The notes below the pieces were generated by a model, which ran no database searches, was not told the origin of the DNA, and worked only from the letters and a program-made list of their open reading frames with translations. Source: Endocalyx cinctus (taxonomy: Eukaryota > Ascomycota > Sordariomycetes > Amphisphaeriales > Apiosporaceae). From it: a stretch of 64,000 nt of DNA. Of the stretch, positions 1 through 64,000 are shown one piece after another; position 1 is the first letter of the stretch; each line of letters begins with the position of its first letter. A program made the translations under genes and the position numbers. Where the stretch lies: positions 3,842,978 through 3,906,977 of the forward strand of contig BCKC01000003.1 in the NCBI GenBank assembly GCA_001600455.1. The letters are read 5' to 3'.

Positions 1-1253
1 GCCTTCAGGAGCTCAGAAACCCTCAAAGACGGCTGAAGAGTGATTTGGAATGGCAAGGTGTTGATAAGAGCACCAACCACCTTTTCGATCCCTACTATTG
101 GTAGAGTACGACCAGAAAATACTACTCCAAACGATACATTCCGTGAGTCAATGTATTGACTTAAGACAAGTGCCCACGCCGCATAAAATAGCGACGTCAT
201 GGTGACGCCCAACTGTTTTGTGCATTGGCGAGCCCGCTCGAGCACAGTGATGTCTATGCTTAAATTGTGACTTGTGTGCACCGAGTTAGCTCTAAGTCCC
301 GGTTTTGGTAGTTGTAATTCGCTCTTAGACCCTTCGACAGCTTCCTTATGCCTAGCCCAAAACTTTTGATCTTCGGGTTCCGAAAGGTCTCTTAATCTTG
401 CTATATTTTTCATAAAGCTGACGAACGAGGGGCTCGGCTCGACATATATCCCAGAAAGGAGACGCCGATGCTTACTTAGAAGTATTGTGCTGGAATATTC
501 ATCTATCAGAGCATGATGAATATTCCAGACGACCGTACTTTCATAATCTGTGCCGCTGATCTTGAAATGAAAAACTTTAAACTTCATACCGACGAAGTCC
601 GCGTCGAAGTGAAGATTTTCCCAGGGGCCACTACGTTGTCTTTCATCCACTATTGTAGTTTCCTCCCATATCAAGCGGCCTTTTTCTTCTTCGACAAGAC
701 AATATGTCCCTTCAACTGACTCAATCTTCGTTCGAAAAATAGGCTCTTCTTTTGCGAGTAGTTCCCAGCATTTCTTGACTTTCGGTATATCCTCCGGGCG
801 GTACATCTCGTAGTATCGTATAATGTTACGGCTCTCCCATGTTTTACTCCCGTGAACGAAAGATATTTGAAGATTGGATGCTTGAGTACGCCTGGATTCA
901 TTTTGGTCCTGGACCTCACAGAGGGTCGTATTTAACCTGTCAAGTAGAGGCTGCTTATCCCGGTCAGGGGCAAAATCTTCTCCAATAGAAGTCTGACTTT
1001 TAGCAACTTCATCGAGGATCTCATTAACAGATTTGGCTCCCATCATCATGGCGGCAGTAAGAAAAATGCCTCTGGAGCGAGATGAGACAACAATTCTGAT
1101 GGCTGATAACGAGTCACCCCCATTTCGAATAAAATTTGCATCATAATCAATATCGTGTATGGGTAATGCTAAGTGACGGGAAATCTCTTGCGTGAGTATT
1201 TTCTTTAGATTGTGCTGAAAGGTGTCGAGACAGCGCACGAGGGACTTCGGCAT
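1..1253 (-). CDS. Non-ribosomal peptide synthetase, 5' part (carrier + condensation domains), cut by window edge
   Basis: The frame is open for 417 codons from an ATG at 1253 to the left edge, so the 3' end lies outside. Residues ~10-85 form a peptidyl-carrier domain with FIRNGGDSL, where Ser48 would carry phosphopantetheine. Residues ~130 onward form a condensation domain: an AKEEPIFRT stretch resembling the family C2 motif, the catalytic HHALID at 246-251 (the usual Gly after Asp is Glu), and INTLP at 397-401 matching the NTLP-type C5 motif. No adenylation domain precedes the carrier. The frame is open upstream to a TGA near 1327, and a T-rich stretch ending in ACAG at ~1274 could be an acceptor, so the start is uncertain. 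It is divergent from the gliK-like gene with a 480-bp gap. In an ETP cluster the NRPS makes the diketopiperazine scaffold; the substrate here cannot be read. Either it starts T-C, or it is a 5'-truncated relic. Confidence 0.85.
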   Translation of the reverse strand, partial: MPKSLVRCLDTFQHNLKKILTQEISRHLALPIHDIDYDANFIRNGGDSLSAIRIVVSSRSRGIFLTAAMMMGAKSVNEILDEVAKSQTSIGEDFAPDRDKQPLLDRLNTTLCEVQDQNESRRTQASNLQISFVHGSKTWESRNIIRYYEMYRPEDIPKVKKCWELLAKEEPIFRTKIESVEGTYCLVEEEKGRLIWEETTIVDERQRSGPWENLHFDADFVGMKFKVFHFKISGTDYESTVVWNIHHALIDEYSSTILLSKHRRLLSGIYVEPSPSFVSFMKNIARLRDLSEPEDQKFWARHKEAVEGSKSELQLPKPGLRANSVHTSHNLSIDITVLERARQCTKQLGVTMTSLFYAAWALVLSQYIDSRNVSFGVVFSGRTLPIVGIEKVVGALINTLPFQITLQPSLRVSELLK

Positions 1254-1461
1254 GGCGGAAATCACAGAGTTACTCGTAGTTACTGTTACAAAGAAAAAAA
1301 AATTGCAGAAACTGTAGTCTGCTACTCAGCAGTGGATTGAATGCTGGGGTTGGCTAAATATTGAGGTGTCGTAGTACACGATCCTAGAGGAATATACTCC
1401 ATTTCAGTATTACCCTAGCTAATCAAATCGTAAATCAGCAACCGAAAAAATATAGGTTCTA

Positions 1462-1486
1462 TTTTATTTTATTTTATTTTATTATA
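1462..1486. repeat. (TTTTA)n microsatellite in the NRPS/gliK divergent promoter
   Basis: About five units of a TTTTA pentamer sit between the divergent NRPS and cyclotransferase starts. The ~480-bp gap is the presumed shared promoter. No other motif was recognised in it. Confidence 0.7.
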
Positions 1487-1733
1487 TTTTATGGCTTTTT
1501 ATTTTCCTAAAAAGGAAAAAGAGGGAAACCATTTTCTTTTCGGTAGCCTGTATTTTAAAAAACTTGTTCCATATCGGATCCCGAAACAAACGATCCCTAT
1601 AATCTCTCACCACTACGAGGTATCTATAGCTAATTCATTAGCAGGTCAGCCCTAATTCATCACCGACTCAGTTAGAGTTAAAACAAGATATGCCTCTATC
1701 AAACCTTCGATCTCGCTGCTCGCTATATTCGTC

Positions 1734-2546
1734 ATGTTGATTCTTCACACTCTTCCTTCCCCACAGAAAAATGTGTGGTATTTCGCATATGGTTCGAACC
1801 TCGCAGAAGAAAAGTTTATTCAGCACCGGGGCATAGTACCCATATCGACTTCGGTCGTTACGGTACCTGGTTGGGGTCTGATGATGGATAGCGCCGGATT
1901 CCCATACTCGGAACCTGCCTTTAGTAGTATATCACAACTCCCATCAACCCTTGACCAGGATATCATTAATGTTATTGGTATTGCATACGAGCTGACCCCG
2001 GAAATGTATGAGAAAGTACTGGCCTCGGAGGGTGGAGGTATAGCTTATGCCGAAGTCGAAGTTCGGGCTATTGAACTTGACATCCGCAATGAAGAAGGTT
2101 TACACGTAGCGGGACGTACCATTCTTATAAGATCACTCATAACTGTGATGAGAAGAAAGGCTCGGCCAAGCATCCGATACATGGTATGTAGATCCTTTTA
2201 TTTGACGATTTCCGTGAGGCTAAAAAGAAATATCAAAAAGAATCTTCTGAAACAAGGGGCAACCGAGTCTCGAATACCTTTAGAGTACCAGAAATTTCTA
2301 GCCCAGATACCAGTTTACCACCCACCTACCGATGCGCGAGGTAAGATGGGTGCCAGATTATTCCAATCATTCTGGGTGCCCGTCATGTCATGTATGAAAA
2401 AGGTAACTAAGGCAAGTTTAAGACGAAATGGTACAGGGTGCGCGCCACTCTGGGTCATCTACATGGTTAGAGCTACTGTTTTCTTAATGTGGTTCTACCA
2501 CGACTACATTCATGCTTCGATTTGGGGAAGAGGTGATGGGTTATGA
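1734..2546 (+). CDS. gliK: Gamma-glutamylcyclotransferase, GliK type
   Basis: The predicted protein has 251 aa. It opens with the family substrate-loop motif YFAYGSNL (residues ~16-23) and has the GliK-like stretch SEGGGIAYAEV, whose Glu is the expected acid/base. The C-terminus RGDGL with a hydrophobic stretch before it also resembles GliK. A 57-nt intron (2184-2240, GTATGT...AAAAAG) is inferred: it lacks a stop and is divisible by three, but removing it joins RYM to NLLKQG, the form I recall for this family. In gliotoxin-type pathways this enzyme removes gamma-glutamyl groups from the bis-glutathionyl intermediate. Neighbours are the NRPS (divergent) and the AsaB-like gene (convergent, 65 bp away). 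The frame is intact. Family assignment is firm; the ETP role is inferred from the neighbourhood. Confidence 0.85.
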   Translation: MLILHTLPSPQKNVWYFAYGSNLAEEKFIQHRGIVPISTSVVTVPGWGLMMDSAGFPYSEPAFSSISQLPSTLDQDIINVIGIAYELTPEMYEKVLASEGGGIAYAEVEVRAIELDIRNEEGLHVAGRTILIRSLITVMRRKARPSIRYMVCRSFYLTISVRLKRNIKKNLLKQGATESRIPLEYQKFLAQIPVYHPPTDARGKMGARLFQSFWVPVMSCMKKVTKASLRRNGTGCAPLWVIYMVRATVFLMWFYHDYIHASIWGRGDGL

Positions 2547-2611
2547 TTTTTAAGGTGCTAGGCAGAAAGCTAATTTTTAAGGCTATTGATATCTGTCCAT
2601 ATTTCCTTATC

Positions 2612-3692
2612 CTACTCGTGAAATACTAAACAGCGGACTTCGATACTCTCTCGTAAAGGGGCAGAAGCTGGTGCTTCGGGATGAGGAAACGCTCCATGGG
2701 GACACACTGAAACATTAAGCTCATCAGTTATCAATTCTTTATGACGAATGATCATCACTTACACTTCGCTACTTTTTCCTCGCTGTCCCAAATCTTAATC
2801 AGGGTTACTTCGTTCGTCTGTTGTCGAGAGAGGTAATACCACTCTTGTTCGCGAGAGTAACAGATAGAAACGGTCTGTCCAACCCGTTCGGTACGCTCCT
2901 TGAAGAGATCCGTAGGATGTACATCTGATTCGGTGAGAGTGCGATAATCCATTGTGGCCAAAGCCCAGTCTTCTACGGTCCCATGAATCGGTCGCCAGAC
3001 ACTTTTGCGTTGTGAGTTATGATCCGTTAGCTGAGATACCCTAATTGATGATTGCTTTTCACTCCACGGCTTACTTGATGACCTGTGCTCTTCCCTGGAG
3101 CAGTCTTTCGGCGTCATCTCCAGCGTGGCGCTTTACTCTCTCGATAGCTCCTAAGCTTGATCTGCTCATAATGAGTTAGTAATGTGTTTTTCCCCCTAAA
3201 TCGCCGGTCTTGGTTTACTGGTCAACATGGGCCTGTTCTGAATATTAGTTGGTAAAAACTCAAGGACTTAATTAGAACACCTACCAAAGTAGCGGGCTGC
3301 TCTTTACCATTATCATTCTGCTCAGGGTGTAGAGAGGGATCACGTTTTCGATACGTATGGTCGAATATAATCACGCGTGAAGCCCCAGTTTTCAACTTTA
3401 CAATATTCTCAACTACCGGATAGTACGCCTTCTCAATCATAGGTTTATTTTTCTGCCTGATAGCCGTAACGAGCTCTTCTTTAATCCCCATATCATCAAA
3501 GAAACTAAATCCATGGATGTCTAGATCCCAACTTTCTTTCGTAGGTCTAGCATCATTAAAATAGACAGGATAGTCTTCGCTCTTGAAGTTCTGTTGTGGG
3601 AAATTCTCTTGCGTTTCCTTGCGGATATATGGTGCCTCCTGTTTCCCCACCCATGGTTCAAGAAACGACATATGGCTTTGTACTCTCGTCAT
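2612..3692 (-). CDS. AsaB / GA4-desaturase family oxidoreductase (CmcJ-like)
   Basis: Five exons give 280 aa. Inferred introns are 3233-3284, 3162-3218, 3002-3074 and 2707-2762, all GT-AG, with ACTAAC and GCTAAC branch-like sequences in two. Splicing restores family landmarks that single frames hide: TGASRVIIFDHTYR in exon 1, AHVDQS across introns 1-2, VINVWRPIHG across intron 3, and the terminal PHGAF...SIEVR block in exon 5. The family includes fungal tailoring enzymes of secondary-metabolite clusters (asperfuranone/astellolide-type AsaB, gibberellin desaturase) and bacterial CmcJ. The substrate here is unknown. An upstream in-frame ATG at 3704 would add four residues. It is divergent from the MFS gene (~390 bp) and has no obvious disabling mutation. 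I do not recall this family as standard in ETP clusters, so it may be a cluster-specific addition. Confidence 0.8.
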
Positions 3693-4080
3693 TTTTTTTT
3701 TCACAAACTATGATTATGGAACACTAACTCTCATCCTTATACGTTTCGGAGGCCACCCAATTTATTTATACCATGCTACATAATTAACAAGTTTGAATAA
3801 TATAGTTATTCATTACGTATTCTTCGGAAATGAGATACTGTTGGATTCGGTATCCGGATTATGGTTGATGTGGTTAATGCCCGACTTTACTATGAATACC
3901 GATAACATGTTCTCCGAGACTAGGCGAAAATCTCTCATAGAGTCACCAGGTAACATTGTAACCAAACAAAAGTGTCTAAGCTAATCATGAGTTCTTGAAC
4001 TGTCATAGTTGCTCGAAGAACTGAGGTCACATGCTTGGAGTAGGATGTAATATGATTTTACTCATCCAAGAACGTTGATT

Positions 4081-5642
4081 ATGGATAATATCGTTGACTC
4101 TGAAGTAACTCCCCTTCTCGTATCAATCGAACCTAATATTACCGGCTCGGATACTCTACATCAGCTACCGAACGACAATAGAACGAGAGTTGCCGCCCAC
4201 ACCCAAGAAAGTAAGATCGAATGGGTTCTCCCAATAGCCTTCACCGCAGCCTTCGCCATAGCAGCTACGTCTGCGACTTCGATATATGCATATGCTGATA
4301 TACTATGCCGAGACCCCGCGCATTGTGAGCATGAGGAACGGAACAGGTATTCTGAGGCGGTCGCGCTGGCCACTCTCATCTCTAATATCACCGGGATCGC
4401 TGTTATTGGTTTCTTAATGAAATTGAACGAGAATTACCCGAAATTTGGATTGGCTTTTTGGATACTTTGCCGTTCAATGGGCATCGGGATTCTCTCATTA
4501 GGGGGCAAGTTTACTACCGCTCCGGCTCTCAGCACGAGCCTCCATTCTCACCCTTTTTTGTGATAAAAGGACAGAAGGGTCATTTTCACTTTCCACTAAT
4601 GTTATAAAACGAGAATCTAGTCATTTTTCACGACATACGTGTTGCCATCGCAAGTCAGATTCTCGAAGGTTTGGCGACAGATAACATCCTCCACTATACC
4701 TTAGCAGCTATATACATTCGCACCCACGATAGCGATCGATTTGCCCACCTAATGCGTACTTCTCTAGCACTTTACATGGCCGGCACGTCGATCAGTCCCT
4801 CTTTCGTCAACATACTTCCCAATTTCATTTTGAGCTTTTTTGTCGCCATCGGTTTACTGGTCGCGTCGCTATTGTACCTCGGGCTTATCGTTCCTACCTT
4901 CCCGAGTAAAAGGGACTGCGATTCATCCGACGCCACCGAAAATACCGATGGTCCCGGATCTCGTCCAAAACCTTATTTTAGCCCTCTGTCTAATTTACTT
5001 AGAGACCGCCATACGATCCTTCCGGCTGGTACAATCCTTCTGTATAATTGTTCCCAAGCCTACCTTTTCCCCGCCATCATGGTCCATACTTCACTGAAAT
5101 TTGGCTTTACCAGTAAGGAGAATGGATACATCGTATCCATAGCTGCTGCTACCTCATCGGCTTGCCTTTTTTCCGCGTCCTATTTCGTTCCTATGTTTAG
5201 AAAATACAGGAAGAATCCCCAACAATTACGCGAAACAGCTCGGCGGGAGGTTGACACGGCTGACCACGATGGGGCAACGGATAGGCCACGTCTTTGCTTT
5301 GGCCCAAACGTAATATATGCCTTTCTCTCGATGTCTATACAGCTGTTTTCTCTGCCGATGCTTGCGCTTATCAAGGTACCCCGTGCCGTGTACGCGATAA
5401 TGGTACCCATTGCTTTCGGGCTCACGGCTCCGAGCCATATCAAAAGTCACGGAGTCATTGTGGCTGCGGACAAGAACGCAGCTTTGGCGACGTTGGTCGT
5501 CATGGAAAGTCTCGGTGGCTTGGCCTCGCCTGTAGTTTTGGGTATGTTTCAGAGCTGGAGCGGTTCAGGAACTGTATTTTTAGCTTCAGCTGGTATAGTC
5601 GGCGCTTCCATACTATGTTTATTAAGTAGCGTGTTCATATAA
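4081..5642 (+). CDS. MFS transporter (about 12 TM) with a GC-AG intron
   Basis: Two exons give 481 aa. Exon 1 (4081-4504) has an acidic cytosolic N-terminus followed by hydrophobic segments. Exon 2 (4621-5642) carries the family stretch SLALYMAGTSISP and six or more further membrane segments. The intron 4505-4620 appears to start with GCAAGT rather than GT. It has ACTAAT 20-odd nt before the CTAG acceptor, and the join keeps phase (Gly-Val then IFHDIRVA). No GT donor in the region keeps the frame and the conserved LEGLATDN block together. It is probably an exporter, perhaps of the cluster product. It is not the 14-TM DHA2 type of GliA, of which a broken relic lies at ~17.2-17.7 kb. It shares a ~390-bp divergent promoter region with the AsaB-like gene. 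Substrate unknown. Confidence 0.8.
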
Positions 5643-5738
5643 ATGTGAAGCAAATATATATTGACCGATATATTAATTTAAAGTGAAATAGCATGTGAAG
5701 TTTCAACTTAAAACCCCTTGGGGTACTGTATAACGGAA

Positions 5739-7222
5739 TCACCTTCCTACATCATGCATCAGCACGTCATCAAGCCTCTTCAAAGCTTCCGTGAGCTTTC
5801 CCGGTTCGATGGCGAAGTTAAGTCGGGCCCAGCCCTTCTCACATTCCGGCAAGTGATAACCCGATCCGGACGAGACGGAAATGCCGTGTTTCATATATAG
5901 CGCCAGCATCGCCTCTTCGTCTTCTTTCGTGCGTGCACCCGGCGCTAATTGAGCGAAGACGAAAGGGGTTGAGGTGGCCGGCACGTACCGGATGCCATGT
6001 TTCTTTAGTATTTCGGTCAGTAGCCCGTAGGCTTCCGAGAGGCGTTGTGCGTTCATTTCCAATAGCCGCGGAAGGTCTGAAGAAGTTAATAGATCGGCGG
6101 TTACGAGAGCCGCTAGCGAAGACGTCTGCGTGTTAGAAGTCAGTGCTATCGCCGTAGCTAACGGCCTATTGGCCTGCGTGATGCAGCAGCCCTATGTTAA
6201 GATTAGTTTTTGAACAACCCCTGAATTGGTTCAACGCTAATCACTTACGACTCTGATACCGCTAGAGCCAAAATCCTTACTCACACTCCAAATCGTATGG
6301 ACGTAAGAAGGATTGCATCCCATACCCTGGATATCTATTCCCATGGCGGGCACAAAAGGCTCAGACGGAGCTATTTCCGGATTTGGAAATTGGGACATGG
6401 CGTATATCTCATCAGAAATGAAGTGAATATTTTTTTCGTTCGTAAACTTGACAATTTCCACGATAAGCTCTTTGGGGTAACATTGACCGAAAGGATTATT
6501 CGGGTTCGTCAGAAGTAGTCCCTTCACCGGATGTGGAGACTGGAGCAGAGCATCCTCCAGAGACGGTATTAGCTTAGTGGCTGAGAAGACATCATCAAAG
6601 CTCTCCGTTGGGACAAAGACTGGCTTCACTCTAGACCTCACGTTCAACAGCCAGTCAAATCCATCTACACCCGGTTAATTAGCATACTGGAGCATATCAA
6701 GAACGAAAGGATAGGTAAGAAAAGTTATATGATATTTCCGGCGGATAGACTCACTCCAGCATGGTGTCGGGACGAGAATACCATCCCCAGGCTCACATAT
6801 ATTGAACAAAAGAGAGTCTAGAGCAAATGCTGCTCCAGGTGCAATTGTGATATGTGCCTTTTCAACGGGAATAACGGGAGAGAAATAGGAGTTGAAGAAA
6901 TGTGCTAAAGCACCTAAAACATTAGAATCACCGTTTAAGGAGTCAGGGTAGGATAGGTGCTGTGCCAAGGTTAATTACACAGCTTGGCTTCAACGTGTGA
7001 AGGATTACGCACATCGCGTGATAGTTTTTTCTCGAAACTATCCTTGTATAAGTGGATTATTTGGTCTCTGAGCAGCCAATTATCAGAAGTAGTCATATCG
7101 ATGACGGAAGTTTCTGTTGATAGGTTCTCTCGAGCCTGGACAGCGTTACTGATGCGCGGCCAAATAGCTGCGACATTCTCCGAGCCTCGGGATGAGAGTC
7201 CGCAGTCATCGAAGGGATCCAT
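5739..7222 (-). CDS. gliI: PLP-dependent C-S lyase of the ACC-synthase/aminotransferase family, GliI type
   Basis: Four exons give 427 aa, the usual length. Introns 6960-7012 (GTGCGT), 6665-6754 (GTGAGT) and 6192-6248 (GTAAGT) all end in AG, and phases agree. Landmarks in order are LSSRGSENV near the N-terminus, APGAAFALDSLLFNICEPGDG, NPNNPFGQCYP (PLP/substrate loop), SDEIYA (Asp and Tyr that contact PLP), and SVSKDFGSSGIR with the Schiff-base Lys at ~268. The C-terminal domain ends with EKGWARLNFA. In gliotoxin biosynthesis GliI cleaves the bis-cysteinyl adduct to release the two thiols, the step that gives ETPs their sulfur. It lies tail-to-tail with the MFS gene (96 bp). All conserved residues I can identify are present. 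The general family is certain; C-S lyase rather than ACC synthase activity is inferred from the cluster. Confidence 0.87.
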
Positions 7223-8867
7223 TGCATGAGCCTATGGGGAATTAGTTGGATAAGTGTTCGCGAGTATAAGATTTGGTTCTCAATCTCCAAAGCTTATTCC
7301 TTCTGAAAAGAAAAACATGGGGCAAAGGATTGTTTTGGCATGTTGGTACATTATATACGGGCGACGGGGCTCGTAGTTGACTAGGGGTTGTAAAATGATG
7401 CCGGAAGGTCAGTGGAGATCAGCTGAGCCCGGGCTGCCGGGCTCAAATATTTCCCTATATTAAGATTCTGCGAAGCTTCCGTTAAAAAAATATTATAACA
7501 AAGCAACAACACGTATCGCGAAAAAGATATAATTCACACTACTAGCAGGCTCGCACCGGAACCCCCCAGACTCCCCTAACCTAACCCTAACGCGGCGCCG
7601 AGTCGCAGTGTAGTGGCAGGTTTATAGCATATTTACAGTGAAGTAACCCTGTAAAAAATCACCAAGTCAACATGCGTTAAGCTACTATTAAGTGGAATAA
7701 AAGCTACCTAGGGCTGCCAGAGGGTGTAACATTTAGACCCAGGCAGCTAACCGCTGTTAACCCTCCCGGCAACTTTTTGCCCTCCCAGCCTCCCTGGTCA
7801 GCTGCGACCTCGTGAAGCTGTAAGCTCCACCTCTTCGGTTCCCGGCTTATGTCGTACTTGTAGTTACCACCCAGTACAAATCTTGATGAATAAGTAGTTA
7901 AAAGGCGCAATCTCGCAAGTTTACTTTTACGTCTATAGTAATGAATGAAAATCGAAATTATTTACATATATCATATGTCACAATTGCAAAATGTGTAGTT
8001 GAAGAAGTACCAAAGTATAACTGTTAGCCGCATCGTAGCAAATAGCCCTGTTAGCTACTACTAGCTGCCAAAACTAACAGGAAAACGAAGGTAAGTCTTA
8101 GAAAGGGCGTAGAAATGAGAACTAAGGTTGTTTCATTTACTATGAGGTTAATGAGCAACCACATAAACTAATATAATTAAGTAATTAGAATAAGGTGTCA
8201 CTCAAACCTCTAAATTTTCACAGAAGCTTTACTAGCCTCATAGGGAGGCTGGGGGGCACCCCCTAAGAAACCAACGAACGCGAAGGATTCTTTTTTCTTT
8301 CACAGTAATATAATTTAAAGACAAGGTCGATTCTGCGTGCTGGGTTGTGGTTCAGGTTACTTAGGGTTGGCCAGGGATGGAAGGCATTTATATCTTCTCC
8401 TCGAGAGCCTTCGTAAATACTTATCTAATTAGCCATCGGGCTTGTAAAAAAAAAAAAAAAAAAAAAGAATTAGAGCTATAGCTACTATGTACATTCGATA
8501 TGTATGATTAGTTATATTTTTTGTTTATACGGGCCGTTCCACCGAAATCCTTTCGCACGGCCTACATCCATCAGAGCCTACTACGAATCCTTCTGTAACG
8601 AGTGTCCAATCTGCAAGCATAACCAAGAGACAATAATCCCGTACGTTTCGTATAAGTTCCAGGGCTGGCCTTTCTCACCACATGCTCTGATGCTGTGTAA
8701 TATTATTGAATGTCTAAGTCTAAGTACCCCTCTTCACTTCCAGGAATAACCATGCGAGATTAGATCTCGGGAGGATGCTGGAGTTTGTCATATACCAGCA
8801 GTTAACCCCCCTCACCATTTGGCTGAAATATTGTCCTCCCTACCTTTTCCTCATCAACTCTTTCAGC
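7223..8867. other. Intergenic region between gliI and the Zn2Cys6 regulator
   Basis: About 1.6 kb without a credible gene. It holds a telomere-like CCCTAA tract (7575-7592) and a 21-A run (8446-8466). A moderately GC-rich block near 7700-7910 has an open minus frame that I do not recognise, possibly old repeat sequence. Confidence 0.6.
7575..7592. repeat. Interstitial telomere-like CCCTAA tract
   Basis: Three consecutive units, CCCTAA, CCTAA and CCCTAA, equivalent to the common fungal telomere repeat TTAGGG on the other strand. The tract is short and could be chance or a relic of end-joining. Confidence 0.5.
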
Positions 8868-10170
8868 ATGTATCTATCTCCTCTAAGGCAAGTCATTTTA
8901 TATAATATGGGCCAAATCAAATGTAGCACTAATACTGGGTGAAGCCCTGAAAGTTCGGGTGCAGCCCGGGGGAGCAATACCCGGCAGGTTAGACTTCGTA
9001 CTGCATGCAATCAGTGCTGTGCGGCCAAGGTCAGTTTTATTCCGGCGAGATGAGATTACAAAAATAGACGGAGGCTTTTCTAAACTAGAAAAAATAACAA
9101 CGCAGGTAAAATGTTCGGGTGAGAGAACCGGCTGCGCGCGATGCCGCGGAACTCGCTCAGAGTGTGTTTATTTAGAATCACGAGCCGGCAAAGTTCCTGG
9201 GATAAGGGCGAAAAAGAAGCAAGTCCGAAATGGAGAGTCCAGTCGAAATTCCAACCTCCCACCCAGCAACTCAGCCTGTTCCGGCGATACGCCGGCCGAT
9301 CCAACCAGCGCAACAGCATTTTCCGAGCCCATTTCCCAGAATTCACATCGCAAGGAGATGGCACCTTGGACGGCTGAGTGGAATATGGAGACTACCGATA
9401 TCAGTGACGACTTCACCAATGCTTCTAGCGTTGATACGTCCAACCAGTCATCGAAAGACGGACCGTTTCCTCTATGCGATTCTACCATAACTTCTCCACA
9501 CTCAGGAGAGTTCTCGTCAGCCGTGATAGATGCCAGCTTCACAGACTTTGACTTTGCGTTTTCGGCGAACGATACACCTTCGGCCAACCAGCCAGCCGAG
9601 ACGTTTCCAACGAGACCTATGGCGCTTGGGTTAAAACCGAGGAGCGAGATAGACAGCCAGTGTTCTTTGAGCTGCTGCGAGATGATCACGGATCTGGAGA
9701 ATCTGATCATGGATGACGTCAAGACGTTCAAATTCCTCTTACGAATCATCAAGCAAACGCTAGATACGCTAGCGCATTTAATCGACGTGCAGCAGAATTC
9801 GAAGAATCTTCGGTGTCTTATGCTCTTCTACACGCTTATGTATCAGATCATCGAGTTAATGGAAATTTCCTTGTCCACGGCGGTAACGGATAACAATCGG
9901 CGGCGAAGTAGGGGCCTCATCGCAACCGCGCCAAACTTGGGTTTCGGCGATTACTCGACCGACGCCGAGGAACTGCTGGCTGGTAGGAGGCAGGCAATAC
10001 TTAGAGAAGTATCGCACTGCACAGATATTATAGGAAAGCTGAAAGGCATCGCTACGTTCGAGAGGGACCCGGGACACGTCTCGGGCCAGCTTCAGTGGCC
10101 ACACACCTGTCACTTTGACCTGGAGCTCAGACTCAAGGACATTAGGGAGCAGTTAAGAAAAAGTGATTAA
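8868..10170 (+). CDS. Zn2Cys6 transcription factor, AflR/GliZ-like cluster regulator
   Basis: The predicted protein is ~376 aa. The binuclear zinc cluster is split by an intron (9030-9105, GTCAGT...CGCAG): ACNQCCAAK precedes it and VKCSGERTGCARCRGT follows, giving C-x2-C-x6-C-x6-C-x2-C-x6-C. A basic linker (RAKKK) follows. After a low-complexity Ser/Thr/Asn region come helices such as DVKTFKFLLRIIKQTLDTL, like the AflR-family C-terminal domain. The 5' end is tentative: the zinc-cluster frame has a TGA at 8940, bypassed if an intron at about 8892-8987 links the in-frame ATG at 8868 (MYLSPL) to VRLRTACNQC. A GC-AG alternative (8888-8974) is also possible. It probably activates the surrounding cluster and reads divergently from gliI across 1.6 kb. 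The regulator identity is strong; the start is weak. Confidence 0.8.
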
Positions 10171-10694
10171 TCATTACAACACCTTATGAGAGTCTCAAAG
10201 TTGCTGTGCTAATTTTCTCTCTTGCTTACACACACACATCCCCCTCTACTATGACGTGTTTGACAGATCTTATGGCACGCATAGAGTACCATTGTATAGA
10301 CAAATTTATTGACAAGTCTTGTAAGGAGTGAGCCACGATAGGCTTATTCATGGAATAACAATTCATATCAAAGTTAATGCTTAAGGAAGAAAGTCCTAAC
10401 TTTTTCTTCAAGTTTTAAGAGAAATAAATCCATACATGATTCGGGCCCAATTATGTATGGTATCGCCTGAACTAGGCTGCTAGGTCAGAAGCGCGCCTAA
10501 TTTCAGAAGCTCAGCTTGCCTGCTTCCTAATGTATATGTACTAATAAACACTGCACATAGTCGATAGGTGATGGCTTTAGACTGAACTTACAGAGGCCTA
10601 TAGAAGCATAATACGCGGCTGCCATTGTAGCTTTCTTTCTTGTCTCTCCCAAATTGATCGATCACTCACCATACTGACAGACTTATTATACCTC

Positions 10695-10725
<31 letters not shown>

Positions 10726-10900
10726 GAGTAAAACGCAGGGAAGCGGCGTAGAATCCATGGAACTTACGCCTGAATCCTACTTGTGTTGAAGTGTTCAGCT
10801 GATCACATCCCCACCTCTTCAGGAAGTCACTTATATTGGCAGCTAGGTATTTCTACCCGCTACAGCTGCTACTTACGTTGTGGAACATATGAGGATCCCG
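10171..10900. other. Intergenic, AT-rich
   Basis: No gene recognised. It includes a T9/A~20 block at about 10697-10726 that could form a hairpin. Confidence 0.5.
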
Positions 10901-12420
10901 CCCTGTCCCCCTCGATGAGATTTTATTTCAATACTTCGTCCCGATATGCCCAGCTGCTTTTACCGGTTCAGTCTACGCGACGATCATTCGTGCCACTCTA
11001 TTCCCCAGTTCAAGAGCAGAGCTACAATAATCATTTTCAGAACTGCGAACTGCCAAGAAGCGGCCGGGGCAAACACGAGTGCCATATCCCTATCTGCAAC
11101 GTCAAATATGAGCCCATATTCCACTCACCTGTACCAGAATACATCTTCCTGCGTACGTACGTAGTACTTACTTATCTAATTTAACATGGAAGACACGAGG
11201 TAGTCGGTGGTTACTTACGCAAAGTAATTGGTCGTCATAGTTGTAGCTATCCCATGTGCTGCGTCTCCTATGCTTCCTTCACTCTCGGCCACGATATGTA
11301 GCTCAGCGAATCGAAACTCATCAAAAACGCCTTCGCGGTCCATCTACATTGCCCGGGGCCGAAGTTCCAATCCAGAGTTTATACATCAGCTCCTTCGCTA
11401 ATCTTTGGCAGTCGATATAAACGGTTGATGCATACCGCATAAGTGACTATTCGATGTAGTCAGTGTTATCCTCGTCGATATTTCCGTTACACCGATCTAT
11501 GTGATACTCTAGCACCGCCACTATCATGTTTACGTATTGTGTCAGCTTCCTTCGATGCCACGCTGCAAGAAGGAATGAGAACAACTCTCGAATTAGGCCT
11601 AGTGGTGGTTTCACGATAACGAGGGCCGTGCCAACAATCGATATGACGAATTCGATAGGAAGCATAGTAAATTCATCATTTTAACATAGCTCTTGGCCCA
11701 TGAGAATCCACGATGCCGGCCCGATGGACGATTGCATTAAAAAGGCATTGTGCGTTGTGAACGACTCCATGTGTATCTGCCCTCAATTACTGCCGTGTAC
11801 ACGCATTCGACATGTCTGTTTACTTACCTTCCTGTCCTCTTAGCTCGGCTTTCAATGCATGCATGATCCCGTTTTCAATTATAGGTGTGAGGCGTTCTAT
11901 TGTAATTTGTCGGTTACCTATAATTCGAACCCAGGTCGAGTGACACCGTGGAACGAACGAGTTCGTAAATTCAATCCCATTCTCACCACTTGCACTGTAT
12001 CATCAATATCATATAGGTTTTCTACGCTAGTATGAAGCAAGAAGCCCTTACGTGGGAGGATCGAATTTAGCTCGGTTGCGTGGATGAGAAAAGAGAACAC
12101 GGGCTTGGAAACGCATCCTCCAAGAAACACTCACACTGACGATGGCTCTGAAATGCTCAGCTGAGCGCAGTCGGCGACTCGTAAAGATGAAAAATAATTG
12201 GGAGGGAGAACTAATAAATCTTTCGCCCATCGGCGTATCGAGAATGGCTGTCCCGTAGGCTTAGTGACGTTAAGCCATGGCCAAGTAACAAGTCGGAGTT
12301 TATTAATGATGGACGATCTCTGCGCGCTGCAGACATATTTCCTGGTAACCTTTCCACGCCAAGTCCTGGATATGAAAAGGCCAAACAGCTCAATATGAGG
12401 CCCCCAGAGACGTCGCGGGT
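10900..12420 (-). pseudogene. Cytochrome P450 relic (probable ETP tailoring oxidase)
   Basis: Short stretches in different minus frames line up in the right order for one fungal microsomal P450. An N-terminal RYADGRK and LPPNYFSSL region lies at ~12.2 kb, a mid-region including LHTSVENLYDIDDTVQ at ~12.0 kb, and the helix block beginning LPIEFVISIVGTALV at ~11.6 kb. The heme-loop GYGTRVCPGRFLAV spans 11045-11089, with a following LKMIIVALLLNWGIEW (~11.0 kb) and AGHIGTKY (~10.95 kb). The Cys ligand is present. However, the frame changes between the heme loop and the next helix, several in-frame stops interrupt the C-terminus, and the mid-section changes frame near 11.70 kb, so no full-length product is possible. 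Introns may account for some breaks but not these. Exact ends are uncertain. The position inside the cluster suggests a GliC/GliF-like enzyme. Confidence 0.65.
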
Positions 12421-13883
12421 GGCCCAGTTGTCTGTCTAGTAGAAATGGACACACCAGCGTTATGTATTTTGGACTCAGACACAGGAGACGGTAGGGTTTA
12501 TCTGACTACCTGTTTCTATCTTATGTCTTGAAGTGTTCTGATGGAGAGGGGACAGAATTTTGGCTTCAATATCTACTCTCGAGAAACCCGCAGCAGAAGG
12601 ACGGCATTCTACTAAACAATGGACATTGCCAACTCGCGGTTCCCGGTAACACCCTCCTGTATTTCCAGGTATAGTATATCATGGAGCCGTAGGCGTCGGA
12701 AAAAAAGTAGAGCTTTGAATTGAGCCAGAGTTTACCCAAGACTGGGGGACAAGGCTCTGCGTCCATGATGGTCAATTAAGGGGCTTAGAAGCACGAGCAA
12801 GGTATTGGTACCGCCTTCATCACATCATGCCCATGCGCGCGTTGTCATAAGGTAGACAGTATCTAGCAAAATATGTTCGATCCGTGTGTCTTGACCAGAA
12901 TGAGAACTTATTAGCGGAATTCGAAGTGAATAAAGTCAGGTCAGCTTATACCTAGTTAAACCTAGACTTACATATTTTATTTGGATGTATTTCGGCTTCC
13001 GGTTGGTTGAGGAATACGGAATATTCCAGCTGCAGATATTAAGACACGGCAACCGGTCGGTATGCGACATTGATTTAACCTTTGCAACCCTAAAATGCAC
13101 TATTTACTGGTAGGGTCCTAACGTAATTTAGTGGATACTTAAGTAGTCTATGTATACTAATTATGGAAAAGGGGCTGAGGGAATAGTACATAGAGTGGAA
13201 TTCCTCTCTCCTATTATTTTACTACACGTAATTATCTAAGGATTTACCTATACAGCACTGAGAGGTTACAAAGAATGGGAGAAGATACTTGGTTCGATTG
13301 ATCGAAGCTTAGCTAGTTGGCTATCTAGGTAGTTAATCTACGATTAACTAAATACATCGACGCAGAGCCATAAGTAACCCTATTCACTTGTTGCAATATT
13401 CAACGAGCTGAGGTTCTGGAACAAAGATAGCACGTAACTGGAGGTATTATCCAGCTTTTCTACTTTGTAGCTACATATTATTGGTTTCTACTGTAGACTA
13501 CTTAACTTAGCCAGATAACGTGCTGAATGTACCTGCTGCTTCATTCCGCTATCATATTTCAACATCACTCAAGCTATATTACTTCTAAAGCATTTCTTAA
13601 CTCCTTAGACAGTCTCGAGGTAGGTACTTAGAGTACTTATCTAGGCTGCCAGATACCAAGTAAGTCCTTAAGTCCCTACCTCCGAGGCAGTTATGATTTG
13701 GTATGAGGTAGCTAAGGGCACAATTATTACTGATGGTCTAATGTGAAACATGATATCGATTTGTTCTATGATCTCGCCGGAACACCATGAAGAACTATCT
13801 AGAACCTTCCATGTATGATGGTAGGATTCTTATCAGCATTATGTACACTCGCTATATCTAGCACGATAAGTATCAAGACATGA
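12421..13883. other. Intergenic, no feature recognised
   Basis: About 1.4 kb of AT-rich sequence with scattered short TAGGTA/CTAGG motifs. A 69-codon minus frame at 12566-12775 has no recognisable domain. Confidence 0.5.
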
Positions 13884-14905
13884 TTAGAACACGGGCTTCG
13901 CTCCCATTTTCTCTTCTTGTAATCGCGCCGAGATCCCCGCTCCGGTCATAGAGCCGTTCGCCACTGCGTTCGTTGAAACCTTGAACATGGTAGTACAATC
14001 TCCCGCCGCAAATACGCCTTCCACGCTGGTCTCGTTGAACGGCGGGGCAACGACGTAGTCACCCGTAGGCGTAAGTTTTAGGCCTAGTTGCTGGGCGAAG
14101 GGACCCTTGACCTTCGTGATGGGACTATGGGCTAGGAACGCTTCGCTTTTCGCATCCGAACCGTCCTTAAAGCTAATCGTGATATGATGTTCCGAGTTGT
14201 CGTGGTAGGATAGTTTCGAAATTTCTCGGTGGTCGACACGGTATTGCCCCTGGTCCTGTAGACTGACTTCCAGTTCCGATGCGAGGGCTTCATCGCCGTT
14301 GGTATAGATCGTGATAACTTTGGCTAGCGTGGAGGCCATACGTGCCAGGTGTTTTGCCATCTTCGCCGATGCGATCCAGTCTACGGCTAGGACCCCAGCA
14401 GAAGGAGATCCGCGCTGTTCGTAGCCGTGGCAGAATAAACAGTGATATCTATGCTAAAATTAGATGACACCAACAAGCTTGTAAATTTCGGCTTTTAGTC
14501 TTAAAGAACTTACATTCCTCGGGCCCAGCAGTCTTCGTAGCCTGGAATACTAGGGAGTACCTCTTCTACCCCGCTGGCTAGGATTACTTTTCGCCCTAAC
14601 CAGGTGGTGCCGGCAGAATCGGTTGCCTCGAAGTACTCGCCTGCCTTTGAAATTCTCGTGATCTCGACATGTTTGAGCTGTATAGTATTGTACTTCGATA
14701 TATCAGCCCGTGCAGCAGCCCTGAATTCCTCCGGGTCCTTATGATCCCAGGTAGGCATGATGTGTAGGTGCTTGCTGCGGGCGTTGCGATAGCTTCCGGA
14801 ATCGAAGACAAGGGCGGAGTGCAGCTGGCGTGCGAGAGTGCAGGCGGCGCTGAGTCCTGCAAACCCTCCACCAATGATGAGCACGTCAACAATCTCTGTG
14901 TCCAT
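13884..14905 (-). CDS. gliT: Thioredoxin-reductase-like dithiol oxidase, GliT type
   Basis: Two exons give 318 aa, close to the usual ~330 for GliT/HlmI-type flavoproteins. One 65-nt intron (14449-14513, GTAAGT...CATAG) interrupts just before the redox site. The FAD-binding GGGFAG is at residues 12-17, followed by VFDSGSYRNA. The redox-active CLFC (Cys134, Cys137) sits in YHCLFCHGYEQRG. The C-terminal flavin motif is VFAAGDCTTMFK. In gliotoxin producers GliT oxidises the dithiol to the disulfide and confers self-resistance, acting in cytosol and nucleus. All catalytic residues are present and the frame is intact, unlike the neighbouring P450 and methyltransferase. Ordinary thioredoxin reductase is less likely: the lack of any glutaredoxin-type partner and the SGSYRNA/CHGYEQR signature favour the ETP class. 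Confidence 0.88.
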
Positions 14906-15679
14906 CGTTGCAAGCTTGACGTGATCACTTCGAATGCCTATGTACCTTAGCTAGAAAAAAAAACATAAGAAGTAATTATGTGACCATTGAGGATTTAACC
15001 ATGAGCTGTGCACCGTAATTAAGTATTTATGTACCTAAGTAAGTACTTAAGTAAGTACACTAAGTAGGTTATTAAATTAGGCTCACTGATTGCCTGTCTC
15101 GGAAGCCGATTTAGAAGGTTAACAACTAATCGAATAGTGATTCAGTGCTGAACAATCACTAACTCATAGGGTCTGTATCACTACAGTGGGATGCTGTAGT
15201 CCCCCATCAGCCTGTGTCAGAGGTGACTACAGTAAATATTTCTTTTATATAGAGCTCCGTGAAAAAAAAAAAAAAAAAAAAAAACATTTTACTTTACTTT
15301 ACTTTATCTTATTACAACCTTTTCATTTTCAATTAAAACAACAAAGAAAAAGTTAAACAATAAATTATAAAAAGAAAAATTCTTAAATTATTTTTATTTT
15401 ATTTTTCTGATTTATTTTCGCAAAGATATAATTCGGTGAAAACATAGAGTTTTGGTGTAATTTAGGGGGTGGCCGGTTACTTTTGGGACTCTACTGTACC
15501 ACGCCTACCACATAAGAAATAGCGTAAATAGGCACATCTTAGGCACATCTCAGCATTCCGAGTTGGTAGGTTCAGCCAAATTAGTGCACTCTTTGCTTTC
15601 TCTTTTACAACAGTTAACACTTCAACGAGACTTCGATATTGTATAGTATATCGATTGAGATAGTTGGCAGCAGTTACTG
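14906..15679. other. Intergenic, AT-rich, with 23-A run
   Basis: The presumed promoter side of gliT and of the broken methyltransferase. Runs of TAAGTA-like repeats occur near 15020-15070, and a 23-A homopolymer lies at 15262-15284. Confidence 0.5.
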
Positions 15680-16505
15680 ATGGCGACCCTTTCGAGGCCA
15701 AAGCAACTTATTCCTAAAGATAACGACGTACTTAGCGAATTTCTAGGGAGCGTAACGGAATCCATAGCGGGTGGTATGTTAGGTCCGCTAATTCCGCTCC
15801 CTATAGGATGTCATCTCCACGATAATAGGTGCGGTTCGGGAGGTCGTGACCGGAACCATCTTAGATCTACATGTATCGGTAGGGAAAGGCAATATCTCGA
15901 AGACATTTGAGATATTCGCCACCGACCATAACCCAGCACCCCAGGCCTCCCTTCGAAAATGACCGATGAAAACCGTCGAAGTCATGCACGGTAGGGCCTT
16001 GGCTTTTGGCAACGATACATTTACGCATATCATTACCAGCTTCGTAATCTTACAAGCCTAGCGGGACGACGAGAAGTGTTCTGGGGAAATATATCGCACT
16101 TTAAAGCCGGGCGGCCTCGCTATCGCTACAACGTGGGACGATCTACCTACCATGGCGATGTTTCGACGGGTTTCCGAGCGCACGAATCGCACAGATAGGG
16201 TAATGCCCGAGATGTTACAATCGCATATATACGGTGGAGAGGATCTAAGACAAGCAATGCTGAAAGGAGGTCTTAGCGGAGAGAGTATGAAGGTAAGCTA
16301 CTACTCGACGCGCGTCAGGGTCGAGCATACGAGAAGGTGGTGTGAAATTGGATGGTCTATAGGTGGTGGGGCGATGGAAGAGGGCTGGAGAGAAAAAGAC
16401 GAAGAGAGGTGGGATGAATCTATCAAGCTCGCCCCAAAGCTACTGCTCGAGGTACCACAGTATGAACGAGATAAAGACGAAGAAGATACGGGTGGCTTGT
16501 TCTGA
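15680..16505 (+). pseudogene. SAM-dependent methyltransferase relic (UbiE/GliN type)
   Basis: A start at 15680 (MATLSRPKQLIPKDNDVL) leads to GGMLGPLIPLP and a degraded glycine-rich SAM loop ending DNRCGSG near 15.84 kb. From there the coding signal continues one frame over: VTGTILDL, FATDHNPAP (the acidic SAM-ribose position), VMHGRALAF, DTFTHIITSF and IYRTLKPGGLAIATTWDD. This is the standard order of class I methyltransferase motifs I to III. The second frame has a TGA at 15960 and a TAG at 16059. One shift plus two stops with no GT-AG introns able to remove them make this a pseudogene. In ETP clusters GliN-like enzymes methylate the diketopiperazine or thiols. The product may be ended early at ~76 codons. 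Confidence 0.75.
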
Positions 16506-17204
16506 ATGCAACTGCTACTCTAAGTATCAAGTAACTGGCTTAATTTACAATATTTACTTGGTAGCAACAACAACGTTCGCTACGAACTTTAGCAAATTTC
16601 TCATACTCGATGCTTAAGTTAGCACCCATTTTAGAAATTAGAATCCATCCCGAGCTCATCGAAAGGGGGTATGCTTTAGTGAGTAAACGTCGAACTCGAT
16701 ACCGGTACGAAGATGACTGTCATTGATGATAACAATTACCAAAATAACGAAAGGAAAGAACATCTCTTTGCCATAAAATATTGGAGTCAGGAATATATCG
16801 TGCTCCAAGTGTAGTATCTGAAAGATGCAAAGTCTGCGAACAAGGACCATTTGAGTTTCTACGAAAGTATACAAGATGTAAATGAGCCCCTTTTTTCATT
16901 TACTAAAGGAGTGAGGCTTCAATATATAGCCAATACGCTCAAAATAGCAATAATGCAAAGCCTTTTTGTTCAAAACTTGGATTAGCAATCTATTCAAACC
17001 CCATCATGTGGTATACGCAGTATAACAAGAAAGGTTGATGAACGCCTTGACTATCCTACACGAACTCTTTCGATGCCCCGGGAAGCCATCGTTCTGGTAT
17101 AGAACTGTCTGGCTTTGGAAAGTTCTTCGCCGAGTGGCAGCAGTGAATAGATTGACACCGACCGAAGTATATTCAGATGATAAGTTTAATGTCACTGATT
17201 AGGA
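16506..17204. other. Intergenic, no feature recognised
   Basis: AT-rich. Short hydrophobic minus frames at 16656-16874 could be membrane-protein debris, but I cannot assign them. Confidence 0.4.
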
Positions 17205-17681
17205 GTAATGAACTGGGTACTGGTATTGCGTTTCAGAAGGGACAGATCATTTCTCAGATAGTGCTTCCTCCATCTGATATTGCCATCGGCACCTCGACGG
17301 TTCTGCTCATCTAGATTTTTTGGTGGCGCCATAGTCGTGACTGTGGCACAGAACACGTTTCTCAACCACCTGGTGTAAGGTTTGCTAACTCTCAATATCC
17401 CTGGTCTAGATTCTCAGATCATCCTCAATGCTGGTGCCGTACATCTGCGTAACGTTGTTTCGCTGGAGGACCTGTCACAAGTACTCGTGAAGTATAATGA
17501 CGCTGTTGTCGAGACGTTCCAGATTGATCTTTCTCTGTCTAGTATCAACCTGATCGGTGCATTCGCCGTAGAGTGGAAGAGTGCGAAGCAAGAGAAGCAA
17601 TATCTAAGCATGTATAGGACGAAAATGGCGGGAACTTGTAAGGGAAATATTAGTCAAGGAACAAATACTATACTATGGTAA
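17205..17681 (+). pseudogene. C-terminal relic of a DHA2-family MFS exporter (GliA type)
   Basis: The frame beginning near 17205 reads GIAFQKGQIISQIVLPPSD and IGTSTVLLI, then hits TAG at 17312. The next frame gives GGAIVVTVAQNTFLNHLV, a TAA at 17376, then LTLNIPGLDSQIILNAGA, LRNVVSLEDLSQVLVKYNDA and IGAFAVEWKS. This is the order of the last three or four membrane segments and tail of 14-TM DHA2 drug exporters such as GliA. Nothing upstream of ~17.2 kb matches the first ten segments. The gene is therefore truncated at the 5' side and carries two stops and one shift. It sits beside the methyltransferase relic, so the cluster probably once extended to here. Confidence 0.7.
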
Positions 17682-18177
17682 ATGATCCGTTACTCTCAAA
17701 TGTAAATCTGAAAGGCGATGGTATATTCAACATTTGTTCCATTGTCCACGCGCAGGATGCTGCCGCAACCCCCGAGACTACGCCCTGAAACTTGTGTCGA
17801 TTTGGAGTCACTGAGAGATTTATCTTTACTTAGTGTAAAAACTTGATTTGAAATATATTCAGAACAGTATATATATAAACGGCTTTCATAAAAAATGCCA
17901 TCTAATCTCACTGCCTCAGAATGTTGAGTTGAGTGTCGTTGCGGGTACGGTTATTGCTCTGTCATTAAAGTACCGGCCAAAAATATTCATATGACTGACT
18001 TCCTCATCCTTTTTCTTGGTTGGAGCTCGTTTACTTGTCGTTCCTTTTGTTAATGGTGGCTTCGAGGCCATTTTCGGCTTCATGAATAGTTGGACATTTC
18101 TAGAGATTGAGTAGAAATATCCTACAAGTAGGCTGGTAGGGTTGAGGTTCATTATGCAGCCGCAGCTTAAACGGAAA

Positions 18178-18365
18178 GTTATCCGTAATAAAACTTATTA
18201 TATTGAAAGTTATTTACGGAATAAAGAAAAGATTTATGCAAATTTCTGTTTTACGGTGCGTCCACTCCTGGATATAACTCAGGCTTAGAATTCGGTGTAA
18301 AGCGGCGTGGCTCAGGGACCCATTTCGTACTTAGTCCCTGCTCTAAACCCTATTTATCGGGTAGG
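18178..18365 (+). repeat. Dispersed ~200-bp repeat, copy 1
   Basis: Shares with copies 2 and 3 the blocks GAAAGTTATTTACGGAA, TTATGCAAATTTCTGTTTT, GGCGTGGCTCAGG and AAACCCTATTTATCGGG, in the same order and spacing. It is the most diverged copy; many differences are transitions. Confidence 0.75.
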
Positions 18366-19830
18366 ATAATAGATATATAGTAGCATATAGTATAGATAAC
18401 ATTAGCACCAATGCTATCAAATGCAATGTAACATAAATCCAGGGTGACATGGGCGGTGGTGTAGCCAAAAGCTTGCCTGCATATTTCGCTATCTCTGCTC
18501 CCGCATTTCGTTATTTTTTTTTTTTTTGGTTCTCCTCCCGATTTAACCACAAGATAGGGAGAGCTCGATGATGGTGTCATTAACTCTTGAGCTTGGCGGC
18601 CGAGAGAAACGCGGAACCAACCAACCGGGTTCTGATGAATAGCTTCGTCACCGACAAATCGCGCTTCGGAATAATGCGGCTTGTATAGGTTGATGATTCA
18701 GAAACCTGCTTTATCTTTTGAACCAGTCCGTAGCTTCTGCATATTCCACAATTCACACATTTCACATGTGAAAAAAATAGGAGAGGAAGCTTCTCTCCGT
18801 TTTCAGATTAACTCAAAGGTTGCTACGTAGTTACCTTATCTCTGCCCGCTCAGACTTCTCTCTCCCCCTACCTCACCGCGAGCTTCAAGCAACGAATTTG
18901 GAGATGGATAAGTAGGTGACGTATGATTGTGAGATGATAGACCAAAGCGGGCCGGGATCTAGCGTGAAATCGCATCCGCCTTGCTGGGAATATCTGCATA
19001 AAAGCGATATTTCACCGACCTTTGAACCTTCGGCTTAATTATTTCTTCTTCTTTCTCGGCCCCCAAGCATATCTATTCGTTTAGATATCAGGATCTTCAT
19101 TGAAGAGAAGAAAGAAAAAAAGCGTTCCATGGTGGTCGCTCTGGTGGATACGCAATGCTGTTGTCTTCACTTGTGTTTGAATTATATCCGTGAATGAATC
19201 CCCGGCTGGCTGGCTAGCTAATATGGTTGACATGATGCATACCTACATATCAACGGTATCGACCTCGGAGAATTCTCGACACGATGCTGCTGCAGATCGA
19301 ACCATTCAACTTAGTCAATGGATGGATGGGAATTTCCACTACCTTATAAGTGATAAGATAACACTGGAGAATGAAACCTCGCAGACTTGTACTATACCTA
19401 GGTACCTGTCCTAGGTCTTTCGAATCGTCTATATCCTTACCTAGAGAGACATTGCCTTTCGAAGACATATCTGATTGTGTAGTCTGAAGACTTATATTTG
19501 GTGCCATGGAAGTCCCAATCTCCCTGTGAAATTCTTGGGCTTTGATATCCGTCTATCGAGGATAAACACGGTCCATCTAGAAAATATAAACCAGGAAACT
19601 GAAAATAGTACATTTAACATAATTATATCGTATGCGGAATAATACCATTATATGTACTCACTCATGTATAATCTGGCATTTTCTCGTTAAGATCCTTTAT
19701 TAGGTATATTATTTACATTTTAATGACACGTTATGTGTATTATACATGGATCGATGAACAAATCTCCAGGAGAGACACCTGACATAATATCGTTCATTAT
19801 CTTTGGTAGGAGGAAACGACGCGGATTCTC
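18366..19830. other. Intergenic, no feature recognised
   Basis: About 1.5 kb on the SHE9 3' side, mildly AT-rich. The short open frames on both strands have no recognisable domain. Confidence 0.4.
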
Positions 19831-21231
19831 TTATTTCACACTAGGGCTGTGCCTAAGTAAGAAGAGAATAAACGCCGTTCCGGTAACAGCCACGCCGGCG
19901 GCGACGCCCTCGATCGCTATGAGCGATACGTCACGCATGCGCATGGCGATCTGACGCTCGCTCACTAAGTCCAATAGCGCGGCACGCCAGGCGAGCGGAT
20001 CCTTTATAGCCTCGCGCCAAGACATCCCTGTTAATATTATCGGGGTATCCTTTGGCGCGTCTGCTTTTTCTTGCTTTACTTCTACTTCCGGTACGGTCGT
20101 CGCCGGCTTCTGCTCCTGCTTGATAAAAGCCGGGGCCTCCTCCTCCTTCTCGGCGAGCCTGACGACGGGGACCTCCTTCTGCCGAACCTGCTGGCGTTCG
20201 AGGTCCAGCTGCTCCATCTCCTTCCTCAGGGCCTCCTTGACCTTCTCCTCGAAGCCGGTGACGAGCCGCTTCCTCCGCCAGGGCTCGGCGCCGAACTGGA
20301 GCAGGAGGAAGAGGAGGATGTTGACGCCCATGAGGCCCCAGGTGCCCCAGGTGGACATGCGGCGGATCTTGTCGCTCCAGATCTGCTCCTCGTGGTAGCG
20401 CGAGAGGATGCCGGCGCTGAGGCGCTGGTTGAGCTCCTCGACGTCGCGCTCGCTCTGCTCGAGGTCGCGCGCCTTCTCGGCCACCTCGACCTCGAGCTCG
20501 TAGTCCTGCCGGTACAGCGTCGTGAACCGCTCAAAGTCGAGCGGCGTCCACGTCTTCTGCCGCGCCAGCAGCGTCGTCACCTCGCGCTGCGTCGCCGCGC
20601 GCGACGACACCGCCTCCTTGTACGACGCCCGCCGCTCGTGCAGCTGGTTCTGCGCCGCCGACAGGGACCGCTCCAGGGACGAGATCTGCGACTTTAACGC
20701 TTCGATCCCCGTGTACCCCGTCAGGTCGTTGATCCGCCGCGACGCCGTGAACAGCGTCGTCTGCGCCCGATCGAGGAAAGTGCTGACCGAATTGGCGAGC
20801 GGTGAGCTCTGAGATTCCTGCGTCGAAGGGAGGGAGGACGGGTCAACGTGAGGCGTTATTTCGTCAGGTTGGGGCGTTTTTGGAGAGGTAGACGAGGAAG
20901 AAGAAGACGACGGAGGAGGTGGTGGTTTCAGTATAGGATCTTCTGTAGGTTTATCGCTATTACCGTTGGCCTTGTTGTCGCAATTCAATTCGTCGGGAGA
21001 TTTTGATGAGTAGAAGCGAAAACCGTGACGCTTCTGTAACATAATCGAATCGACTCGACAACCAAGACATATCGCCGGCGCATGATGAGCACGAGGAGCG
21101 CCGAATACTTTACCGCTAATTATGGCCGTAGTCGTTATTTTAGCGGCTGATCGGGGAAGCAATTGATCAATTAACAACCTCGAGCCGGTAGCCCTAATGA
21201 GAGGCTTTACGGCTCGAGCCGTCATCGACAT
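19831..21231 (-). CDS. SHE9: Mitochondrial inner-membrane protein SHE9/MDM33
   Basis: A single exon of 466 aa. The N-terminus is Arg/Ala-rich with few acidic residues, consistent with a mitochondrial presequence. It is followed by a Pro/Ser-rich linker (~95-140). A long coiled coil (~165-290) includes LKSQISSLERSLSAAQNQL and LEVEVAEKARDLEQSERDV. The conserved HEEQIWSDKIRRMSTWGTWGL precedes membrane segment one (NILLFLLLQF), and a second segment lies near the C-terminus (GVAAGVAVTGTAFILFLL). This is the domain order of She9/Mdm33, which shapes inner mitochondrial membranes in yeast. The coding region is GC-rich compared with its flanks and has no sign of decay. The start is the first ATG of the frame and gives the presequence. 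Confidence 0.92.
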   Translation of the reverse strand: MSMTARAVKPLIRATGSRLLIDQLLPRSAAKITTTAIISGKVFGAPRAHHAPAICLGCRVDSIMLQKRHGFRFYSSKSPDELNCDNKANGNSDKPTEDPILKPPPPPSSSSSSSTSPKTPQPDEITPHVDPSSLPSTQESQSSPLANSVSTFLDRAQTTLFTASRRINDLTGYTGIEALKSQISSLERSLSAAQNQLHERRASYKEAVSSRAATQREVTTLLARQKTWTPLDFERFTTLYRQDYELEVEVAEKARDLEQSERDVEELNQRLSAGILSRYHEEQIWSDKIRRMSTWGTWGLMGVNILLFLLLQFGAEPWRRKRLVTGFEEKVKEALRKEMEQLDLERQQVRQKEVPVVRLAEKEEEAPAFIKQEQKPATTVPEVEVKQEKADAPKDTPIILTGMSWREAIKDPLAWRAALLDLVSERQIAMRMRDVSLIAIEGVAAGVAVTGTAFILFLLRHSPSVK

Positions 21232-21497
21232 TATCGACCCGTTATCAGATATTCAAAACAACGATACTACCAAGATAAAGATGCACCTGGGAATATGAGG
21301 ATAACTTGGGGAAAGCGTTGATGAAGGCAATTGGATGTTGTCGCTTATTCTACATAATATCTGGATGAGGTTTAAAACTCTCACGGCAGATTCCGGATGA
21401 GTTAACCTGACAGGATCCAGACCTCGTCTAGCGATAATTTGAAAATTGATAATTGATAAAGTGACCGATAGGCTTATCGCTGATAAGCTATGACATT

Positions 21498-21529
<32 letters not shown>

Positions 21530-22401
21530 CAAGTCCTTCTGCCCCTGAAGGGTATTCCTTAAGCCGCTACTAACATGCCCCACCATCCGCTAACCGATGC
21601 GAGTTAAAGTGCTAAAGTGCTAAAAACAACCCTTATGAGGCACTTAACGTTAGTGAGGGGCAGAGGGGCAGAGGGGCAGAGGGGTACTATTACTATCAAG
21701 TCAAGTACGGTATTGTATTGCGACTACGACAATTCTTAGCCGAAATATCAGGTAGTAGCTCGGGTTCCTGATTCGTTTTGGGTGTATATGGTTATGCAGT
21801 ATTGATGCTGATTGGAAGACAAATTCGGTTTCACTAAACATTATTTATGTCTAATTATTTAATTTATATTTTTCGTGATGTTCTTCTATGAAAGTACGCA
21901 GTACATCTCGTACTAAGAAAAGGAACGAGATGGAAAGGAGGGCTCATCTCACTCAATTCCAAGTAACGAATAACCCCACCAAGGAGAGCTGTCCGATGAT
22001 TACACGTGGGGTTTTTTTCTTGACATTTTGTTCATTTAGCACAGCTGCACAGTATATAGTACGCTTTCGTAGTTCCAAGATATTTCTCAATGAATCTTTT
22101 TTTCCTTCTCATTCTTCGTTTTTCTCTAGAATACTATTTTATTCGAATATATCTGTTTGAATTAGGTTGACAGTTATAGCCTTGGGATAATTCTTGTGAC
22201 GTCACACTAACACCCCTTTAGACTAAGTCCCTCATACGAACTTTTGTTCTCTGCAGTTTTTTTTCTTCTACGAACCCCGATTTTTTTCAGGCTCTTAAAT
22301 ATTTTACACTTCAACCCCCTGAATTTACCATATTTGGTAACTCGGAAGAAGAAAAGCCTCGTATTTCTTGAAAACCAAGGAAAACAAAACAGGAAAAGAA
22401 A
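21232..22401. other. Intergenic between SHE9 and the HAD phosphatase
   Basis: A divergent gap of 1.2 kb. It contains a 29-T homopolymer (21501-21529) and three tandem copies of GGGGCAGA at about 21657-21680. An 89-codon plus frame (21888-22160) is AT-rich and unlikely to be coding. Confidence 0.5.
21501..21529. repeat. Poly-T run (29 nt)
   Basis: The longest internal homopolymer in the window; its exact length is unreliable in any assembly. Confidence 0.9.
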
Positions 22402-23416
22402 ATGGGTTCCGTAACCGCAAACGCCTCGGCCTCCCTGCCGGCCCTTCGCACTAGCCCCAAGGCCATCTTCTTCACCGATTTCGACGGCACCATCACGCTG
22501 CAGGACAGCAACGACTGGATGACGGACAACCTAGGGTTCGGGACCGAGCTGCGGCGGCAGGGGAACCAGGACGTGCTCCTCGGGAAGCGGAATTTCCGCG
22601 ACAGCTTCCAGGACATGATGGACAGCATCAACGTCCCCTTCGACCGCTGCATAGAGCTGCTGTTGCAAAACGTCCAGCTCGATCCCAAGTTCAAGGAGTT
22701 CCACGTCTGGTGCAAGGCTAACAACGTTCCCATCGTCGTCCTCAGCGGCGGCATGCAGCCCGTCATCCGCGCCTTGCTTTCTCACCTCCTCGGCGGCGAG
22801 CAGGAAATCGCCGATATGCAGATCGTCAGCAACGACGTCAAGGTTCGCGAGGGAAAGTCTAGCATCAACGAGGAAGGTGGCTGGAATATTCAGTATCATG
22901 ACGATAGGTAAGATTCTTGAGCATTTGTCTTCAGATGCACTTCTTCCAATAAGAATCGGTTGACTAAAGTTTGCGATTGTTAACTCGTAATAGCATCCAC
23001 GGTCACGACAAGTCCCTCGAGATCAGGCCGTACGCTGCGCTCCCCGAGAGACCCATCATGTTTTATGCTGGTGATGGCGTATCTGATCTATCTGCTGCCA
23101 AGGAAACGGATCTCCTATTTGCTAAAGCTGGGCGAGGTTAGTTTTTTTGTCTTCTGCTATTTGTTTATTTATCCTCCCTTTACTTCTACCACAGATGCTA
23201 CTGTATCCCAATATACGTATAATGGAGGCAAGGACAGGTATTGGAAGAAGAAATTGACTGACAACGTATGAAATCCCCACAGATCTGGTTAACTACTGCG
23301 AGAGGGAAAAGATACCTTTCACTGTCTTCAACGACTTCGGTGACATTCACAAGATCGTTGTCGACGTTGTGGAGGGTACGATGAGCGTCAAGGATGCCGC
23401 TACCGGAAGGGGTTGA
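22402..23416 (+). CDS. HAD-superfamily phosphatase (phosphoserine/MtnX-like)
   Basis: Three exons give 260 aa; introns are 22908-22993 (GTAAGA) and 23137-23282 (GTTAGT), both ending AG and phase-consistent. HAD motif I is FFTDFDGTI with nucleophile Asp26 and acid Asp28. Motif II is VVLSGG. The motif III Lys is probably in the segment before the first intron, and motif IV is MFYAGDGVSDLSAAK. The small alpha-helical cap (DRCIELLLQNVQLDPKF) places it in subfamily IB, with 2,3-diketo-5-methylthio-1-phosphopentane phosphatase and phosphoserine phosphatase as relatives. The substrate is not determined by sequence. It is conserved and GC-rich, with an AAAATGG start context at 22402. It is divergent from SHE9. 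Confidence 0.88.
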
Positions 23417-24002
23417 TTGAATTAAAAGCAAATATAGAAATATGAACGTCTAGATGAAGCAAAAAGCAAAATTATTTTCTTCCAGAATTTTGGTTTATAG
23501 AGAAGAAGAAAGGATAAAGGAAACCATAACCTCGTCATTGAATTGACATAGAAGCACAGATAGACTTTCATAATATCAAATCTTTCGATTGGATGATAAT
23601 ATTCTTATTTTGCTTTTGATTCCTTGTAATATATTGAAACCCAAGTCTAAGCTATATAGTACCTATTTTCCATATTAATATTCAGATTTATTCTTTAGCT
23701 GATTTAAACTTAACCGAACTTTTCTCAAAAGCTTCACTCGGTTCATCTTCTTTTTTCCTGGCCCCTTTTCATACCATCAAGGCGTGAGTCCCACATGATA
23801 GATAGGAGGTAATAAGTAACCTGAGCACATTTTAACCCTTTAACCGTTACTCCCCCCAGGGAGTTGTCCCTTAAAAAGTAGCACCCTAAAGCCTGGCAAA
23901 ATCCAACCTTGTGCTCCTTTAAACAATCCTCAAAATTCAATCACACGCTCACACACTTCTCACCAGCAAAAGAAAAGACACATGGGAAAAAAAATATCAC
24001 TT
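23417..24002. other. Convergent intergenic region
   Basis: AT-rich tail-to-tail spacer between the phosphatase and the MFS gene; presumed 3' UTRs. No feature seen. Confidence 0.5.
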
Positions 24003-25549
24003 TTAATCAGACCGCTTCCTAGCGTTCGGCTGGCCGAACCAGCAAAGCAGCATGACGCCAAAAAGGCCTATAGCGATAGGATGCAGGACAAAAGTACCGG
24101 TAGCCTGGGCCAAGAGACCCGTGGTGAAGGGCGCGACGGCGCCGCCGGAGGAGCCGAAAGCGCTGATGACGCCGAGGCCGCTGGTCTGCTCGCGGCGGGA
24201 GAGGTTGCGGGTGAAGACGGCGGCGGCGCAAGGGTAGACGGGGCCGAGGAGGAGGCCGACGATGGCGAGGGAGACGGCCTCGCCGACGACGCTCGGCACG
24301 AGCCAGACGAGCAGCTGAAACACGGCGGCGCCGACCACGATCAGGCAGACGAACCGCTTCTCGCCCAGGCGCTGGCCCAGCGGCGAGAGCGCGAACCGCC
24401 CGATCGTGATCCCGCCCCAGAATCCCGAAGTAACGTACCCGACCGAGGAAGGGTTCCCGTTCCGGGTCGCGATCAGGAACGAGATCACCCAGCCCGAGAT
24501 CGAGACTTCGGCGCCTTGGTACGCGAAGATGAAGAGAGCGCCTAGGACTACCACTTTGGAGTGGAAGGCGGACAGCATCGCGGATACCCTGCCCTTACCG
24601 CTATTACTTTCGGCGGCATCGGCGCCGTGGGAGAGAACCTGGTGCAGCATAGCCGGGCTAAGCTCCTTTTCGTAGTTCCAAAATGACCAGGTGGAGAAGC
24701 AGAGGCAGAAGAGGGCGAAGCCGAGAGTCAGGAGATAGTACCGGGACCAGGTGGCACCCGTCGAGACGATGCTAGTGGCAACTATGGGGCCGATGGTTCC
24801 CCCGACGCCGTAGCTACCGTGCATAGCGCCGAGCATGGTGGTGCCGTTCTGCAGGTTCGCGCAGAAGACGTTCCCGAGGGCGAGGGTCTGCGCGAATCCG
24901 AAGCCGATGAAAAAGAACCCCAGCACCACGGAAGGGAAGGGCGCGCCGGCGATGAGGGGGATAAAGCCCAGCGACATCAAGAAGGTGGATAGGCCGAGGG
25001 TTCGGGCGCGCCCGAGGCGTAGCTGGATCGTGTCGACGAAGGGCGCAGCTATGATGAAGCCTAAGGCGTTGCCGACGAAAATTAGCGAGACAATGGCATA
25101 GCCGATGTTGTAATACCTGAAATTAATTTAGTCAGCAAAGGAACTTCAAACGAGACTCGCCCAAAGATGACATTTTTAATAAGAAAAAGAACTTACGTTT
25201 CCATATACGGGATCAAAGCACCGGGAGCGGAATCCGTCAGACCGCCCATCAAGTTTATCAAGCAGCAAGATGCGAGCCTGTACTTGTTCATGGGCGGGTT
25301 GTTGAGGCTGGGAAGGACCTCGACAAGATTAGCGGGCTCGGCGGGAGTGCCGGGAAGACTGAGCTCAAGATCCCTCTCCTCCGGTGGAGTGGGGGGGCCG
25401 GACGGAGGAAACGATCGCAGCGGCGCTAGCTCGATCGCATCGTCCTGCTGAGGAACGGCGGGGTAAGTCCTCGACACGACCCTCTGTGGAGCTTGCGGAA
25501 GTGAGTTCGATTGAACTTGCACGAGACTTCTAAGCATTGTGGACTCCAT
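24003..25549 (-). CDS. MFS transporter, FucP/BSC6-like
   Basis: Two exons give 488 aa; the intron is 25117-25196 (GTAAGT...TTTCAG). A long Pro-rich cytosolic N-terminus (~90 aa) precedes the first segment, which includes INLMGGLTDSAPGALIPYME. About twelve membrane segments follow; GNALGFIIAAPFVDTIQLRLGR is the signature loop between segments 2 and 3. The second half begins after a Ser/Gly-rich central loop. The motif GFGFAQTLALGNVFCANLQNG and the AYQGAEVSISGW segment match fungal relatives of sugar/H+ symporters and yeast BSC6. Direction and substrate are unknown. The coding DNA is GC-rich. Alternative downstream ATGs exist at codon 5 only, so the start is secure. Confidence 0.85.
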
Positions 25550-27174
25550 GTTCTCTGTTTAGGTAAGTACAACTGCTACACGGCGGGAGATGGTTGTTTC
25601 TGGCTAGGCAACGAACTGCCTCTGGATTCAAGGTTCAGAAGTGTGCGCAATCGATATTTCTTTCTACGATCCAGAAATAAGGAAAATGGTAAGAAATTCT
25701 ACAGGAAATGAGAAAAGGAAAACGTTCAGGGCGATGGAATTAAACCAGAAGGTAAGATTTTAAGAAGGGTGAAAAAAGGGAAATGAGAGGTCCCCTCGTT
25801 CAAATTCTTCTGATTTTATAAATTTTTTCCCGAGATAACTCTTCATTGATACAATTTTTTCCCTCTTCTCGTGATACTGGAGAAGAATCGGACCTATTTC
25901 CCCACATCTAACTCACCATGCTGCAGACGGTGTGTAAGCCGGTGCAAGATAACTGGATGTAATGATATCTCGACCCAGAGCGATGACGGCGGACCCTAGA
26001 TGGGAAAAGCTTACCTAGGTATCAAAGCTGTTGGTCTGAGGTCGGAGTCTTATTAGCCCACTCATTGCACTATGATACGGAAATAAGTATATGATAAGAA
26101 CCCCATCGTAAGAATTTTCACGTGCGCCAGTTGTGTGAATACCCGTGGACGATAGTTGTCGGGTGGGTTGGGCATGTTGAGTTGACTATAAGTGGCAAAA
26201 CCCCAATCCAGTTAAACTACCCAATTGCGTAATGTACGGATTTGGATACTCCGCCATTTAGTATGTGTATTACTAATAGGGTATAGGAGATGCTGAAAAT
26301 GGGATAATTAATATTGATATATGGATATTCTTATACCCTATGAATCAAGTTCGTGGATCCAGAAATAAAAATGACTTCTTAACGCCTTGAAAACCTTGAT
26401 ACTTCGTTCTTGATACGTGTACATATCCATGGATGTATACATGAATAAAATGCGTATCTCTACTATATAGGTAATAAACCAATATGCGACTTGTTCATCA
26501 ATATAAAAATATTATGACTCAAGAAAGGAGCTCCATGTGATTTTAAATATGGAAAAGCCTAGCAACAAGCTAGAGAGTTTCGGTTCCTAAAACAAGAATC
26601 CTCATGAAATACAATACTGGTTCAAGTAATACGATATATCAATACTTGGAGTCGATATCCGATAGGACTTTTTAGCTGTAAGGCTATCCATCTCCCTAGC
26701 CCCAGATACCATCAGGAAGAAGATTTTTCCTTGCGTTCGTAACTCTCACATTTGATTATCATCGTCAGATTATATGTTGCTTTCTACCACCAGAGAGGAA
26801 GGTAGAACTTCCTAGTTCACTCTTCCCGTCATCATGTATGACAGCTAATGATTCATTACGATTTTTTATTACGATGTTGAACATCCTCATACGATTGATT
26901 CCCATTGAATATCGACACAAAAGGTACAGATGAGAGCTGAAGTCAGCGCGGGGCTCGCGAGGATATTGCCCTTACCGCAGTGGATCCGCTGCATTTTCTG
27001 TAGCTGCCGTATATACTCCACGACCTTACCCCTCGTATCCTTGGCTACATTCCTACTGGGAAGACTGGTTGGGGTCTGTGGACGGTCGGATGGTCGTTTA
27101 TATGCTGATGGTATGGTTACAACGTACCACTACCCTTATAAGCTATGAAGTAATCATAAAAAGAAAGCCATAAG
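25550..27174. other. AT-rich intergenic region
   Basis: About 1.6 kb between divergent MFS and nitrilase genes. No domain was found in any frame; a 72-codon plus frame at 26930 is not convincing. Long stretches of TATA/ATAT composition. Confidence 0.5.
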
Positions 27175-27183
27175 TATATAAAG
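27175..27183 (+). promoter_or_regulatory. TATA-box-like element upstream of the nitrilase
   Basis: TATATAAAG lies 96 bp before the nitrilase ATG, followed by a CT-rich stretch (TCTCTCTCC) near the start. This is a plausible core promoter; no transcript data. Confidence 0.4.
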
Positions 27184-27278
27184 CCCTGAGGAATAGTGAA
27201 TTATTTATAAAATAAACTTCAGCATCTCTCTCCTTTTCATCTCCTCGTCGTTATTTACGACCGGAAATTCTCTCGACT

Positions 27279-28375
27279 ATGGCTCCTACTTTCCTAGTTG
27301 GCGTGACGCAAGCTGAACCGGGCTGGATCAATCTCTCCGAGTCGGTCCAGAAGACATGCGACCTGATTGAGACGGCGGCAGATAGCGGGGCAAGAATTGT
27401 CGCATTTCCCGAAGTTTGGATCCCAGGTTATCCAGCATGGATCTGGTTAGTGATATTTGTTTTATCTTTCGATACCATGAATCAATATGCTCCTGCGTAT
27501 CAATTTTCCTGTTATCTAACCTAATCTTCTTTATCGCAAATGGAAGGGACCGTCCCATGGATCTCGAGTTGCAGACGAAGTATATCTATAATTCGCTGCC
27601 CCTAGACTCGCCCGAGATGGAGCGGATCAAAGCGACGGCCAAGGAACGGTCGATCGCCGTCGTCGTCGGGTTCTCGGAGCGCACATCTTCCAACAGCCTC
27701 TACATCGCGCAAGCCATCATCTCGCCTCAGGGGGAGATGGCGCTGCACCGGCGCAAGATCAAGCCGACGCACATGGAGCGGACCATCTTCGGGGACGGGT
27801 CGGGCGCCGACCTGACCAGCGTGGCCGAGCTCGACTTCGGCGATCCCGTGGGAAAGCTCAAGGTCGGCTGCTTCGCGTGCTGGGAACATACCCAGCCGCT
27901 CCTGAAGTACCACGGCGCGTCCCAGGGCGAGGCCGTACACGTCTCCATGTGGCCCCCCCTCGACCCTTTCACCGGGGTCGACCACCCGGGCCTGTGGAGC
28001 ATGACGGCCGAAGGGTGCCAAAACCTGTCTCAGACGTACGCCGTCGAGAGCGCCGCGTACGTGCTCCATTGCACCTCGGTCTTCGCCGAGAAGGGGATCG
28101 AGGCTATGCGCACCCAGAACGCGCCCATATACTCGCGGCCCGGAGGCGGTCGGAGCTGCGTAATAGGCCCGGATGGTAGGCGCTTGACGGAGCCGATGGG
28201 CGACGGAAAGCCCGAGACCGAGGGTATAGTATACGCGGACCTAGACCTGACCAAGATCGTCTCTACGAAGGGTTTCTTGGATACCGTAGGTCATTATAGC
28301 AGACCAGACTTGTTGTGGCTAGGCGTCGATAAAGAGGAGAAGAAGGTCGTTGTTCATAGGAATAGGGAACAGTGA
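27279..28375 (+). CDS. Nitrilase / cyanide-hydratase family enzyme
   Basis: Two exons give 331 aa; the intron is 27446-27546 (GTTAGT...GGAAG), splitting the codon of Trp56. The Glu-Lys-Cys triad is visible: Glu45 in [11 protein letters not shown], Lys126 in HRRKIKPTH and Cys167 in FACWEH. The sequence [18 protein letters not shown] is the usual dimer/active-site helix. These enzymes hydrolyse nitriles to acids plus ammonia, or hydrate cyanide to formamide; fungal cyanide hydratases run ~350-370 aa, so this one is on the short side with a trimmed tail. It could help detoxify plant cyanogens, but sequence alone does not separate cyanide hydratase from aryl or aliphatic nitrilase. Strongly GC-rich coding region. 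Confidence 0.88.
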
Positions 28376-31300
28376 TTGAAGCCAGAAAATTAAAAAAGGG
28401 GTAGAAGAGGGGAAGTTAGCCATATACTTGAGTCTTACAGTTTCGCCAATGTTAGGAAGTTATTGCTACTTAATAATCTGAGTTTGGGAATTCTTAATTG
28501 GATGTGCAGAAAGTCCACCATCGTCAATAACTCTCGTTACTTCTAGAAATACTGCATAAATAATTTGTAGGAAAGGGAGAAGGCGACAGATAAAAAAAAA
28601 AATGGTTAGACGTATACAGAAGCCACATATAAAAATCATGGATCTGAAGGGGCCCGTAGACTCAAGGCATCACAAGGTCATCAAAGTCAGTAAACTGGTG
28701 TCCTGCCTATAACTTACCAAGTCGAGTCAGGCGCTTAATCAATTACATTACAATTTCGAGACCGAACTCTTCAGAAAGCATCTTCTGGCACAATATAAGG
28801 TGTCGTAGGAACCAGTATTTAGAGGCCGTTTAAGTAGGTCTCCAGACTAGATCTTGCGAATTCCCTTTCACCAAGGACATCTGCGAAATCGGCCAGCATT
28901 TAGGAGACATTGCAGGAATATGCCAACTAGATTATGTTAGTAATCTCTTTCCAACAATAACTGTAATCAGTGAAAGATCAAAACAAGCGTGCTGGAATAA
29001 AGAAAGAAAATATATAGCAATAATAAACAGGTGATTGATTGCTTGTCATATATGATAATTTCCATTGAGAACCAGTGGATTGTGTTGAATTAATTTCGAC
29101 CTTCTCCTCGAGACGATGGAGACATATAGGCTTTCCCTTTCGAAGCAGGCGTACCATTCTTTCCGTAATATAAAAGTTCAAGCATGGAATCTGATATCAA
29201 GTTGACTCCAACATTCTCAGCAGCTGTGAGCTCTTTCCACATCTATAGCTCCTGTTCTCAAGGAAGTTGAGACCAGTTAACGGAGTTAGCTGTAAAAGAG
29301 TGTTATGAGTATGAGAGAGTGATAAGGGGTAAAAGGATCTTGCGATGTTAATAATAGAAATGAAAAACAGATGTACCATGTAAGCAGTCAAATTTATAAT
29401 ATCGAGAAATTTCTTATTAATTAGAATTGCTATTAGGTGTGTCTATCTGCCTTTATATATGCCTTAATTAGGCTTTGTCTAAAAGATGATATTGAAACTT
29501 TTTCTACTCCGCATAGTATTTAATCATTCTATAAGTATACGGATTATATAATAAGTAAATTTAACCAATTACTGGTGATTCATTGCATGACGACGAAGGA
29601 ACTATTTTCTCAAATGAACCCTGTGGTCCTCTGGCGGTTTCGGCGCGAAGATTTATAAGTGTGACTCAGCGGTAACAAAATACATGAGGCAGCTCTACTC
29701 AAGAGCATTATCAAGAAAAGAAATATCAATGGTCCTCGATGGGTAGAGAGTCCGTGGGAATAATGCACGACTTTGTAGCCACACGCCCAACTAGTTGTGG
29801 CTGGATACATAGCTACAGCCAGGCGGATGACGCATGTTCAAAATTATCCCTGTCATCGACTATGGCTCTCTCATAAAGGGTACTTTCTCGATGTGAAATG
29901 TGACGATGAATCAGATGTTCGAGACTTCTGTACAGACCGTTACCCAAAACGAACACTTACATGCCTGTTCAAAAAAAAAAAGTGACTCATCTATAGGATC
30001 CAGAAACTACAATTCCGTGGTTCACTTGGCAATATTTTCTATTGCGGCCCAAGTGCTTTAGTGTAGGGTAAGCGTTCCGGCGTAACACTTGCCGAAAACG
30101 AGAGCTGGGCTGGTGCTAAAGACGAACGTTGAGAAACCTCATTTCTAGGCACCCGTCGGAATCTCTAGACAGTGCTCGTACGAACAATGATTTCGACCGG
30201 TGATGCTCACACCGTATAAACTTCTACACGAAGACAACATCTAGAGCAGCTGTCAGTGATTGGCGTTTTGTGCCAGCATACCAAGGCTTCCTTCTTATCA
30301 TGTTAGAGGGCACTGCTTACAGTACGTAAATAAGCACGATAGACCTTACAACCCATACTGGAAAATGACTGCCTGGGATAAGCAGCAATTTTCCATCGTA
30401 CGAAGATCAACGTGAGCCAACAATATTAGCAATGAAAAAAATAAAGAGAGCTGTACGGAGTAGTTAAAAATAAAATGGTAGTTATATTACAATATTGAGC
30501 TAACTGTATTAGGACTAGTCCATCCCTATCCAAAAGTAAGGCTGCACAGGTACTTCAGTACTTTATATAGTATTCATTACGGAGTATAGATATGTTGCAT
30601 CGAAAAGGAGATGTCTGCCCGAGGTCGCAAGCTATTTCAATGAGTTCAGTATAGCCTATAGGTGAAAGTATGATGAAGGTAAAAACAGAAATGATTCATT
30701 AATTAGATCACTTTCTGTGGTCCACTCGCCTCGGGAGCTACAGTAGTATACACAGTAGGTGTTGCTCGGAAATTGTGGCCCTAACCGCTCCTTTCGTGTA
30801 CATATAGTATCAGAGTGGGTGCTATGTAGAGAACATGGGGGCTGGCCGGAAGATCTTATGGGGTATCATGGTATCCCAGTAATACGGTTCCGGGGGGTTG
30901 AAACAGTTAGCTATATCTAAAGTCTTGGTTTAGCATCAACCCTAGCATGATTCACTCGAATTAATAATAAAAATAACAAAAAGAAATTTCTGTTAAATTC
31001 TTTACCTGCGTATACATACTCTGTACGTGGTATACAAGTCTTCCTCTCACTTTCGCCATACTAGAATACCAAAAAATAAAACGGTAAGTGGGGCCTCTTA
31101 CAACTGAGTTCTTGTGCTCTCATATATATACACGTACCACGTACACTATACTATGAAGACAAGGGTTTATATAAGTTCGCAAGACCGATGGCATATTATT
31201 AACCTTATACGAACCATAATATCCATAACCTTATCTCGTTTGGTTCACGGATACGTGTCCTTGTATATTAGCATATGTAAGAAAGGAGTACGGAATACTG

Positions 31301-33919
31301 CGGTAGTGTAGTAGTATAATACTACATAATAGTATGGAGATCATTATGATCGCCGCATATAACCTAGTGTACTGGGTCTTTCGATCTAGATAATGATGAA
31401 ATCTGTTGAAGAATTTTAGGCTCCCCAGTCATATAATACCCTGTATTATGAATAGGGGCTCACTATACCTATCTCGTCTGCTCATCTGCCCATGCCATGA
31501 AATACGTAAACCACCATCGATAATTTTTCTTTATTAGAAAAAATAAAAGAAAAAAAAAAAACTTCTATGATAGCGTAATGAATAGGACGAAAATAGACTG
31601 AACACCTACCATATCTAGTAGCGGGTTGCGAGAGGTGATCCCATGGGTCTTGAAAAAAAAATTTTTTTTTCTACCCTGGTGATGTGATTTCAAGTACCCC
31701 TCCCGAAACTCAGCAGGCATGCAAGGGAGGTATATAAGAGTCCGTCTCTGATTATCTTTCCATGCAGGGGTTCGAGAATCTCACTGGTTGATTCGTCTGA
31801 TTCCGAAGACCATCTACAATAGAAGGTGCACTTGGTAAAACAGTTCGAGCCCGAGCATCTGTCCTATCTGCATGTTTTGCATAACCGAGGAAACATCGGT
31901 TGAATGCTGACATGGTCGACGTACCGAGTCGTTATGCAGTATGCGACCCACGAGAAGGCCTTTCCTATTCATTCATAATCATGACGTTGACTATGCCGCA
32001 GAGGGACATCAGCGGGAGTCGATATTAAACTTGAATATCATACCATCAGTTATGTACGTCGACCGATGTCCAATGGTTTACACTCAAGGTAGAGAGTACT
32101 GAAGATGTTAATATCATGTGCCAAGAGCAAGTCCATAGGCTACCTGGATCTTCAAAATCAAGAACAAGGAAAGGGGCGGAAGTAAACTACCGAGAGTGGG
32201 ATGGACGACGTGCCTAAAGACCCATAAAATAAATCCTCACGGTCATGTCGGCAACATGGCCGCCATGGATGATCCGCAGCTCAAGGGCCCGCCTCTCCAA
32301 GTGTACGTATATACTATTACATATATACTACCCCAATGTACCTTACAGTCAAACTCAAGGATTACTCGCTGTAGGAACTGATAATACACCTTCTATTTTG
32401 GGGCACACATGGACGAGTTGTCGTAGCTTAAGCCCTGAGTGGGCAAGTGAAGTTCATTATGAATACGCGCATCTTTCAAACACAGCCTAGTCATGGAGAG
32501 CCTCGGTCTATCGAGTCCAGTGACATCAGCAACCAAGCGAATACGATAAACGTCGTAATGTGGATGGGGTTGTCCACAGGACTTGAAAAAGAAAATACAA
32601 CCAGGACCCCTGGACCTTTGGCCTCGCTTGATGCCTATTCCGAAATGAGGATACAATCCAGTAATCGCGAAATAGACCTCTAATTATGTAATCTCTTCCA
32701 AGGAATCACCCGAGACAGTACCAAAGATAACTCATAAATGGGCTGGTAGAGAGATGATATTCGTTGAATCAGAAGGTTAACCAGCCGACCCAGTCATTTC
32801 ACCCAGTACCCTGCGAGGCAGGTAAAAGCCGCCTTGGCTCAGGAATGTTGAGACAAACAGAACAAGAAAAAAGACGACGGCGGCATAAGAAAAAGCCTTG
32901 TCATAAATCCGGTACAAAAATAACTATATACAGTGCACGGAACGTACCAAATTGTCATCCCCGACGAAGGATTCAGTGGAGAGAAGAAGAGTCGGCTAGA
33001 CCCTGAACCATACACTTGGAGAATATTCAATATTAATTCCGCTAAAGAACTTCGGGACTTGTTACAATTCATAATCCATGCCGTAAGACACGCATATGTA
33101 CTATGGATAGGGGATCAAAGAAGGAAAGAATTTGTATTCTAAAAAAAAGAAAAGAAAAAAAAAAGGAGACATGATATACATGTCTAGTTACTGATGAAAT
33201 ATTCTCATGTGTCATCTTTAGCACTTACCTCCCATGGTCTCAAGATAGCTATCATGAAGGAAGAAGTTCGTATGATATCGGCCAGTTGCATGTGACCTAC
33301 TTACTTTTTCTGGGAGTCATTTTTCCAGTAAGCAAGCAGCAGGAAGCAGGAGGCAGGTGATCAAGAAAAACAGAGAAAAAAATCCTCATAGGCAATAACG
33401 AGAGACCAATATCCATATGTGACAATCTCTCTTTGACGAAAATGCTGTTGAGAGACGAAATTTTCGGCAAGCTTTTGTCACAGTTCCGACATCTATGATC
33501 TCAGAGTCATGGTAGGGTTTTCCTACTGCTGGCTTACCCTGGCCTTCTTATGCGATCTTCCTTATTTGTTGAACATGGTTTGAGATAGTGATTTTTCCTC
33601 GCTTTTTCTTGGCAAAGCCATCATCGGAAGGCTTAGACGAGAAGAATTGTTGACAATAAACCTAGAAGCAGGGTGTTGTCTTACAGTTCCTCCGCGTCTG
33701 TGCGGGTCCCGACAAGTCGGTTTGACAGAATATATAATGCCAATAGTAATATGGGGGATCCTCGAGGGTGGGTTTATATTGATTATTATTTTTGTTCTTA
33801 AAGTAGCGTTGCTCCCATCCCTGAAAACCTGAAAAACTTTCAAGTTCCAAGCCTTACATACATCCCCTCTCTTAAGCCTAAGTTGCTCTTGCATATACCA
33901 TATACCACATCAGATAATC
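28376..33919. other. 5.5-kb AT-rich gene desert
   Basis: No reading frame here carries a recognisable domain. The only coding-like stretch is at 32933-33142 (TYQIVIPDEGFSGEKK... ending RKEFVF), 69 codons without assignment. A/T homopolymers occur at ~31548-31560, 31654-31671 and 33141-33163. Composition suits decayed repeats, possibly affected by repeat-induced point mutation, but I cannot name an element. Confidence 0.5.
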
Positions 33920-35380
33920 ATGAGTGTCATAGAAGATATTCGAATTAAGCCTACAGACTGGGCTACGGCTCCAGAGGCAGAGAAATTCCACCTTTCCGAC
34001 ATAGACCATTTCATGCCCAAAATCTACGTTCCCATCGTCGAAATATTCGAGCTGCCAGCTCGCCTAGAGCGAGCCAAGGTGACCGAGAACATAGCCAATG
34101 GCCTAGCAGTCACGCTGAGCCAGTTTCCCATCCTGGCCGGCGGCCTCAACATGGACGCCAGCACGGGTCGGATGTGGGTGACCAAGAAGCGGGAGTCGTC
34201 GGTGGGCCTGCGCGTGAAGCACGCCGCCGACGGCGAGTTCCCGACCTTCGCCGAGTTCGAAGACCGCGACTTCCCCGTCCACCTGTTCAACGGGATCCTG
34301 CCCGAGTTCGTGACGGAGAAGCAGCTCTTCTCGCCCCTGGGCGACAACGGGGACGAGGACCTCGCCATCGCCACCTTTCAGCTCACCTTCATCCGGGGCG
34401 GCCTGATCCTCGGCGTGGCCATCCACCACAACTGCTCGGACGCGCCCGGTTGCGACGGCTTCCTCACGACCTGGGCCGAGAACTCGGCCGCCGCCATGCA
34501 CGGGACCCCGTTCAAGCTCGTCGACAAGGCGAGCCTCGACCGGACCCGGTTCGACGGCGCGAAGACCACGCCGGAGCGCTGGAAGGAGCTAGACCACAAG
34601 TTCCCCGTCATCGGGGACGCCGGCGGTCCCCCGCCCCCGCCCCCCGCCGGCTTCAAGATGCCCGAGATCAAGAGCCGCATGTGGCACTTCAGCAAGAGCA
34701 GCGCCGCCGCGCTCAAGCAGGCCTCGATGCCGGACGACTCGTGGGTCTCGACGTACGACTCCGTCATGGGCCTCCTGTGGAAGTGCATGGTCCGGGCGAA
34801 GCTGCCGCTGCTGGGACGCGACCTCGACGACGAGACCTGCATGGTGCACGCCCTCAACCGGCGGCAGCGGCTGAACCCGCCTCTGCCGGAAAGGTTCCTC
34901 GGAAACGCCGTGGCCTTGCCGAGGGTGGAGCCCGTGACGGTGCGGGAGATCCTCCGCGAGGGCAACTTAAAGCAGCAAGCGGCGGCGGTGCGGACCTCGA
35001 TCAACACGATCGACGGGGACTACGTAGCGGGCCTGTCGGATTGGATCGCGGGCTTGGAAGACCGTCGTTGGATCACCGTTAACATGGATTCGTTCATGGG
35101 CCTCGACCTGAGCGGCACAAGTTGGCAGATGATGAACCCTTACGAGAAGCACGACTTTGGCTTCGGAGTCCCGAAGGCTCTGCGCTGGCCTAACCCCTAC
35201 ATGGAGATGTTCGTCTTCGTCTTCCCGAGTCGTGCCGGCGTGAAGAAAGACTCGCACGAAGAGGGCATCGAGGTCTGCGTTTGCCTCGAAAAGAGCTGCC
35301 AAGACCGGTTGATGAAGGATGAAGAATTGCTGCGGTATGCGCAGCCACGCGGAAGTGAAGAGTGGATGGCATACAACTGA
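33920..35380 (+). CDS. BAHD-type acyltransferase (trichothecene 3-O-acetyltransferase-like)
   Basis: An intronless 486-aa protein. The catalytic HHxxxD is seen as HHNCSD (His170, Asp174), and the second family motif DFGWG appears as DFGFG (412-416). The N-terminal LSDIDHFMPKIYVPIVEIFE is typical of fungal members in which a charged loop precedes the first strand. The family moves acyl groups from acyl-CoA to hydroxyls or amines of small molecules; fungal relatives include Tri101/Tri201. Substrate unknown. The gene is very GC-rich with low-complexity PPPPPP at ~237-242, and borders the AT-rich desert on its 5' side. With the P450 3 kb downstream it could form a small tailoring pair, but no backbone enzyme is nearby. 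Confidence 0.87.
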   Translation: MSVIEDIRIKPTDWATAPEAEKFHLSDIDHFMPKIYVPIVEIFELPARLERAKVTENIANGLAVTLSQFPILAGGLNMDASTGRMWVTKKRESSVGLRVKHAADGEFPTFAEFEDRDFPVHLFNGILPEFVTEKQLFSPLGDNGDEDLAIATFQLTFIRGGLILGVAIHHNCSDAPGCDGFLTTWAENSAAAMHGTPFKLVDKASLDRTRFDGAKTTPERWKELDHKFPVIGDAGGPPPPPPAGFKMPEIKSRMWHFSKSSAAALKQASMPDDSWVSTYDSVMGLLWKCMVRAKLPLLGRDLDDETCMVHALNRRQRLNPPLPERFLGNAVALPRVEPVTVREILREGNLKQQAAAVRTSINTIDGDYVAGLSDWIAGLEDRRWITVNMDSFMGLDLSGTSWQMMNPYEKHDFGFGVPKALRWPNPYMEMFVFVFPSRAGVKKDSHEEGIEVCVCLEKSCQDRLMKDEELLRYAQPRGSEEWMAYN

Positions 35381-35928
35381 GTCGCTTATGCGAGAAACAA
35401 TGATCTTCGCACAATTTTGAATTTGCGTCTTTTTTTTTTTTTTTGGTGTTATAAGCATTCTGTGGAAGCTGTGTATTTTGGCGTTTGCGAATTTGTTTTG
35501 TTTTCCTTTTTCTTGAAATTTAGAACGTTCGGTCCAGACCGTATCTGATCATAATTATAAAGAAAGAAAGAGATATGGGGGTACTAGCGAGAAATTAGAA
35601 GAGTATACGGTATTGCGTGAAAGAGATACACATAGTTGGTTCGAAGAACAATGAGAAATTCAATATTTTCTTTGACGGTGCTCTCCACGTTTTAATACAA
35701 GCTCATAGGCTGATAAATTTACGTCAAACCATGTAAATCGCCCTTTGTTCCTGGGAACGTGGGAAGTGTTTCGAGCTTACCTGCACTTCCTCTCAGAGGT
35801 TCTCCCATCGTACTTATTTAGCATTGGATTTATTCTGTAAAACTAAACTGCTTCAGCTCGTGTAGTTATTTCAGTATCTAGTTCACACAGCTTATTCCAA
35901 ACTCAATACCGTACTTAAAAGAAATCCG
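35381..35928. other. Intergenic, no feature recognised
   Basis: A T-rich stretch (about 35432-35445) just after the acyltransferase stop may be the 3' UTR. Nothing else identified. Confidence 0.4.
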
Positions 35929-36627
35929 ATGGCGCGAACACGTATCAACAAAAGCACAGCTACTCGAAAGCAGCCGGGTCGGGCTGCCAGAAACGCACAG
36001 ACAAAGACGACGCCATCACCACCACCAGCAGATAGCGATAGCATCGTCAAGAAAACCGCATTCAAGAGAAAAAGCTTACGATACAAGAAAACAGCGAAGG
36101 AACTGCAAAGAGCGCTGAAACGAAGGGTCGACGCCCTGGATCCCGAGGTCGCATGGGAGGAGCAGGTTAGACTTCTTAATATCGACAACAACAATACTGC
36201 CAACGATAACAATAATCACTCGTTTCTAGATCGTAGAGAGCCCGTCATCTCCGGAAGGAGAGGAAGCACGACGGCGAGGACCCGTGGGCTGCGCAGACTG
36301 TCCGAAGCCATGTACGTGGACCCAGACGGTTTTGACAGCGACGACCAAGACCCGCTTCAGAGGTCGGAGCGTTGGATTCCAGAGATGCAATACCGGCGTC
36401 GTCCCACTACGAGACCGGCCTGCGTGCCAATGGCGCTGTGGATGTCGTACAGTCTTCTGGACGAATACATCTACCGGCTGTCGCTCTCTCCGGAAGAGGT
36501 CGCGTCGCTACCCCTCATGGATGAGATATATAATTTTCAGAGCGGAGGGCTAAAACCAACCGCGCCCCCTGGATTCATGTGGGATGATCGAAAACGTCTG
36601 GTTCCTTTACCGATGGGGAATGAATAA
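35929..36627 (+). CDS. Hypothetical basic protein, 232 aa
   Basis: A single frame with a strongly basic N-terminus (KRKSLRYKKTAKELQRALKRR, shown here only as a Lys/Arg-rich helix at ~44-65) and an Asn-rich insert near 85-97. A more ordered C-terminal half includes WMSYSLLDEYIYRLSLSPEE and a Pro-rich tail. The Lys/Arg cluster could be a nuclear localisation signal. I recognise no family. In favour of a real gene are its length, codon use like the neighbouring genes, and an in-frame AAATCCGATGG start context. It lies between the acyltransferase and the P450 with no known link to either. An intron could still be hidden at the Asn-rich part. Confidence 0.55.
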   Translation: MARTRINKSTATRKQPGRAARNAQTKTTPSPPPADSDSIVKKTAFKRKSLRYKKTAKELQRALKRRVDALDPEVAWEEQVRLLNIDNNNTANDNNNHSFLDRREPVISGRRGSTTARTRGLRRLSEAMYVDPDGFDSDDQDPLQRSERWIPEMQYRRRPTTRPACVPMALWMSYSLLDEYIYRLSLSPEEVASLPLMDEIYNFQSGGLKPTAPPGFMWDDRKRLVPLPMGNE

Positions 36628-37109
36628 GAATCAGAATTGATTCAAAACATAACTTATAATTAGTAAACGTCATCGCATCACGAGTCGCAGTTTTTCAATC
36701 CAAGTTCTATGTTCGAGAAATTTTTATTGTAATTAGGACTTGATAGATATTTTCTCAAAACTCATGATTTGATGGTTCATCAGGTCTTCGCGTCATTTTC
36801 GCATAAGTAATAAGAGGGGGAAAGGGAGGGGGTGATCGTTACCGCTATATTTCATTGTGTTATATTGATCAGTAAATAGGAAAATGTAAGCTTTCTCTTG
36901 TATTAATGGATTATTTCTTCATCGTGGTTATCTTATATATCCACAGGCAAAACAGCCTTTCACAGAATATAAATCTTGATTTCCAATATTTAGTTATGCA
37001 CACTCTCGTCCGGAAAATTCCGACATTTCGAGCCCTGAAGTGATATTCGATCCACAAGATTTCGTCCGAACTAACCCCTCAAGCTTCACTGTATCCTTAA
37101 CGCTGTCAC
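36628..37109. other. Convergent intergenic region
   Basis: AT-rich spacer between the hypothetical gene and the P450 3' ends. No feature seen. Confidence 0.4.
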
Positions 37110-38885
37110 CTATACCTTACGGGGATGGTATTTGACCCACAAGTCCGGCTTCTTCCAGAGAATGCGCATCTCGCACGCGGATAGCCAATCGGGAAGTTCC
37201 TCGGCAAGTTCCCAGTCGAACGAGAAGACCATCTTGGCCAAGATAATCTTCATCTCGAGGTAGGCCAAGTTGATACCGAGGCAGGCCCTCGGCCCCGACG
37301 AGAAAGGCTGACTCGCCTTCTTCTCGTCGCCGAAGCCCGCGCCAACCCAGCGCTCAGGCGCGAACGACTCGGGCTCCCGCCAGTACCTCGGGTCGCGCGC
37401 CAGCGGCAGCGGGTTAACGTGCACCGTCGTCCCCGCCGGGACGTAGTGGCCGTCGATGGTCGCTCCGGGGGAGTACCGGGGGGGTCCTAGGGCGGCGGGA
37501 GGGAACATCCGGAGGGTTTCTTCGATCACGCCGTGGAGGTACGGCAGACCGGCGGTCGAGTTCCCGTCGATCGCGTCGGAGGAATCGAACGCGTTGCGGA
37601 CTTCCTTCCGCAGCTTCGCGAGGCGGTCCGGGTTCTTGAGGAGGTACCAGGTGCCGGCGCTGAGCGCCGTCGCCGTCGTCTCGGAGCCGGCGACGATGAG
37701 CGTGTAGGCCTGGCTGACGAGCTCGCCCTCGGTCATCCCGTTTTTCAGCATGTGCGAGAAGAAGTCTTCGCGGCCGGTGTCGCCGAGCTGGATCCGCTTT
37801 TGCGCCTTTTCCCGGGTGAGGACGCGGTGCTTCGCGAGCTTCTCCGTCGCGCCTTTGGGGAGGAGTAAGGGGATGATGAATTTCAGTATAGGCATCTTCT
37901 TCTTCGCCGTCGTCATCGTCCCCATGAATACCGAGTCTAGCAGGATTGACACCCAGAAATGAGACCGTCCGTTTTCTATGGCGCCGAAGGATTCTCCGAA
38001 AGCGAGATCTCCTACAGGAAAAGAAAAAAGATGAATACTCTTGCCATCACAGATCGGGAACAATGGCGGATACGAATATAATGAGAAAAGGGGACAACGG
38101 ACCTATGATATCGAATGACAACCAATTAAATACATCGCTCATATTCAAAGCTTGCTTTCCTTCCTTGCCTAAGTTGGATATCTGGCTAATGAACATGTTC
38201 ATGTATTTGCGAACCACGTCTTCCTGGTCGCGTAGAGATTTGGCGCTGAAAGCGTGTGAAAGTGACTTTCTCTGGCGCGCGTGTTCTTCGGGATCTCTCG
38301 CACTGGAAATCCTCGGGTTGGGATCCCCGTTATCGTAGAATTCTGTCTTAAGAAACCTCTCCTTACCTTTTGAGGCGTGACCGTATATCTCTTGGTAGGC
38401 TTGGGAGGTCCCGAATGACAGCTCGGTCGGACCGATCCGAACAACGTCGCCTTCTCATTTTTAGCGACTTTGTGAGCCATGCGGATATGAATTTTGGAAA
38501 CGTTGTGTTTCTTCTTTACTCAAAACTTACCATACTTGCGATGCAGATCTTGTATTATCAAGGGGTGGCGCCCAGTTGTTAAAGTCCATAGAACCCATAG
38601 CTATGAATGCAGAATAGTCAATAAGGAAGGAATACTCGGCGATATGATCCTATTTACTCACCTCGGAGAGTGGAGCAAGCCACGGACCTGGATATTTGGC
38701 CAGCGGGTGGAAAAATAGGCGATAGACACTACGTGCTACATAGTAAAGTACAGTCTGTGTAAGGCATTGTTATTTAGCGACTTGATAGCATTAGACTATG
38801 AAGTTTCATCTCGACTTACGGCAGCAATACCGCCCAAAACAATATTGGTCGGTGTCAAAATCTGCAATCCGCCGGGTCCTAACAT
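37110..38885 (-). CDS. Cytochrome P450, microsomal (isotrichodermin C-15 hydroxylase-like)
   Basis: Five exons give 492 aa. Introns are 38755-38819, 38601-38661, 38451-38530 and 38012-38102, all GT-AG and phase-consistent. The N-terminal signal anchor spans the first intron (ILTPTNIVLGGIAA then TVLYYVARSVYRLFFHPL), followed by the KYPGPW hinge. Later motifs are AGSETT (I-helix, 300-305), EETLR (K-helix, ExxR at 357-360), PERW, and FSSGPRACLG with heme Cys436. All expected residues are present, in contrast to the P450 relic at ~11-12 kb. The overall pattern resembles CYP65-type secondary-metabolism enzymes anchored in the ER. It probably hydroxylates a terpenoid or polyketide; the substrate is unknown. 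The BAHD acyltransferase lies 1.7 kb beyond its 3' end. Confidence 0.9.
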
Positions 38886-40710
38886 GATGTACGAAGAATG
38901 CGATACTGAAGCGTTGATCTAATTGCCGACGCAACGGGCTGAAGTACATTGAATCGAGGCATGCGGTGCTTTTTTATATACTCAAACCCTCGATCTAACA
39001 TGCGAACCGCGCATAATGGCCGGCTGCAGTGGAAAGTGGAAAATCGATCCTTTATGGTGACGATACGACATGACTTAATCGCAACAGGGTTGTTAATACA
39101 TAATTAGCGTAGTTTACAAGTGAAGTGGGCTCGACAAGTATTTATTTTACAAAAACCCTACCTAATCGGGTATTGATATAGATTACCTATTTAGGTAATT
39201 AGCTGAAGGCCTTGTATCGGAGTGAGTGTCGTGTATAGAAGCTCGACGAGATAAAATCGTTACTTTATTCCTACATATCGGGAATATACCCTTTTAGAAA
39301 AGGCCGAGACATTGTAAAATAATAATAATAATAATATTCTAGGTTAAAGATTAATATCAGATAAGATATCTTATAACAGAAAATACCGATAATCGGATAA
39401 AAAAGCAACAGTAATGTGTATTCAACTCTTTCATCATCTCTGGTAGGTAGACGTGCAGCTGGGATCAGCATTTGTATATATAATATACTCCGTACCGACC
39501 AAACTAAAAAACAAAAATGAGAACTGAGAGAACCAAGCCTGCAAGCTTGAGTCATCGTAATGTCCCTCGCACCAGCGCCGGAAATGTTCGCAAAAGGATC
39601 TCACTATTAGAGGGTGGGGTTGCGGCACAGCCCGTCCGTGCCGTCCATTCTTTTCCCTAAATAAATTAAAGACATTATAATCATTACCCTTTTTTTTTTC
39701 CTTGTATAAACTCATCACTTTATTCTCCAGCAGCTGCCGTAAAGATGAATTGATTTGAGTGGTTATCTCCTGTTACTAAGCAGCAGGATTCAGGCAGCCA
39801 GGATTGCTATTCGGTGGTGACGATGATCTACTACGTACGAGCATCATCGACACCTCAAACGGGGCGTCGGCGGAATACTTCTCCCCCGTACATGGGAAAT
39901 TTCTGACAGCGGAGTTTGTCTTATCATGAGCGTTGAACGGAGATACTTATTTCATTGGCTGGCTCCGATATGGCTACCTGCAGGCATTGGTATATATCGG
40001 TGGCTGTTATGGAACATGCGTTACCACCCTGCCATGCACACGAGGGCACACGAGCACGCACACACTGTTTTTTTAGGTGCTGATGACTTAACAGTTATTG
40101 AAGAAACGGCGGCGGAATTTAAAAATGGGGGAGCGTGACGTGAGATGATTCTTCCCGTTTTTTATCGGATCGACAGATATGAGCACAACTTCGGGATCTT
40201 TAACGAGTAACCGTCAGCCCATGCGGCACGCTTACTAGAACCTACCGTAGCATTTTACTTCTGTCCTGGTTTTTTTTTTCTTCTTCTTCTTCTTCTTAGC
40301 CATCATGACGATCCACTACGCTGGCACGCTGCGACTGTTTACAAATAAATTGCCGATACTACTATGCATGTATGTATGGGTGGGATGACAGGTAAGCCCA
40401 TAAGGCTCGCCGTCTATGAGAATATGTATTTCCCCCATTCTTAAAACCATTTCCTGAGACGGGAAGCTTTCCCCTATTACACTATCCTGATGTTTACATC
40501 ATATCGCACGAGACGTCTGGAACTACAACTATCAAGATATTCGATAACGGCGGGAATATAATTGCGAAATACACGAGATAAGAAATGGGCGATTAATAAT
40601 TCGGGTACACCTCCAGCCAGCTTCACGGTGTGTGCACGTCACCGGCCACATATTTTTCGACTGCGTCGTTTTCAAATCATCTCGAACACTAACCGGCCCT
40701 AGTGTTAGAG
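38886..40710. other. Intergenic with microsatellites
   Basis: 1.8 kb between divergent P450 and PTH11-like genes. Contains (AAT)n at ~39319-39336 and (CTT)n at ~40280-40298. Short frames at 39271-39718 (minus) and 39926-40138 (plus) show no domain. Confidence 0.5.
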
Positions 40711-42568
40711 ATGGAATCCGACAGCTCCCAGCAGCAGTCAAGTCTGTCTTTATATTACACGGGAATTATCGTAGTTTCGGTCGTATTTCCCATATTATCG
40801 GCCCTCTCTTTAGCGCTTCGGTTACATGCTCTCCGGCTCGCGCGCGTTAGAATTCAACCGGATGATTGGTGGATCGGAGCTACTTGGGTAAGGAAGGGGG
40901 ACAGTAAATTCTATTCGGCGCGGTAGATCGGTCGTAAGAATTAAAACTGATAGAAATATTATCACAGATTTTAAGTCTATCTCTTAGTATTGAGACATGG
41001 GCTTATTCGGGTAGAGTGGGGGTGAATTATTCTCATAACGACCCGGAATATGATTCGGTGCAGACGGCACAGGTTTGTAGCATCATATTTGATTGAAAAA
41101 AAAAACATGAGAAAGAAAAAAAAAATCTATCCAGTACATCGTCGCTGATTATGTCTTACTAATCTATAGGGGTTGACAATTCTTACTGTTTTATCTCAGA
41201 TCGTCTTGACGACTGTCAAGATTTCTATTCTTCTTTTCTACAAGAGAATTTTTACCACTCAAAACTTCAGGATTGCTGTATGGATTACCATTAGTCTAGT
41301 GACCGCTTGGGGGATAGCCTTGGTACCGGTATGTGCTTCCCTATCTACCGTCTACCCGGTCATCCAATAGTACGAGTACGGGCATGAAACGGAGATAATT
41401 TATTTATTCTGACATGAATGAAAGATCATTATTCTACAGGGCAATGCCTCAGACTTCGTGGAGGATAAGAATGGAGGGGAATCGACAGATTACTCAGGTT
41501 TAAAGGGTCAGATTGATCCCATGATCGTCTCTTACACACAGGTGTCTTCGAGCATCTTTCTAGACATCCTAGTCCTCTGCCTCCCCCTCCCGATGATATC
41601 TCGATTACATATTGCCCCGCGGAAGAAACTTGCCATCGGCCTGATTTTCTGGCTTGGAATATTGTGAGCTACCTGCTCCCCCGGCTCTATGCTACTTTTT
41701 AAAACTATATCAAAAGCCTTTTGCTGACCCAATTATTAGTTGTTGCGTCGCCTCGATTACCAGACTAGCCTTATTGTACACTCTCAACAACACCGCCGAC
41801 CCCGTAGCCCGATTAGGTGAGTCTTTTAAGCTCAGCGCTATCAAGAAGATCTTTCCTTGATGCTATATATATATCGATATAATTTTGTACCTACTCAAAC
41901 TTTTCATAACGTGAACGGCACTGACATATCGTATTTTATTCTCAAATGCAGAAAGCGCGCGTTTACAATACGTCTTCGTTCTAATCGAGCCCCAGGCGTC
42001 CATAATAGCGGCCAACCTACCTACGTTCGGGCCGCTAATCACGCGAGGGACGCGAGAAGCCCGAGCCCGGGTCAAGGCGGGCAAGAACAACCCCACCGGA
42101 CGATTCTCCCACATCCTAAACTGGTGTTTCGGGTCCATATCCTCCTCCTCGGCGTCGTCGGGCCATGGAGGTGGGAGGGGAGGGTTAGGTGCGGGTGGTC
42201 CGCTAGGCTCAATAGCAAACCGCAGAGACATGGGAAGGGGAAAAGGGAAAGGTTCGGGACTCGGCAGCGTCTTGAGGCTTTCTACCAGCCGCGGCGGCAC
42301 CGACGCGGAGTCTCAGGCCGGGCTCAGTCCCGGCATGGCTTCCGAAGACCTCATATGGCCGCCCACGAGGACGTACTGCAACATCACGGCCGCGGGCGCG
42401 GGCGCCATGAGTAGTAATAGTAGCAAGGATACCATAGACGGGACGCAGCAATTTCACGACGATAGCATCCCCTTGAATGATATAGGGAGAGAAAGGGGTA
42501 TATATGTGACTAGAGAATTAGCGGTGGTAGAGGGCTATCAATACCCTGAAGATCGGTTTCACCAATGA
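40711..42568 (+). CDS. Integral membrane receptor, PTH11/rhodopsin-domain family
   Basis: Six exons give 452 aa; introns are 40888-40967, 41073-41169, 41329-41439, 41664-41739 and 41817-41951, all GT-AG with phases that agree. Seven hydrophobic segments are visible, including YYTGIIVVSVVFPILSALSL, LTILTVLSQIVLTTVKISI, FRIAVWITISLVTAWGIAL and FLDILVLCLPLP. The short loop motif QPDDWWIG after segment one is typical of the fungal rhodopsin-domain family (PTH11 relatives). The cytosolic tail (~130 aa) is Gly/Ser-rich and contains ANLPTFGPL just after the last segment. Such proteins act as putative GPCR-like sensors of surface or nutrient cues. The extracellular loop after intron 3 (GNASDFVEDKNGGES) is less conserved, and intron 3 is the least certain. 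Confidence 0.82.
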
Positions 42569-43219
42569 TCTTTATAGACCATCTCTATAAGACTACTACT
42601 TAAAATATAGAGAAAATGTAGTAGAAGCATGAAGATACATTAAAAAAAAAAAATCTTAATCAGCCAATATCATGCCACTTAAACAGTCGTATAAATCAGC
42701 TGCTTAGACAGGTACTAGTGTATATAAATGGTACAGTTTGCCCTGTGATCATTTACATCAGATAAATTTAGAGATAAACTGTTAGTTCTACCTGCCTTAG
42801 GAATGGCTCATTATCATCGTGTATATGCAGCACGTATGAATATTAAAGTGCGCATATTCCCATTTCTATGAAATCCAGGACGTACGAAAGACAATTTTTA
42901 GATAACAGTAGGTTCCCTCAGAACATTGTGTTATTTTGATGAGATCTCTATCTTCAAGGCAGCTCATAATATCCTTTGGCGAGCCGATCAGAAGCCATTG
43001 GTTTACCAAACGCCTCTTTTGTACATGCTTTTTGGACATATTTATCCATGTCTCTCTCCAGAGTAACTCCGGCCTAGGACCATAATCATCCCGCCCACTC
43101 TGAACGCCTTAGAATACATGATCATGCCCGTAACTCCGAGAAACAGTAGAATCTTTCAATAAGGCAATTCCGAGTTTGTATGCCATACGAAGGTAACTAA
43201 TCGTCATTAAGAACAGATT
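42569..43219. other. Convergent intergenic region
   Basis: Spacer between the PTH11-like gene and PEX7 3' ends; AT-rich, no feature recognised. Confidence 0.4.
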
Positions 43220-44435
43220 TTAACCTCTTCCCTGTAGCATCGTATTGGCATCCCAGAGGAGAAGCCGTTCGTCCCATCCGACAGTCGCAACCCATCCACC
43301 AGCGCCGAATAGACACCAATCCACGCCGGTCACGAACTCGGTATGCCGGTTCATGACTCCGAGCTGAACACCGGCTTTCACCGGGCTCTGGTTGTTGGTT
43401 GCTATAGTTGAGCCGTCCGTCCATAATCTCACCGTCATGTCGTAACTACCGCTGATCAGGATATCACTGGCATTCGGACTCCAAGCTAGTCTTCGGATCG
43501 CATAAGTATGGCCCGTCATAAGAGAGACGGGACCGGCCGCGGGGTTCCTTATATCGAATGTGCGGATTACCCGATCCACTCCGGCTGTTGCGATAACCGT
43601 GTCTTTGTATTTGTTCCAGTCGTGCGTCAGAATCTCGTTCGGCATGGAAGGCGGTGGCGGTAGTCCGGGTGGCAACGGTACGGGCGCGAGTTGATGAACT
43701 GGTATTTTGGTGGTTAGGTGATATTGGGCGTTGACGGGTGTGCGTAAGTCAAATATTCGGAGGTGTGAATCTGATGAGACGGCCGAGATGATGTGTGGAT
43801 TGGATGGGCAGTAAGAGGTACTGTAAGCACAGTTACCAACTGGGAGGGTTTTCAATGATTCTTTCCGTGCCGGCGACCACTATATTTTAAAAAACGAAGA
43901 AAATTGGTTAATTCTTGAGGTATAGAATTATAGTGCTTCTAAAGAGATATGATACATACTATCTTGACTGTACCGTCCCAGGAACTAGAGGCGAACGTGT
44001 CTTTCGTAATTGGACTCCACGCGACCGAGAATGTTTCCCGTTTATGTTCATGATAGTTCATAACAGGGAAATCTTTGATATTTATATCGTATAGCTTGAT
44101 TGAACCATCGCCGCATGCGACCAGAAGCTGGTTCTCGTTGATCTCGGACCAAGCGAGGTCATATTGCGCATCATTCGTATCGAAGCTGAGGTAAATTGGT
44201 ATGTATATATTTAGCAGTTGCTCCTTGGAGGGAAAATAGATGTATAAAGAGAAGATACTCACGCATTCTCAATCTGGATACCCTGCGGTCCTAGTCCCAA
44301 GCAGAACAATCGACCGTTTCCTACGATGCCAAAGTTGGCGGCAGATGCGACAGCTATACGCGAATCGTAGTAAGGCGAGTACTTGACGGCATAGGGATTG
44401 AAACCAGGAGTCCTGAACTCTAGCATGGAAGCCAT
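43220..44435 (-). CDS. PEX7: Peroxin 7, PTS2 import receptor
   Basis: Three exons give 352 aa; introns are 44186-44262 (GTGAGT) and 43880-43959 (GTATGT). The N-terminus MLEFRTPGFNPYAVKYSP is diagnostic for PEX7. WD40 repeats follow, each ending in a D-x-W/L-type blade: YDLAWSE, FSVAWSP...SWDGTVK, STSYCPS...RIFDLR, RRLAWSP...MTVRLW and VTGVDWC...LLLWD. The protein binds the N-terminal PTS2 signal of matrix enzymes in the cytosol and delivers them to the peroxisome with a PEX20-type co-receptor. A Pro-rich insert (PLPPGLPPPPSMP) between blades is common in moulds. The start at 44435 (MASMLEF) is chosen; the ATG at 44426 would also serve. Divergent from the AlkB-like gene. Confidence 0.93.
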
Positions 44436-44692
44436 GATTTCTATAAAGTTCAAGGAATTCCGAACTTGGGGTCACTAGGACCGCGATTATACCTTTGAAG
44501 GAACTATGTCATATGTATCAAGTTCAGTATAGTTACTTAAAGTTAAGTACGTAAAAGGTGTACGGAGTGAAATCGCGATGACGATAAGTCAATTATCACG
44601 GGCCGAGCAAACGTGGGGCCTCGGCTTTTGAAGGTCTCCCACCAAGTATTTATTTATCAAGGTATAACGTTCTATCGATATTATTTATATAG

Positions 44693-44769
44693 GCTATTTA
44701 TGCTATTTATGCTATTTATGCTATTTATGCTATTTATGCTATTTATGCTATTTACGCTATTCATGCCTG
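44693..44769. repeat. 9-bp minisatellite (CTATTTATG)n
   Basis: About seven perfect and two imperfect tandem copies of CTATTTATG lie in the 555-bp divergent spacer of PEX7 and the AlkB-like gene, likely length-variable between strains. Confidence 0.9.
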
Positions 44770-44990
44770 TCATGCCATTTACACATTACTCAACAACAAC
44801 ATACGACTAACACTTCATTGGTCGCCCTTTAATATGTCAAGTCTTTTTGAAACTTAGTAATGGGAACGATATAGCACGAGAAATTATTAAAAACAAAAAG
44901 AAAAGAGATATACATTCTCTAACTCTATCTCTATTTTATTTGTGATGAAGCTGTATCTTTCGTCATTATTTTCCTGGATTCTCCAATATC

Positions 44991-46515
44991 ATGGAGGCTT
45001 TCTTGAAAGGGACCAAACGGAAGTCCGCCGATACTCAAAATTCGATCCCGGATGACGATAATGACGACTCAACCGACATGAAGCTGGCTATTCTTGCATC
45101 TCTATTTCCTGATATCGGTCAAGAAGCGCTCCTTGACGCTCTTCTTGCCCACGATGGTTCGGTTCAAGCAGCTTCGGAATCGTTAGCAGACGGCCCATCA
45201 GGCTCAAAGAAGAAACGTAGTAATCTCGTTGTCGGATCACAGACTTCCTTAAAGTTCTTTACGTCCAAGACGCCGGTAGATGGCAGCTCAATATCCCCTA
45301 AGAAGTCGAGGCTTCTTTCCAAAAAGGGAACAACTCTTCATTTATACGATCCGGAGGATATAGCCGAGCATACGCCTTGCAGTATCATTCATAACTTCCT
45401 CCCTCAGGATGTAGCCGATGATCTGTTAAAAGAGATGCTAAATGAAGCAAAATCATTCTCCAAGATTACGTTTAAGTTATTTGATCAATCCGTGCAGAGT
45501 CCACATACGTCCAGCTTCTATGTTGCAACCGAGAATGAGATAAGCTCCCAAAAGAACGAGTATTATTACAATGGTGCGCCAGTAGAAGTGAGTGTTGCTT
45601 ATGTGTTATACAACGAAAGTACATAACTACCACAATATTACTTGACATTGAGGAGGACAACCAAATGCATTGCCTATGTTGCATTTGATTGGTTAAGTTG
45701 TTGAACTAAACAAACTGATGAAATTTCAGGACGTTCGACGGATCACACCCCAGCTTTTACGAGTCAGACCTATCGTGCAAGAAGCCGTGAACAGAGAGAT
45801 TCAATATCGGATCAAGCACCATTATCCGGGCGGAAAGCGATTGAAATACCAGTCTCCAAATCCGTGGTCGCCGAACGCGGCCTTCGTGAATTGCTACGAC
45901 GGCCCCCAGGAAAGCGTCGGGTACCACAGCGACCATCTCACCTACCTAGGCCCGCGCGCCATCATCGGGTCTATCTCCCTAGGCGTAGCTCGAGAATTCC
46001 GCGTCCGACGTATCGTGCCTAAGGACGCCGACAACAACCGAACCGACGACCCAGATGCCGAGGGCCAGATCTCCATCCACCTCCCCCACAATTCGCTCCT
46101 CGTGATGCACGCCGAGATGCAGGAGGAGTGGAAGCATTCGATAGCGCCGGCTCAGGTGATCGACCCTCATCCTATCGCCGGGAGTAAGAGGATCAACATC
46201 ACCTACCGAGACTACAAGTCCATCTTTCACCCGAAGCACACGATGAGATGCAAATGCGGATTCCCGGCGATCTTGAGAGTCGTGCAAAGGAAGAAAGATA
46301 ACCAGGGGAGGTATTTCTGGATGTGCCACAGGGGCAACGCTCCTGGTAAGGAGAATTGCTCTTTCTTTCAATGGGCAGAGTTCGATGATAATGGTGTCCC
46401 AAACTGGGATAAAGCCAACTACAAGAAGGGTAGTACGGCAGACGAAGTCACTACTGAGCCAGGAGATACAGGGATAGACAGTACATCTCACACATATAAA
46501 AATACTTCTTCATGA
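44991..46515 (+). CDS. AlkB-family 2OG-Fe(II) dioxygenase with CUE-like and GRF zinc-finger domains
   Basis: Two exons give 460 aa; the intron is 45588-45729 (GTGAGT...TTTCAG). A CUE-like ubiquitin-binding helix bundle at ~30-65 contains LASLFPDIGQEALLDALLAH. The AlkB core includes NPWSPNAAFVNCYDG and the iron ligands His265 and Asp267 (YHSDHL), His335 (WKHSIAP), plus the 2OG-binding Arg in RINITYR. A C-terminal GRF-type zinc finger (~373-412) has CKCG, MCHRG and ENCSFFQW. This matches fungal ALKBH2/3-like DNA dealkylation enzymes that oxidatively remove alkyl groups from bases. The CUE and GRF parts suggest recruitment to ubiquitylated factors and to single-stranded DNA. Intact and GC-richer than its flanks. 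The ATG at 44991 is the first in frame. Confidence 0.9.
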
Positions 46516-46621
46516 ATCGATAGGCTTTTTTTTTTAACAGAGTGAGTGGAGTATTCTAAAAAATACATAAAGATAGAGATGGTCGACGCCGCCAAAACCT
46601 CGCTCAATAATCGCCAAAATC

Positions 46622-47871
46622 TCAAGGCTCAACGTATCCCGGCTGAATGCCAGCATATCCATCGAGGTGTGCAATATTGAGGTCTTTGATATTGATATCA
46701 GGGAAGAGTCTCAAATTCACTGGACATGTAGCCGGAGCTCTTTTAATGTGATTTCGAGCCGCCTCTGGGAACCCCGCAAGAACTTCTTCGGAGACGGCCT
46801 GTATATCATTATAGATAGGCACGGCGCAGACCTTACAGAAGGTCTTCCCGGCAATATTCTTGCCGAAGAAATATAACCCCAAGTCTTCCTTGCCTTGAAT
46901 CTCAACTTGCTCTTTAAGGGGGTATGCCCATACAGCACCACTCTATTACATCATTAATTAGAGATTCCTTTTTTATTTTTATTGTTTTATGGAGTGGGAG
47001 GAAGGAGGTGAAATAAGGGGGTGACATACTCTCGCATCGCTGCTGCAGTTACATTCCGAGATCTGATCCGTATACGAAGCGTCGAGGGGCTTGGACTTGA
47101 AAGCCACTTTGATGGCACCGCAGTGGCAACTGCCGGTGTATACCTTCGCTCCCTCTATTTCGGCCTTCGGCTCCGGACCGGTGTATTTAGGAGGAACGTA
47201 CGGAGATCCCAAGGCGGCACCATCGTATCTATTCAAGAAAAAAAAAATAAGTTTCAGTTTAAAGAGAACGTATATAAATCTTCTCAACTCAAGTGGGTCG
47301 GCGGCTGTAGTTGTGCTTACGGTGTTAATTTCATAGTCCATGGGTTCACCTGCCCATGCTGGAATGTTCGGATCTAGTTAATCTGAAGTTAGTCTTCCAT
47401 CGTCTTACTTGTCGGAGCAAGGCGCGTGGGGAGGTAGGGTATCAGATGATAACAGGGACGTACATTGATGACCGCAGTCGGGTTCTCCGATTCCGTAGTG
47501 AGAAAGCATGCGAGCGTGTTGCTGCACGTGGGGCAAGACTAGAAATACAAAGAATATCGTTAGAATTTCTTACAAATGATCTCCCCACCTTCTCTATCTC
47601 ATCTAATCGGAAGAGACAGTGGTAAAATAACACCGACTTTGTGAATATAATTGTTCTCGCCAAACGTGTAATTTGTCATCGTAGACGGGTCGCCTTTGAC
47701 CCATTTGAGGTTATCAGCCTTAGTAGACTGCCATAGGACGCCCTTTCGAAAGCATATGCTACAGTTGCACTCGTATGCAGTCGTGACCTCCGGTAGTTCT
47801 ACCTCATATATATAGGCGGCACAATGGCAGTTGCCACGGTAGGTCTTAACAGGTGCTGCTGACTCAGACAT
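46622..47871 (-). CDS. Two fused GFA/CENP-V domains, glutathione-dependent formaldehyde-activating-like protein
   Basis: Five exons give 293 aa; introns are 47539-47637, 47374-47463, 47229-47320 and 46943-47029. Exon lengths of 234, 75, 53, 199 and 321 nt keep one frame throughout. The first GFA domain has the zinc ligands GNCHC, ECNCSIC and SCPTC (intron 1 splits just before the last). The second has GSCHC, ECNCSS and FCKVC. Each is a normal ~120-residue unit, linked by PYDGAALGSPYVPPKY. The second unit lacks the final Cys of the middle motif (CNCSSDAR rather than CNCSxC), so one zinc site may be altered. GFA proteins bind glutathione-formaldehyde adducts or act as small carbon-sulfur lyases; the actual substrate is unknown. 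Intron 1 has a weak GTCGGT donor, the least certain junction. Confidence 0.82.
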
Positions 47872-48735
47872 TTTGCGGAGGGTAAAAGAGTATTGGAAGA
47901 TCTAGACTGAGCGGCGGACAAACGAAACGAGGAGTTGGGTAGTATGGCTAATTCCTAGTCTCTGGTTCTCTTTGAGAAAAGAAATGTATCGAGCATAAAG
48001 AATAACAAACAAGCTGAGAAACGAGAATGCGTCTTCTGTTGGCCTTTATATGTATACCAACTGATCTTATAAAGTTCTCCACTAATAGTTCAGCTCCAAG
48101 CTCCAGGTTCCAAGATTCAATGTCGTACGCTTTCTCCATGGCGAGTTAATTAGTAATGTTTCCGAAAAGTATCTCTCAGAACCATTGATTCGTCCATATT
48201 TCTAGTAGTATATGCAGTCATAAGAAGGTCGGACTTGTGAATGAGGCCGGGGAGCGAGGGTTACCCGAATTTGTCGCACCCTCAAACGTAAGGCCTGCAT
48301 ATAGTCGGATGAACTATCATCAAAAAATATACTGAAAGACCCCTCATAAGACGCGACACGTCTCGGCCACTTTCCTTGTAATGTCCAGGGATACTAGGTA
48401 ATAGCATCACGATATCAGGTGACTCATAGAGCAAAAGTTCCCCTGATTGAAGAATCCCTACCGCATATCTGTTCACGTTCTCCCTGTTTCTTTATGCACC
48501 ATAACGATTAAGAATAACGATGGATTTTCTATACCGTAACACTTATCCATCCATAACGTATAGACATTACATTACATTATTTGATGACGGATTCAAATCC
48601 GTGACGATACGAAATTTCCACGGGTTGTTAATAATTCTAGGTAAATATAAAATATATTATACGGAGTATAGTCTCCTCAATCAGGAACCCTGGCACCCTT
48701 CTTCAATTAGGGGAAGCGGGGTTTACACAGTACTT
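47872..48735. other. Intergenic, no feature recognised
   Basis: Promoter side of the GFA gene. Short minus frames at 47948-48139 and 48282-48476 show no domain. Confidence 0.4.
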
Positions 48736-48937
48736 TCTAGTTTGTATATGTAAGGATGGAATAAAGAGCGCATCCCGATAAATACGTATAGGTTTATAGC
48801 AGAGATTGGGTGCTCGATGTGTACCTGAGCTACGCTGTTTTAAGCAGGATTCTTAACCAATACACTATCAGACTATGAAGAAATTTGCATAGGTCATTTT
48901 TCCGTAAATAACTTTTAACTTAACGGTTCTTATTACG
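48736..48937 (-). repeat. Dispersed ~200-bp repeat, copy 3 (inverted)
   Basis: Read on the minus strand it follows copy 2 closely: GTAATAAGAACCGTTA, AGTTATTTACGGAAAAA, TATGCAAATTTCT, then TAGTGTATTGGTTAAGAATCC, GTAGCTCAGGTACACATC, TTTATCGGGATG and CTCTTTATTCCATCCTTA. The TAGTGTATTGG matches a Pol III A-box. Confidence 0.8.
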
Positions 48938-49009
48938 GGGGATAGCGCGCGACCGAGGGTCGTTAGGCTGCTTTCAAAGTTCGTTTTTGTTAGAATTACT
49001 TAAGTAGAC

Positions 49010-50396
49010 TTAGCCACAGTTGATTACTTCACCGCTAGAGAGCACCCGAGTCCCGTTATTTAAAAGTCTCTGCGCCGGCCGTTCCCAGTTTAAGACCTTA
49101 CCACCCCTATCCCATACATCTTGCCGCCTCTCAAACCACTTTTCTGCGGTAAAGCAGCACGGCTGCCCATGTATATCCTTTGCAGAAATGGTCCCCTGCG
49201 GCGGCTCAGGCCTGGAAGGCCAGTTAATGGCCTCTGAAACGTCGCCTGGGTGGACGGCAGAGAGGTCTCCTAACCTTCGCTTCCGCCATTTTTCCAATAT
49301 GAGTTGATAAGATGCAACTGAATGGTCTAGCTTTACCTCTGGATGCTTCACCCACTCGAGTCCAAGGTTGTCGAGGCTCTGCTCTTCATGTGGCATACTC
49401 CGGAAACTGTTATCTTGAGTAATAATCTCGTAGGTGGTCAACCAGGAGGTTTCGCGGGGCGATGTCTTGGTGCGAGATATTGTATCGGAGGTTTAAGTCG
49501 TCTACGACCTTTATAAGCTGCTGTAGCCACCCCAGCTTGAAAACGCGTGACTTTTTCGCCTCCAGATTGCCGCCAGGCACGTAGCTGGTGGTAAATCCAA
49601 TCACGCGACCCTCGAACTCGTCAACGACAATCCGGTCAAACGGAACGATATTTGGGTGACGCGGCAGACGCATCCACAGGTTCATCTCCTTCCAGGCCAT
49701 TTGAGCATACTGCCACAAGAAGTAGTATTTAAATACAACCTGCTTAGGGGTCAGCTTAATCACAGGCTGCGACAACCAACCTAAGACCGGCACTTAGATT
49801 TCACCTTTTTTAGCAGATCCTCTCAGGCACGGAGGGTATACGATAAGGTCTACGTCAGGACCAAGTCTCTCGAGTTCCTCAAGTTCGTCCCGCCGCACTG
49901 TCTGAATCCCTTCCGGGAGAAAAGTTTCGTGAAGGAATGGATAGTGCACGCAGTAGGTCTGATCGTCCTTTGAATCATTATACGTCGAGATGAGCTCGCC
50001 AGTATGCGATATATAGATCCTATAGATATCGGGAGATAATTGGCTGCTATAGCGCCTGAAATATTCAATGGCGATACTCTCGTCGTCCTGCCCCCCGTCC
50101 ATAGTTACCGAAACCACCCGTCGCCGGTCCCAATCGATAATGTGCCAGGTGCTTGGCCCACCGACGGGGATGCCGCCGCTCAAACAAAAATACTTGGAAT
50201 CGTCGTTAATCATATTGCTGTGCTCTTTGGTAATTAAGACGTACGTATTAAAAAGGGATGAAGAAGGGCAGGTCTGGAACCGTAGTGAGACGACTTGGAG
50301 TGGAAATCTAAGCAGATAAACTATTTTGTAGAGTGCAGGGTGGACGACCACCGCCCTTTTCTTTATGGGTATAAACGTAACACCTACTCGTGCCAC
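49010..50396 (-). pseudogene. Protein-kinase-like pseudogene lacking the DFG segment
   Basis: The first segment (50396-49797) resembles the fungal kinase-like family N-terminus. An in-frame TAA at 49794-49796 follows. The frame then reopens with FKYYFLWQYAQMAWKEMNLW (alphaC/hinge region), HPNIVPFDRIVVDE, TTSYVPGGNLE and the catalytic loop HQDIAPRNLLVD. Immediately after NLLVD the frame shifts and jumps to TYEIITQDNSF, which in the family lies some 30-40 residues further on, past DFG and the activation segment. A small deletion with frameshift has therefore removed metal-binding DFG. The remainder to the stop at 49010 matches the family tail (NWERPAQRLLNNGTRVL). Both lesions make the product non-functional as a kinase. 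A short intron removing the TAA was considered, but the fit is poor. Confidence 0.75.
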
Positions 50397-52276
50397 GCCC
50401 CATTTATATTCATGTAAATTATTATTATTATTATTTTGGAAGATAAGTGAGTCTTGTTGCTTTGTTAGCTGTACTGTTGTTGTACTCTGTACTACGACTA
50501 ATTTTATTTCAAACGTTCAATTATGGTAATGGTATGATGCATTGAAGCTACTATCCGCCAGGGTCTGTCATAGTCGTGACGGCGCGAAGGCCAACACTAT
50601 GGTCACCGTATGGACTCCGCGGCACGGAGTTTTCCCAAGCTTCAGGAAACCTTCTGTGATTTGTTTTTTGTTCTTCCCTCAACTTTCATAGTTGGTTCGA
50701 TCCACTGTTATGCCTGAGATTAGCTCCGTACTCGGCCGTAGGTTGTTTGTTTAACTATTATCATAACGAGACTCGCTTTGTTGTGGGTGTCAAACAATTG
50801 ATTGCCATGATGAGTTATGTCGTACTGGCCTGTCAAGAATCCCCGGGGCAGTGTTGCTGGGTTCTGTGTGTAGCAGTCAGTAGCTGCACAGCTCTGATTT
50901 CCGCTCCCTTGCCATCCAAATTATAGATAACTCCAAAGTCGTACAGGCAAAATTATCACTAACAATACTATGACTAACCGCGAGCAAACCGATCCGGCTG
51001 GGCCCCAACCAACCCGCTTGAAATATCTGGCCGAGCTGGCCCGGCTAATGCATCTGCACCGACAACCAACGGGGTGCTTGCACCTTCGAGTCCAAGTATA
51101 TAACATGTGCTGGTTTTACTCAGGCTTGCTTCAGTCACTTATCAGCCAAGTATCTTGAGCAGTTATATTTATACATACTTATGGATAAGTTATGCGAAGA
51201 TAAACGGTCATAAAAGAAAACGGGGTGTATTCCGTATAGTTTAATTAATAAGTGTAGCTTATATCTTCATATCTATTGTCGTACCTAAATCTGACTTCGT
51301 CTAAATGTAATTTTAGGTTTCTTAACTTAAGGCGGTTGATGTTTATCCATAACGGTTTGTGTGTTTATAAGGTAAATAAGTGAGAAGGCCGTATGTTATG
51401 GCATGGCTATAGCCACCTGTCAGTTGATAGGTTAGTTTGGTAATAGGTAGGAGAGCACTCACATACTATTTAATATATAACTTCCACTTATACCACTTAC
51501 TTACTTCCCTTCCTTCCTCAACCTTATTGTTAGAATGAGTATATCAGTAAGTACGTTTCGAATGGTATGCTCCCAATACAGCTGCCGTGACAATATATTT
51601 ATGGGTTATATAAAAATTTGCCTGGTGATTTATTAAGGCTCTATTTAGGTAGGTAATGTTATTAAAGACTTAGATTTATATTAATAATTTTCGAAGTAAA
51701 GACTGACTATTTACGTAGGGTATTCTTATCCTTATATACTCCTCCTACTATACCGCCTTGATCACCGGCCCTGGTGATTCTCGATTACTGGCTTACCATA
51801 AGTTGGTGATTTGGGTTACGTGACTTAAGGGTAAATCCATATCATTATCAAAGTTGGATGATTTAAATCGGTTAGAACTCAAAACAACTCTATCAAATTA
51901 GCTATTATGGCGGAATGGAACCCATAGGGCATAATAAACTAAGTTCTATTAAGAACAAAGAGACAACTCTTCTGAGGCCTCGAAGGAAAATATAATTGTG
52001 GACTAATTCTATCATTCCTCTTTCCCTTTTATTAAAACTAAAACATACGCAGTAAAGTTGATCAAACCTCTCCTTCCCTAACTTTATTATCCTTCGAGAT
52101 AAAAACTATAATATATATACTGTATATTAGGTTGATATAGTTCAGTGAAAATACCTATTTTATTCTAATCATCAGAGTGGGATAAACTATAACCACGCCG
52201 GTCGCCGATTCGAGGTTGTATAAAGTCACATTTTTTAAGAACACGAATAATTATATTCCGACCGCCTCTTCTCCGG
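50397..52276. other. AT-rich intergenic region
   Basis: About 1.9 kb. Contains (ATT)n at ~50412-50433. A 61-codon minus frame and overlapping plus frame at 50921-51158 show no domain. No gene recognised. Confidence 0.5.
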
Positions 52277-52360
52277 CGACGACTAGCCATCGATACGGTA
52301 TACGTGTTGAGAACTGGCTCCACGTTATTACGGTAGTAAAGGATTCGGCGGTCAATGGAG
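52277..52360. repeat. Inverted repeat, left arm, flanking the Fic gene
   Basis: About 80% identical to the reverse complement of 53642-53725. Best block: ACGG-AGTAAAGGATTC-CGGTCAATGG (two gaps). Also shared are CGATACGGTATA and CGACGAC at the outer end. Most mismatches are transitions. Confidence 0.8.
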
Positions 52361-52410
52361 ATACAAGAGGACAACTCTTGAGGGCTCAGGACCTTGAGAA
52401 ATATATTATT

Positions 52411-53658
52411 ATGGACTTAGCTAGGACCAGAATTCCTCTTTTTTTTCTTTTTCAAACTGAAAACCATACGCACTCAATTCCGCCGGCCGAGGCCTCTAAG
52501 CGTACGATGAAGCAAACTCTACGCGACAGTCTGACGCGCGGGAGCGGCTGGCCCTCTTGGATCAAATCCAGCAATGATGGGAAGGGAACCCCCGTTAACT
52601 TCACGATCCGCTTGTCCGAGTATCTCCGAGAAGAGTTCCACAATCACGGTCCGACTGACCCGACTGCGATCATCAATGCTGCAAACCGTACCTCGGTATC
52701 CAAGGGGGTCCAGGTGTTTCCCGAGGTTTGGGAGAGAATTGAGGACGAGGCCTGCCGCGTTGTTTTTGGTTCCAACCTGATCGAGGATGTCGGGGCTGGG
52801 TTGGACTATACCGTCTATCTGTGCCGGCAGATCCTTCGTGGAGAGCACGTCGATGCCGCGGCCATCGACCAGGGCAGCCCGGAGTACGCCAAGCTGCTCC
52901 AGGATTTCGAGCAGCGGGGCCAACCGCTCGACCAGCCCGCCGCCATCCTCGCCCGCCGGGAGATTATCCAGCATGCCCAGGCTCTCTCGTGGGCTATTGA
53001 CAATCTCGTTCTCGACGGGAAGCCGTGGACGGAGGACGCGGTGAAGACGATGCATGGAATCCTGTATAACGGCATGGGTCATGAAGAGGTTACCCCGGGG
53101 CAGTACCGTGGCGTCGACCACATCGTAGCCGCGCGCTTCCGCGACCCGGCCACTGGGAAGCAAAAGGTGACCCGGTTCAGCCACCCTCGTGCCGTCCCGT
53201 CCTACATGGCCACCATGGTCCAAAATATCAATCATGACATCCACCAGGCGGAGAGCGGCGCGGCATTTGACCCTTACGACTTAGCGGCAAAGCATTATCA
53301 CCACTTCGTCAATATCCATCCCTTTGGCGACGGCAACGGTCGTACCTCCCGCATTATCTTGAACTGCTTGATCATGAAGTTCACGGGCCATCTAATCCCG
53401 GTCGGCGAAGACGACGGAGAGAAGGACGAGTATCTGGACATCGCCGTTCGTGGCGCGAAGAAGTACCACAAGGAGGATGGCGAGGTGCCTTTCGATGAGC
53501 AGAAGGGTCACCGGGAGATGGCCAAGCTCATAGCACATAAGTCTGTCGAGCCTCTGGGAGGAATGTGGGCTTTGGTCAAGCGGCATGGTGGTGCGACGGC
53601 GGATTTTTTTAGACCCCCTGGTCAACTGCAAGCTCCCACGGCCCCCATTGACCGATGA
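52411..53658 (+). CDS. Fic-domain protein (AMPylase-like)
   Basis: The predicted protein has 415 aa. The Fic motif HPFGDGNGRTSR is complete (His303 catalytic, Asp307, Gly308, Asn309, Arg311, Arg314), matching HxFx(D/E)GNGRxxR. Upstream, SNLIED (121-126) resembles the auto-inhibitory (S/T)xxxE(G/N) helix motif, whose Glu125 would block ATP, except that Asp replaces the final Gly/Asn. This arrangement, inhibitory motif before the Fic core, corresponds to class II Fic proteins. Such enzymes attach AMP to Ser/Thr/Tyr of targets. The start is uncertain: ATG 52411 or ATG 52507 (MKQTLRDS), or an upstream exon, since the frame is open further 5'. The coding DNA is GC-rich and abruptly different from its AT-rich flanks. 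The stop lies inside the right arm of the inverted repeat. Confidence 0.85.
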   Translation: MDLARTRIPLFFLFQTENHTHSIPPAEASKRTMKQTLRDSLTRGSGWPSWIKSSNDGKGTPVNFTIRLSEYLREEFHNHGPTDPTAIINAANRTSVSKGVQVFPEVWERIEDEACRVVFGSNLIEDVGAGLDYTVYLCRQILRGEHVDAAAIDQGSPEYAKLLQDFEQRGQPLDQPAAILARREIIQHAQALSWAIDNLVLDGKPWTEDAVKTMHGILYNGMGHEEVTPGQYRGVDHIVAARFRDPATGKQKVTRFSHPRAVPSYMATMVQNINHDIHQAESGAAFDPYDLAAKHYHHFVNIHPFGDGNGRTSRIILNCLIMKFTGHLIPVGEDDGEKDEYLDIAVRGAKKYHKEDGEVPFDEQKGHREMAKLIAHKSVEPLGGMWALVKRHGGATADFFRPPGQLQAPTAPIDR

Positions 53659-53725
53659 ATCCTTTACTTCCGTATACATGTGGATTCATTTCAACACATT
53701 ATACCGTATCGGTAGCTCGTCGTCG
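53642..53725. repeat. Inverted repeat, right arm
   Basis: Counterpart of 52277-52360 in opposite orientation. It overlaps the last 17 nt of the Fic coding region. Weaker similarity may extend ~20 bp further out (TCTGTAGCCAACGACGAC against TCTTCTCCGGCGACGAC). Confidence 0.8.
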
Positions 53726-54166
53726 TTGGCTACAGAGCGCTCCCTGTGGTAATGTAGCAGTTTTTTTTTTTTTTTTTTTTTCTTCATGAAAAATTCTGAG
53801 ACTTTGACCGGATTCCAACGGGAAACCGCGTTGGGTTCGAATGCCCCTCTTGTGACCAAATGCCACTTAAGGAATCAGACGATGAATCAGATCCGTATGA
53901 CGAGGGTGGAAATTCACGGGGGGAGTTGATGGGAACCGCTCGAACACTCCTCTCTTTATCACATTCCAAAAAATTAAATAGCGGGGTGGAGCCGGGACTC
54001 TCCCGTCTGGATGATGACTCCCGGAAGAATAACGATGAAATCGAGCGGTGCGATCAGTAAAAGGTACATTTCGGTGGGAGCGTTGAAATTGGGGCGGAAT
54101 CACCCCCAGGAGGACCTCTACGACAGGTTCCGTAATCCATCCACAACTTATAACGGATAATTGCCA
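53726..54166. other. Intergenic, with 21-T run and tRNA-like fragment
   Basis: Poly-T at 53761-53781. GGGTTCGAATGCC at ~53832 looks like a tRNA T-loop, but no partner stems were found. Open minus frames here are short and unassigned. Confidence 0.4.
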
Positions 54167-54382
54167 GTAATGAGAACCGTTACGTTAAAAGTTATTTACG
54201 GAAAAAGAACTTATGCAAATTTCTGTTTTTATAGTGTGTTGGTTAAGAGAGTAAATCGGGCTAAGGTGAGAATCCGGTCGTATCTAAGCGGCGTAGCTCA
54301 GGTACACATCAAGCACCTAATCCCCGCTGCAAACCCTATTTATCAGGATGTGCTCTTTAGTCCATCCTTATAAACTAGAAGG
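54167..54382 (+). repeat. Dispersed ~200-bp repeat, copy 2, with Pol III-like A and B boxes
   Basis: The best-preserved copy. An A-box match TAGTGTGTTGG is followed ~30 nt later by GGTGAGAATCC, which differs from the B-box GGTTCGAATCC at two positions. Then come GTAGCTCAGGTACACATC, AAACCCTATTTATCAGG and CTCTTTAGTCCATCCTTA. Suggests a tRNA-derived SINE, although ~65 bp precede the A-box. Confidence 0.75.
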
Positions 54383-55448
54383 CAAACCCCGCGATGCCCG
54401 CTTCTCCTGATTGAATCAGTAATTGAGAAGACTATATATATATATATATATTAGATTTTACTGGATATAATGAAGGGTCACCGATAGCTCATTTGTCAAT
54501 TTATTTCTCGGGAACTACAAGAGAGTTATTTGATAAAAATGTACATAGTAGGAAGGTAGGTAGCATCTCCAACCATAAGCGGAATTGCCCCTCCAAAAAT
54601 CGTTGCTACCGCAACGGACAACGCCAATTACTATATACTACTCTCTCTATATACAATAAGCAACCAACCCAACCAAGCAAACTTAGTAGTGCCGCCTAAT
54701 TCCCCCAGTCAGCACCCTAATCAGTCTCTTTTTTTCTCTACGGTGGTATCCAATCCAACATCCCGTCATCATCATCAAATATCTGTATCTCCTCTCTCCC
54801 GTATTTGTTTGCTGAAAGTCCGCTCTAAATTACTTACTGTATGCCTTATTTGCTCCCCTTATATTTTACTTTATTGCCTTTCTTCTCTCCCCGCTTCGAT
54901 TCGTATCTTTAATTTAGTTTTCTCGTCCTCGAATCGAATCAAATCTCCAATTCGATTCAAGAAAAAAACAATATGACATCGAATTGAAAACAAATCCGAC
55001 CTGTTCTTTTTTGTGACGACCCCATTCAATCCCGGGAGCCGAGAAAGCGAGAGCGTATGCGTCAAATACAAAATTTAAGAAAACCGAGCCCGATGAAACC
55101 CACTCTCTGAAGCGCATATTTGCGTCGCGAAGTGATTTAAATAATAATCTTTGATAATAAGCAATAAGACATAACGAAAGAAGGGCCGCGAGAAATATAC
55201 CGTAATTGTTTTTTTTTAAAGGGAAAAAGCGCGGAGCCAGCGGTAGCGTGCGACTGATTGACTGATTGGGTTCGCTTGATTGATGGCTTGATATATATAT
55301 ACATATTTTTCGTCACGTTCAGTTTCACTTCGATCCTGATATTAATATACAAGAGCAACATCTACGGAGTTCGATATACCTTTTTTCTTTCGCCTTTTTC
55401 ACCTTTCGCCTACCAAGAGAAAGAAAGAAAAAAAAATCATCGGCCACG
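54383..55448. other. Intergenic, no gene
   Basis: Contains (AT)n at 54434-54452 and a long AT-rich leader before the next gene. No frame with a recognised domain. Confidence 0.5.
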
Positions 55449-56333
55449 ATGGCCCCCATCCTCCCCTCCCACGAACCGCTTCCGGCCCTCCTATCATCCC
55501 AACCCCCCGTCGTCGTCGCCTCCCGCGATCCCGCCGCGCCGCTACCCAAACGCGCCGCGACGGGCGTCTCCACGATCCCCGAAGGCTACGGCGGCGCGCA
55601 GATCGGGCCGACCCCGGGCGTCGTCGTCGGGATCGTCCTCGGCGCCGTCGCCGGGTACGCCCTCGCGTTGTGGTTGATTTACTTTTGCGTCAACCTCGGC
55701 GGCGTCGGCGGTGGTGCCACTCTAGTGGAAACCGGCTCGGTCGCGGGCATGTCCTCGTCGGTCGTCTCGCGCCGCTCGCGCACGCGCGCCCACCGGCACG
55801 TGCCCGTCCCGCAGAGCAGCAGCCGCGGCGAGAAGCGACGATCGCGCGCGTCCTCGTCCCGGGGCGGACCGCCGGCGTCGTCGTCGGCGCACCCTCCTCC
55901 TCCTTCGCGCCGTCATCATAACCATAATCATAATCATCGTCGGAGGGAGACGGTCGAGATGCGTCGGACCGAGAGGGTGCGCGGCTCGTCGGTCCCCGTC
56001 GTCGTCTCGCGGCCGCAGACGCCGCTTTCGGACCAGATCGTGGTGGAAGAAGAACACGTCGCCCGGCGGGCTTCGAGGCCGCCTAGCCGCCCGCCGCCGC
56101 CGCCGCGCGTGGTGCGCCATTCCGAGGACGAGGACGAGGACGACGAGATCGTCGTCGAGGAGGAGCGGAGCACGCCGCCGAGGCGGAGGCGCGATAGCAG
56201 GGGCGGCGGGTACGGTTATCGGACCCGCAGGAGGAGCTCCAGCAGCGAGGGGTCCCGGATTACGTTCGATCCGTACCGTCCCGCCCCGCCGAGGGATATA
56301 AGTCGTAGGCGAAGCAGTTCGCAGAGGAGATGA
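55449..56333 (+). CDS. Hypothetical single-pass membrane protein with basic, Ser/Arg-rich tail
   Basis: A single exon of 294 aa. Residues ~1-50 are Pro-rich with no signal peptide. One strong membrane segment lies at ~58-80 (GVVVGIVLGAVAGYALALWL), preceded by GPTPG. The cytosolic tail is Arg/Ser-rich with HNHNHNH, an acidic DEDEDDEIVVEEE stretch and many SRR/RRRS motifs, resembling targets of Ser/Thr kinases. Such proteins are common in Sordariomycetes but have no assigned function that I can state. Repeated low complexity and extreme GC create large shadow frames on the other strand. The start at 55449 sits in an AAACACGATGG-like context (CACGATGG) and after a long AT-rich 5' UTR-like region. 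Confidence 0.75.
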   Translation: MAPILPSHEPLPALLSSQPPVVVASRDPAAPLPKRAATGVSTIPEGYGGAQIGPTPGVVVGIVLGAVAGYALALWLIYFCVNLGGVGGGATLVETGSVAGMSSSVVSRRSRTRAHRHVPVPQSSSRGEKRRSRASSSRGGPPASSSAHPPPPSRRHHNHNHNHRRRETVEMRRTERVRGSSVPVVVSRPQTPLSDQIVVEEEHVARRASRPPSRPPPPPRVVRHSEDEDEDDEIVVEEERSTPPRRRRDSRGGGYGYRTRRRSSSSEGSRITFDPYRPAPPRDISRRRSSSQRR

Positions 56334-57929
56334 AGAAAAGAAAAAAAGAAGAAATATTCGAGCAAGAAACCGTGAATTACGTGCGAGTTTGATAATTTTT
56401 TTATATCATTACTTTTTCGAGATTACGAAAAGCTGCGTGGTGTTTAAGAAGACGATGTATTGTTTGTATTTGTATTATATATGAAAGAAACTAAGCGGGA
56501 TCGGTACCCATATTCCCCATTTATATATGAGTGTATATGTGGAATTTAGCTACTGAAAGTTAAGGTATTTCTCACGGTATATGGTATATGGCTTGGGTAA
56601 TAGGTTGGGATATCAAATTTTATTCTAATTTATCATTACTTAAAGTATGGGGGTTTGTTGTCATGTTACGATAGATGTTTGAAGACAGATCGACGGCGAC
56701 TTATAAGGAGGATGGATGTAGGTTAGTTAGATACCTTTAAAGCGAAATCCTTTTCTCTACCTGGAGATACATATATACTAAAAAAAAAAAAAAAAAAAAC
56801 TCATTACAAGCGTCTTGCCGTGTTGTATTGGCCAGCATACGTATATTCCCCTTCTCATGTACCTGAGGGTATGAATCGCTTTGAGTTCATTTATCCTAAT
56901 TTCACATGCTAAAAATGGATCCTATAACCATAAGTATATGCAGTTAACCATAACCTGATGATGTCATCAAAGACGGCCTCGACGACTTCAGGAGAACCTT
57001 AAGTCGTGGTTGTCGAAGAAGCGAAGAAACAGACAAATAGGGGTTAGACATATATCGAAGAGATAACTCATAAACTTCAAGCAGCATAAAACAAAGAGGC
57101 AATAATAAATGCAGGAAAAGGAATGACATTGTTTATAGAGGTAAGATACAAAGATTGATATCTGACTTTTAAGATGGACGTCATGTCACGATTGTCTTGT
57201 GACCTAAGTTTAAATAAGTAGATGAAGAGAAATTTTATGATAAAGTCTTCTTTCTTTCTCTCTCTCTCGTCATCCTCCTCCCTTTCTAAGGGTATAGCTA
57301 TCTTCATTCATAATGATCTTATTCGCCAAACTCCTGCCCTAATATCGAAAACATGACTGAATAAAAAAAAAGTCGACGGATCAGTTGTCAACGTCTCTTT
57401 TTTCTCTCTTCTCTCTTCTCTAATCATCCCTAACACTTCAATTTTAATTCTCTCATCGTTGCGTCATGAGCATCGCGACAACGAACATGAAATATAAAAT
57501 AAATGACGGATCAATGCTAGAACCAAAGAAAAAAAAAGAAGAAAAAGAATAATGCAATAGGGGTCTCCGAAACAAATAAATGAGCAAGACGGGGAAGCCT
57601 TTCCTCTTCTTTTTTAGGAAAGCAAAACGACAATGATATCCGTTCCCATCGAAAACCAAACATAGTATCATGGTTCAAAGCATTTGTTCCATTCAGCTCA
57701 AATGTTTTCAGTAATTCCAACGTCGGCTTTTCTTTTCGCAGCCCGCTAGCTGGCGTTTATCCGCACGCCTCGTACAATATTCTGCAGAATCGGATGCAAG
57801 ATATAATCATAGAAAGGAAAATCTTAGCGAGTCTCCTTCAACGGTATAAACAGAACTACCTGTCCTTGTTTTTCGCATTCAATATTGGGTCAAGTTTCGT
57901 CATGCTCTCTTTTTTTTTTCTGTCAACTA
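56334..57929. other. Convergent intergenic region
   Basis: About 1.6 kb, AT-rich, includes an 18-A run at ~56780-56798. Minus frames at 56944-57720 are low-complexity and not convincing. No feature. Confidence 0.5.
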
Positions 57930-60900
57930 TTATGGGACCGGTCCAAAACCGCCACCGCCCTGCTGACCTCCGAAGAAAAAGCCGTCGAAAAGGTCCATCT
58001 GCTGGCCATCGCTGAAATCGTGGTGCGTGCCCTCCCAACCGAGGCCGAAGCCCATCCCTACCTGCATGTCCGTATTGTTGTTAATGCTGTTTGCATTACT
58101 ATCCATGGATTGGTCCCGTAGGCTCTGCAAGAAGTCCATACCCTGCAGTTCGGCAAAGTTGAGACTGCCTCCAGGGGTCAGGGCCGAGGAAGGAGAGTTC
58201 ATTATAGTGCCGTAGTTTGAACTCTGTCCGGGATACGAAGCGGTCGTCCCTTGTGGGGTAAGACTTGCCACGGACACCGGAGAATTAACCTGAGGACTCG
58301 TAGCCGGCAGCAACACGGGATCAATGGCCGAAGTGTCGGACATAGCAGAAGCGTCCACCATGTTGCTGTTGAGGCCTGTACCTGGCACCGATCGAAGCAT
58401 AGAATAATTGTCTTGCTCCGTCTTGACTTGGGGAATATTTAGCCTGAAAGCTGCCGCTTGGTTCTGCTGCGCCGATTGCATAGGGCTCATTTGGACGACG
58501 GCTGCGTTATGTGGACTGTAGCTTTGGCGTCCTGATATATCGTAACTCGGCTGGCGCTGATCTGGTAAATCAAGCGAAGAGCGCTGGTGAGCTTTGTGTC
58601 GATTTGCGCTTGCCTCCCTGGCGTTTATATAGTCGTTGCTCCTAGACCCGCGGTTATTCTTATTTAGTACTTGTCCAAATCCACCGGTCGAGTTGGTCAT
58701 TTTGATCGTAGCCTTTGCCGTTCGGTTAAAAGCGTCGCGGCAGGCTTCTGCTGGCGGACATTTATCTGTTAGATCAGTAAAAACAGAAGTGGCCGCTAGG
58801 ATAGTGAAGTCAACTTCGTCCATCGTCTGCATTCAGTTAGTCACTTCCCCCTTTTGTTTTCCCCTTGTAGTAAAGAAGGATTTTTGGGCCACTTACTAGT
58901 CGACTTCTAACAACATGCGAATGCCATATAGCGTACAAGTACGATATACCGGCCATGAAAAGATGATGTGTCGCTAGATACGTATAATTGACGTGTCCTG
59001 CCAGATGTAATTGTCTGTATATACGTAATATCTTCTGACCTGCTTCCGCTACCTTCACATAAACCCGCTCTTCGTCTTCTCGAAGCTCGGCGGAAAAGAT
59101 AGACGGGCTGTTTACCTCCTTCGACGTATTATATTCTCCTTCAAACATGGCCGGCACGCTTAGACTCTGTCTGTAGAGCATTATGATAGCCTGCCAGTAG
59201 TTTAGCTCCAAGAATTCGGTAGAGAAATCGACGCCGGATTCGCGTTTCGAAGGTGCCGAGTTCTTCCATTCGTACAATCGTTCGTCGATATTCTTCCTCC
59301 AGCTTCGGAAGGAATCAAACCCCTGTAAGAAGGGCGAAGGGAGACGCGTGTGCATAAACTCATTCCGCAGATTCTGTCCATTCATCCTAGCCACCTGCGC
59401 CTGCTGATATTGCAGTACTTGCATTATTTCGGATTGTAACAAACGGAGGCGCCAATAATGCTGGGCTACAATCTTATATGATGGTTCGCCCCCTACCGGT
59501 GGTTCTTTTATACCCTCGGGCGTGATGTATCGGTCATCTAGGGGAGACGGAAACTCCGTGGTGATGACTTGGTCCGAGACTCCGAACGGTCGTCCGACAC
59601 ATGAACTAACCAGTCTATCGAGGGAATACGTGCACCACCAGAGCCTTCTCCGGACATCCCTTACATATTCCCTTCTCCCCTTTTCACGATGATGAGCTTC
59701 TCGTGCTTCTTTCGGCTTGTCCGTCGTACTGCCGGAGCGATGTGGTTTTGGAGACCCACGGAGGTCGAACTCAACATCTTTACCGTCTTCATAGTAAAGG
59801 CCCAAATCGATTGCTAATCTTACAGCTACACCAACAATATACCTAGTGGGTCCCGCGAGTCAGTATACGAGCGAAGAGAAATACAAGGCGATTCCCCGCA
59901 GGTGTTGAAGCTTACCATAAACCAGGAGGTATAGGGCGGAGGAGGGCAAAGTTTGCAAGCAGAAGCACGGCTTGAAGCTCATCTAGTCCTCCGCCGCTAC
60001 TACTCAGACACGCCTCAAGATGTACGATGGCGCTAGCATGATACTCCTCCGGCTGAGCCTGCTTTTTGATTTCTCCGGTTTTGTTGGACGGGGCGGTCTG
60101 TGCGTCCGAGACTATACCGCCACCGATGGCAAACACCATGTTTAGCATATATAGCTCCCTCGGCGTTCGTATCTTCCCCTCCTCGGCATACGCGAGTTCA
60201 AACATGCGCATAAACTCTTCTCGGTGCAGGACCGGGATTTGCGGGTTCGCGTGCTGAAAATAGAGTTCCACTAGCTTGAGTCCCAGCTCTCTTTCCGGGA
60301 ACTCGGCCGGACGGACGGTAGGCCGGCCATGGAGGCCAAAGAACGAATCACGCATCGAGGTGCCGGATTCCAAAACACCATTTCCCTTATAAGGCCGCAC
60401 TCCCGTCTTATCGGAACTGGATTTGTGATCCTCGACCGAAGACTGTACGGCGGCGAAGACGACGCGCGCAAAAGTCACACCGTTGGTGGAACCCAGATGC
60501 CTATGCGACGATCCGCCACTTCCATGATGTTTTGTTATCTTGTGTGATCTCGATGAGTCATCGTGGGCGTGGTGAGACTTTTGGGCGGCGGGAGCCTCAG
60601 AAGGTTCGGATATGACGGGATTGGGACCGTCGACGGGAGACCTGCCAACGCCGCCATCGTTTCCAGGTCGTGAGCAATATTCGAGGTTCTCGGCCGGAGG
60701 AAACTGTAAGTTATTGGCTCGGAGTAAAGCTTCTAGCTGTTCGACGCGGGTCTCAAGGTAAAAGACATAGCTGAGACATCGAGGTGTCAGCACACGCACA
60801 CACACACACACACACCACACATGGACGGAATCCGCCGCGATCGCCATCGCGACGAGACGCGGTAGCTGAAAAAAAAAAAAAAAAAAACTCGCGAACTCAC

Positions 60901-61229
60901 CTGCGGGGTATCTCTCTTTTCGTGATCGGATCGTAACCTACGCAAGGCACTCTCGCCTTTTCGCAGCTCGCGCAGCTCGGCAACTTCTGGTCGCACCTAT
61001 TCTTCCTCAGGCGGCAGCGATTGCAGGCGCTGACGTTGCGGAAATTGCTGCTCTGGCCGACCTTGGAGGTCGGGCCGGCGGGATCGTGAGAGGCGTCGGT
61101 GACGGGGGAGGTGTCGTTGAGGCCGCTGGCGGAAACGGGCGAGTCCTTGTCCGAGGAGGAGGGGCGTGGGCGCTTAGCGGTATGCGGTCTCGGGGACGGC
61201 GGTGAGCGCAAAGCTGACATGTTTCCCAA
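57930..61229 (-). CDS. Large Zn2Cys6 transcription factor with fungal-specific regulatory domain
   Basis: Four exons give ~1008 aa; introns are 60771-60900, 59843-59915 and 58827-58896, all GT-AG and phase-consistent. The zinc cluster SACNRCRLRKNRCDQKLPSC...KARVPC lies at ~78-105. It is followed by YDPITKREIPRR and, after intron 1, YVFYLETRVEQLEALL, a dimerising coiled coil. The central part is the fungal transcription-factor domain: ELYFQHANPQIPVLHREEF, WCTYSLDRLVSSCVGRPFG and YLYAIWHSHVVRSRL. The C-terminus is Gln/Asn/Gly-rich, as in activation domains, and ends GFGPVP. Intron 1 contains a (CA)n run and a T18 tract. The target pathway is unknown; I resist naming it after a characterised factor. 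An upstream ATG gives MGNMSAL; the ATG at 61220 is an alternative start. Confidence 0.88.
60791..60815. repeat. (CA)n microsatellite inside intron 1 of the Zn2Cys6 gene
   Basis: About ten CA/AC units near 60795-60815, within the 130-nt intron. A length polymorphism here could alter splicing, but this is speculative. Confidence 0.6.
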
Positions 61230-63962
61230 CGTGCGAAGTACCGTGTTGAATCATAAGTAAAATTGGCTCGTTCGGCTACGGAAAGCCACGAATGATAAAT
61301 GGAGATGATTTAGAATAAAAAAAAAGGGGAAAAAGCAAAAAAAAAAGTTTGATGTGGTCAGTAGCCTACCAGGCGAGGCTGTGATTGATAGCAAAATTGC
61401 GCTCAATTGGGGGGGTGGGTATGAATGGCGCAGCTAAGCTTGAAAAGAGAGGAAGAACCTGACTGCATGTAGCAGAGGAGCGATCGCACTCGACAAGCTA
61501 CTCGGCGCAATTAAGAATTTAATTATCCCATATCTTACAAAAATATTTACATAAACTCATATATCGGAATATGCAAATGGATTGAAGCGTCGTAATTTTT
61601 TTTTCTCGTTGGAAATAATAATTTAAGATCAAAAAGGCTAGTATGAGAATAGGTAAAAACTTAAGGTAATAGGTAAAGTAGGGGACCCTTAAAATGTCAA
61701 TAATTTAGTTTGGAGTAGTAGAATTACTAAAAGGTCGGGAACTCGTTAATTCGAGCTTTGTTTGTAGGTTACGGGACTCGGTCTGTTACTTACCGGAATA
61801 TAATTAAATATATACGTAGGTATATGTATTCCAGTATATGATAGTATATAGGTACCTAATAAATACAAGAATAAGTATGGATGATGCAAGAATAATTAGT
61901 ACAATCCAACATAAAGTACATAATATAATATAAGGTGTATAAAAAGTTGAAAATATAAGAGACTGAGAGAAAAGATAAAATGTAAAAGTAAGAATGTCTA
62001 AGTAAGAGAGAGTATGTACTTAGTAGAGAGTAAGTACTTATTATTAATTAGATGTTATTAAGGCTTGATTGGGGGGGGGAGCGGGCTGGCGGGGCGATAA
62101 AAGAAGAAAATGAATACGATACACTAAATATGCATACATCCATCCTTTAACGAACTTGATCTACTGACATATGATAATAATACGAAGCAGAATAATGTAC
62201 GCATATAAGCTATCCATACAACCAACACATAATCCGTAGAGGTTTGCTATCTATCGTCTACCTATCTACCTAGGTAGCTGTCTATATGTAATACTTACTA
62301 CTTGCCCACTTAAGTAGCTCAGTGAACCAAATAAAAACCCCGAAATTCTTGATCCTCAGGATAGCTCAAATCCCACCAGTAAGTACTTGTAAAGTAGTAT
62401 AGATAAGGATAATTCTATCTATTCGACGAATCAGCTCTACGTGAAGTAAACATTCTACTTGTAAACTTCCAAGATCAAAGGCCTGTTACTTAACCCGGTA
62501 TAGCGTCTTGTTGTCGAAGCCACGAGAGCAAGCGTTGTAGCCCCCCACGCCCAAAAATGTCATAATCCAAGACAGCGAGTAGCAAAAAAAAAGTGTACTT
62601 GTATGTCTTGGACATATTTCAATCTCAGACCCGCATTACCGAGATATAAAACAAGAAAAAAGGAATATAAAAAGTTAGACACGCTGACACGACGACAGCC
62701 CTATACTCGACTTATATCTAGCGTAAGACATGTAGGTAGTTTTAGTACTTATTCACTCCATGTGGCATGTCATTAAAGTAAAGTGATCTATAGAGAAAGA
62801 AAGAAAAAAAAAAAAAAAAAAAAAAAAGACTAGAAGAATCCATATATATATTTATATATACACATGTAACTCTAAAATCAGGATCGAAGTTTGTCGGAAG
62901 CTGAGATATAAATTATATTTAAATTGAAAGAGGGGAGGGGGGGGAAGTAGTATATTTCACATTTTAACCCGTTCAAGAGGCTTGCATGGTTCATAATTAG
63001 ACGCCGGTTTCAAAGAAGATAAAAAGAAGAATAGAGAGGTGAGGCTACAAAATATTACTCAGGTTTAAACCTGCCCAACTCCGAACGCTCTGGCCCAACG
63101 CCACAACTACACCGCCCATCCATAATACATCCACCCAGCCAGCCAGCCCGCCGTCTATCCCTATTCGAAGAACGACGTAGCTTTGCGTAGGTAATGGATC
63201 CCACTCCCCCGTATCCGATTCTGCACGTGCTCGGGCAGACCCACGCCAAGTGTCCCCCCGTTCAGCAAGCAGGCGAAGAAAACGTCGGGCGAGAATCTTC
63301 GTACGGCCCACACCCTCTGCCCCCGTATTCTTCTTTCTCCCTCACCGACGAAAATGCGGAACTACCTGGGGAGGGAGGAGAAATACGTAATATTTTTTTC
63401 GTCTACGTATGTTCGCACGTATGGAGGTCAAGGAAACATCCCCTGTCGCTTTTTGGGGTTTCTCGAGGTCAAGGAGGAGGGAGGCAGAAGCACATGCACG
63501 TAGAGACCATGTTGAGATTAAAAGAGTATAATGATAAGTTGGCTATTAGCCTTAATATTCTATTAAACCGCCCCAAGTTAAGAAAAAAATGATCCTACTA
63601 ATACTAGGTAAATATTCAGTTAGATGAACAAGAAAAAAATAACTCCGTGTCCAATGATCCCTTCGTTTTCTTCCGTCCCTGTCTGTTTTAAGACTTCCTA
63701 CAGCCTTCCCTTTTCCCTTATTCCTTGATGTGAGAAAGGCTCAAAAAAAGTAGAAACAAATTTATTGTTTCCTCGTTCTTTTATCTTTCCCCCATTTCTC
63801 CCTATCGCCCAAGTGTAGATTTTTGCGCCGTTGTACAATAAAAAAAACCAAGCGGTACATTTTCTTCCACGTCAAGCAGACTCCCAAAATTTCAAAAGAG
63901 AAAAAATAACGTTCCTCTTTTTTATACAGTAAAATAAAACCCCAGTTTCTCCCGTTTATGGT

Positions 63963-63965
<3 letters not shown>
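61230..63965. other. AT-rich 2.7-kb region with no convincing gene
   Basis: Contains an A24 run (62804-62827), TAAG-rich repeats (~61980-62050) and a G-rich block (~62071-62081). A 132-codon plus frame at 63194-63592 has low complexity and no domain, so it is not annotated as a gene. Confidence 0.5.

Positions 63966-64000
<35 letters not shown>
63966..64000. repeat. Poly-A run at window end
   Basis: 35 consecutive As reach the last base. This may be a real homopolymer, an assembly end or a collapsed low-complexity join. Confidence 0.9.

Follow-up and report, generated by a model that had tools for sequence, protein, structure and literature searches.

The left part of the window (the 64,000-nucleotide stretch of Endocalyx cinctus DNA analysed here) carries much of what we judge, at a probability of roughly 0.8, to be a cyclo(Phe-Phe)-type epipolythiodioxopiperazine (ETP) cluster, mostly open, from which a methyltransferase, a DHA2-type transporter and, probably, another P450 appear to have gone. 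This reading is built on the frames themselves, their domain order, their homology, and the indirect co-location of their relatives. The left window edge falls inside the cluster and further cluster genes lie in the left flank (the genome sequence to the left of the window), so that it extends over ~27 kb, with the left-flank P450 and the DHA2-like fragment as its outermost members (Table 1). Most of the cluster genes are open frames, and the broken ones are few, lying internally and at the right end. An earlier note had described a partly decayed ETP cluster from which tailoring and export had been lost; the ETP type, the sulfur-handling core and the presence of some broken genes held up, but the frames are mostly open, and the supposed losses disappeared once the left flank, with its open P450 and the exon pieces of an O-methyltransferase and a glutathione S-transferase (GST), and the MFS-like gene of the window were considered. 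We regard the cluster as mostly a further member of an already known ETP family, not a decaying oddity; the named relatives scoring best are Hypoxylon and Xylaria proteins. The GC content by stretch was 0.41-0.53 versus 0.465 for 18-64 kb, which bears on an "unusual composition" noted earlier, although gene content was perhaps meant.

Table 1. Features of the putative ETP cluster in the window and its left flank (window positions unless a locus is named; C3 is the window's contig, L012 a left-flank locus).
Feature	Position	Strand	Remarks
P450, open frame	L012 185-1654 (left flank)		Pfam 1.7e-38
O-methyltransferase, PF00891	L012 2845-3903 (left flank)		exon pieces, Pfam
Glutathione S-transferase	left flank		GST_N and GST_C domains on two exon pieces
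NRPS 5' end (T1 and most of the C1 domain)	1..1253	-	frame runs on to C3:3839530 in left flank
GliK-type gamma-glutamyl cyclotransferase (GGCT)	1734-2546	+	one GT-AG intron 2184-2240, frame stays open
AsaB/CmcJ/NvfI-type gene	about 2612-3692	-	GT-AG borders for three introns; fourth intron and last exon read by eye
MFS-like transporter	4081-5642	+	two open frames, likely GC-AG intron 4505-4620
GliI-type PLP enzyme (C-S lyase)	5739-7222	-	four exons, PLP-lysine motif SVSKDFG
Zn2Cys6 regulator (GliZ position)	8959-10170	+	zinc-cluster cysteines split by intron; first exon and start codon tentative
Probable P450 relic, broken stretch	10976-12130	-	heme-type motif 11063-11089; the minus frames have 15, 24 and 24 stops
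GliT-type dithiol oxidase	13884-14905	-	CLFC motif, one intron 14449-14513
GliN-like (assumed name) class I methyltransferase relic	15677-16502	+	frame change, stops (9, 9 and 17)
Fragment like C-terminal part of DHA2-type transporters	17379-17678	+	by eye; broken stretch may begin near 16620

The NRPS had been taken for a fragment, a truncation that turned out to be the window edge: beyond it the frame is whole, running unbroken for 1590 aa from stop to stop with the domain order T-C-A-T-C (2 T, 2 C, 1 A). Among 388 matches to this protein, 120 of which were listed, the best 30 (P0001-P0030; 18 from named fungi and 12 without an organism name) are all 1500-1656 aa long, and the names among the listed relatives include BcNRPS1 and GliP-like; P0031 and P0032 are bimodular, and P0033 is a fusion of such an NRPS to an aminotransferase domain. 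When the window protein was aligned with 36 listed proteins (P0001-P0035 and P0038), the T1 serine was kept in 36/37 (with a gap in P0020), and both the HHxxxD of the C1 domain and the T2 serine in 37/37. As the 30 best relatives have a like size and the same catalytic residues, the single-A architecture is not damage; it is what a large known group normally has. The available text of PMC6737921 gives AtaP as T1-C1-A1-T2-C2, joining two Phe, and that of PMC12881047 describes 243 proteins of the order PP-C1-A-PP-C2, and a group of 278 for most of which cyclo(Phe-Phe) is predicted; between them these sources tie single-A synthetases (AtaP and the boydine NRPS) to cyclo(Phe-Phe) ETPs. Phenylalanine as the likely substrate is taken from this group assignment. 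An ETP synthetase with one adenylation domain is easily taken for a ruin when a window edge cuts through it; it is the normal cyclo(Phe-Phe) form, and the misreading is thereby corrected.

The two A domains and terminal T3 of a bimodular gliotoxin-type NRPS (A1-T1-C1-A2-T2-C2-T3) are absent from the window NRPS, and one could suppose that this is such a synthetase, inactive after losing its first A domain by truncation, an idea to which we give hardly any credence. Bushley and Turgeon (PMC2823734, available text) do report, within their ETP module 2 group, one protein from M. oryzae whose first module is incomplete and one from B. cinerea in which it is degenerate, but the like size and residues of the best 30 of the 388 matches, and the tie of AtaP, with the same architecture, to cyclo(Phe-Phe) (PMC6737921, available text), speak against truncation. 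Loss of A1 was accordingly discarded, the architecture being common to relatives. In a grouping of A domains from the 36 listed proteins, five other listed proteins, and the frames of eight own-genome loci, the single A domains fell with the second A domains of P0031 and P0032, while the first A domains of these two fell outside. P0038, although 2059 aa long, yielded a single A domain. When the genome was searched with a bimodular relative (23 of 66 candidates scored), the first-module part had its best match in a large NRPS frame on contig C2 (E 1.3e-53, 32%), and no separate A1 turned up next to the cluster.

The GliK-, GliI- and GliT-type genes are all open, in agreement with the earlier note, and bear introns. 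Neither Pfam nor NCBIfam gave a match for the GliK-type gene, which was identified via its relatives, the best row being 57% to a Xylaria protein with 100% of the query covered; gliotoxin-type names occur on 3 of 86 relatives (P0146, P0193, P0194). Another contig, C6, also carries a GliK remnant. GliI, which was compared with Pfam and an NRPS-GliI fusion protein, matched Aminotran_1_2 (Pfam) on two of the three pieces scanned and has the PLP-lysine motif, and for GliT, with its CxxC-type motif, the best PDB match of both exons was GliT 4ntc (E 2.3e-40 and 3.8e-43). The MFS transporter and GliZ-like regulator reported earlier were likewise recovered: the former had no Pfam match and was assigned to its family by eye and by hydropathy (hydrophobic segments), and the latter scored 18.7 bits for Zn_clus, below the cut-off of 21. 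Extension to the left, which the earlier note had proposed, brought in the full-length NRPS and the GST but not the GliJ-type dipeptidase that the note had also asked about, since a search of the window's contig gave no match to the M19 family (PF01244); this family had six genome matches at four places, on contigs C1 and C12. Eight genes (P, T, M, N, G, C, I, J) are common to ETP clusters; clusters without one such gene have been reported, and absence of one or more is accepted (PMC2045112). Here we found the P-type NRPS, I (the PLP C-S lyase) and T (CxxC), and, by domain family, a GST gene for G and an O-methyltransferase gene for M, as well as K (GGCT), which is outside the eight. The open left-flank P450 is a candidate for C, its best solved relatives saying nothing as to the GliC/AclC group. 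Two of the eight are wanting, J (no match on the contig) and N (relic only), which counts against the ETP reading.

In the pathway that we propose, whose substrate, product and catalytic steps are all predicted, the single A domain would load phenylalanine onto T1 and T2, the C1 domain would join the two loaded residues, and the C2 domain would release the cyclic dipeptide. The left-flank P450 may then oxidise ring carbons and the GST add glutathione, from which GliK would take off the glutamyl part and a dipeptidase encoded elsewhere the glycine, before GliI cleaves the C-S bonds and the disulfide is closed by GliT. Decoration of the product would fall to the O-methyltransferase and the AsaB/NvfI-type enzyme, and its export to the MFS-like protein. 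The methyltransferase, probably a second P450, and the DHA2-type transporter would be the components lost inside the cluster and at its right end. The cluster lends itself to the question of which dipeptidase, encoded outside it, finishes the trimming of glutathione.

Three relics (a P450, a methyltransferase and a DHA2 exporter) had been claimed, and three stretches do look broken, the P450 identity being the weakest, with a single heme-type motif. None of the five pieces of this stretch matched a P450 in Pfam (one chance match was to Spore_permease, E 0.11), and for one piece neither PDB nor the rest of the genome yielded a P450; the heme pattern used is strict, missing also the open P450 frame at 37110-38102, and the stretch is probably a P450 relic. 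The methyltransferase relic, which we take to be GliN-like, owes its class I assignment to an intact paralog in the same genome, which matched it by tblastn in two frames (E 1.5e-7 and 1.7e-26); in PDB, a piece of it gave five rows, the best a designed protein (E 0.0045). RIP was rejected as the cause of the relics, the indices of the P450 and DHA2-like stretches being close to background; those of the methyltransferase stretch (0.97, 0.87) and of the two intergenic gaps measured lean toward RIP. A genome DNA search also led us to reject the idea that the relics are copies of an intact near-identical gene, 15600-17700 matching its own place only and 10600-13300, besides its own place, an A/T run only.

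It is conceivable, if doubtful, that the methyltransferase and the DHA2-like fragment are the remains of an adjoining unrelated cluster beside a working ETP cluster, a view compatible with our main reading. Both lie outside GliT, at the cluster edge, and the DHA2-like piece, which resembles own-genome frames at up to 43%, has eight other matches in the genome. MFS class 2.A.1.3 is presumably the DHA2 family. Against a foreign origin, the better of two own-genome methyltransferase paralogs lies <1 kb from the GliK remnant on contig C6, and some boydine clusters contain MFS genes of that class (PMC12881047 Table 3, available text).

A starker and distinctly improbable alternative holds that the whole pathway is dead or dying, the relics, an altered C1 motif and the absent dipeptidase being stages of loss, and the open frames being younger than the first disabling change. 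It draws on the three broken stretches, the lack of an M19 match on the window's contig, the GliK remnant on contig C6, and the C1-domain motif of the NRPS, which reads HHALIDE in the window protein, alone among the 37, versus HHxxxDG in 36/36 aligned relatives; the full motif is usual, not defining, for the single-A cyclo(Phe-Phe) NRPS group. However, the NRPS, P450, GliK, AsaB-type, MFS-like, GliI and GliT genes are open, with intron borders located in five. Moreover, at columns invariant in the others, the window NRPS departs at 4 of 125, and the 31 aligned relatives (of 36) included in this count depart at 0 to 5; as this is within the relatives' range, there is no excess wear. We retain the mostly open cyclo(Phe-Phe)-type cluster as the preferred reading, with the HHALIDE motif as a point against it.

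The AsaB-like oxidoreductase had been called an uncommon member, an impression not supported by its relatives, which co-occur with those of GliK: in 12/37 rows an AsaB-type relative is on a contig of the same size as that of a GliK relative (an indirect sign of co-location), and in Truncatella the two have neighbouring locus numbers. Over the greater part of their length the exon pieces align with relatives, and two unjoined pieces scored 57.4 and 72.3 for NF041278 (CmcJ/NvfI/EfuI family), whose cut-off of 80 is for the whole protein. Similarly, among the matches listed, NRPS and GliK relatives are on contigs of exactly equal size in 8/35 NRPS rows (P0001-P0035) versus 0/85 further rows (P0036-P0120), a largely bacterial control that tests chance size equality, not linkage; equal contig size speaks for linkage indirectly, and weakly where contigs are as large as chromosomes. 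In Polytolypa, the locus numbers are 05554 (NRPS) and 05560 (GliK). We tentatively suggest that there may be a sub-family of cyclo(Phe-Phe) ETP clusters with a recurring AsaB/CmcJ/NvfI-type enzyme beside GliK, frequent among Xylariales, with scattered occurrences in Pleosporales and Diaporthales (orders that we assigned from genus names), and in this genome with an outside dipeptidase, the enzyme adding an oxidative or rearranging step undescribed for the ata, acl, tda and boy pathways in the literature searched. The recurring GliK and AsaB-type pair would be a handle for finding such clusters.

Among known systems, the BcNRPS1/EETBC clusters of Botrytis, Sclerotinia and Monilinia have a 1592-aa NRPS with the same domain counts as the window NRPS and Phe predicted (PMC8988988), but consist of a P450, TF, SDR, FAD oxidoreductase, an unknown and the NRPS, with no GliK, GliI, GliT or GST (PMC8988988 Table 2). 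AtaP of the Aspergillus ata (acetylaranotin) cluster is, like the window NRPS, a single-A T1-C1-A1-T2-C2 protein (PMC6737921, available text), and ata and acl (aspirochlorine) share with the window cluster their GST, aminotransferase and TrxR members (AtaIMG, AtaTC, AclG, AclI, AclD) and the GGCT AclK (PMC12881047, available text); judged by these descriptions, the window cluster differs in having no GliJ match on its contig, separate I, M and G genes, and an extra AsaB/NvfI-type gene. In the pretrichodermamide (tda) pathway of Trichoderma hypoxylon, TdaA, to which we liken the window NRPS, couples two L-Phe, and the window cluster has candidates for 3/4 steps of the tda glutathione cascade but no dipeptidase of its own; its GliT has CLFC versus CMYQ in TdaE (PMC12028603, available text). 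From the boydine cluster of Scedosporium apiospermum the window cluster differs in having no M19 dipeptidase and, by eye, no PKS near, and in its AsaB-type gene ("asab" is absent from the main text of PMC12881047). According to the available text of that paper, the boydine NRPS (1597 aa with 1 A, 2 C and 2 T) is nonetheless like that of the window, and both clusters have a GGCT, aminotransferase, TrxR, O-methyltransferase (PF00891), GST, MFS, TF and P450.

The left limit of the finding is the window edge and not the end of a gene; the window spans G000:C3:3842978-3906977 of the 44.8-Mb, 15-contig genome, and on contig C3 the cluster runs on leftward through L012, the 10 kb directly left of the window (see table). 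In L011, the next 10 kb leftward, the frames read by eye are cell-wall glucanase-like, cutinase-like and MFS protein-like. The earlier note had proposed extending the contig leftward in search of a full-length NRPS, a GST and a dipeptidase; the NRPS proved complete and the GST was present, and for the dipeptidase (J) a six-frame search with PF01244 returned no match on contig C3. Genome-wide this search gave 6 matches in four places, on contigs C1 and C12, and trimming of glutathione adducts would require one of these dipeptidases or another enzyme. We consider it likely (a probability of roughly 80%) that the locus is a functional-type cyclo(Phe-Phe) ETP cluster with losses at its periphery, every catalytic step being predicted from the named families.

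Cluster features found in L012, directly left of the window
Feature	Position	Strand	Basis
NRPS, left-flank part	to L012 6553	-	frame continuing from window
GST, split	L012 4404-5236	+	family domains
O-methyltransferase	L012 2547-3903	+	Methyltransf_2 (1.1e-30) and dimerisation domain
P450	L012 185-1654	-	Pfam match (1.7e-38)

The NRPS reads as a single open frame (1590 aa) that carries one AMP-binding domain besides two condensation domains and two carrier domains, and all 30 relatives P0001-P0030 (the top rows among the matches listed) measure 1500-1656 aa. When it was aligned with 36 listed proteins (37 in total), the T2 serine and the HHxxxD of the first condensation domain were present in all 37 and the T1 serine in 36; this condensation motif reads HHALIDE in the window NRPS alone and HHxxxDG in the 36 others, and its alteration is the one observation that would count most against function. 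Of 125 columns that do not vary among the remaining proteins, the window NRPS departs at 4, vs. 0 to 5 for each of the other 31 proteins, so no sign of general wear is apparent. A midpoint-rooted FastTree tree of 59 A domains placed the window A domain in one group with the single A domains of P0001-P0030 and P0033-P0035; this group adjoins the second A domains of the bimodular P0031 and P0032, whose first A domains fall outside.

Gene order in the window is NRPS start (-), GliK (+), AsaB/NvfI-type (-), MFS-like (+), GliI (-), Zn2Cys6 (+), P450 relic (-), GliT (-), methyltransferase relic (+) and DHA2-like fragment (+), and the stops that separate exon pieces sit inside introns, which are bordered by GT-AG except for one GC-AG intron of the MFS-like gene. 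GliK is one open frame matching three relatives (252-255 aa) from residue 1 to 249-250; its own scan gave no Pfam or NCBIfam match, and two scanned GliK relatives matched AIG2_2 below its cut-off. For the AsaB-type gene, matches to four relatives (256-282 aa) extend from residue 1 to 228-256 across three exon pieces; two exon pieces matched NF041278 (57.4 and 72.3 bits, the pieces being scored apart and the cut-off of 80 applying to the whole protein), and the C-terminal piece matches NvfI entries (E 1.8e-15 for a W199F variant, and 3.6e-15). The GliI domain of P0033 aligns over window 6959-5772, and for both GliT exons the closest solved structure is GliT itself. Both intergenic gaps measured (window 7300-8800 and 12600-13800) have raised TpA/ApT (1.28 and 1.22) and lowered (CpA+TpG)/(ApC+GpT) (0.96 and 0.92), as mild RIP would give.

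The methyltransferase stretch is broken by a frame change and stops: its similarity to an intact Methyltransf_11 frame of 287 aa on contig C6 is divided between two reading frames (E 1.5e-7 for one, 1.7e-26 for the other), and its three frames hold 9, 9 and 17 stops. A GliK remnant within 1 kb of the C6 frame ties this type of methyltransferase to ETP genes, and a paralog on contig C10 is weaker (27%). The DHA2-like piece matches frames of the same genome at up to 43%, which by eye we read as DHA2 transporters. The P450 relic is putative, its identity resting on a single heme-type motif, the sole match to a strict pattern in six frames of the window, and on our reading of the adjoining pieces; no P450 match was found in Pfam (5/5 pieces), or in PDB or elsewhere in the genome (one piece). 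A DNA search of the genome found no near-identical second copy of the relic stretches. Another cytochrome P450 frame (PF00067, 178 bits) lies at window 37110-38102 (-), about 19 kb right of the cluster.

The open C6 frame (L060 5480-6343, +) and the GliK remnant beside it (G000:C6:3242172-3242440; two overlapping matches, one with stops) may be what is left of another ETP-type cluster in this genome. On contig C1, a GliT-like stretch interrupted by three stops (G000:C1:5989107-5989505) is about 11 kb from an NRPS (C1:5972164-5978281) of which one condensation match contains TAA. Two more GliT-like genes are on contig C3 (L021, C3:4915960, 55%; L022, C3:4297856, 47%), and by eye these 3.4-kb loci held no other ETP-type gene among frames of at least 110 aa.

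Among the matches listed, filamentous ascomycetes account for the better-scoring named relatives of the NRPS, GliK and AsaB-type genes. The best-scoring named relative of the NRPS comes from Hypoxylon rubiginosum (50%), that of GliK from Xylaria telfairii (57%). As each protein-table row lists the size of the longest contig, identical sizes across independent searches were taken to suggest the same contig. Sizes were identical for NRPS and GliK in 8/35 NRPS rows, for GliK and AsaB-type in 12/37 AsaB rows, for NRPS and AsaB-type in 2/35 NRPS rows, and for all three in Diaporthe sp. PMI_573; 85 further NRPS rows, used as a control, had no size in common with the GliK or AsaB-type list. Close locus numbers in Polytolypa (NRPS AJ80_05554, GliK AJ80_05560) and Truncatella (AsaB-type TruAng_008427, GliK TruAng_008428) support both co-locations. 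The AsaB-type gene, which the earlier note had taken for an uncommon member, is on these sizes and neighbouring locus numbers a repeated partner. Its relatives were sought with one 161-aa exon, and the search therefore reached no proteins longer than 281-282 aa. 'AsaB' is absent from the main text of PMC12881047. A literature search linking this enzyme type with ETP names listed 11 papers, and PMC6149763 and PMC10467112 among them mention 'AsaB', so the literature may hold the association.

Published systems offer several comparisons. AtaP (T1-C1-A1-T2-C2) couples two Phe (PMC6737921), and GliP is A1-T1-C1-A2-T2-C2-T3 (PMC9030297). PMC12881047 counts 719 proteins with one A and two C domains, drawn from 278 species; the order PP-C1-A-PP-C2 occurs in 243, and a group of 278 proteins is mostly predicted for Phe. 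It also assigns 15 genes to the boydine cluster and reports the fusions BoyPI and BoyMG, with Colletotrichum caudatum given for a BoyPI fusion; in P0033 (Fusarium gaditjirri) a single protein joins a T-C-A-T-C NRPS to an Aminotran_1_2 domain behind it. TdaA makes cyclo(Phe-Phe), on which a P450 acts next, then a glutathione cascade of four enzymes, and the disulfide is installed thereafter (PMC12028603). BcNRPS1 relatives have been assigned to the ETP module 2 subfamily (PMC8988988, PMC6941272), and the first module is incomplete or degenerate in two proteins there (PMC2823734). Five of the eight common ETP genes are present in our cluster (P, T, M, G and I); J has no match on contig C3, N is present only as the broken methyltransferase relic, and for C the P450 in L012, recognised at family level, is a candidate. 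PMC2045112, which gives the eight as P, T, M, N, G, C, I and J, describes several ETP clusters from which one common gene is absent and two that hold fewer.
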